Below, one piece after another: positions 1 to 36,064 of a DNA stretch of 36,064 bases. The notes beneath the pieces were generated by a model. It was not told where the DNA came from, made no database searches, and was given only the letters and a program-made list of their open reading frames with translations. How positions within the stretch are numbered: the first letter of the stretch is position 1; each line of letters begins with the position of its first letter. The stretch lies in contig JAJRXD010000111.1 of NCBI GenBank assembly GCA_024276465.1, positions 1-36,064 on the forward strand, read 5' to 3'. The DNA is from Deltaproteobacteria bacterium (GTDB lineage: Bacteria; Desulfobacterota; WTBG01; CAIYCZ01; CAIRTM01). The position numbers and the translations under genes are program-made.

Positions 1-46
1 TCTGTGTTACCTGTGGGGGTATAGCCAGCAGGTACTTTAATATATA

Positions 47-110
47 ACGTAGGTGAACAGGGGCATATCAAAATCAAAGAAAAAGCAGTTATGCACCTGT
101 TCACCTACGT
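47..110. repeat. Imperfect inverted repeat, 20-bp arms
   Basis: The arm at 47-66 (ACGTAGGTGAACAGGGGCAT) and the arm at 91-110 are reverse complements with one mismatch, separated by 24 bases. No gene lies within it. A transcript would fold into a long hairpin. It resembles the palindromic units scattered through deltaproteobacterial intergenic DNA, but no transposase is beside it. Confidence 0.7.
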
Positions 111-160
111 CCCCATTTATATCCCAGGAGAACTATAGGATGTCCCCATTTATATCCCAG
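109..160. repeat. 19-bp direct repeat pair
   Basis: GTCCCCATTTATATCCCAG occurs at 109-127 and again, identically, at 142-160. The first copy abuts the right arm of the inverted repeat at 47-110, so the two structures form one compound repeat cluster upstream of the 3' end of the Fic gene. Function unknown; it may be a remnant of a mobile palindromic element. Confidence 0.7.
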
Positions 161-281
161 CCATTGATTATGACGTGACCGCTCAAGCGACAAAACGCTT
201 TTTCGCAACGGTACAAAATAAATAATAATGGTCGCTTACCGTGGGTGTCTCTGATCAGCAGGAGTCGCATGCGTTTACTCG

Positions 282-1814
282 TCAATCATCTTTCAAGGCT
301 GTGCTTCCGTAAGCGTCCAGAACAGCCTTTTCCATGCGGGCAATTTCCTCATCCAACAAAAACTTGAAGTGGCTCGCGCGTTTCCGCGCTGAGGGACGAG
401 CGTTGTTTTGGAGGCAGAAACGGATAAATAGATCAATCTGCAGGTCGGGCATGTCTACGATCTCCTGTATGGCTTTCCTGGTCTTATCGTAGTTGGCCAG
501 GAATACCAATTCGCTGGCGAGCTCTGTATCGATGGTCTGATCAATAAATCGAAAAAGCGCCTCTGCCTGGGGCGTCATATCAATATAGCGGTACCATATG
601 GACGTATCATTTTGAACTGTCATACGGCCGTCTTCATCGAGCGTGTATTCCACCAAGGGCATGAGCCGCCGTGAGAACGCTTCCAGAGAGGCGTCATAGT
701 CAGCTGGATTTTTAAGCATGGCCGCTGAGATGGGAAACATGACACCCTCGGGTGTGAAACCCCGTCGTGCGAGAATATTGTGGATCAGGAAGCGGTGGAT
801 TCGACCATTGCCATCCTCGAACGGGTGCAGAAAAACGAATCCATATGCAATAACGACGGCGTGAATTACCGCGGACACGTTGCTTGCGTCCATACGCTTA
901 TGGGCAGCTACCAGACCCTCCATCAGGTCGGCCAAATCCTCAGGCTTCGGGCATGCGAAGTGTATTCTTTCCTTCTGCCAGGCAATGATCTCTCCGACAT
1001 AATTCTGGCTCATCCGATAGTCGGAATCGCGAAACCGTGGATCAACTATGCGGTTCTGAAGCTCGATCAGCTGCATTTTTTCGCAGAAATCTTCTTGCTC
1101 AGCCAGTTGGAGCAGCGCCACGAAGCGCTCGGTTCGGGTCGAGGTGGGGTTGATATGTTCGATCTCGAAGGATGATTTTGTCTCCTTGGTATACAAGTAG
1201 CCGAGCGCCCTCCTCAGCAATTCCAGAGAATAGGCAGATACGACTTGACGGCATCGCCTGGGAAGATCGGCTGTTTCGAAGTCGTGAAGGGTATCGGTGC
1301 AGCGAACCGTTGGGCAAAATCGTCGATCACCCGGCAAGTTATCATTAATTCGCTGACGACGAGCCTGGCGGGCCGGGGTGACCGTGTAGTATTCATCCGG
1401 CTCGAGCAGATCAATATAATTACCCCGCTTAACGTCATCCAGCGGAAGCGTTTTGCCGGTCAGAAACTCGTACAGATACCACAGCCGCCTGGCGTATTTG
1501 CCGGTTGGTTTGGATCGGACATATTCGAGAAAATCTTCCTCTTCAACTTCCTGAAACAGGCTGGCGAGTATCGCGAGATTCGTACCGTCATACTTGAGCG
1601 CAAATTCAAGATGATTGCCCAGTGTATGCCCCGGCCAGTACTTGGGCGGATAGACCTCCTCTACTATGCCTCCGCGCGAGTCGATTCGGTGGATTCCGCT
1701 GGTAGTAACCAGGGATCTGTGCCAATTCGGAATAACATCGAGGTCGTATCGCTCGATAAGTTCCGCATACCCTGCGAGTCTGTAATTTGATCTATCCTGA
1801 TCATTTTCAGCCAT
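282..1814 (-). CDS. Fic domain protein (putative AMP transferase)
   Basis: Fic proteins transfer AMP or another nucleotide moiety to target proteins. The signature HPFEDGNGRIHR lies at about residues 330-341 of this 510-residue reading and contains the catalytic His and the phosphate-binding loop. About 110 residues earlier, SSFEIEH matches the spacing of the inhibitory-helix motif S-x-x-x-E-(G/N) of autoinhibited Fic proteins, although the last residue is His. The ATG at 1814 was chosen because GGGGGAAG lies just upstream; the frame stays open to an ATG at 1868 that lacks a ribosome binding site. The C-terminal 150 residues look helical and are unassigned. No antitoxin-like partner is adjacent, so a solitary self-inhibited enzyme fits better than a FicTA toxin pair. 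The substrate cannot be inferred. Confidence 0.9.
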   Translation of the reverse strand: MAENDQDRSNYRLAGYAELIERYDLDVIPNWHRSLVTTSGIHRIDSRGGIVEEVYPPKYWPGHTLGNHLEFALKYDGTNLAILASLFQEVEEEDFLEYVRSKPTGKYARRLWYLYEFLTGKTLPLDDVKRGNYIDLLEPDEYYTVTPARQARRQRINDNLPGDRRFCPTVRCTDTLHDFETADLPRRCRQVVSAYSLELLRRALGYLYTKETKSSFEIEHINPTSTRTERFVALLQLAEQEDFCEKMQLIELQNRIVDPRFRDSDYRMSQNYVGEIIAWQKERIHFACPKPEDLADLMEGLVAAHKRMDASNVSAVIHAVVIAYGFVFLHPFEDGNGRIHRFLIHNILARRGFTPEGVMFPISAAMLKNPADYDASLEAFSRRLMPLVEYTLDEDGRMTVQNDTSIWYRYIDMTPQAEALFRFIDQTIDTELASELVFLANYDKTRKAIQEIVDMPDLQIDLFIRFCLQNNARPSARKRASHFKFLLDEEIARMEKAVLDAYGSTALKDD

Positions 1815-1869
1815 GGCTTCCCCCGGAAAAATGCTTACAACACAAAAATTATCGTTATATTTAAGCATA

Positions 1870-2560
1870 AGTCAAGAAAAATAATTACAAGACGCGGTTT
1901 TTTGCTACCTCGACTCAACAAGAAAAATAGTTACAGTGCCAGTAAATCTGTTATAAATAATGGTTATGCGGGAAATTTCGTTACACATATCTTGTTTCGG
2001 GTCTGACAAACAACTACCACGCTCATACTTTACGCTCCCGCCCAACCAACACTTCTCCTCTGCCTCCGGTAGATAACCCCAGGACGAGAAGACGCGGGGA
2101 CTGATGGTAGAGACAAAACGAGCACACAACTTCAGATGAAGCTGCCACTACCGCTGATGGCAACGCCCCCGGTGTCAGGATATCCACTTTTTCAGAGGCT
2201 GCTATTCTTTGCCGCTGCCAATTCCAATCAGAAAGGGGACGCCCTTTAAATAAGTAAATAACTCAATCTGCCAAATGATAGTTGTTTTGCCCGGCAATCT
2301 TTTCACCCCTTTTAACACGTGTCGAGAAAAAAATAAGCAAGGGCTGCTATTTTCAGGTTAAATTGTTTAACTTTTATCCTGTTGTCTGTTATTTTATGAT
2401 ATAGCCTTAAGCATTGATCTAACAAAGGCGCTTATTTCAGGAATCTTACCAAAAACCATGGGTAAAAATTGAGAACAGGCAACAGGGAAAGTTTTTTATA
2501 AAAACCGGACAACATTCAACCACAGATATATTCTGCAAATATAAAAAAGGGTATATACAA
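1870..2560. other. Gene-free stretch between Fic gene and small protein
   Basis: About 690 bases with no convincing coding sequence on either strand. Short open frames here lack ribosome binding sites and domain signatures. The DNA becomes AT-rich towards 2300-2560 and probably holds the promoter of the plus-strand gene at 2561. I recognise no RNA gene or repeat. Confidence 0.5.
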
Positions 2561-3103
2561 ATGAATGAAAAAGCACTAATAGAAAAACTTCTTAAAATTG
2601 AGGCTGTATTTGCAGGTGCTGCATCCGAGGGTGAACGGATTTCTGCGGAGAGGGCCAAACAACGCATTCTTTTAAGACTTAAAGAACTGCTCGCAAATGA
2701 TGCTATAAATGAATATAAATTTACTTTTCCGGACATGTGGGCCAGGAAGGTCTTTATAACTCTGCTTCGTCGATATGATCTCAAGCCGTACCGATATCCC
2801 GGACAGAAACATACAACAGTAATGCTAAAAGTGCCAAAAACATTTATTGATGAAACCCTCTGGCCTGAGTTTCAAAAAATCCATTCAGAACTCCATACAT
2901 ATCTGCAGGAAGTGACTGACAGAATTACCAGAAAAGTACTTCACACAGACACATCAGACGCAGCAGTTGTAGATGTGACCTTAAACCCAGACATGGTCAA
3001 CAGTAACATAATCAATACAAATCAAAAATCAGCTTCCTCTTCCGGACAGGGTGCACACAGAAATAAAAAGAAAAAGAGAAACAAGAAAAAACGCAGGCAC
3101 TGA
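2561..3103 (+). CDS. Conserved hypothetical protein with basic tail
   Basis: A 180-residue protein with three visible parts. Residues 1-48 are a charged helical segment of the type 'EKLLKIEAVFAGAASEGER', reminiscent of the N-terminal helix of DUF2786-like proteins. Residues 50-125 carry a basic, aromatic core (LLRRYDLKPYRYPGQKHTTV). The last 15 residues are almost all Lys and Arg, which suggests nucleic-acid or ribosome contact. AAGGG lies nine bases before the ATG. It converges on the GHKL ATPase gene with a 72-base gap, so the two are not co-transcribed. I recall similar proteins of about this size in other environmental bacteria but cannot name a function. Confidence 0.7.
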   Translation: MNEKALIEKLLKIEAVFAGAASEGERISAERAKQRILLRLKELLANDAINEYKFTFPDMWARKVFITLLRRYDLKPYRYPGQKHTTVMLKVPKTFIDETLWPEFQKIHSELHTYLQEVTDRITRKVLHTDTSDAAVVDVTLNPDMVNSNIINTNQKSASSSGQGAHRNKKKKRNKKKRRH

Positions 3104-3175
3104 ATTTGACGGCTTTGGAAGCAATTTATCATTCCCGGAAGTTCGGTGGTCGAGTCTTTTTCCCTGAATAAAATT

Positions 3176-4990
3176 TTACAGATTTTCTTCCATATAAAGC
3201 GTAAGTTCAATCATCCTTTCAAGCAGTCCGTCCGGGGGAATTCCCTTAAAATTCCTGAACACCAGTTCCTTTGCAAAGAGACGTGAAATATAACGAAGTT
3301 TTAATGATCTGTTCTTTGATGAAAAAACAAAATCTCTGTGCCCGTTATTAACAACTATCACATTCTGTTCCTCATCATAATATGACCGCCACAGCTCACC
3401 AGGGGCTTTTTTGTAGGTATAACCGGGAAGGCCATGATTTAAATCAGACCCCTTCTTTATTTCAGGAAGAAGAGACTCTGTTACGGTAATAAGTGCATCA
3501 CCTGTACAGATTATATCAGCCTGTGATACTGTTACCTTTATTTTTACCAGACCAGGCTCTGCCGGTGCTGTAAACTTCACAATTTCACTTTCTGTAGGTT
3601 CCAGGATGCCGCTTCCTTCCATAATTTCCCACTCAAATTTCAGATTCTCGTCTACCTGTTTTTTATTTCGGTCACGGGCAACCGCATGAAAATTTCTTGT
3701 CTTTCCAATCGGCAACACACACGAACGGGGAGAGATTCTGACACTGAACAACGGCCCGGGAAATTCAAAAAACCTCTTCTGTCTTGATGGCCCTGCAACA
3801 CCGGAACCTGCAACAACAGGTTCATTACTGTCTTCAGCAGACAAAGAAGAACTGGAACCCACAGCACCAGGTTGCCTGTAAAACTGTCGATGGATATCAA
3901 ACCAGTCATATTCTTCAACCGGCAGAGCCATAAGGGCCTCTTTCAGGGCTTTCTGTACAGAACGCAGGATTCTGGCACTTGCACGTTCTTCCTCAGCACG
4001 GCGCTGTTCTTCTATGATCTGCTTCAGTTGCTGTTCAGTCGGTGATAATGCATTGATTAAAACCTGAAGTGATTCATCATGAATAACCCCGGAACGTGTT
4101 CCAGGGGTGAGATTTAAAAACGAGGCATCAATAATTCCCTGCAGATATGGTGAAGTCCATGGTTCATGATTAAAAATTTCAATTTCAGTAATATCTTCCA
4201 GTACCCGAGTACCAGCGCGGTACAGGCTGATTCTCTCATGGCTTTCAGTGTCACCGAGATAAATTTCAGAATAAATCTCACCCTCAGGTGATTCGATCTG
4301 ACCTATACCATGGAGCAGCCTTCCTGAAAATTTCCGGGGTTCAACAACAAATTCCTTCCGGGCACGCCGGTCTGTTACTTTTATTGTTACTCCGGAAGAT
4401 CGTATTCTGTCTCTAAGCTCTGATGCCAGATACCATTGTATTTTTTCTCCGCTGATTTGCCGAACAGCCGGAAGCAGCGGCTTTACAATCAGTTCAACAC
4501 CCTGAACCGGCAGCAGTGATCTTTTTTCTCTAACCACATACCCTGGATCACCTTTGTTCATTACCATTTGATAATTTCTGCCATCTCTGCCGGCAGATGT
4601 AATAAAAAGCCCATCGCCTACTGTCCAGAAACTGAGAAGTCCGATCCCGAATTCCCCCTGTATTCCATGGACACCCCTGGCCTTCATCTCACGTTTAATG
4701 GAGTCACATATATGGGTAGCAACATATTTAAAATCAGGTCTTTCATCTCCATCAAGGGGAATTCCATCCCCATCATCAATAATTCTTATAAAATATTCTC
4801 CCTTTTCACATCCCCTGATAATTGTTATGTTGCTCGCATTTGCATCAATACTGTTTTCAACAAATTCAGCAATTGCCTTGAGTGGATTGCTCTGAGACAG
4901 AGCAATTATTGTAATGGCATTCCAGTTGTCGCCAATTTTCAGTTTTCCTTTACGGAACGATTTTTTTGATACTGTTTTTCCTGTTGCCAT
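3176..4990 (-). CDS. GHKL (Hsp90/MutL-type) ATPase with Ig-like C-terminal domain
   Basis: A 604-residue protein. The N-terminal 200 residues have the Bergerat ATP-binding fold: the N box with EFVENSIDA at 42-50, DGDGI at 73-77, and the lid GIQGEFGIGLLSF at about 109-121. The arrangement is like MutL, MORC and Hsp90 rather than a histidine kinase, since no phosphoacceptor domain is visible. A charged helical segment near 300-360 (EEQRRAEEERASAR) could be a coiled coil. Residues of about 410-505 look like an all-beta Ig-like or bacterial Ig domain, followed by a 100-residue tail. Such ATPases typically dimerise on ATP binding and act as clamps. No mutS, restriction, or defence partner is adjacent, so it stands alone. 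Role unknown; DNA or chromatin remodelling, or anti-phage action, are possibilities only. Confidence 0.85.
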   Translation of the reverse strand: MATGKTVSKKSFRKGKLKIGDNWNAITIIALSQSNPLKAIAEFVENSIDANASNITIIRGCEKGEYFIRIIDDGDGIPLDGDERPDFKYVATHICDSIKREMKARGVHGIQGEFGIGLLSFWTVGDGLFITSAGRDGRNYQMVMNKGDPGYVVREKRSLLPVQGVELIVKPLLPAVRQISGEKIQWYLASELRDRIRSSGVTIKVTDRRARKEFVVEPRKFSGRLLHGIGQIESPEGEIYSEIYLGDTESHERISLYRAGTRVLEDITEIEIFNHEPWTSPYLQGIIDASFLNLTPGTRSGVIHDESLQVLINALSPTEQQLKQIIEEQRRAEEERASARILRSVQKALKEALMALPVEEYDWFDIHRQFYRQPGAVGSSSSLSAEDSNEPVVAGSGVAGPSRQKRFFEFPGPLFSVRISPRSCVLPIGKTRNFHAVARDRNKKQVDENLKFEWEIMEGSGILEPTESEIVKFTAPAEPGLVKIKVTVSQADIICTGDALITVTESLLPEIKKGSDLNHGLPGYTYKKAPGELWRSYYDEEQNVIVVNNGHRDFVFSSKNRSLKLRYISRLFAKELVFRNFKGIPPDGLLERMIELTLYMEENL

Positions 4991-5041
4991 GATAAACTTT
5001 TATAACTTTTTACACAGCTTACTGTCAACAAATCAAAAAAT

Positions 5042-5456
5042 CAGATCGACCCTGCAATTGACACAACATATTTTCCAAATACTAAGGTACAGGTGCGGCT
5101 ACACTATTGGTCGTCTACTACCTATGTAATCAATACTATCAGCGCCTGGTACGTCTATTTTGAAAACAGCGACATGTCTTCGAACATAAGTGAAGCTCCC
5201 CGTATATCCCGAAAGGATTCGGGACGGGGCTTGCGCGGCACGTTCCGGTCAAGCTACAATTATGTTCGTGCTGTTCGCGCCGGACAGCGTGGATTATTTG
5301 GGTGATTCGGACTTTGATGGAATTTGTGATGGTGGGGACAACAGCATAACAGGACCGGATGTCCTGTTGTGTTGTAATGGAAAGAATAAAAAAAAAGCAG
5401 CCCCCGAAGCGAGCAGGAGCCCCTTTATGCTTGTGCCCAAACTATTTATCGATTAA
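5042..5456 (+). pseudogene. Remnant of a DUF1566 (Lcl C-terminal domain) gene
   Basis: The frame beginning near 5042 reads DPAIDTTYFPNT, then YWSSTTY, then AWYVYF and YVRAVRAGQ, which is the recognisable end of the Lcl C-terminal/DUF1566 domain of secreted or surface proteins. There is no start region, and the frame stops near 5303. The following segment continues in another frame as a calcium-loop-like string (DSDFDGICDGGDN), which often follows such domains. So the copy has lost its 5' part and has at least one frameshift. A palindrome is inserted in frame between the two conserved blocks (5193-5232). Confidence 0.7.
5193..5232. repeat. Palindromic element inside the DUF1566 remnant
   Basis: The left arm at 5193-5213 (AAGCTCCCCGTATATCCCGAA) pairs imperfectly with the right arm at 5218-5232 (TTCGGGACGGGGCTT). 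The CCCGAA/TTCGGG core is perfect and the outer CCCCG/CGGGG blocks also pair. The reading frame of the DUF1566 domain passes through it, adding roughly a dozen residues (around RISRKDSGRG) between two conserved blocks. This resembles in-frame palindromic elements known from Rickettsia coding genes. Confidence 0.6.
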
Positions 5457-5715
5457 CAAGTCAGTCATTGTTAAGGCTTTATCTGGGGTGGGGCTAAAAG
5501 CTGAGATCATTCAATCCTAAAGCGGTGTCTGTCAGGAGAACTTAACGCAGACTGAAGTCTGAGGCTGCCAACAACTGAACATATCAACTATAGGTATCCA
5601 CATTCTTTAGAATGCAAAAAGGAAATTGCTATACTATAAATTTAAGGTTTCAGCTGGCAGGTACTGCGTGAGGCTTTAGCCACACAGTTAAAGCACAGCT
5701 AAAATATTGCCCTGT

Positions 5716-6252
5716 TTATTTACTGACAAATTTACCATTAATCCATTCGCCCGTTTTTTTGCTTCCATCAGGCAGGGTTGCAGTGCCCTGGCCGTTTGGG
5801 ACACCATCTTTCCATTCGCCAACATACTTTCTGCCATCAGCAAAGGTCATAGTGCCCTGACCGTTTGGGGTACCGTCTTTATTATATCCGACATACTCTG
5901 CGCCATCAGCAAAGGTGAAAATACCCTGGCCGTTTTGCCTGCCGTCTTTCCACTCGCCAACATACTTTCTGCCATCAGGCCAGGTGAAAACACCCTGACC
6001 GTTTTGCCTGTCATTTTTCCATTCGCCCACATACTTTCCGCCATCAGGCCAGGTTGCAGTACCCTGACCGTTTGGGACACCGTCCTTCCATTCGCCAGCA
6101 TACTTTCTGCCATCAGCAAAAGTCAAAGTGCCCTGACCATTGACACAATCCCCCTTTATGCACCCGGACTGGTGCATTGTTGTACAGGACTGCGCATAAA
6201 GACACACTGCCGCAAGCAGTATGCCTGTTGATAGAAGACTATGTTTTTGCAT
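5716..6252 (-). CDS. MORN-repeat lipoprotein
   Basis: A 178-residue protein made of six tandem MORN units of exactly 23 residues, each of the form GQGTxTFxDGxKYxGEWKDGxxN, starting about residue 40. The MORN repeat is a beta-hairpin linked to membrane or protein contacts. The N-terminus is a signal peptide of about 20 residues ending in AQSC, a plausible though not canonical lipobox, so it is probably anchored in the envelope. The ATG at 6252 was chosen over an upstream in-frame TTG because GAGGT lies six bases before it. It lies 48 bases downstream of the multihaem cytochrome gene and could be read from the same transcript. The fourth unit is the most diverged (AEYVGYNKDG). Confidence 0.85.
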   Translation of the reverse strand: MQKHSLLSTGILLAAVCLYAQSCTTMHQSGCIKGDCVNGQGTLTFADGRKYAGEWKDGVPNGQGTATWPDGGKYVGEWKNDRQNGQGVFTWPDGRKYVGEWKDGRQNGQGIFTFADGAEYVGYNKDGTPNGQGTMTFADGRKYVGEWKDGVPNGQGTATLPDGSKKTGEWINGKFVSK

Positions 6253-6300
6253 GGCGTACCTCAAAAGATATGGTTAACAGTAACTCAGGTTTTCAAATAG

Positions 6301-8850
6301 TTATTCTTTTTCAGACGGTTTGTAATTATTTCTAATATCATCAATACTGTCCTGAAGAAGCTTTTTGATATATCCGGGATTGTGCATCCCACGGCTTCTG
6401 TCATTCACAAAGAGCTTATAGTTCGTATAGGCATTTTCCAGTATTCCATCAGGATCATCCAGAAAAGGAACTGTGCCACCCTTATGGCATCGTGCACACT
6501 TGCCGGGCTGATTGGCAGGCAGAAATTCGTGATTGCTCCCGCTGAGAAGACTAAACAATGTATCCATGAGGCCCTTTATTTCAGTCTGAAAGCCGTTGAG
6601 GTCAAAAGTCTCAAGCCCCTCATGACAATGCTGGCAGACTTTAATAATCAGGATATCGTCACTTGTTTCAGGGATATTGTCAGGCCCAAAGTCCCTCATC
6701 CTGAACGTATGACCTCCAATCTTTCTTATGCCATTGTAATCCAGTGCATCATCTGATCTTGACATGTGACACAACACACATTTTTTTTCAGTGTGGTGCG
6801 GATTGCCGTCAGCAAGAAAAAAAGAGTAGTCCTCACCGGGATAGTGGTAGCCATTTTCAAATTCTCCGCTTAACCCCTCAATTATTGTATTCTGCCATTT
6901 TTCATTGTGGCAGGTTTCACAGGTTGTTCCGGCACTTCCAGTGCGCAGGCCCTGTGGGTTTTCTGCAGAATGAGGGTCATGGCAAACAGAACATGATACG
7001 TTCGGGGTATCCATGGCAATTGCAGGAAGTGTTTCAGAACCGTATTTAAATTCGGAAAAAGGTTCTCCTGATTTAACAGCCCCTACAAAACCAGGGGTAT
7101 AATGACACTTGTAGCATGTTGTCAGCCTTCCCTCTGTAGGCTCGTAATATCCGAAAGGAACCGGGTCTGAATGGTTGCTTTTCTGGAGCTCTGCAAACTG
7201 CTTATGACACTGTCCGCAGACACCGGGCCAGTAACTTACCGAAAGCCTTGGAGAACCTTTCCCTGCTATGTGCTCGCTGCCAGATCCATGGCAGTCCTGG
7301 CATCCTGCACCCCCATCGACCATGGCATGCCTGGTGTTTGAGTAAGATAAAGACAGGCTGGCATGGCATTCCGAACATGCTTCATCGTCAACGCGCTCAG
7401 CCACGGTTATCAGAACATCTTCAGGCTCACTTGATTTTCCGTCATCACCAGTTACAGTCAGGGTTGCAGTAAAGGAATCTCCTGGACTGGCATCCCCAGG
7501 GATGTCAAAGTTGACATTTCCTGGTGAGTCAGAAGGCTTTAAAATCGAACTTATATCATTGCCGCTGCTGTCAGTCAGTGACCAACTGTACTTAAAGACA
7601 GATGCGCTGAAATTTCCGTTCTTTGTGCCGTAGATATCAAAGCCTGGGGCATCAGGATTAAATTCTTCCGGGGACAACAGGTTTGCATCAACAGCAAATC
7701 CACGAAGATAAATGGTTGTTCCTGTTTTAACAGAATTTACACCCTGGCTTTTTGAATATACTATCTGTTTATTGTAATAAGGCAGCTCCGAAGGTCCGGG
7801 GATGACTGATGGAACTGCAACTGGCGCTACGTTGGCCGCTGTAAACTCTGCTGTGTTTGTACTTACCAGCCCCTGAGCATCAACAGTAATGGACCGGACT
7901 GTATAGTCACCCATAGCTGGTAAAATAAAGGTGTAGTTTTGTCCCGGTGGAGTGCCCATATAATACTCTTTCCCAACAGGCTCCGCGCCTTCAGGCTGAA
8001 CCTCTTTAATCCAGTAAAATTCAACAGCATCTGTGTTCTGTTTTGTATCTATGACCACCCTGATCCCGTTAAGTGTCGGCAGTTCCAGAGGGACTCCGCT
8101 GAGATCATTTATTTCAAGAGGAGGCGGAGTGTTACTTCGTCCCGGCACCCATTCAACATTCAAATTCTGTGTAATTTCCTGTCCTGATTCAACATCCAGT
8201 ATCACCCTTTCACTTCTTTTATACCCTTCCGGCAGAGCAATCAAAATATAGGAATCCTCATCCACATAGTCAAAGGAGTATCTTCCCGCTGAATCAGTTC
8301 GAACCGACTGGCTTGTTAAAAAAAACTCCTCGCCAAAGTAATTTGTATCAGTTTTGCCAAGAATAACCACTGCATTGCGCACAGGAAGGCGCAGCCAGTC
8401 AAACAGTATTTTTGCTTCTACTGTTCCGGTAACAGTTGCCTTTTTATTTAAAGGCACAGTGGTCAGGGTCTCCTCATCCGGATTTACAGTAACAAAACCA
8501 GCACTTTGTTTAATGTAACCATCAGCTTCCACATCAACCTGATAGTTTCTATAGGGTGTAATATCATCCAGCACAGCCTCACCGCTGGAACTGGTTGTTC
8601 CGGTAAGTTTTCCAGTGGCAATGAATATGCTGGCATTGCTGATCGGGTCATTGCTGTAAAAATCCTTGACAATAACCCTGATACTTCCTAACGAATGATC
8701 AGAAAAAGCACTGTTTAAAGGAAACAAAATCAGAATACATGCTGTCACACAGAGGATATATCTTATGTGCCTGCGACCTGTATTTATGTTCTGGATCTTA
8801 AGATGGTTAATTACTGTCTTTGAATGTTTTTTAATGTGTTTGCAGAACAT
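6301..8850 (-). CDS. Exported nine-haem cytochrome c with adhesin-like domains
   Basis: An 849-residue protein. A signal peptide (hydrophobic core near residues 30-50) is followed by two carboxypeptidase-regulatory-like beta domains (about 55-125 and 140-230) and Ig/PKD-like segments up to about 485. The C-terminal 350 residues carry nine CXXCH haem sites, beginning with CSECH near 492 and ending with CARCH near 785. Many extra His residues could serve as distal ligands. The ATG at 8850 was preferred to one at 8925 because AAAGGGA precedes it. Such chimeras are typical of extracytoplasmic electron transfer in sulfate and metal reducers; the beta domains suggest attachment at the cell surface or to other proteins. 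The electron partner is not in the window. Confidence 0.9.
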   Translation of the reverse strand: MFCKHIKKHSKTVINHLKIQNINTGRRHIRYILCVTACILILFPLNSAFSDHSLGSIRVIVKDFYSNDPISNASIFIATGKLTGTTSSSGEAVLDDITPYRNYQVDVEADGYIKQSAGFVTVNPDEETLTTVPLNKKATVTGTVEAKILFDWLRLPVRNAVVILGKTDTNYFGEEFFLTSQSVRTDSAGRYSFDYVDEDSYILIALPEGYKRSERVILDVESGQEITQNLNVEWVPGRSNTPPPLEINDLSGVPLELPTLNGIRVVIDTKQNTDAVEFYWIKEVQPEGAEPVGKEYYMGTPPGQNYTFILPAMGDYTVRSITVDAQGLVSTNTAEFTAANVAPVAVPSVIPGPSELPYYNKQIVYSKSQGVNSVKTGTTIYLRGFAVDANLLSPEEFNPDAPGFDIYGTKNGNFSASVFKYSWSLTDSSGNDISSILKPSDSPGNVNFDIPGDASPGDSFTATLTVTGDDGKSSEPEDVLITVAERVDDEACSECHASLSLSYSNTRHAMVDGGAGCQDCHGSGSEHIAGKGSPRLSVSYWPGVCGQCHKQFAELQKSNHSDPVPFGYYEPTEGRLTTCYKCHYTPGFVGAVKSGEPFSEFKYGSETLPAIAMDTPNVSCSVCHDPHSAENPQGLRTGSAGTTCETCHNEKWQNTIIEGLSGEFENGYHYPGEDYSFFLADGNPHHTEKKCVLCHMSRSDDALDYNGIRKIGGHTFRMRDFGPDNIPETSDDILIIKVCQHCHEGLETFDLNGFQTEIKGLMDTLFSLLSGSNHEFLPANQPGKCARCHKGGTVPFLDDPDGILENAYTNYKLFVNDRSRGMHNPGYIKKLLQDSIDDIRNNYKPSEKE

Positions 8851-8957
8851 CCGTTTTTTCCCTTTCTTCTTTACTCTTTTTAAATTATTTCCGGTTTTAA
8901 CTTTGATGGTCCAGTAAAAAGTCATTGATTAGAAAACAACATCAACTATTGGAGGGC

Positions 8958-8988
8958 AAAAAAAAAGCCCGTGGTTAAAACACAGGCT
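8958..8988 (-). terminator. Intrinsic terminator upstream of the cytochrome gene
   Basis: On the minus strand the RNA reads an 8-base stem AGCCUGUG/CACGGGCU (one U-G pair) with a seven-base loop, followed by a run of nine U. It lies about 110 bases before the cytochrome start, on the same strand and with no gene upstream of it. It therefore either ends a small RNA or acts as an attenuator in the cytochrome leader. Confidence 0.7.
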
Positions 8989-9090
8989 CTTTATTTTCCA
9001 CAGCCTTTGAGGCTGGTGTATTAGCGTCATACTTGTGCCGCCATTTCTGTCTCACATCTGTCCCGTGTCCCGTGCCATTACCTTAGTATC
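8958..9090 (-). promoter_or_regulatory. Possible structured leader or small RNA
   Basis: Reading down the minus strand from about 9090, the sequence contains a repeated GGGACACGGGAC-like stretch (9061-9075), then a perfect five-base-pair hairpin CAGCC-UCAAA-GGCUG (9001-9015), then the terminator at 8958-8988. The order of structure, terminator and downstream gene is that of a riboswitch or attenuator. I cannot match it to a known class: the conserved cores of the cyclic di-GMP riboswitches are not seen. Confidence 0.3.
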
Positions 9091-9427
9091 AATTATTACA
9101 TATTTTCATTGTTTGTCAACGAAGAAGCAACTGTTATTTTTATCCTTCCACCCTCTCCCTGTTCAACGATAAGGGCTAATTCTTTGGTGTTCTTTTTTGT
9201 CTTCACGTCAGAAATAGTGCAGATTTTTTATTCAAAAGTCAAGATAATTTTGCGTTGCATTTGCATCGCAAAAAAGAGTGCTGAGTTTTTATTGTAGATT
9301 TGTTTACACAAATTTTTAACTTTCAGGCATGAAGAAAAACTATAATTTTATTGTTCTCTTCAAATATGATAAAGAAGTATTTAAATGAAAATTCTATTAA
9401 ACAACTGCCAAAAATCCGGATAAATAC

Positions 9428-10051
9428 ATGAAAGTTTCCTGGAACGGTAAAATAATATCTGTACAGCCCCGTATTCGACTTTTACGTTCGTTTGATGAGC
9501 GGAGCCATAACTACATGGGCTATGTTTTGTATGTTGCAGGGGAGATAGATGGGCAGAAAAGAGAATTTTCTGTTGGGATTTGAAAGGCAGCTTATGCAAA
9601 ATACGAGTTCAGAATTGGAGATATAATCAAAGGAGATTCTCATCCTGTGCTTGATAATCGAACTGAAATTGTAGAGTTTTATAAGGCAAGCAAACTGGAA
9701 ATAGTTGATCGTTCCGGTGATTCTGTTTTAAACCCACCACCATGGGTTGATGTTCTGCCTTCGCTTGAAGTTTACCGTGAGCGTAACCATCGCAGGCTTG
9801 ATTCACGTACATTTGATTCAAAATGCAGGCAGTGTATCTGGGGCTGTAAAATGCCGGTAGAAATCACTATTGATCAGTGGAAACCAGAAACAAAGCAGTA
9901 TAGAACCGAAACATTCTGCTATGGCCCTAAATCCTGTGAATTATATAAAGCAGGGCCAACAAGGAAAGTTCCAGGCATAAAAGGAATGACATGGGAAGAG
10001 GAAGACTGGGTTGATGAGGATGCTGTTTCACATCGTGAGATGGATGAATAA
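9428..10051 (+). pseudogene. Conserved hypothetical gene interrupted by one in-frame TGA
   Basis: From the ATG at 9428 the frame is open for 51 codons (MKVSWNGKIISVQPRIRLLR...), meets TGA at 9581-9583, and continues in the same frame to 10051, for 207 codons in total. The sequence on both sides is protein-like and well ordered. The C-terminal part carries a cysteine cluster (CRQCIWGC plus a further FCYGPKSC), suggesting metal binding, and an acidic tail. From memory of similar proteins, the expected residue at the TGA is Gly (GGA to TGA is one G-to-T change), but I cannot verify this. No clear selenocysteine insertion hairpin follows. An internal restart could yield only the C-terminal part. 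The next gene starts 27 bases downstream, so they may form an operon. Confidence 0.65.
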
Positions 10052-10078
10052 TTATGATAGATCGTAAGGAATTGAACA

Positions 10079-10429
10079 ATGATTGAATCATTTAAGTTCA
10101 GAGAGATCACAGTTGATGGTAAGACTTATTATAACGATATAATCATCTATTCAGACCATGTCCAGAGTGAATGGCGGAGAAGTGAAGGGCATAAACTAAC
10201 AAAAAAAGATATCAAAAAAATATTAACTGTAAAACCTGATATTCTGATGATAGGCACAGGTTATGGCGGGCTCAAAGTTCCTGTAGAAACAGAGGACTAT
10301 ATTAAATCTATGAAAATAAAATTGATGGTAGAAGAAACTGAAAAAATCTGTAAAAAATTTAATGAACTGTCAAAATCCAATAAAATTACCGGGCTGTTAA
10401 TAGGACCCTTAAATCGTTACGTTTGGTAA
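10079..10429 (+). CDS. Mth938 domain protein (NDUFAF3-like, DUF498)
   Basis: A 116-residue single-domain protein matching the Mth938/Xcc1710/NDUFAF3 family, the fold of a mitochondrial complex I assembly factor whose bacterial role is unclear. Visible family features are the opening FREITVDGKTY, the strand DIIIYSDHVQSEWRR, and the core PDILMIGTGYGGLKVP with its conserved GTGYGG loop. The length is normal for the family. It follows the TGA-interrupted gene by 27 bases on the same strand. The C-terminus (LLIGPLNRYVW) is somewhat different from the HLTC-type end I remember in relatives. Confidence 0.85.
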   Translation: MIESFKFREITVDGKTYYNDIIIYSDHVQSEWRRSEGHKLTKKDIKKILTVKPDILMIGTGYGGLKVPVETEDYIKSMKIKLMVEETEKICKKFNELSKSNKITGLLIGPLNRYVW

Positions 10430-10828
10430 CAGGAGTTTCCCCAAAAATTTCATAACAGATTAGGGATCAGTGCTCCTGAGTATTTAACGATGGAAGTAGA
10501 TACGTACTTTTCTTTGCTTGCTCCAAAGAAAAGTACCAAAAGAAAAGGCACTCCCGAGACAAGCCCGGGATCTTTGACCTGCTTTTTAGCCTGCGGCTTC
10601 CCGGCAAAGAGCATCTTAAAGCAGCGGGTCCAAAAACTCGCCACAACACAAAGGCCGTGCCTCAAACAGTTTGGACCCTTCATCTGCAGAAAGACACTCA
10701 TTGCCGGCTGCGGTGCAATGGGTTTAAAAAAAACAGTTTATCACCTGGTATTTCAGGGTTATTACTGCCATTATTGCCTTTAGTGAGATTTGATCCCTTT
10801 TTTCGGGGAAACTCCTGTATATAAGCAG
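10430..10828. repeat. Gene-free stretch resembling an interspersed repeat
   Basis: About 400 bases without a credible gene. It includes a perfect 13-bp inverted repeat GTACTTTTCTTTG / CAAAGAAAAGTAC at 10504-10516 and 10524-10536 with a seven-base loop. The following text (around 'cctgctttttagcctgcgg' and 'aaggccgtgcctcaaacag') looks like a sequence I have seen repeated in many proteobacterial genomes, always with the same hairpin at one end. Short frames through it are likely by-products. Confidence 0.45.
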
Positions 10829-10857
10829 TTGACAAGCAGCAGAAAATAATGGAAAAT
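10829..10857 (+). promoter_or_regulatory. Probable sigma-70 promoter of rnpB
   Basis: TTGACA at 10829-10834, a 17-base spacer, then GAAAAT at 10852-10857 (four of six matches to TATAAT). Position 10864, where the P1 helix of RNase P RNA begins, lies seven bases after the -10 element, as expected for a start site. Confidence 0.6.
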
Positions 10858-10863
10858 TTTCCA

Positions 10864-11239
10864 GCTGGAGCAGACTAAATGGTCGCTGGAACTTAACTTT
10901 AAGTTCTGGAGGAAAGTCCGGGCTCCACAGGGCAGGATGGTCGCTAACAGCGACTGGGGGTGACCCCAAGGAAAGTGCCACAGAAAATATACCGCCATGA
11001 TCAGGCCCAAACCTCTTTATGGTAAGGGTGAAAAGGTGAGGTAAGAGCTCACCAGTATTCAGGGTGACCTGAATAGCTTGGAAAACCCCATCCGGAGCAA
11101 GACCAAATAGGAGAGCTGGGTTGCCCGCCTTCATGCTCTCGGGTAGGTCGCTTGAGGCGTCTGGCAACAGGCGTCCCAGCTGAATGACCATTGCCTGATG
11201 TTTATCAGGAACAGAACCCGGCTTATTGTCTGCTCCAGC
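10864..11239 (+). ncRNA. rnpB: RNase P RNA, bacterial type A
   Basis: Catalytic RNA that trims the 5' leader from tRNA precursors. Conserved blocks are all present: GAGGAAAGTCCGGGCTCC at 10909-10926, CACAGGGCAGGATGG just after, AGAGCTCACCAG in the specificity part, the segment ending ATAGG, and ACAGAACCCGGCTTA at 11211-11225. The ends GCTGGAGCAGAC (10864-10875) and GTCTGCTCCAGC (11228-11239) pair to form helix P1, which fixes both boundaries. Length of about 376 bases is usual for type A. A short U run follows P1 and probably ends transcription. Open frames on either strand here are by-products of the RNA sequence. Confidence 0.97.
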
Positions 11240-11285
11240 ATTTTTAAATCCAGATTTTGCAGTACCGATTCTCGGAAAACGCGGC

Positions 11286-11408
11286 TTCCAGCAAAGTCAT
11301 CAGATTTGAACATGGAATAATGATTTTCCCCTTTGACATTCATTATTCCATGTTCGATATTCTTCGGTTCAAAGACTTTTTGAGATTTTATGGCTTGTTC
11401 CAGCAAAG
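11286..11408. repeat. Palindromic element flanked by 11-bp direct repeats
   Basis: A perfect 15-bp inverted repeat, GAACATGGAATAATG (11308-11322) and CATTATTCCATGTTC (11341-11355), is separated by 18 bases. The 11-bp sequence TTCCAGCAAAG occurs on both sides, at 11286-11296 and 11398-11408, and could be a target duplication. The element lies between rnpB and the glycosyltransferase start. It is open in the glycosyltransferase frame, so an apparent upstream extension of that protein is not real. Confidence 0.6.
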
Positions 11409-11442
11409 CCATTCTGTTTTCACCTCCACAAGGTTACAAAAC

Positions 11443-12153
11443 ATGTATGAAATTTCTTTGTCAGTTTTTTTTCCATGTTATAACGAAGAAAAAAATATTG
11501 AGGGGCTTGTGCTGGAAACAGTACAGGTTCTTAATGATCTGACTGAGAAATATGAAATTCTGATAATAAATGACGGCAGTACCGACAATACCGGCCCCAT
11601 TGCAGACAGATTAAGCCACAGGCATGAAAATATTCGCATTATTCATCATGAAACAAACAGGGGCTATGGCGCAGCACTGATTTCAGGTTTTGCCAACTCT
11701 GTTAATGACTGGATATTTTTTACTGACGGAGACAACCAGTTTTTTATAAAAGAAATTGCTCTGTTACTTGAAGAAACCCGTGCTCATGACGCAGTTATAG
11801 GATTCAGACAGGAAAGAAAAGACCCATGGTTCAGGAAAATTTATGCCAACACATGGAATTTGCTGGTTCGGCTGTTTCTGGATCTCAGGATAAAAGATTT
11901 AAACTGCGCCTTTAAACTTATTAAAAAAAAATCAATGGAAGGCATCAGTCTCAGCTCCTCGGGTGCATTGATAAGTGCTGAGATTCTGTTTAAATTAAAG
12001 CTTTCAGGGGCAAACATAAGTGAAGTTGCAGTATCCCACAAGCCCAGGCTGTATGGAGAACAAAGCGGGGGCAGCCCAAAGGTTATTTTAAAGGCATTGC
12101 TTGAGCTTTTCAGGCTGCACAGAGAATACAAACTTTTAGCCTCAAAACAATGA
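11443..12153 (+). CDS. Family 2 glycosyltransferase, polyprenyl-phosphate type
   Basis: A 236-residue GT-A fold enzyme like dolichol/polyprenyl-phosphate sugar transferases, which load a sugar from a nucleotide donor onto a lipid phosphate at the cytoplasmic membrane face. Visible features: VFFPCYNEEKNIE at 8-20, INDGSTDNT at 42-50, RGYGAAL near 73-79 and the metal-binding DGD at 95-97. There is no C-terminal membrane segment, as in the short DPM1-like forms. The ATG at 11443 was chosen because AAGG lies nine bases upstream and conserved sequence starts right after; the frame remains open upstream only through the palindromic repeat. It overlaps the next gene by four bases (ATGA), so the two are translationally coupled. 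Confidence 0.92.
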   Translation: MYEISLSVFFPCYNEEKNIEGLVLETVQVLNDLTEKYEILIINDGSTDNTGPIADRLSHRHENIRIIHHETNRGYGAALISGFANSVNDWIFFTDGDNQFFIKEIALLLEETRAHDAVIGFRQERKDPWFRKIYANTWNLLVRLFLDLRIKDLNCAFKLIKKKSMEGISLSSSGALISAEILFKLKLSGANISEVAVSHKPRLYGEQSGGSPKVILKALLELFRLHREYKLLASKQ

Positions 12154-14531
12154 CAGCCCTTCTGTTTCTGTTGTTTTCACTATGGATAGGCTTTGTAGTT
12201 GAAGACAGATTTGATTTTTTAGAAGAAAATTTTTGGGTAAAATTTTCATTTGCCATTATTGTCGGAACCCTGTTTTCCACATGGCTCACTTTTACCCTGT
12301 CCCTTCTTACCGGTTTTTCCGGATTTTCCCTGTTCCTCAGCATTTTATTAATGGCAATATATGTTTTTTACTCAGGGGTAAAAAACGGCAAAGGTATAGC
12401 CTGGTTCAGGCAAAAGGTTTTTCGAAACAAACGGATCTCTTTTGTCCACATGTTTCTTCTGCTGTTTATCATGCCGTTTTTTGTTTTTGGCGTTTGGGAA
12501 ACCAAAACAGGGGATATTCTTTACCTGGGTAACTATACTGATCTTTCTTACCATCTTTCAATTGTTTCTGCGTTTCTGGAACAGGTTGATTTTCTGCCTC
12601 AGAACCCTCAATGCGCAGGTGCAAAGATGAGCTATCACTTTCTTGTTAACTTCCATTCCGCGATACTTTGTTTGGGCGGCTTTAACCTGCTCCTGTCAGT
12701 CATCATCCCACAGATCATGTACTCCTTTGCTCTGGCAACAATGCTCTACTGTTTTTATAAACTGATACTGAAAAATGAATTGTCCGTTTTTTTCTCCTCG
12801 TCACTTCTCATTATGGGCCATATTGCCTGTTTCAACCTGCTTTTTGCCATTTTGGGATATCTCCCCCAGAACATTAAACTTGATTTCAGCTCATGGAACA
12901 GTATAAGGACTCTGATGCTTTACCCTTTTTTCAATTTCCTTGACCCTGTTATCAATTATTTTCACCCTCAACGACCTTTCCTGTTTGCTTTTCCCCTGGC
13001 CCTTATCCTGCTCACCGGAATATACAGGATGTTTCTTAAAGAAAAAACCGACTTCAAAACTCTTTCTTTTCTTACTCTTCTGCTTGGGCTGACCCCTCTT
13101 TTTCATATACATACTTTTATTGTTTTTGTTCCTGTGCTTGTTGTGGCTGCACTGTTCATGGGGGGTAATTATAAACGGACTTTTTTATCTTTACTCCCCT
13201 TAATGCTTGCTGCCGGGCAAATATGGTTTATTCTCTCACAACCTAAATCTCCCGGCTTTTCCGGATTTGATGTTCACAAATTAGGTGGTGGGCTTAAAGA
13301 TTTAAATATTTTAGATTCGGCTTTTTTATCAAGAGCTCTGTTTTGGGTAAGGGTTACCGGGTTTCCGTTGATTTTAGGGCTTGCCGGTTTTTTCTGTTTT
13401 TTATTAAAAAACAGAGGATTTTCACTGCAATCAGAGAAGGACAGAAAAAAAACAATTCTTTTGATCTTTTTTTTCATCCCCTTTCTTTTCTTTTTGTTAA
13501 TCAATTTCTACCGCTTTTCCCCAAGCTGGGGGGACAGCAACAAGTTTTTCTTATACTTTGAGGTAATCCTCTGCATCTTTGCAGGCAGCCTTCTTGGTTC
13601 ATGGTTTGAGAAAAACCGATGGGGGAAAGTTTTTTCAATAACACTGATTTTCATAGCAGCCTTAGGTCCTTCCCTGCTTGAAGCGTATGTGGTTATTTCA
13701 AGGTCCGGCAGCTTCCTGTTTTCTGCCTGTGATAGACGCGTTGCCCAATTGATCAGATTAAACACAGGAAAAGATGCTCTGTTTTTAACAAGCAATGATG
13801 TTATTCACTATGTTCCGTCTCTTGCGGGCAGGAGGGTGGTTGATGGTGCATATACCTGGAATACAGGATTCAGGAAACAGTGGACCGAAAAAGATGTGCA
13901 GAGAATCTACAAAACCGCGAGGCAGAGGCTTGTCAAAAAATATCATGTTACCCATCTGCTTATTGGGCCGCAGGAGAGGAGAAAATATACAATAACCGAA
14001 AAAGCTTTCGAAAAATACGAGCTTGTTTATAACGAGGTGTGTAACAACGAAAGTTATAAAATTTATGATGTTACAAAAAAGGTGGGGCAAAAAACCACGG
14101 TGCGCAAGAATTCATCCCCTGTTTATTTGAGCGATATGCAGCCTGTTGAAGCAGCTCAGGACTTTAAACCCCTTGAATTTAATACTAATATTAATGGTGG
14201 GCCGATAATTTTAAACGGAAGAAAATATGAAAAAGGACTTGGAGCACACGCCAATTCAGAAATTGTTTTCCGGCTTAACCGCAGGTTCACATATTTTGAA
14301 AGTGATGCTGGCCTTGATGATACTGAAGACAGGTCCCCTGGAAGCATAATTTTTAAGGTTTTAGCGGATGGGGAATTAAAGTACAAAACTCCTGTTATGA
14401 GATGGGACTCTGAAACGCATCACATAAAGGTAAACATAGAAGATGCGGAGGAGCTGACATTGATGGTCAGGGATGCAGGGGATGGTGATAAATGCGACCA
14501 TGCAAGCTGGGCAGGTGCTGTGGTATATTAA
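12150..14531 (+). CDS. Polytopic membrane protein (GT-C-like) with C-terminal NPCBM domain
   Basis: A 793-residue protein. The first 510 residues contain about 12 strongly hydrophobic segments, the plan of GT-C glycosyltransferases that use lipid-linked sugars. A soluble part follows, and residues of about 680-793 form an NPCBM (novel putative carbohydrate binding module): GRKYEKGLGAHANSEIV, ESDAGLDD, GSIIFKVLADG and VRDAGDGDKCDHASWAGA. The partner upstream could supply the lipid-linked sugar, and this protein could transfer it on the outer side of the membrane. I did not recognise a specific GT family motif, so the transferase role is inference from topology, coupling to the GT2 gene and the sugar-binding tail. 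Fusion of this tail to a multi-span protein is uncommon. Confidence 0.85.
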   Translation: MTALLFLLFSLWIGFVVEDRFDFLEENFWVKFSFAIIVGTLFSTWLTFTLSLLTGFSGFSLFLSILLMAIYVFYSGVKNGKGIAWFRQKVFRNKRISFVHMFLLLFIMPFFVFGVWETKTGDILYLGNYTDLSYHLSIVSAFLEQVDFLPQNPQCAGAKMSYHFLVNFHSAILCLGGFNLLLSVIIPQIMYSFALATMLYCFYKLILKNELSVFFSSSLLIMGHIACFNLLFAILGYLPQNIKLDFSSWNSIRTLMLYPFFNFLDPVINYFHPQRPFLFAFPLALILLTGIYRMFLKEKTDFKTLSFLTLLLGLTPLFHIHTFIVFVPVLVVAALFMGGNYKRTFLSLLPLMLAAGQIWFILSQPKSPGFSGFDVHKLGGGLKDLNILDSAFLSRALFWVRVTGFPLILGLAGFFCFLLKNRGFSLQSEKDRKKTILLIFFFIPFLFFLLINFYRFSPSWGDSNKFFLYFEVILCIFAGSLLGSWFEKNRWGKVFSITLIFIAALGPSLLEAYVVISRSGSFLFSACDRRVAQLIRLNTGKDALFLTSNDVIHYVPSLAGRRVVDGAYTWNTGFRKQWTEKDVQRIYKTARQRLVKKYHVTHLLIGPQERRKYTITEKAFEKYELVYNEVCNNESYKIYDVTKKVGQKTTVRKNSSPVYLSDMQPVEAAQDFKPLEFNTNINGGPIILNGRKYEKGLGAHANSEIVFRLNRRFTYFESDAGLDDTEDRSPGSIIFKVLADGELKYKTPVMRWDSETHHIKVNIEDAEELTLMVRDAGDGDKCDHASWAGAVVY

Positions 14532-14590
14532 ACCAGTTTGCAGGGGAAACAGAGATGCATCCCTGATTGGTGTGGCTATCTATCCCCGAA

Positions 14591-16870
14591 TCATTCCTCT
14601 ACAAATGTTTTGGGGATATCATTATCAATAACATAAATGCAGATCTGCTTGGACCCCTCTTCAGTGTACTGATGATTTCTTTTGAGGTTGCGCATGAGAA
14701 ATCTCACATCTTTTATTATTTTTTTATCATATGACTTGAACGCAGGTGTTCCATAGTCACGTATGGCGTTTCGGAAATTGTCATTCTCCAGAAACGGATT
14801 GAGCACATCCTCTTTCAAGTGGTGCTGATATTTTTCAAGCAATAGATTAAAAAGTGATGTCTGTTTGATATTTTTTCCACCTCCTATTTCAGCAGGAAGG
14901 GTTTTAGACGTATATTCTTTCTGCACATATTCTCTGAACCTGCTTCTCTCATCTTTATTGGCCCTGCCCAGGAGCTTGGTTTCAATATGGCTCAGGGAAT
15001 CCTCTGTTATCTCAATGTCTTCGCCAGTGTAAACGCAGCGGGTGGATGTGCCTAAATCAAAATTTATGGCAAAAAGATAATTCATGATTTCTTTGGCAAT
15101 TTCACGGTCATTATAGCTGTACAGGGACTGCTTGATCTCCTGCAGGACATTATAGTTATAAAGAGTTACCAGGGACTCAAGAAACTCCCTGGGAATCCTT
15201 CTGAACTCCTCCCTTTTTTCTTCAAAAAATTTGTAAATTTTTGACATGTCGGTCAAGCTGCCGTTTTTAGCGTACTTTGAATAAAATTCGCTGAACAGCT
15301 CAATTGATTTTCTGCCTGAAATACTGTTCTCATCCAGACCTTCCTTCTCTGACTCGCTGATGATCTTTTTTCGCCGTTTGGCCGTAAAGCTCTTCCTGTC
15401 CTCCTCTGCAATCCATGAAGGGATTCTGCCAGTATACAGCTCCATTTTCAGCAGCAGCAGATCCTCATCACAGTACCTGGTATATTTTTTAGGGTCATTA
15501 ATCCAGTCAATCATATTCTCTGATTTTCTGTTGAGGCGGGATGAAATTACAACTTTTGCAAAATTATCCAGCACCCTGGGAAGAAACTTCTCTGTAATTT
15601 CCCGTCCGAACTTTTTGAAATAAATTTCGACTTCAGTATGATAATCCAGGACATAGGGGATCGGTATCCGCATAACCCGGTCACCAAAAGACTTGACACT
15701 TTCCACTACATCCTTGTCCTCTGGGTTCATCAGCGTTATGAACAGCGAGTCAACTCTTTCCTCTATATGCTCGACCTTGTGTATGCTGTCACTGATAATA
15801 CCATGCAGGTTCATAAAGCGCTCTTTGTTATTGGATTTAACATCCATGATCGAATAAATACCATTATTTGTACGCGCATATTCCGAAAAAATATAGTGAA
15901 CCGCGTTGCTGTCATGCAGCAGCGTGTTTAACATCCTTTGCAGCACAGTATTGGTCAGAGCTTCCTTAATTACTTTATCCCCCGGGCTGTATACTGTTAC
16001 CCCCTCTCCAAGGCGGCGGTTAAACTGATACTTTCGAGCATAAAGCATTTTCAACACTCGCGCCGGAGAGCCCAGCTTGTCAAGAAGGGTCTGATACAGG
16101 GAAGTACAGATAGTGCAGAGATCATCTTTAAACACCCATTCAAATTCCTTTCTGTTAAAAAGGCGTTTTTTAAACTCATTATCTTTAATAATTTTCTGAA
16201 AAAAACTGCGCCGGTAATGCTTTGGAATAATAAGAATGGGGTTATCATGATTCGGGCAGGCAACTTCAAGAATATCAGAGGAAAACAGGAGATCACGGCC
16301 ATGTTCTGTATCTTCACCTGCCTGAGCATCATCAAAAATTCCTCCTGATGTCTTATGCCTCCTGGCAATTTCATCCAGGCTTCTAACACCGCCTAACTGC
16401 TTCTTGTCAAGCTTCCAGACAATCTCAAAGGTTAGACCATTGTCAGTATTGTTGTATTCTTCAAGCTTTAACAGCAGATTGTTAAGGAACGTGCTTTTCC
16501 CGCTTCCAGCCGGACCCTCAAAAATAAAAATCTTATTGCGCTGGGTACCTGCCCTGAAAGCCTTTGACAGATTCACAAGCCTGTTTGCAAACGGGGTATC
16601 AGCAAAAAAGGGATTGTCAGAACCATCAACAAACAGACGGGAGCAGTCATAATTGATAAAGTTAATGGAGTCCGGATCATCAGGATACTGGTCATAACCT
16701 TTTCCAATATAATCGTAAATCATATCGGAAAACATCTGGAAAACATTGCGAAACACATTATTGGGCCGATCAGAGGCAAACTGAATGAACTCATCAAAGG
16801 TAATGGGGGCATGCGCAGCAATTTCCTTCATTTTTAATTTAAGATCTTCTAATGCTTTTTCTACAGCCAT
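14591..16870 (-). CDS. Second PrkA-type AAA+ ATPase (YeaG paralogue)
   Basis: A 759-residue protein. Residues 80-180 hold the ATPase start with Walker A GPAGSGKST at 119-127. The motif CPNHDNPILIIP near 205-216 matches the CPxHxxP segment of PrkA proteins. The C-terminal half (from about 420) is helical. PrkA was described as a serine kinase; AAA+ protease activity has also been reported for the Bacillus protein, so its chemistry is unsettled. It is the last gene of the minus-strand operon, 14 bases after the SpoVR C-terminal part. It differs clearly from the other PrkA-like protein at 19888-21933, so the operon holds two paralogues at its two ends. A comparable pairing of two PrkA genes with YeaH and SpoVR is known from haloarchaea. 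Confidence 0.85.
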   Translation of the reverse strand: MAVEKALEDLKLKMKEIAAHAPITFDEFIQFASDRPNNVFRNVFQMFSDMIYDYIGKGYDQYPDDPDSINFINYDCSRLFVDGSDNPFFADTPFANRLVNLSKAFRAGTQRNKIFIFEGPAGSGKSTFLNNLLLKLEEYNNTDNGLTFEIVWKLDKKQLGGVRSLDEIARRHKTSGGIFDDAQAGEDTEHGRDLLFSSDILEVACPNHDNPILIIPKHYRRSFFQKIIKDNEFKKRLFNRKEFEWVFKDDLCTICTSLYQTLLDKLGSPARVLKMLYARKYQFNRRLGEGVTVYSPGDKVIKEALTNTVLQRMLNTLLHDSNAVHYIFSEYARTNNGIYSIMDVKSNNKERFMNLHGIISDSIHKVEHIEERVDSLFITLMNPEDKDVVESVKSFGDRVMRIPIPYVLDYHTEVEIYFKKFGREITEKFLPRVLDNFAKVVISSRLNRKSENMIDWINDPKKYTRYCDEDLLLLKMELYTGRIPSWIAEEDRKSFTAKRRKKIISESEKEGLDENSISGRKSIELFSEFYSKYAKNGSLTDMSKIYKFFEEKREEFRRIPREFLESLVTLYNYNVLQEIKQSLYSYNDREIAKEIMNYLFAINFDLGTSTRCVYTGEDIEITEDSLSHIETKLLGRANKDERSRFREYVQKEYTSKTLPAEIGGGKNIKQTSLFNLLLEKYQHHLKEDVLNPFLENDNFRNAIRDYGTPAFKSYDKKIIKDVRFLMRNLKRNHQYTEEGSKQICIYVIDNDIPKTFVEE

Positions 16871-16884
16871 GTTTCCATACCGCC

Positions 16885-17865
16885 CTACAAAATCTTTCGG
16901 GTTAACTTTCTGTCTTTCATCGTATACAACACTCTCTTTAACTCCGGCTCCGGCTCCCTGTCCTGGCCTGCACTGTCTCCTCTCATTTGAAGTTTTTCCT
17001 CATCAACCTCACTTGTTTCCAGCTTGACAGGTCCTCCATAGAGATATTCGATCCCCATCATGGTATTTCCAACATATTCCTTTACAAGGGGTTTGCCTTC
17101 ATAATGATGATTCAGGTAAATCTCGCCACCCTGCATTTTTGACTCTTCAATGGTAATAAACGGGGGATGATGCATGGAATCAATCACCATCTGTTTATAC
17201 TGCACGGCATCCCTGCTTTTAACATAATATTCCCATACACCCTTGCTTTGATTCAATCGCCTGCCAACTACAAACAGCTCGTATTTGTCTACAAAATCCT
17301 GGTCAATGTAATCATTTATAAACATAAAATCGCTGTAATTTCTTCTCAACTCGAACAGGTGACTCCTTCCCTCGCCAACATGCTCATCGTAATGTTTTCG
17401 CTGTTCGCTGTTCTGAATTTTTTGAAACTCATAGGAAAGCTTGCCCTTATCCACAAGATCTTCAACATGCATCAGTAGCCTCCACCCCAGAGCGTAAGGA
17501 TTAAGGCCAACACGCTGCATCTCTAAAACCCTTGCATTTACCTGAGCAAAATCAACCTCGTGGCCTTTTATGCGATCATCGCCTAAAAAAAGTTTTTCAT
17601 GCCAGTAGCTTGCCCATCCCTCGTTAAGTATTTTTGTACGGATTTGTGGCTGGAAATACATTGAAGTCCTGCGTACGATCTCAACGATGGATTTCATCCA
17701 CTCATTGCTTTTTTTGTTCAGGAACGTGGAATGCTCACTGATATAGCTGATCAAATCATTTGTCACTCTACCCGATGATTTTTTCCCTTCGGTTTCTTTC
17801 CTGAAAACAGCTTCAAACTCAGGGTACATTTTTTCAGCTTCTGAAAAGAATATTGCCTCGACCAT
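16885..17865 (-). CDS. spoVR: SpoVR family protein, C-terminal part
   Basis: This 326-residue frame is the C-terminal two thirds of a SpoVR/YcgB protein, a family of unknown biochemistry co-conserved with PrkA and YeaH. The signature NEGWASYWHEKLF and the segment RVGLNPYALGWRLLMHVED are clear. It lies in the same reading frame as the N-terminal part upstream; the 11 codons between the TAA and this ATG read RYNRCKKQFPD, which continues the protein sensibly. So the separate start is probably not original. No good ribosome binding site precedes the ATG at 17865; expression might depend on restarting after the TAA. The end is followed 14 bases later by the second PrkA-like gene. See the N-terminal entry. 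Confidence 0.85.
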   Translation of the reverse strand: MVEAIFFSEAEKMYPEFEAVFRKETEGKKSSGRVTNDLISYISEHSTFLNKKSNEWMKSIVEIVRRTSMYFQPQIRTKILNEGWASYWHEKLFLGDDRIKGHEVDFAQVNARVLEMQRVGLNPYALGWRLLMHVEDLVDKGKLSYEFQKIQNSEQRKHYDEHVGEGRSHLFELRRNYSDFMFINDYIDQDFVDKYELFVVGRRLNQSKGVWEYYVKSRDAVQYKQMVIDSMHHPPFITIEESKMQGGEIYLNHHYEGKPLVKEYVGNTMMGIEYLYGGPVKLETSEVDEEKLQMRGDSAGQDREPEPELKRVLYTMKDRKLTRKIL

Positions 17866-17898
17866 ATCCGGAAACTGTTTTTTGCATCTGTTATAGCG

Positions 17899-18522
17899 TT
17901 AAATTTCCTTGAAAAACTCACTTGAGGGAAGCTGTTTTATTCTGCCAAGGAATACATCGAAATAAAAATCAATCTTTTTAGATGATTTCATCTTTTGTGG
18001 AAAGTTTATCTCTGCAAGCTCGTCGTAAAATCCAACAAGATTGTCAATACCACGGGTAAATTCAATAACATAGTCAACCCACCTGCCTTTTTCCGATTTC
18101 AGGCTGGCAAGAAGACGTTTATCTGCCAGTGCAACGCCGGCATAATCGTCATTCCAGGTATGCCTGAACAGCGAATTGTTCTGAAAAAAGTCAATATGGG
18201 CCAGCACATGGTAAAAGATCATAACATTGAGCCAGTCAGGATTATTATCGTTATAAAAGGAGATGGCCGGTCGAGTGTTAATGACAGTTTCATAAGGGTT
18301 GTTCGGGTACAGCTCATAGATCTTCCTTTCCTGCAAAATACGAATATCGTGCACCCAGTAATCATACAGGGTGGGAATCATGTTTTTAGGAAACAGGTCC
18401 AGCAGGTCCCGGTTGGTCACAATATATTCCAGGCTTTCATCCTGAAACTGAAGGCCTGCTGCACGGGCCCTCTGTTTACACGTTTCCATTATTTTTTTTG
18501 TCCGCTGATCGATCAGCTGCAT
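17899..18522 (-). CDS. spoVR: SpoVR family protein, N-terminal part, ended by in-frame TAA
   Basis: A 207-residue frame with the SpoVR N-terminal features: YPNNPYETVINTRPAISFY, the segment NVMIFYHVLAHIDFFQNN with conserved His-rich pattern, and TWNDDYAG. It ends with FFKEI then TAA, after which the frame runs on without another stop to 16885. The whole would be 545 residues, near the usual 500-odd of the family. If the TAA were GAA (one G-to-T change) it would read KEIERYN. The ATG at 18522 was chosen because GAGAG lies eight bases before it. It follows the DUF444 gene by 67 bases. The stop may be a recent nonsense mutation, a sequence error, or a true split. Confidence 0.85.
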   Translation of the reverse strand: MQLIDQRTKKIMETCKQRARAAGLQFQDESLEYIVTNRDLLDLFPKNMIPTLYDYWVHDIRILQERKIYELYPNNPYETVINTRPAISFYNDNNPDWLNVMIFYHVLAHIDFFQNNSLFRHTWNDDYAGVALADKRLLASLKSEKGRWVDYVIEFTRGIDNLVGFYDELAEINFPQKMKSSKKIDFYFDVFLGRIKQLPSSEFFKEI

Positions 18523-18589
18523 TTTATAATCTCTCAAACAAATATTAACAACTGAACACAAGCACTCCGGCAGAGTTCACATGGATGGG

Positions 18590-19768
18590 TTATGACACCA
18601 GTTTCCTGACACCTTCAATTATCCTGTCCTGGTCAGATGTTACAGATATGGAGTCAACTCTGATTATCTTTTCGTCTTTCAACACACCCCCTTCCTTCAG
18701 GTACTGCTCTACAATGCTTTCCCCTGATGAATACATACCCTTTGCAATGGTAATCCCCATCCGGTTCACAAAGGCTAAAATCTTTTTGAGTTCCTGTATG
18801 GTTTCCTTTTTATCCTGATCCCAGTCTTCACCGTCAGTGCCCTGAAAAATATATATATTATAATCAGCAACAAGGTTTTCTTTCTGAACAATTGTATTGA
18901 CTAACTTGTATGCTGAAACAATTTTTGTACCCCCTGCAACGCTGGTACTGTGGTATGTATAGAAATCCTCAACCTCGCGGGCATGCTCATCATGCAGAAT
19001 AAAGCGCGTTTCCACATTATTTTTGTACTGAAACATCAGCCAGCTGTACATAAACAGGTGCTGAGAAACAACAAGATCGGTAGGTTTTCCGCTCATGGAA
19101 CCGGAGTAGTCCCTGACAAAAAACACTACTGCCTGGGACTCATAATCGCTCTCACGGGAAAGAGTTCTGTAAACTTTGTCTTTTGGCGCTACCATCAATC
19201 CTGACAGGTCTATATTCTGAATATCCGTGATATTTCCTAACGCAAGATTTGTTTCTATTATTTTACGCAGCGTTGCCTTTTTGTCGATAACCTGGCCATG
19301 GCCCAGATTCCGGTCAGTTAAATCATAGATATACTTTGTCAAAGACCGCTTCTTACCTTTATCCTTCAAATTAGGCAGCTGAAATTTTTCTGTAAGAACC
19401 CTGCCCAGTTCATATGCTGTGGATTCTATCTCATGCAGCACCTCGCCTGACTGACCCGAACCGGTCTCGCCTTCACCTTCCGTGGTATGGATAGGATCCT
19501 CAGCGATCACATCGTCTTCCCTGCCCTGTCCTGATCCTCCGGTCTCAAATTCATTCCCCAGCGGCCGGGTGTCATGAATGAATTTCTCTTCCACAACCGT
19601 AGGAACAACTACAACCTTTTTTTTTCCTTCAGGTGACGGTTTAACAAACCTGCCCAGGCGGATCTTCTTTGGAAACCCGTCCTCCTTTCTCCGCTCATCA
19701 CGCCGCAACAGCTCGTCAATGGATTTCAGGATATGCACATGGATCGGGCTCGGTGCTATCTTCTGCAT
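18590..19768 (-). CDS. DUF444 protein (YeaH/YhbH-like) with VWA domain
   Basis: A 392-residue protein of the DUF444 family, called YeaH in enterobacteria and YhbH in Bacillus, which works with PrkA/YeaG and SpoVR in starvation or sporulation responses. Visible parts are the basic N-terminus with RRDERRKEDG, an acidic low-complexity linker rich in Glu and Gly (about 75-115), and a VWA domain with the metal-site motif DYSGSMSGK near residue 220 and GGTKIVSA later. The ATG at 19768 was chosen since AAAGGA lies ten bases upstream; two earlier in-frame ATGs (19801, 19846) lack such a site. It follows the first PrkA-like gene by about 120 bases. A bacterial AAA+ ATPase next to a VWA protein usually indicates a physical pair. 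Confidence 0.9.
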   Translation of the reverse strand: MQKIAPSPIHVHILKSIDELLRRDERRKEDGFPKKIRLGRFVKPSPEGKKKVVVVPTVVEEKFIHDTRPLGNEFETGGSGQGREDDVIAEDPIHTTEGEGETGSGQSGEVLHEIESTAYELGRVLTEKFQLPNLKDKGKKRSLTKYIYDLTDRNLGHGQVIDKKATLRKIIETNLALGNITDIQNIDLSGLMVAPKDKVYRTLSRESDYESQAVVFFVRDYSGSMSGKPTDLVVSQHLFMYSWLMFQYKNNVETRFILHDEHAREVEDFYTYHSTSVAGGTKIVSAYKLVNTIVQKENLVADYNIYIFQGTDGEDWDQDKKETIQELKKILAFVNRMGITIAKGMYSSGESIVEQYLKEGGVLKDEKIIRVDSISVTSDQDRIIEGVRKLVS

Positions 19769-19887
19769 TATGCTGAGATCCTTTCTGTTTTCAACAGTCA
19801 TAAAGTATTGCACTGCAATGCAGCATCCCTGACAGGTTGTATGCATCGCGCCAGTGTCAACTCTGATATAAACTCATAAAAAACCCA

Positions 19888-21933
19888 TCAACTCTCACTG
19901 TCCTGCGTGCAGAAATACTCAATGGTTTTCTGAGCGCAGGTTCTGCAATACCCGATTTTATTTATCATACTGTCAATCATACGGTCATACAGCTTCTGGT
20001 TATCCTCATTTGTCCGGTTGGCAAGTGCACCCATCAAGCTTCCGGCACCTGCAACATCAGACTTCAGTTTAACGTCTGTAACAGCTTTTACAAGATTGAG
20101 GTTGTCCATAAAGTCATAATTGCGGTCAACAGAAACCTTCTGCCCGTAAATCTTCCGGATCGAATTTCTGAAGGTTTCCTTCTGTTCCTTTGTCTTCAGG
20201 CCCAGCCGGTCTTCAATGCTTTCCATATGTTTATTGTCAATTTTGACCGCTTTCAGCTCACCGGTTTGCGGATCCGTGTATTTCCACATGTTGTCTGGTC
20301 CCAGATTCTCCGCATCAACGCCAATGACCATGTTGACATAATTCATAACGTCTTTCCTGATTGCCTGGGGTTCATCCATATATGCATTGAATATTGCAAC
20401 CATAACCTGTTCACGGTACAGCCCCTTGGCAATTTTTAAATCTTCAAGATATTTTGCCCTGTCATTAGTATCAGTAACATAATCAAGCACAATTCTTTCC
20501 AGGCATTTGAATATTCCCTCGGCATACATGCATTTGCCCTCATTTGTCTCTGACATCTCTATTAAAAGCTGCATGGCTCTCCCGAGGTTTCTCTGTCCCA
20601 AACCTTTCTGTCCGAACCTTTTAGTTATATCCGGCTCATTATTGAGATCATCTATGACTTCTGTCAATGTTTTGATGCTTTTCTCTCCTGCTACTTCTCC
20701 GGCTCCAAGTTTCATCATCTCTATTGGCGTCAGCTTTTCAGACCGCGGCAGGCGAGTCAATGTAACCGCTACTGAAGCCGCATAGTTCAGATTGGGGTCC
20801 TGATGCAGGTCTTCCTTGGTAAGGGTTGTCTTCGCAGTGCTTCCGATGGCATATCCGGTCAGGTCTTTTTGCAGCAGGTAGTTTGTATTGTGTGCCACAT
20901 AACATATTCTGCACCGGTCAACAATCGGCGCCTCCTCCTTTTCGGCCACAAAACGGTTGAATTCAGCATTGTTGCTGGTTGCAATAATGAGCGTGTCAAT
21001 GGGCCACTTGTATCCGTCGATTTCGATATTCCTGTTCTGAATAACACCTAAATATACCTGCACAAGGTCTTTTTTGTTTTTAAAAATCTCATCGCTGAAG
21101 TGGATGCCCCCGCCAGCCACACGTGCCAGTGCACCTCTTCGCAGGTCAAAGCGGTAGGGATTATTAGTTTCCCTGATATGCAGAAGCCGCTGGATGGATT
21201 CTTCACCTAACAGATCAACAGCTGAAGATGTAATTTTGTCTCTGGCAGAGTATTTACCCGTTATGGTGCCCAGGCTGCCACTGATGGGTACTGGTACAAT
21301 TTCAATAAATTCCTTGATCCTGGATATGTCGTTATCGCAGTACATCCGAATATCATTCAATATAAAACTTGAACATGCCCCTAAAGGACGGTAGTTCATA
21401 TACAGGGTATCAATTTCCCTGTCACTGAATCCCGCACTTGAGAGAGCTTCCTTGTTCTGATCTGTTGATTCATATAAATTCATGGCCAGTATCACCGGAT
21501 CTTCATATGTCTGTGATCCTATTGTTGCAAACTGTCCATAAGTACCTATTTTATCAAGATTTTTGTACTGAAATGTGTGTTTTCTGTTTCTTTCTTCAGA
21601 AAGGAATTCGCGATACGCATCACAAAGATAATCAACAAAAAAAGTTTTTCCATTGCCCGGATCCCCAACCAGCACAAACGCCATTTCAGCGGAGGAGCCT
21701 CCTTCGGAAGCATCTTTCACATAGGAGACAAAGCTGTTTATTTCATCATACATTCCAATGATGTGCTTTCGCCCTTTTCTGAATATCTTGAAGTCAAATG
21801 TTGTTCTCCCGTCAACATTAACTTTTTCAATCATTTTCGAGTCCTGCAGGATCATTCTGGCAACAGCTTGGAAAGCATTTTCAAAAACTTTTGTGCCTTC
21901 TTTCACCTGGTTAATATACTCATCTAATGTCAT
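19888..21933 (-). CDS. prkA: PrkA-type AAA+ ATPase (YeaG-like), first paralogue
   Basis: A 681-residue protein. Walker A is GDPGNGKT at 90-97, and the sensor-like segment TLIIATSNNAEFNRF sits near residue 325. A segment with GKYSARDKITSSAVDLLGEESIQRL and DLRRGALARVAGGGIHFSDEIFK (before 310) matches the PrkA AAA core. The ATG at 21933 was selected because GGGAGG lies eight bases upstream; an in-frame ATG at 21981 has none. The C-terminus carries CRTCAQKTIEYFC, three Cys in a possible metal site, unusual for YeaG and worth noting. First gene of the operon PrkA-DUF444-SpoVR-PrkA2, so it likely sets operon expression. Kinase versus protease activity is unresolved for the family. Confidence 0.9.
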   Translation of the reverse strand: MTLDEYINQVKEGTKVFENAFQAVARMILQDSKMIEKVNVDGRTTFDFKIFRKGRKHIIGMYDEINSFVSYVKDASEGGSSAEMAFVLVGDPGNGKTFFVDYLCDAYREFLSEERNRKHTFQYKNLDKIGTYGQFATIGSQTYEDPVILAMNLYESTDQNKEALSSAGFSDREIDTLYMNYRPLGACSSFILNDIRMYCDNDISRIKEFIEIVPVPISGSLGTITGKYSARDKITSSAVDLLGEESIQRLLHIRETNNPYRFDLRRGALARVAGGGIHFSDEIFKNKKDLVQVYLGVIQNRNIEIDGYKWPIDTLIIATSNNAEFNRFVAEKEEAPIVDRCRICYVAHNTNYLLQKDLTGYAIGSTAKTTLTKEDLHQDPNLNYAASVAVTLTRLPRSEKLTPIEMMKLGAGEVAGEKSIKTLTEVIDDLNNEPDITKRFGQKGLGQRNLGRAMQLLIEMSETNEGKCMYAEGIFKCLERIVLDYVTDTNDRAKYLEDLKIAKGLYREQVMVAIFNAYMDEPQAIRKDVMNYVNMVIGVDAENLGPDNMWKYTDPQTGELKAVKIDNKHMESIEDRLGLKTKEQKETFRNSIRKIYGQKVSVDRNYDFMDNLNLVKAVTDVKLKSDVAGAGSLMGALANRTNEDNQKLYDRMIDSMINKIGYCRTCAQKTIEYFCTQDSES

Positions 21934-22286
21934 GGTCGTGTCCTCCCGAAAATTGGTATAGATAGCTTGCCTGTTCGTCAAAACTGTTATCGAACAATAA
22001 AACCAAATAATAAGAGAAAGCGTAAAATTTCTGACAGGTTTTGCAGATAAAATTCAGGAATGGGGTTGTTTTGACTGTTAATTTGATTACTGGTATGGCT
22101 TATTGATAAATCCGGGGGGTTATACTATACTGTCCTGTCACACACAAACTGATTTGAGATATCATTTCAGAACAAGGTTTTGCGCCGGGACAAACTCCAG
22201 GAAAGATTCTTATGTCTGACATGAAGATTTCTCAATCCCGGTCTGCGGGGCACCCTTGAAATAACAGCTGGATGTTGAAGATAACA
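21934..22286. other. Gene-free stretch upstream of the PrkA operon
   Basis: About 350 bases that must hold the promoter of the minus-strand PrkA operon and the end of the small-protein transcript. I looked for a sigma-54 type pattern and found none convincing; a TATAGTATAA-like string occurs on the minus strand near 22120-22130, but no matching -35 was fixed. Confidence 0.4.
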
Positions 22287-22529
22287 CTACACTACTTCAT
22301 CAATATATCTGCCCTTTTCGGTCTCAGCAGCTATCTCTTTTTCAACTTCCTCCTGTCTTCTTATTTCATCATTCCTTAATCTTCTGCGATCTTCAGTTTT
22401 TCTTAATTCTTCATCACTTATCTCTTTTGAGAGTTCCTCTTTTCTTCTTTCAACATCTCCGGATGACCGGGTTTGCTTTCTTTCTAAAGGACGTTGATAA
22501 GATGCATCAGCAATGGGATCAACAGGCAT
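22287..22529 (-). CDS. Small charged coiled-coil protein
   Basis: An 80-residue hypothetical protein. After a short N-terminal segment (MPVDPIADASYQRP), residues 22-72 are almost entirely charged (Glu, Lys, Arg, Asp) in a long helix suited to a coiled coil. The start is well supported: AAAGGAGG lies five to six bases before the ATG. It sits alone between the VWA gene (22623) and the PrkA operon. No catalytic or binding motif is visible; it could be a scaffold or adaptor. Small proteins with a similar opening are, from memory, common in deltaproteobacteria. Confidence 0.75.
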   Translation of the reverse strand: MPVDPIADASYQRPLERKQTRSSGDVERRKEELSKEISDEELRKTEDRRRLRNDEIRRQEEVEKEIAAETEKGRYIDEVV

Positions 22530-22622
22530 GAAAGCCTCCTTTCCTGAAATTATCTAATGTTCAGCATGTTTTTCCAAGACCATTAATGCTTATCGGCAAA
22601 AAAACAGGAAAACTTAAAGATT

Positions 22623-25490
22623 TTACCCTACAGCAGCCAGGGCTTCCAGTGGTAAGCGTTCAACTGCTTTAACCCTGTGAAACCTGCCTGCGCCAATCCG
22701 CGCTATTTCCCGTGCTGTTTTTTCACTTCCCTGATCTGGTTTTTCTTCGGGACAGATAAAAACAACGGAGATTTTAATATGTTTACGGCTGGTTTTCAAT
22801 GCTTCTGTTAAAGCATGCCGGGTCCCCATCTCCTGCTTTGCTTCCATGGTTGTCTGTCTTGAAAATTCTGCCACATGTTTGTGGTATGATCTGCTGTTGC
22901 AATCATCAGATAATGCAGCATTAGGCTGACCATCTGTGATGAGTATTATATATTTAAGGTTGCTTTGTTTATCTTTTAAAAGCATTTGGCGGGCACATGC
23001 CAGGCCGTTTCCAATATTTGTGTACTGTTCAGCCCTTAAAGTCATGGTGGCCTCAAAAAGAGGAGTTATCCTATCGCTAAGGGGAACCACCACTTCACCA
23101 AGGTTTGAAAAAGCAACAATTCCAACACGGTCCTGTTTTTCTATTGCTGCTTTGGACAGTTCTGCAACAGCCATCTTTGCATATCGCAGTTTTCCGTTTT
23201 CTTTCATGGACGCGGAAATATCAACACACACGGCTATATCAAGCTGGTTTGAAGGTTTTTTTTCAAAAGAGCGAAGATCCGTATAATTAATATCTTCAAA
23301 TTTCTTCCCTTTCCGGATAACACGGCGAAGTGTGTGTCTTATGGACAGATCTCTGAACACATCACCTCTTTTATATCTGCGCACTTCGGTTTTGTCTGCC
23401 TCGTGCTCACGCTGAAACGCCCTTTTTTCAAGAACATGACTCTCCTGTCGTCTTATAAGCCCTTCAAGAAGTCTTTCCAGCGAGAGATGGGAAAGGGTAA
23501 AACGTTTTTTTTCACCTGAAATATCGACCAGTCCTTTTTTTTCCAGCTTGTGAAGCACAATCTTGAGCTTTTCGTAATCCACTTTTTCCGGAGATACTTT
23601 AATTCCCCTGTTTTCATTTATTGTATAATGAACATAAAGATCTTCAAGTGAGGTGCTTGGAGATCTGCCCTCGTGCTGAAAGTCCATCATCTCTGCCAGC
23701 AGTTCTGTTTCTGCCTGGGGAGGCAGAAACATCTTGTCTTTGTCAAGACCCGGTGGAGCAGGAAAAGCCCTGGCATTTTTCAGTGCCCCGGCCATCTTCT
23801 CAGGTGAAATCTCCCTGCGGGAAAGAGACTCCTCAAGACCTCTTTCAATCCTGTCCCGCCCATCATGGCTAAGTGTTGCTTGCGAGGAATCAATCATTTC
23901 AAGGAAATTTCTCTCCTCCAGTTCATTTATAAGATCCTGGTAGTCCTGAAGCATATTATTTAAGAGGCCTTTGTCCATAGCATCCTTGAGAGCCTGCTGC
24001 ACAAGGGGATGCTGCATGGCCTGTTCTGCAAAGGCCGGGTCGTCAACAGGCATACCCTCCTCCGGAGAGAGGCTGCGGCAAGATGCTTCGGAAAGCCCCA
24101 TTAGAGCCTTTGAGACCTCATCGGGGGTTAATGGCCTGCGCTGCTCCACAGATTTCTCCTCAGCAGCAGGATACAGCGCAATCCCATAAATCAGCCTGCT
24201 GAATAAGCTTTTGAAGATCTCTTCTATGGTCTTGTCCTGACCCTGCCTTAGCCCTGTCCGGTGGCGAAAAGCAATGCAGGCAGACTGTGCAAGCCTTTGC
24301 CTGGTAAGTTCTCCCCGTAACAGGCCATAGCCCTGAGCAATTTCCCTTGTGGCAAGTGTTCCCCTGACACCAGGAGGACGCTCAACAAGCGGATGTTTTC
24401 GCAGAGCTGCTGCAATTGCAGATGAAATCTCATCAACTTCATCAAGGCCCAGTTTTTCATTCCTTTGCATCTCAAGAAATTTTTCTGTTGTCTTTTTTAT
24501 TTTTTCAGAAAGTTTGTTTGATGTTTGCTCAGGCTTTGTTTCTTCCCCGGAATTAACCGCCTGCATTTCATAGCAGCCGTCTGTCTGAGGTTCCAGAGGA
24601 CTGTAAAGCTCTGCAATTGCAGCAGGGTTTTTCCGGAATGTTTTAACTATGGATGGAAAATCAAGTGAATGTTTCATTTTGTAAAGGCTAAGCACAGGAC
24701 CTTTTCTCTGTTTTATTGCAGAAAGAAACCTGACAAGATCAAACATCCTGCTGGCAAGATAACATGACCTTGTAATTACGTCCTCACGTTCCATAACAAG
24801 ATTGATACCTGTGTTAAAAACCTGATCCATAAGGCTAATTGCCAGATTTTCAAGAGCTGTTAAGGAAACCCCGTTAATGTTTTCAGACAGGAACCGGCTG
24901 TGTGCTTTCTGAAGGAGCTGGTTAAAGGCAAACTGATATTCTGAGGGGACCGGGCGTGGGGGGGTATCCAAAGAAACCAGAGGAATTTTATTCTGGAAGC
25001 AAAACGCGGTAAGCTCCGGCAGGAAAGCCCCGGGCTGAAATATAAATTGTTCCACAACAGATGAATCTTTAATCAAAGCTATTTTTACGGGAAGCTCCAG
25101 TCCATAATAAAGGGAACAGGCATAATGCAGCGCAGCGCCTGTTTCTGCAGGAGAAGCATCAACAGCAATGACAGCCGGGCTGAGCCTTTTTATTATGGGG
25201 TTAAGGAATTTTACAACATTAATTCCTTCCGGGCAAAAGGGAGCGTAAAAAACTTCTCTGACTTTGCCTGACGTAATATTATCCGGGTAGCCTCCCCTCA
25301 TCCAGCAGGCAGCCATTTCAGCAAGATCCGGGCTGAGCTGACGCAGAAGAAACAGGGCAGAGGATGATGTGCGCTTTGAAGAAGGCAGTTTCATCCGGCG
25401 CAAAACACCGGCTTCTATACCAGGCAGCTTCATGTTTCTCTGTAAAGCTCCTCTCAGGTCATCTGTCGTTAAAGAAACCAGTGATTCCAT
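22623..25490 (-). CDS. Large VWA-domain protein, partner of MoxR ATPase
   Basis: A 955-residue protein. The C-terminal 205 residues (751-955) are a VWA domain with an intact metal site: DISAS at 757-761, Thr near 824 (YTNIG) and ITDGQP near 851-856. The central part (about 310-730) is long, charged and helical, with a winged-helix-like stretch near 640-690 (KIVLHKLEKKGLVDISGEKK). The N-terminal 280 residues contain a segment NPIIKRLSPAVIAVDASPAE that looks like an alpha/beta fold of the type found beside MoxR-VWA pairs (ChaN/DUF5682-like), but I cannot confirm it. It begins three bases after the moxR stop, so translation is coupled. The order AAA+ then VWA recalls the I and D subunits of metal chelatases and suggests a chaperone or metal-insertion complex. 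Confidence 0.85.
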   Translation of the reverse strand: MESLVSLTTDDLRGALQRNMKLPGIEAGVLRRMKLPSSKRTSSSALFLLRQLSPDLAEMAACWMRGGYPDNITSGKVREVFYAPFCPEGINVVKFLNPIIKRLSPAVIAVDASPAETGAALHYACSLYYGLELPVKIALIKDSSVVEQFIFQPGAFLPELTAFCFQNKIPLVSLDTPPRPVPSEYQFAFNQLLQKAHSRFLSENINGVSLTALENLAISLMDQVFNTGINLVMEREDVITRSCYLASRMFDLVRFLSAIKQRKGPVLSLYKMKHSLDFPSIVKTFRKNPAAIAELYSPLEPQTDGCYEMQAVNSGEETKPEQTSNKLSEKIKKTTEKFLEMQRNEKLGLDEVDEISSAIAAALRKHPLVERPPGVRGTLATREIAQGYGLLRGELTRQRLAQSACIAFRHRTGLRQGQDKTIEEIFKSLFSRLIYGIALYPAAEEKSVEQRRPLTPDEVSKALMGLSEASCRSLSPEEGMPVDDPAFAEQAMQHPLVQQALKDAMDKGLLNNMLQDYQDLINELEERNFLEMIDSSQATLSHDGRDRIERGLEESLSRREISPEKMAGALKNARAFPAPPGLDKDKMFLPPQAETELLAEMMDFQHEGRSPSTSLEDLYVHYTINENRGIKVSPEKVDYEKLKIVLHKLEKKGLVDISGEKKRFTLSHLSLERLLEGLIRRQESHVLEKRAFQREHEADKTEVRRYKRGDVFRDLSIRHTLRRVIRKGKKFEDINYTDLRSFEKKPSNQLDIAVCVDISASMKENGKLRYAKMAVAELSKAAIEKQDRVGIVAFSNLGEVVVPLSDRITPLFEATMTLRAEQYTNIGNGLACARQMLLKDKQSNLKYIILITDGQPNAALSDDCNSRSYHKHVAEFSRQTTMEAKQEMGTRHALTEALKTSRKHIKISVVFICPEEKPDQGSEKTAREIARIGAGRFHRVKAVERLPLEALAAVG

Positions 25491-25493
25491 TGT

Positions 25494-26512
25494 TTATTTT
25501 TTTGCCTGGTCAATTATTTTCTCAATGAGAATGCCCTGCTTTTCATAGTAACGGCTTTCAGTGCTTACAGCAAGCCGTCCCTCAAGAACCCGCCTGGCGG
25601 CATTTTCAACATCAGATTTTTTCACCTGGTTTGCATCTCTTAACCGGGCAAGTGACTGGGCCTGCTCATAGATGGAAAGGCTTGCACGAACGCTTGGAAG
25701 GCGTTCAAGTTCATCGGGCATGCTGCGGGCTGAATTGGAGATAGCCACAGACTGCCTGACCAAATTATCTGATTCCCTTACCCCCTCTATTTTCTTACCA
25801 TACTGTTGTAAAATCCTGACTTCATCCTCAAAGCCTGGATAGCCTATTCTTACCTGCTCAAACCTGTCAGACAGGGTCTCACTGACCCTTTCAGCCCCTG
25901 CATACTCCTCAGGATTTTCCGTTGCCACCACCAGTGTATCAACCTCAGAGGAGAAGTCAAAACCGGCTATTGTTGTAATTCCCTCCTCTAACACCTGAAC
26001 AAGGGTATTCTGGGTGCGCTGCGGGACACGGTTAAGTTCATCAACAAACAGGATTTTCCGGTGTGCTTTCTGGATTTTGCCGGGGGTAAAAGCTCGCGGG
26101 TCCTGTATTCCCATACGCATGGCAAGAACAGGATCAAGATCCCCCATCAGGTCCTCAGGCATCATTTCAGGAGAGCCCTGGATGCGGATAAACCGGTTAT
26201 CCCCTGTCACCTTTATTTTTTTCAGTTTTTTTCTGCCCCTGCAGTCAGGACATGCCGGTTTTTTTGGATAGCAGTTATATCTGCAGTCAGCTATGGTCTC
26301 CATTGATGGAAGCAGAGCAGCTATTATTCTTGCAACAGTGGTTTTTCCTGTTCCAGGAGGACCTTCCAGAAGAAGATGACGTCCTGCTACTAAAACAGCA
26401 AGTATTGCTTCACGGGTTAAGTCATCACAGTAAAAGCCCTCAAGCGGGTCCTCTTTTTTTTTATCTTTAAAAGTATTGCTGCCCGCAGTTCCTCTCTGAG
26501 TGTTTTGGCCAT
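25494..26512 (-). CDS. MoxR-type AAA+ ATPase, expressed through an apparent -1 frameshift
   Basis: The conserved part covers residues from about 45: LLLEGPPGTGKTTVARII (Walker A), LFVDELNRVPQRTQNTL (Walker B) and LVVATENPEEY (sensor). Between them a four-cysteine insert, CRYNCYPKKPACPDC, is a likely zinc site, as in some magnesium-chelatase-like ATPases. The only in-frame ATG (26303) would delete Walker A, and no other usual start exists in that frame before a stop at 26532. An ATG at 26512 with GGAG eight bases upstream lies in the next frame and joins the MoxR frame exactly if the ribosome slips -1 at A9 (26454-26462). The joined protein reads MAKTLREEL...LLKIKKKEDPLEGFYCDD, 340 residues. 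Without a shift the product stops at 26417 after 31 residues. It is followed at three bases by the VWA gene. Confidence 0.85.
26453..26459 (-). promoter_or_regulatory. Candidate -1 frameshift heptamer A AAA AAG in moxR
   Basis: In the frame of the ATG at 26512 the codons run ATA AAA AAA AAG AGG, so the heptamer A AAA AAG sits in the proper phase for tandem slippage, the same heptamer as in Escherichia coli dnaX. The -1 direction is the one needed to enter the MoxR frame (GAG GAC CCG). I see no strong stem right after it; RNA polymerase slippage on A9 or a simple sequence error are alternatives. Confidence 0.5.
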
Positions 26513-26552
26513 ATTGTTTTCTCCAGATGGATTAAAATTTCTCAAGAGCCTG

Positions 26553-26768
26553 CTAAAAACAGCCAAGCTGACAGTTTTTCACTTTAAATCCCAATACATC
26601 CATAAAGGATCTCATTTTATTTATGGGAATGCTGTTGTCACCTGCAAACTGCTGGGCCTGTGCACAGCTTATTTTTCCCTCTTTTGCGATTTCTTTTAAC
26701 TTTGCCTCAAGTTCAGGCGTCATCCAGTCTTCTCTTTTTGTGTTTTCGAACATGTTTCCTCTGGTCAT
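26553..26768 (-). CDS. Small protein ending in NCQLGCF
   Basis: A 71-residue protein. Residues 14-60 form an apparent helix-turn-helix-like unit (LEAKLKEIAKEGKISCAQAQ...IPINKMRSFMDVLGF). The end, KVKNCQLGCF, carries two Cys four apart, and KISCAQA has a third; from memory this tail is found in other small anaerobe proteins, function unknown. The ATG at 26768 was chosen because GGAGG lies eight bases upstream. It sits between the JAMM peptidase (79 bases upstream) and moxR (41 bases downstream), on the same strand. Candidate metal- or sulfur-handling adaptor; unproven. Confidence 0.75.
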   Translation of the reverse strand: MTRGNMFENTKREDWMTPELEAKLKEIAKEGKISCAQAQQFAGDNSIPINKMRSFMDVLGFKVKNCQLGCF

Positions 26769-26847
26769 GGCATTAACCTCCATTATAATATTTTGTAATA
26801 TACCTCTATAATTATAACAGAAAAATTTAATGCTACCAGAAATGATT

Positions 26848-27297
26848 TTATTGCAAACAGATAAAATCAACAATCACTTCTTTAAACTTTCCTTTCTCAA
26901 GCTTAAAAGCATTTACTTCAGGGTTTCCCCTGTCCTCAAGTGACACAATAAAATAAATTACGCCATGATGAAAAGCAAGCTGCAGGTCTGTATCTGATGG
27001 ATGTGATGGGCCAATGGGATGTGAATGGTAGATGCCAATCAGGGATTCACCCTGTTTTTCCATTTCAGAGAACACCTCTATCTGTTGTTCCGGGTCCATA
27101 AAATAGGAATCAGGGCTGGGGTTCAGGCTTTTTAAGGCAATAACGCGGCTGACTTTATTGTTTCTGCCAGGCAGAATGCCGCAGCATTCATTGGGAAGCT
27201 CTTTCAGGGCATGTTCTATCATGGCCCTTTTAAATTCAGGTAACATGACTGTTATGTTGCTTTTGAATTTTCCGGGAAAAGGCAAAAAAATTGACAT
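26848..27297 (-). CDS. JAMM/MPN+ zinc metallopeptidase
   Basis: A 149-residue single MPN domain. The complete catalytic set is present: Glu37 (NECCGILPG), His91 and His93 with Ser101 and Asp104 in HSHPIGPSHPSDTD, which fits H-x-H-P-x6-S-x2-D exactly. Prokaryotic relatives cleave the C-terminal tail from ubiquitin-like sulfur carriers or release cysteine from a carrier. No ThiS, MoaD or CysO gene is in the window, so the substrate is unknown. The start at 27297 has no clear ribosome binding site, and an ATG at 27246 is an alternative. It heads the JAMM, small protein, moxR and VWA series on the minus strand. Confidence 0.9.
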   Translation of the reverse strand: MSIFLPFPGKFKSNITVMLPEFKRAMIEHALKELPNECCGILPGRNNKVSRVIALKSLNPSPDSYFMDPEQQIEVFSEMEKQGESLIGIYHSHPIGPSHPSDTDLQLAFHHGVIYFIVSLEDRGNPEVNAFKLEKGKFKEVIVDFICLQ

Positions 27298-27317
27298 ATT
27301 TTTTTCAGAATGTTAAC

Positions 27318-27512
27318 TTTAACCCGGAATTTGCAATAGCCGTCTGCTGCAGCTTGAAAACTCTTGCTGTATTCCGGCACGTTGGAATTTCACGATTTTG
27401 CTCCTCAACATATCTCTAATTGATATGCCTGCGTCTCAAAATCGCTCCAACTACGCGTTTCGCTGCGATTTTCGGCGCTTCGCTACAAAGCCTGCAGCAA
27501 AATCCGGGTTTA
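27318..27512. repeat. Non-coding element with imperfect terminal inverted repeats
   Basis: TTTAACCCGGAATTTGC at 27318-27334 is nearly the reverse complement of GCAAAATCCGGGTTTA at 27497-27512. Inside, CGATTTTG...CATATC pairs with GATATG...CAAAATCG around 27391-27447. The result is a 195-base nested palindrome lying between the divergent JAMM and ferredoxin genes. It looks like a small non-autonomous element. A related fragment (CTGCTGCAAAATCCGGATTA) is found at about 34488-34507. Confidence 0.55.
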
Positions 27513-27615
27513 ACACCTGTTTACGGATTGTTGCCTAAACAAAAATCCGTTTATTAATACACTTAATTATATTTATTAACAACCGCAAAAGCAATTTTTA
27601 TTGAGGAAGAAACTC

Positions 27616-28086
27616 ATGAAAGCATTTCGCTTTATTCCCGACAAATGCGATATTTGCAGAAAGTGCGAGGAGGCCTGCGCAATGGTCTGTGGTACTTCAG
27701 AAAAACAATCAGGCAAACATGTCCCCCATATCCGTATCTGTCAGGGACCACAGGGCCCCTTTTTACGCCTCTGTAAGCATTGTGAGGACTCGCCCTGTGT
27801 GGATGCCTGTATAGTAGAATCCCTGCAACGCGGTCCTGACGGTCTTGTGATTCAGGATGAAAGCAGATGCATTGGCTGTTTTATGTGTAATATGGTCTGC
27901 CCCCATGGTGCAATGAAAACAATAATGAGCAAGGAAAAAGCATTTAAATGCACCCTCATGTGCGGAAAAACAGAAACCCCTACCTGTGTTTATGCCTGTG
28001 ACAGGGGTGCCCTCTTTTTTGAAGACCTGCGAGCGCATAATAACAGAATCCGCAGAGAGAAAATTAAGGAGCTACCAAAGAGATGA
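27616..28086 (+). CDS. CooF/HycB-like polyferredoxin
   Basis: A 156-residue electron carrier with 16 cysteines placed as for four [4Fe-4S] clusters: C11, C14, C17, C21; C53, C56, C61, C65; C85, C88, C91, C95; C112, C116, C124, C128. This is the CooF, HycB and DmsB-type ferredoxin plan. The ATG at 27616 is preferred to a TTG at 27601 since GAGGAA lies seven bases before it. The stop overlaps the next gene (ATGA), so the flavoprotein is translated with it and is the probable redox partner. CooF usually serves carbon monoxide dehydrogenase (CooS), but none is in the window. Cytoplasmic: no signal sequence. Confidence 0.92.
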   Translation: MKAFRFIPDKCDICRKCEEACAMVCGTSEKQSGKHVPHIRICQGPQGPFLRLCKHCEDSPCVDACIVESLQRGPDGLVIQDESRCIGCFMCNMVCPHGAMKTIMSKEKAFKCTLMCGKTETPTCVYACDRGALFFEDLRAHNNRIRREKIKELPKR

Positions 28087-29348
28087 AACAAACAAAGCTT
28101 AAAAGAAGTTCCAGACAGCATGTGATTATAGGCAACTGCATAGCAGCTGTTTCAGCTGCTGAGACCCTTCGCAGGTTAAATCCTGGTGACAGTATAGTTA
28201 TTCTTGGTGATGAGGCTGTTGCGTCCTATTCCAGGTGTCTGATTACATATTACCTGGGGGATATGGTTGATAAAAAGCACCTTTTTTCACATTCTGAAAA
28301 ATGGTATGAAGAAAGAGACATTAAGCTGATGCTGTCAACCAGGGCACTTAAAGTTGACACAAAAAACCGCTTTGTCTTTGTCAGCGCAAAAGGGAAAAAG
28401 AAAAAAATATCCTATGATACCCTGCTTGTTGCCACCGGGTCCACCCCTGTTTTTCTGAAAAGCTTTCCCTATGACCCTGATGGTATAATAGGCATGAGGA
28501 ATTATGATGATGCACAAAGGCTGAAAAGCTGGGCAAAAAAGGGTAAAAAGGCTGTCATCATCGGGGCCGGCTTTGTAGGGCTGAAAAGCGCTTACGGTCT
28601 TGTAAAACACGGTGTGAGGGTTAAAGTGGTAGAACTGCTGCCCACAGTCCTCGGGCGAATGACTGACACGGAGGCAAGCATAAGGGTAAGGGACAGGCTT
28701 ACAAAACATGAGCTTCTTGACATTGAACTTAACAACTCTGTTATCAGTACAAGAAGACATGGGGATAAATACATGGTCACCTATCAGGATGGCGGGGAAG
28801 AAGAGGCTGATTTCATTGTGGCATCTGTGGGGGTAAAAGCCAACACAGACTTTCTTGAAGGCACTGATATTGAGATCGACCGGATAATCAGTGTTGATGA
28901 CTGCCAGAAAACAACAGCTGAAGATGTATATGCAGCGGGTGATGTGTGCCGGTCAAGGCATGCTGTTACCAGGCAGTGGATATACAATGCAATATGGCCT
29001 GTTGCTGCAGCACAGGGAAGGGTAGCAGCCTGCAACATGTCCGGACAGAACAGGAGATATGAGGGAAACATCCCCATGAACAGCGTTGACTTTTATGAGC
29101 TTTGGGTCACTGCAATAGGAGATGTTCAGGTTGAAGCACAAGATATTAAGGAGATAACATTTAAAAGTTCGGGGATCTACCAGAAGGTAAAACTCCGGGA
29201 CGGGATACCTGTTTCTTTTATGGCAACAGGAAATGTGGATGGTGCAGGCATGATCAGGGGCGCTATTGTCGGGAAGACACCCTGGGATGAATTCATCAGG
29301 AGACCCCAGGCACAAATTCTTCCAGTGGTAAACCAGACAGACATATAG
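28083..29348 (+). CDS. NAD/FAD-dependent oxidoreductase
   Basis: A 421-residue pyridine nucleotide-disulfide oxidoreductase-like flavoprotein. Residues 14-28 form the FAD-binding motif (VIIGNCIAAVSAAE, where GNCIAA departs from the usual GxGxxA/G), ATGS is at 117-120, the NAD-binding GAGFVG at 161-166, and VYAAGDVC near 285 closes the FAD site. Such enzymes reduce ferredoxins, rubredoxins or related carriers with NADH. The overlap with the CooF-like gene points to an NADH-ferredoxin or ferredoxin-NAD module. Similar CooF-flavoprotein pairs are known from CO-utilising anaerobes. The next gene starts seven bases after its stop. Confidence 0.9.
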   Translation: MKQTKLKRSSRQHVIIGNCIAAVSAAETLRRLNPGDSIVILGDEAVASYSRCLITYYLGDMVDKKHLFSHSEKWYEERDIKLMLSTRALKVDTKNRFVFVSAKGKKKKISYDTLLVATGSTPVFLKSFPYDPDGIIGMRNYDDAQRLKSWAKKGKKAVIIGAGFVGLKSAYGLVKHGVRVKVVELLPTVLGRMTDTEASIRVRDRLTKHELLDIELNNSVISTRRHGDKYMVTYQDGGEEEADFIVASVGVKANTDFLEGTDIEIDRIISVDDCQKTTAEDVYAAGDVCRSRHAVTRQWIYNAIWPVAAAQGRVAACNMSGQNRRYEGNIPMNSVDFYELWVTAIGDVQVEAQDIKEITFKSSGIYQKVKLRDGIPVSFMATGNVDGAGMIRGAIVGKTPWDEFIRRPQAQILPVVNQTDI

Positions 29349-29355
29349 GTTGAAA

Positions 29356-30309
29356 ATGGCAAAACATCCTTTAATTTCAGCAAAGAAAGATCTTCCAGCT
29401 GCAAGGGTAAACGGGGTTGTGATTAGTACAGATAAGGTTGAGGCAGGCCTTCAGGCAGTTTTAGAGCCTTATAAAGATGCAAAAGGCAAGGTGCGCCTCT
29501 CACAGCCGGAGAGGTATGCAGCAAGAAAGCAGGTTATTGAAAATCTGATAATGCGCGAACTTTTATACCAGGAAGGGTGCAAAAGGGGCATCAAAGCTAC
29601 CCGGGAAGAGCTTCAGCATGCAACAGAGCTTTCCGCAAGAGAATACGGGACAGAAGACCAGTTCAGGGCCATGCTTTTGATGACAGGCTCAAGCCCTGAT
29701 GAGTTTGGCGAGCAGCTGCAGAAGGATCTAATAATTAATAAAATGGCAGTATCCCTTGTGAAAGGTAAAAAAAGACAGGTGTCTTCAAAAGATGCCAAAA
29801 AATATTATGAGGAGCATCTTGAGGAAATGAAAGGGCCTGAGGCAAGAAAAATCCTTCACATTATGGCCCAGCTTGACCGCTATGCTTCCTCTGAAGAAGA
29901 ACAGAAGAAAAGAAAACTGTTAGGGAAAATCAATTCCAGGGACAAGTTTGAAAAAGTTGTCAGTAAAGGCTCTGAAAAAGCGACTGGTTTTAAATCAGAG
30001 GACCTTGGATTTGTCACGAAAGGCCGGTTTCACCCGCTTCTTGAACCCATTGCTTTCAGGCTTGAAGAGGGTCAGATTTCAAGGGTAATCAGGACCCAAG
30101 AGGGTCTTCACCTGTTGATGGTGACTTCAGTTGTTAAAGAAGGGGATGTAATACCTTTTGACTTGATAAAAGAAGAGATCAAAAACAAACTTTATGAAAT
30201 GAGATCGGTTTTAATAATTAGCAGATTTTCAGATGAGCTAAAAAAAAAGGCGCAGGTTGAAATACTTGACCGCATAGCAGACAACAAACTTGAACAGGAA
30301 AAATCTTAG
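29356..30309 (+). CDS. Parvulin-type peptidyl-prolyl isomerase, apparently cytoplasmic
   Basis: A 317-residue SurA/PpiC-like protein. The N-terminal 130 residues are a helical chaperone part (AARKQVIENLIMRELLYQEG is typical of SurA_N), followed by the rotamase domain (about 160-265) with SEDLGFVTKGRFHPLLEPIAF and the end of the fold TQEGLHLLMV. No signal peptide or membrane segment is present, which is unusual because most relatives are exported. The ATG at 29356 has AGG upstream. Placed between the flavoprotein and the QueG-like gene, it may help fold the operon's redox enzymes. Confidence 0.85.
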   Translation: MAKHPLISAKKDLPAARVNGVVISTDKVEAGLQAVLEPYKDAKGKVRLSQPERYAARKQVIENLIMRELLYQEGCKRGIKATREELQHATELSAREYGTEDQFRAMLLMTGSSPDEFGEQLQKDLIINKMAVSLVKGKKRQVSSKDAKKYYEEHLEEMKGPEARKILHIMAQLDRYASSEEEQKKRKLLGKINSRDKFEKVVSKGSEKATGFKSEDLGFVTKGRFHPLLEPIAFRLEEGQISRVIRTQEGLHLLMVTSVVKEGDVIPFDLIKEEIKNKLYEMRSVLIISRFSDELKKKAQVEILDRIADNKLEQEKS

Positions 30310-30323
30310 AATTTTATCAGCCC

Positions 30324-31184
30324 ATGTATTCACTGTCAGAAAAGCCGGAAGAAACCCTGGTTCAGGAAATTCAAAAATTTGTGTCGGAAAGCCCTGACAA
30401 TCGGCAATCAAGGATTGACGGGTCTGCCCATTTTGAAACTCCTCTAATCGGCTTTGCAGATGCCCAGGACAGGCTTTTTCAGGACTTTAAAAATATAATA
30501 GGTGATTTTCATCTTACTCCCCTTGAAGTGCTGCAGGGGTCTTTCCCTGATGAACATGTTGGTTCCTGGAACAAAGCAAGCGTGATTTCCTGGATTCTTC
30601 CGATTCCCGAGGCAACAAGAAAAAGCAATCGCCAGCAGACCAGATATCCATCAAAAGCCTGGGCACATACAAGAACATACGGAGAGGAGTTTAACAATAA
30701 GCTCCGGGAACATCTCGCTTCTTTTCTCAGGAAGGAGGGGTTTTTTGCAATTGCTCCAATGCAGTCTCCTGTGTTTGAAGTCCTGCAGTCTGAAAAAGCG
30801 GGATTTACCTCCAACTGGTCAGAAAGGCATGTTGCTTATGTTTCGGGATTAGGCACCTTTGGCCTGAGCAGGGGGTTGATTACAGCCAGGGGCATTGCCA
30901 TGCGCTGCGGAAGTGTGGTTACCAGCCTGAAATTAACCCCGACTGAAAGGCCTTACAGCAATTTTCAGGAATACTGTCTTTTTTACAGCTCTGGTAAATG
31001 CGGCAGGTGTATTAAAAGGTGTCCTGGCAAAGCAATATCTGAAAAGGGCCAAAACAAGGACCAATGTATGGTTCACTGTTCAGAAGTTATGGAAAAAAGC
31101 GATGAATATGACGCGGTTATGCCTGGCTGCGGACTCTGCCTGACAGGGGTTCCCTGTGAAGCCGGGATTCCAAAAAAATTTTAA
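30324..31184 (+). CDS. QueG-like iron-sulfur protein (epoxyqueuosine reductase-related)
   Basis: A 286-residue protein similar to the cobalamin-dependent epoxyqueuosine reductase family. Family features are the segment SERHVAYVSGLGTFGLSRG and ITARGIAMRCGSVV, and a Cys-rich C-terminus: CGRCIKRCP, later CMVHCSE, then CGLCLTGVPCEAGIP. The arrangement gives about two [4Fe-4S] sites. True QueG catalytic residues could not be checked; related proteins next to ferredoxin operons may not act on tRNA. It starts 14 bases after the isomerase stop. No ribosome binding site is obvious, so coupling is likely. Confidence 0.8.
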   Translation: MYSLSEKPEETLVQEIQKFVSESPDNRQSRIDGSAHFETPLIGFADAQDRLFQDFKNIIGDFHLTPLEVLQGSFPDEHVGSWNKASVISWILPIPEATRKSNRQQTRYPSKAWAHTRTYGEEFNNKLREHLASFLRKEGFFAIAPMQSPVFEVLQSEKAGFTSNWSERHVAYVSGLGTFGLSRGLITARGIAMRCGSVVTSLKLTPTERPYSNFQEYCLFYSSGKCGRCIKRCPGKAISEKGQNKDQCMVHCSEVMEKSDEYDAVMPGCGLCLTGVPCEAGIPKKF

Positions 31185-31231
31185 AATCATGCTTCCTCTG
31201 CCATGGGGGTAGCAACAAGAAAGGAACTAAG

Positions 31232-32290
31232 ATGTTTGCTTTAGACAGATACAAACTGCTTGGCAGCAGCGGGTTAAGGATCTCCCCACTTTGTCTCGGA
31301 ACCATGACTTTTTTTACTGACAGTGGCTGGGGCGCTGATGAAAAAGAGTGCCGCAACATTCTGGATGCTTATGCTGAGCAGGGTGGAAATTTTGTCGATA
31401 CTGCCAACTCATACGGGTATGGTACAAGTGAGGAGGTCGTGGGCAAACTGCTGAAGGGCCGCCGTCAGCAGTTTGTTGTTTCAACTAAATATTCCATGGG
31501 CATGGAGGAAAAAGATCCTAATGCAAGCGGCAATCACCGCAAGAACATGTTTCAGTCCGTGGAAGCCAGCCTGAAACGGCTGCAGACAGACTATATTGAC
31601 ATTTACTGGCTTCATGTCTGGGAAAACCGTACCCCGATTGATGAAGTAATGAGGGCTTTTGACGACCTGGTTAGACAGGGAAAAATACTGTATATCGGTA
31701 TTTCCGATACCCCGGCATGGAAGATTGCCCAGGCCAACACAATTGCACGATTGAGGGGATGGACCCCATGCATTGCCCTGCAGGCTGAATATAATCTGAT
31801 TGAACGCACTGCTGAACAGGAACTGATACCAATGGCTGCAGAGATGGGAATCAGCGTCCTGGCATGGTCTCCTCTTGCATCCGGTCTGCTGTCCGGCAAA
31901 TACAGCCGGGAGGATATGGGAGAAAACGCACCTCAGGAGGAGGGCTCCAGAAGAGCCATGAACCAGATAAGAAAACTGATAAATGAGCGGAGTCTTGCCA
32001 TTGCAGAAGAGGTGAAAACAATGGCCAACGAGATCGGCCGCACCCCCAGCCAGATTGCCCTGAACTGGCTGCTTCAGCGACCGGAAGGAATAGTTCCGAT
32101 TCTGGGAGTCCGTAAAACAGAACAGCTCAAGGACAATTTAGGGTGTCTTGAATTCCTGTTAACTCCTGAACAGACTGGGCGCCTGGACAGTATAAGCCGG
32201 GTTGACCCGGTATTTCCGCAGACACTGCTTTCATCTGAATTTTTCATGCAGTGCATGGTGGATCTGAATGTAAATATTGAAAACCGTTAA
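31232..32290 (+). CDS. Aldo/keto reductase
   Basis: A 352-residue NADPH-type oxidoreductase with the (beta/alpha)8 fold of the AKR family. The catalytic tetrad is present: Asp56 and Tyr61 (DTANSYGYG), Lys86 (STKYS) and His128 (WLHVW). The segment ERTAEQELIPMAAEMG and the later SQIALNWLLQRPEGIVPILG are family signatures. AAGGAA precedes the ATG. It ends the five-gene plus-strand operon with a 47-base gap from the QueG-like gene. Substrate not inferable; no signal sequence. Confidence 0.92.
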   Translation: MFALDRYKLLGSSGLRISPLCLGTMTFFTDSGWGADEKECRNILDAYAEQGGNFVDTANSYGYGTSEEVVGKLLKGRRQQFVVSTKYSMGMEEKDPNASGNHRKNMFQSVEASLKRLQTDYIDIYWLHVWENRTPIDEVMRAFDDLVRQGKILYIGISDTPAWKIAQANTIARLRGWTPCIALQAEYNLIERTAEQELIPMAAEMGISVLAWSPLASGLLSGKYSREDMGENAPQEEGSRRAMNQIRKLINERSLAIAEEVKTMANEIGRTPSQIALNWLLQRPEGIVPILGVRKTEQLKDNLGCLEFLLTPEQTGRLDSISRVDPVFPQTLLSSEFFMQCMVDLNVNIENR

Positions 32291-32308
32291 ACCCAGAATT
32301 TGGGTTAA
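32287..32308. terminator. Hairpin between convergent genes
   Basis: TTAAACCCA and TGGGTTAA flank a short AT loop (32287-32308) where the plus-strand aldo/keto reductase ends and the minus-strand DUF6599-like gene ends. It lacks a long U run, so as a terminator it is weak; a bidirectional role is possible. Confidence 0.35.
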
Positions 32309-33276
32309 AAGGGCAAGGCCCGCTTAAGTTTTTTAACTATCTCTTCCAGCAGTTTTTCTCCTTTGCCTGTGTCGGAAGATACCAGATCATAAACACCTGC
32401 AACAAAACAGCCCTCCTGCCATACTATGATTTTTTTGTGATAAGGTTCTTCAGATATAAATCCGTGATTACGGGTTCCTGCAAGGTCCCTGCACTGTTTG
32501 CCTGCCTTTTTCAAAAAAGACCTGTGCTGCTGAAATGCTTTCAGGGCCTGCTCCTTTGAGGGCAGGGAGGCAATAAAGGCTGTGGCTTTTCCTCCGGGAA
32601 GCTGGTAGCTGCAGAGCAATCCCCTGTTCAGAAATCCATGACCTAAAATGCCTCCCTTTATATACTGTTCTGATCCCGTGATTCTGGACTCTGCAGGAAA
32701 AAAAGAAAGCTCTTTTGGCAGAGAGTTATCCCCTGGAATCTGGCTGACTACTTTCTCCGCTGCTTTTTTAAGCACATCCTTATGCTTTTTGTCTGTCAGG
32801 AAAGCCTGTATTTCAACATAATATCTGCCCTTGTGAAATGCCGCAAGACCGTCAGCAGCAAATGATGCTGCGCCGATATTAAAAGAGGGAAGCTGGAGGT
32901 CTCTTCTTGCCTGAAAAACAGCAAAGGCATTAAGTTTTTTGTCCATGTCATAAATATCAATGGTAATCGATGAGGAGTCATGTTCTGCCACAGGCAGATA
33001 GGTAGCACCAGCCAGTTCTACAAAACCGTAGACAATAAAAAAATCCGCAGCACCATTTATATAATTGTAGAGGTTTGACGGGGAATAAGTATACGGCTGC
33101 TGTTCAGGCTTCCAGCCCGGCATTGAAACAGCCCTGATAAAACCTGACGCTGATGTTGATGCAGCCACAATTCCGGAATTTATGCATAAAGCCAGAAGCA
33201 TGCCGATTAAAGGCATGGCAATACAGCGTGACCTGTTATGCTTTGCCATAATTTTAAGCAAAAAGAGTGTGTGCAT
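32305..33276 (-). CDS. Exported DUF6599-like protein
   Basis: A 323-residue protein. A signal peptide spans about residues 17-40 (MPLIGMLLALCINSGIVAAS). The core has YSPSNLYNYINGAADFFIVYGF, the pattern I associate with DUF6599, an uncharacterised exported family. The remainder alternates strands and helices without catalytic motifs. The ATG at 33276 was chosen since GGAGCG stands ten bases before it; it overlaps the end of the Tat aldo/keto reductase gene by 23 bases, consistent with coupled translation. Other possible starts are 33294 (TTG) and 33249. Last gene of the minus-strand envelope set. Confidence 0.75.
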   Translation of the reverse strand: MHTLFLLKIMAKHNRSRCIAMPLIGMLLALCINSGIVAASTSASGFIRAVSMPGWKPEQQPYTYSPSNLYNYINGAADFFIVYGFVELAGATYLPVAEHDSSSITIDIYDMDKKLNAFAVFQARRDLQLPSFNIGAASFAADGLAAFHKGRYYVEIQAFLTDKKHKDVLKKAAEKVVSQIPGDNSLPKELSFFPAESRITGSEQYIKGGILGHGFLNRGLLCSYQLPGGKATAFIASLPSKEQALKAFQQHRSFLKKAGKQCRDLAGTRNHGFISEEPYHKKIIVWQEGCFVAGVYDLVSSDTGKGEKLLEEIVKKLKRALPF

Positions 33277-34462
33277 AACGCATTCGCTCCGCAATTTTTA
33301 TTCCATTAGCACATCTGCACGTTGGTGCAGAGCAGCTCATGCAGGACCGGGCATTCTCTGCTGATGTCAGCTCTAAGTAGGCAGTCTGTCCCAGATCAAA
33401 GTCCCCATATCCCTCTTTATACATGAGGGAACGGTTAACAGCCGGAATATCAACAGCTCTTTCACACGAAAAATCACAGGAGCCGCACCTGAGGCAATAA
33501 CGGTCCTGAATAGAAGAATAATAGGAATCAAGAATCTTTCTGTCGCTCCACCCCACCTTCCTGCCTGCTGCAGCAATGTTTTCAATGAGCTGCTCCCTGT
33601 TAACCATTCCAGGTATTGCGCAATCTACAAACCTGGAATCAAGCACCCATTTAAGTGCTGCGTGATTGGTACGGAACAGGCTGAGCAATTTTTCTTTATA
33701 CCCCCCTGCCTGTGTTTTCATGGCAACAATACCAATGTTTTTGTCATGTGCACGCTTTAAAGCATCAATGTGATCAGGAGGGCTTTTAAAATTTAATGCG
33801 GCCAGGAATACATCGAAAAAATCCGTTTTCAGAGCCTGATCAACTATCTCCACATAGGACTTGCCCTTCTCATGAAATGAGATACCCACATAGCGCGCCC
33901 TGCCGGATTTTTTCATCCTGTCAAGAAAGCTCAGCATGTTCTGGTTTTTCAGCCATACCGGGTCAGAAACAGCATGAAGCAAGAGCACATCAACATAATC
34001 AGTCTGAAGTCTCTTCAGGCTTTTCTCCATCTTTTTTTCCATGGATGCCATATCCTGAATCTGCTTTTTCCCTTTAATGTTAGAGAACGGGGGTATTTTT
34101 GTGGCAATAAACACCTTTTTTCTCCCGAACTGTTTGAGTGCATTGCCTAACATCTTTTCGTTTTTTCCAAGCTGGTACACATGTGCTGTGTCAAAATAGT
34201 TAACACCCCGTTCCAGGGCCTCAAACAGAACAGCAGGCTCAGTAAGCCGCATCACACCAAAGCTGACTACAGATACCTTTAACCCTGTTTTGCCTAAAAT
34301 CCGGCAGGGCATGTCCGGTATCGACTTTTTTGAACTCTGCCCCCGCATGGTTTTCCCCGGGCCGGCATGGGCTGTAAAAGCACCAGGGCTCAGGCCGCTG
34401 CAGGCACAGGCAGCAGTTAAAGTTTTTATGAACCGGCGTCGTGTCAGCCTGTTTTTAGCCAC
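33254..34462 (-). CDS. Tat-exported aldo/keto reductase with two C-terminal Cys clusters
   Basis: A 402-residue protein. A twin-arginine signal (TRRRFIKT near residues 7-14, then a hydrophobic, Ala-rich stretch) predicts export of a folded, cofactor-bearing enzyme. The AKR fold follows with Asp91 and Tyr96 (DTAHVY), Lys122 (ATKIP) and His163 (LLHAV). After the barrel come C323, C326, C329, C333 (CLRCGSCDFSC) and C374, C377, C382, C384, which fits one or two iron-sulfur clusters. The gene starts with GTG at 34462 behind AAAGGAG. The C-terminus overlaps the DUF6599-like gene. An AKR barrel with ferredoxin-like cysteines is an electron-transfer version of the fold; its acceptor is not visible. 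Confidence 0.88.
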   Translation of the reverse strand: MAKNRLTRRRFIKTLTAACACSGLSPGAFTAHAGPGKTMRGQSSKKSIPDMPCRILGKTGLKVSVVSFGVMRLTEPAVLFEALERGVNYFDTAHVYQLGKNEKMLGNALKQFGRKKVFIATKIPPFSNIKGKKQIQDMASMEKKMEKSLKRLQTDYVDVLLLHAVSDPVWLKNQNMLSFLDRMKKSGRARYVGISFHEKGKSYVEIVDQALKTDFFDVFLAALNFKSPPDHIDALKRAHDKNIGIVAMKTQAGGYKEKLLSLFRTNHAALKWVLDSRFVDCAIPGMVNREQLIENIAAAGRKVGWSDRKILDSYYSSIQDRYCLRCGSCDFSCERAVDIPAVNRSLMYKEGYGDFDLGQTAYLELTSAENARSCMSCSAPTCRCANGIKIAERMRYAHTLFA

Positions 34463-34512
34463 ATTCCCACTCCTTTCACCCGGATTACTGCTGCAAAATC
34501 CGGATTAATAAT

Positions 34513-35265
34513 CTATTTAACTTTATTCAGAAATTTCATTACCGGTTCCCAGTTCTTTTCATCAGCCATTAAAATTGAAGAACCATGACGGCCAAGCTTT
34601 GGCAGATAGAATGTTTTATTTGCAGATGAGACAGAATCAAAGAGCGGCTTTGAAAGCTTTTCCTCTCCAGCACCGCATGTAACAAAACAGGGTATTTTGT
34701 TGAGCCTGGAAGCCCATTTTGAAACAATACCAGGGCTGTGCCTTAAGTATTCACCCGGAGAAAATGACAGCACAGCAATAATATCATCTTTATATTCATT
34801 GGCCAGTTTAAACACCAGCGTTGCTGAAAAAGATGACCCCCAGAGAATTATCCCTGTACCTGTTTTTTGCTTTTTTACATAGTTCAATGAGGCAACCAGA
34901 TCAGGAAAAACCTTCAGGTATGACCCAAGTTCAACTTTCGCAGCACGATCTGTTGTTTCATTTTCAATGCCATACCACCTGTCCCTGCCCCCTGCCCTGG
35001 TATCAACTGCAAGACAGTTAAATCCGTCTGCAACAAGAACAGGTGCAATTTTTCTATATTCGCCCCTGCTTGATCCGTATTGATGAAACAATATAATCAC
35101 AGGCCTGGTTCTGTCATTGGAACTGTACAGATCTGCTGTAATTACCAGACCTTCTCTGTTTTTGAATGTAACTTTCTCAAATTTTTTCTCAGCAGCATAC
35201 CCGGCACTAATTAAAAAAACCACGCATAGAATTGAAAAAAGGAGAGAATAAACTGTTTTTTTCAT
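34513..35265 (-). CDS. Exported alpha/beta hydrolase
   Basis: A 250-residue hydrolase of the dienelactone-hydrolase-like type. A signal peptide covers about residues 1-24 (ending AGYAA). The oxyanion region is HQYGSSRGEYR near 61-71, the nucleophile elbow LWGSSFSAT at 141-149 (Ser145 in G-x-S-x-S), and a catalytic His is at 227 (GRHGSS). GAGGTG lies five bases before the ATG. It is 31 bases downstream of the membrane protein gene and 50 bases upstream of the Tat reductase on the same strand. Ester or lactone substrate unknown. Confidence 0.9.
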   Translation of the reverse strand: MKKTVYSLLFSILCVVFLISAGYAAEKKFEKVTFKNREGLVITADLYSSNDRTRPVIILFHQYGSSRGEYRKIAPVLVADGFNCLAVDTRAGGRDRWYGIENETTDRAAKVELGSYLKVFPDLVASLNYVKKQKTGTGIILWGSSFSATLVFKLANEYKDDIIAVLSFSPGEYLRHSPGIVSKWASRLNKIPCFVTCGAGEEKLSKPLFDSVSSANKTFYLPKLGRHGSSILMADEKNWEPVMKFLNKVK

Positions 35266-35295
35266 ATGTCACCTCATATATTAATTTACCATGTT

Positions 35296-35670
35296 TTACT
35301 GCAGAAAGAAAAGATACATTATTATACCAAACAGGGATATCAGGTACACTATTATCAGATTTATCCGCAAATGATCATTTTTACGGCTGAGCCTTCTGGC
35401 ATTTATGACAATCCCTGCAATGCTTATAACAAGTCCAAGACACATCAGATAGAAAAGATGCCTGGTCAGCTCTTCGTCCCATGTGGTGCGCAGGCGGACA
35501 TTTGCAAATCTCGTGGCTATGGTTTCAAACGGTGGCTTTGCCTTCTCAAGGATTATCATGGCAATCAGCATAACAAGCCACCCGACAGCCCCCAGGCTGC
35601 TGAGCACCTTAAGCCATATATCTGTCCCCTTTCGCCTGTCAGGGAATTTTCCGTGCCTGTATGCAGTCAT
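35296..35670 (-). CDS. Small membrane protein with three transmembrane segments
   Basis: A 124-residue hypothetical protein. Hydrophobic segments lie near 20-42 (VLSSLGAVGWLVMLIAMIIL), 70-90 (HLFYLMCLGLVISIAGIVIN) and 100-122 (LRINLIIVYLISLFGIIMY). The N-terminus is basic (RHGKFPDRRKG), suggesting a cytoplasmic side. AAGGTGA lies seven bases before the ATG. It is the first of the minus-strand set that continues with the hydrolase, 30 bases downstream. Function unknown. Confidence 0.8.
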   Translation of the reverse strand: MTAYRHGKFPDRRKGTDIWLKVLSSLGAVGWLVMLIAMIILEKAKPPFETIATRFANVRLRTTWDEELTRHLFYLMCLGLVISIAGIVINARRLSRKNDHLRINLIIVYLISLFGIIMYLFFLQ

Positions 35671-36064
35671 TATGAGTCACCTTAACATCAAGGCTAAACT
35701 GATCGGTTTTTTTAATTGTAGAGATCATGATGATTTTATGTCATCATTATTTTATTTCCAAGTATTTTTATCTGTCTCGTTGGAAATTGCTCTGTTTTTT
35801 TGCCAGTATCATACTATGTGTTAGGGGAATAGAATCAAGTCTGCCATTGACCATTGTCGTTAGTTATACTCACAGGTGTGGCAGGGATAACAGCAGGATA
35901 TACCACTTTATTTATGAAACGCTCTACTGTTGTGTCAAACCTGTAACGGCGCAACAAAGATAGTCATTGCGAGGCCGAAGGCCGCGGCAATCTTTTTGGC
36001 AAAAAGCACAAGATTGCTTCGCTAAGCTCGCAATGACATGCGACTTTATATTGTTGACACGACA
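35671..36064. other. Gene-free end of the window with a palindromic repeat
   Basis: About 390 bases without a credible gene; it should carry the promoter of the minus-strand set. A REP-like palindrome lies at 35963-36037. Confidence 0.5.
35963..36037. repeat. REP-like palindromic repeat
   Basis: GTCATTGCGAG at 35963-35973 is the perfect reverse complement of CTCGCAATGAC at 36027-36037, and the inner GCAATCT and AGATTGC also pair. This unit, with its GTCATTGCGAGG core, is a familiar dispersed palindrome in many bacterial genomes. The element is complete, though near the window end. Confidence 0.75.

Follow-up and report, generated by a model that had tools for sequence, protein, structure and literature searches.

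The window, meaning the whole stretch of DNA analyzed here, is the 36,064-nt contig JAJRXD010000111.1 of assembly GCA_024276465.1, and its coordinates are given for the forward strand. Open reading frame calls and Pfam searches located four genes on its minus strand, in the transcription order PrkA1, DUF444, SpoVR and PrkA2, with gaps of around 15–70 bases between them. This confirmed the arrangement proposed in a sequence-only reading, a PrkA-DUF444-SpoVR operon with two divergent PrkA paralogues at its ends. The first gene, PrkA1 (19888–21933, minus strand), encodes an E-type PrkA of 681 aa from an ATG at 21933, with a Shine-Dalgarno-like GGGAGGA read from the sequence directly 5' of it (21934–21952, minus strand). 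PrkA2 (14591–16870, minus strand) encodes a D-type PrkA of 759 aa. Both proteins belong to the PrkA family by their domains, as PF06798 and PF08298 scored above the curated Pfam cut-off of 25 bits in each (118 and 54 bits in PrkA1, 130 and 33 bits in PrkA2). The YeaH/YhbH-like DUF444 protein (18590–19846, minus strand, 418 aa) likewise belongs to its family, exceeding the cut-offs of PF04285 (121 bits) and of the NCBIfam model PRK05325.2-4 (601 bits, cut-off 421 bits). A profile search of the whole 4.1 Mb genome found these two PrkA genes only, and a putative third copy, the fourth and weak match of that search on contig C161, turned out to be Lon.

No signal of a sigma-54 promoter like that of E. 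coli yeaG was detected in 57 regions upstream of PrkA1. No conserved flanking gene stood out beyond the four either, the clustering being dominated by overlapping frames inside these genes. The window also contains a further AAA+/VWA pair 5' of PrkA1 (22623–26303, minus strand), consisting of a cobaltochelatase-like AAA protein and a 955-aa VWA protein, a bacterial RNase P class A RNA gene (10867–11240, plus strand; Rfam RF00010, 330 bits) and a large outer-membrane-type multihaem cytochrome with MtrC/MtrF-like and CXXCH domains (6301–8925, minus strand).

An in-frame stop codon in SpoVR

The SpoVR gene (16885–18522, minus strand) is interrupted by an in-frame TAA at 17899–17901, which had been missed in the sequence-only reading. 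Instead of one continuous reading frame, there is an N-terminal half (17902–18522) and a C-terminal half (16885–17865, with an ATG at 17865), both on the minus strand in the same frame and both above the cut-off of PF04293, which matched in two parts of 73 and 135 bits. When 75 SpoVR sequences including that of the window were aligned, the column of the stop was found to hold Glu in 55 of the 74 relatives and a stop in none, so that the TAA looks like a nonsense mutation of GAA in this genome, unless it is an assembly error. As nearly all positions invariant among the relatives are retained in the window (54 of 56 in the N-terminal half and 46 of 47 in the C-terminal half), the change must be recent or tolerated, or else an assembly error.

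Such a nonsense codon could also mean that the cassette here is a decaying relic, and this would agree with a scan of the phylum, in which neither PrkA1 nor PrkA2 was found in any of the seven further members of its family, as well as with single nonsense codons in the cassettes of two other MAGs, a TAA at a Glu site of PrkA1 (locus L060, 4844–4846) and a TAG in PrkA2 (locus L098, 1996–1998), both in frame. We consider decay quite improbable, since the other three proteins also keep nearly all of their invariant positions (258 of 272 in PrkA1, 99 of 104 in PrkA2 and 82 of 86 in DUF444), which implies that any decay would be recent. Moreover, the stop may be an assembly error, as said above, or the two halves of SpoVR may be produced separately, the ATG of the second lying 33 bases past the stop.

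ATP sites and candidate metal sites

Alignment of 57 PrkA1 sequences revealed an invariant ATP site (57/57) formed by Walker A GDPGNGKT (K96), Walker B FSDE (D281 and E282, the codon of the latter at 21088–21090, minus strand), sensor-1 N321 and an arginine-finger D339-R340 pair. The corresponding residues of PrkA2, each found in 84 of 84 sequences, are Walker A GPAGSGKST (K125), an Asp at the Walker-B catalytic position (D343, codon at 15842–15844, minus strand), sensor-1 N382 and arginine-finger D397-R398. Thus, while the Walker A Lys, the sensor-1 Asn and the arginine-finger Arg are invariant through the 57 PrkA1 and 84 PrkA2 sequences together, the Walker-B catalytic position is always Glu in PrkA1 and always Asp in PrkA2. 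Canonical PrkA carries Glu there, like PrkA1, and because Asp replaces this catalytic Glu of the family in all 84 sequences, we refer to PrkA2 as a degenerate, Asp-type relative. Asp can support slow ATP hydrolysis, so PrkA2 may nevertheless be active.

In a profile alignment, the Asp of PrkA2 falls on the Glu of the solved canonical PrkA 9xip, and in the predicted model of PrkA2, whose ATPase core is of moderate confidence, a strand ends just before D343. Foldseek searches with this model gave weak matches only (E 0.01 or worse), and fold comparison returned generic AAA+ and other P-loop ATPase folds with Z of 7–8, 9xip not being among the matches listed. As the AlphaFold2 model of PrkA1 was poor (pLDDT 50) and the PrkA2 core only moderate, the assignment of the active-site residues rests on sequence alignment.

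The location of these fixed, asymmetric residues in the AAA+ site also bears on the biochemical role of the family, for which conflicting kinase and protease activities have been reported. PrkAs might be mainly serine/threonine kinases with a regulatory AAA+ part, the second copy being a second kinase or a pseudokinase, and in line with this are the historic annotation of the family, the Pfam name of its C-terminal domain and the requirement of the presumed kinase residue K426 of YeaG for its phenotype (PMC4664914). That same work found that YeaG requires its AAA+ residues and that, under nitrogen starvation, mutants of yeaG resemble those of yeaH (PMC4664914). On the other hand, purified B. 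anthracis PrkA formed oligomers with ATP, did not autophosphorylate, showed no detectable kinase or protease activity and has a kinase-like part devoid of the P-loop (PMC13001217). Together with the position of the residues that distinguish PrkA1 from PrkA2, this makes a primary kinase function very improbable.

Two candidate cysteine sites were also recognized. PrkA1 ends in the cluster YCxTCAxKTIEYFC, whose C663, C666 and C675 are invariant in the 57 sequences. This cluster had been pointed out in the sequence-only reading as possibly metal-binding; it is real, but a YCxxCA end is present in many ordinary PrkAs, which makes it a trait of the family and not of this paralogue in particular. 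The other is a candidate metal site in PrkA2 (16106–16258, minus strand), CPxH ... CxxC, formed by C205, H208, C252 and C255 and conserved in 84 of 84 sequences, which PrkA1 lacks and PrkA2 shares with a number of canonical PrkAs. Some canonical PrkAs have both CPxH/CxxC and the C-terminal YCxxCA, whereas each paralogue has just one of them, PrkA2 the former and PrkA1 the latter, a pattern suggestive of a division of the two candidate sites between the paralogues, although these sites are gone from further PrkAs, YeaG among them. With respect to DUF444, a DYSGS ... GGT ... D pattern conserved in 63 sequences (D246-S250, near 19097–19111, minus strand) is consistent with a VWA-type metal site. 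Structure searches found no solved structures of SpoVR or DUF444 relatives.

Distribution of paired PrkAs in bacteria and phages

In a phylogenetic tree, PrkA1, PrkA2 and canonical PrkA formed separate, well supported clades, those of PrkA1 and PrkA2 with full support, on very long stems of about 3.4–4.4 changes per site, which rules out a recent duplication. A genome scan with the PrkA2 alignment yielded at least 428 relatives, and the best 80 were mostly from Desulfobacterota and also included MAGs labelled KSB1, Aminicenantes, Gemmatimonadetes or Myxococcota, as well as Bacterium UASB270. Within 394 genomes of the phylum of the window, PrkA1-type proteins were detected in 29 and PrkA2-type proteins in 28, all of the latter within the former, and PrkA2 alone in none (Fisher p 5e-42, shared ancestry not being corrected for). 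The sole genome with PrkA1 and without PrkA2 was G303, in which PrkA1 is cut by a contig end. The order PrkA1, DUF444, SpoVR, PrkA2 was found in 59 of 83 fetched bacterial cassette loci, most of the others being cut by contig ends, and the gap between SpoVR and PrkA2 in the 59 ordered loci was mostly below 120 bp. The deep divergence of the two PrkAs, as first proposed, is therefore borne out, and the deep split, the conserved order and the co-occurrence in 28 of 29 genomes are the opposite of a recent duplicate without conserved linkage. A second PrkA had also been described as unusual for bacteria; in this cassette it is the rule, and in another phylum an unlinked second PrkA is common, as described below. 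Exceptions to the arrangement were G402, with a lone PrkA2 and neither PrkA1 nor SpoVR found, and G141 and G247, with split arrangements. One contig (L024, 3–11283) carries two cassettes in tandem.

The two paralogues evolve at different rates, with mean pairwise identities of 81 percent for PrkA1 vs 64 percent for PrkA2 and mean distances of 0.22 vs 0.51. The distances of the four cassette proteins correlate with each other (r 0.77–0.85), which fits inheritance as one unit and does not imply contact.

Pairs of one Glu-type and one Asp-type PrkA were also detected in other arrangements. A second kind of four-gene cassette in the same phylum (L021, L112 and L114) has the order PrkA, DUF444, SpoVR, PrkA-like, with Glu in the first PrkA and Asp at the Walker-B position of the last. 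Its first PrkA groups with canonical PrkA (support 94/99) and scores 370–379 bits with the canonical profile, and its last PrkA, of about 835–875 aa, belongs to a different clade from PrkA2. A scan of 190 genomes from the phylum of G407, whose NCBI name places it in Myxococcota, found canonical PrkA in 106 and a second PrkA of about 750–830 aa in 80, both being present in 76, so that 4 of the 80 Asp-type genomes had no detected partner. In the pairs examined there (including L153, L155, L157, L159 and L161–L190) the second PrkA is distant from the canonical three-gene set, and in 30 sampled proteins of each kind it carried Asp in 30/30, with Glu in 30/30 of the canonical PrkAs. Constraining all three Asp types to group together cost 0.1 log-likelihood (p-AU 0.48), and, judged from these trees, the Asp-type PrkAs may be one ancient lineage.

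These data bear on the chief rival to a joint machine, in which PrkA1 and PrkA2 would each build a homo-oligomeric AAA+ machine of its own, with DUF444 or SpoVR in common or with different substrates, their joint transcription serving dosage or timing only. Their separation into clades on long stems, the unequal evolutionary rates, the unlinked second copies in another phylum and the lone PrkA2 of G402 would all suit such independence. However, neither the near-perfect co-occurrence of PrkA1 and PrkA2 in the phylum nor the recurrent pairing of one Glu with one Asp, needless for independent machines, would be expected from it, and we judge this alternative rather unlikely.

Whole cassettes were also found in phages. 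A T4-like tailed-phage contig (L136, IMGVR_UViG_3300033148_005213, 7986–16971) carries PrkA1, DUF444, SpoVR and PrkA2 in this order with small ORFs between them; a DNA primase and an exonuclease adjoin the cassette, and the contig also encodes a major head protein, a head protease, a tail sheath and a baseplate. All four genes are present in a second viral contig (L146, IMGVR_UViG_3300024259_000075, 8019–15406), where a gene for a ClpP-like protease (10092–10655) separates PrkA1 from DUF444, which might hint at a motor able to feed a protease. A third contig (L137, IMGVR_UViG_3300009149_008416, 6359–12714) has a major head protein gene with SpoVR and the PrkA pair of the second cassette kind close by, and a 595-kb phage record (L138, 8533–14011 of LR756511.1 335000–358000) carries the canonical PrkA-DUF444-SpoVR set; canonical PrkA is present in Thermus phages too. 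The phage copies keep the Glu and Asp residues. The presence of whole cassettes in phages, one of them with the ClpP-like gene inside, suggests that the module matters during infection.

A putative two-part motor and its relation to known systems

The asymmetry between Glu and Asp and the near-perfect co-occurrence of the two PrkAs favour a hetero-oligomer, and we propose with moderate confidence, from comparison of sequences, that the four genes encode one hetero-oligomeric AAA+ remodelling machine. In this scheme PrkA1 and PrkA2 would assemble into a mixed ring, with PrkA1, which has the full Asp-Glu Walker B, as the hydrolysing subunit. PrkA2 would bind ATP and supply an arginine finger, its Asp in place of the catalytic Glu leading to slow or no hydrolysis, and would set the asymmetry or the regulation of the ring. 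The VWA-like DUF444 protein would act as adaptor and link the ring with its target, as in MoxR-VWA pairs; the target or effector would be SpoVR, in a pathway probably acting in stress or starvation, as for YeaG-YeaH. A mixed ring whose ATP sites differ, together with a VWA adaptor and a SpoVR effector, would account for the co-occurrence, the gene order and the fixed residue difference, although co-inheritance would likewise produce correlated distances and shared operons. In line with this scheme are the division of the candidate Cys sites, the oligomers that B. anthracis PrkA forms with ATP (PMC13001217), and the AAA+ requirement of YeaG and the similarity of yeaG to yeaH mutants (PMC4664914), whereas the unlinked Glu and Asp copies in the phylum of G407 and the lone PrkA2 of G402 speak against it. 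This particular genome may have the machine without an intact SpoVR. A broader version, in which the paired PrkAs of bacteria and phages in general form a two-subunit AAA+ motor with a hydrolysing Glu type and an Asp-type partner, the latter maybe one ancient lineage travelling with the DUF444-SpoVR module, phages included, is put forward more tentatively, as possible but on balance doubtful.

The stress and sporulation genes PrkA, DUF444 and SpoVR are widely conserved. Given the conflicting activities reported, a natural pair in which one copy has and the other lacks the usual catalytic residue makes their biochemical role a testable question. If the system is a two-part motor, PrkA1 and PrkA2 should form a mixed ring, and swaps at PrkA1 E282 and PrkA2 D343 should show whether ATP hydrolysis drives it. 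As judged by the open-access literature, the three-gene PrkA-DUF444-SpoVR set and the haloarchaeal double PrkA are known, and the bacterial four-gene cassette and its Glu/Asp pairing, of which we found no description there, appear to be new.

The closest known system is the canonical PrkA/YeaG-DUF444-SpoVR set, whose three families and their order recur in the window and in L019, L020, L102 and others, and which shares the AAA+ plus PrkA C-terminal architecture with both paralogues. The cassette of the window differs from it by the addition of an Asp-type PrkA after SpoVR and by the loss of the CPxH/CxxC residues from PrkA1. Neither paralogue is a YeaG by the equivalog NF011999 (cut-off 576 bits), with which PrkA1 scored 45 bits and PrkA2 gave no match, and no NCBIfam family recognizes PrkA2. 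The haloarchaeal precedent named in the sequence-only reading is real: haloarchaea have two adjacent PrkA genes, always with DUF444 and SpoVR genes (PMC3102087), whereas in the 59 ordered loci here the PrkA genes flank DUF444-SpoVR; plasmid searches yielded no haloarchaeal sequence, the comparison being made with the published description. The second four-gene cassette shares the layout and the Asp in its last gene, and differs in the canonical-like first PrkA and in the clade of the last.

MoxR-VWA pairs such as RavA-ViaA also consist of an AAA+ ATPase and a VWA-type partner, and given the metal-site pattern of DUF444, the PrkA-DUF444 pair resembles them. The window system would work like these pairs without being a member of them, since it has another AAA+ subfamily, the PrkA C-terminal domain, SpoVR and two paralogous ATPases. 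Finally, in some heterodimeric ABC transporters one ATP site is degenerate, with Asp for Glu, so that paralogous ATPase subunits carry one Glu and one Asp as in the cassette; their fold and function are unrelated, and the likeness is one of analogy only.
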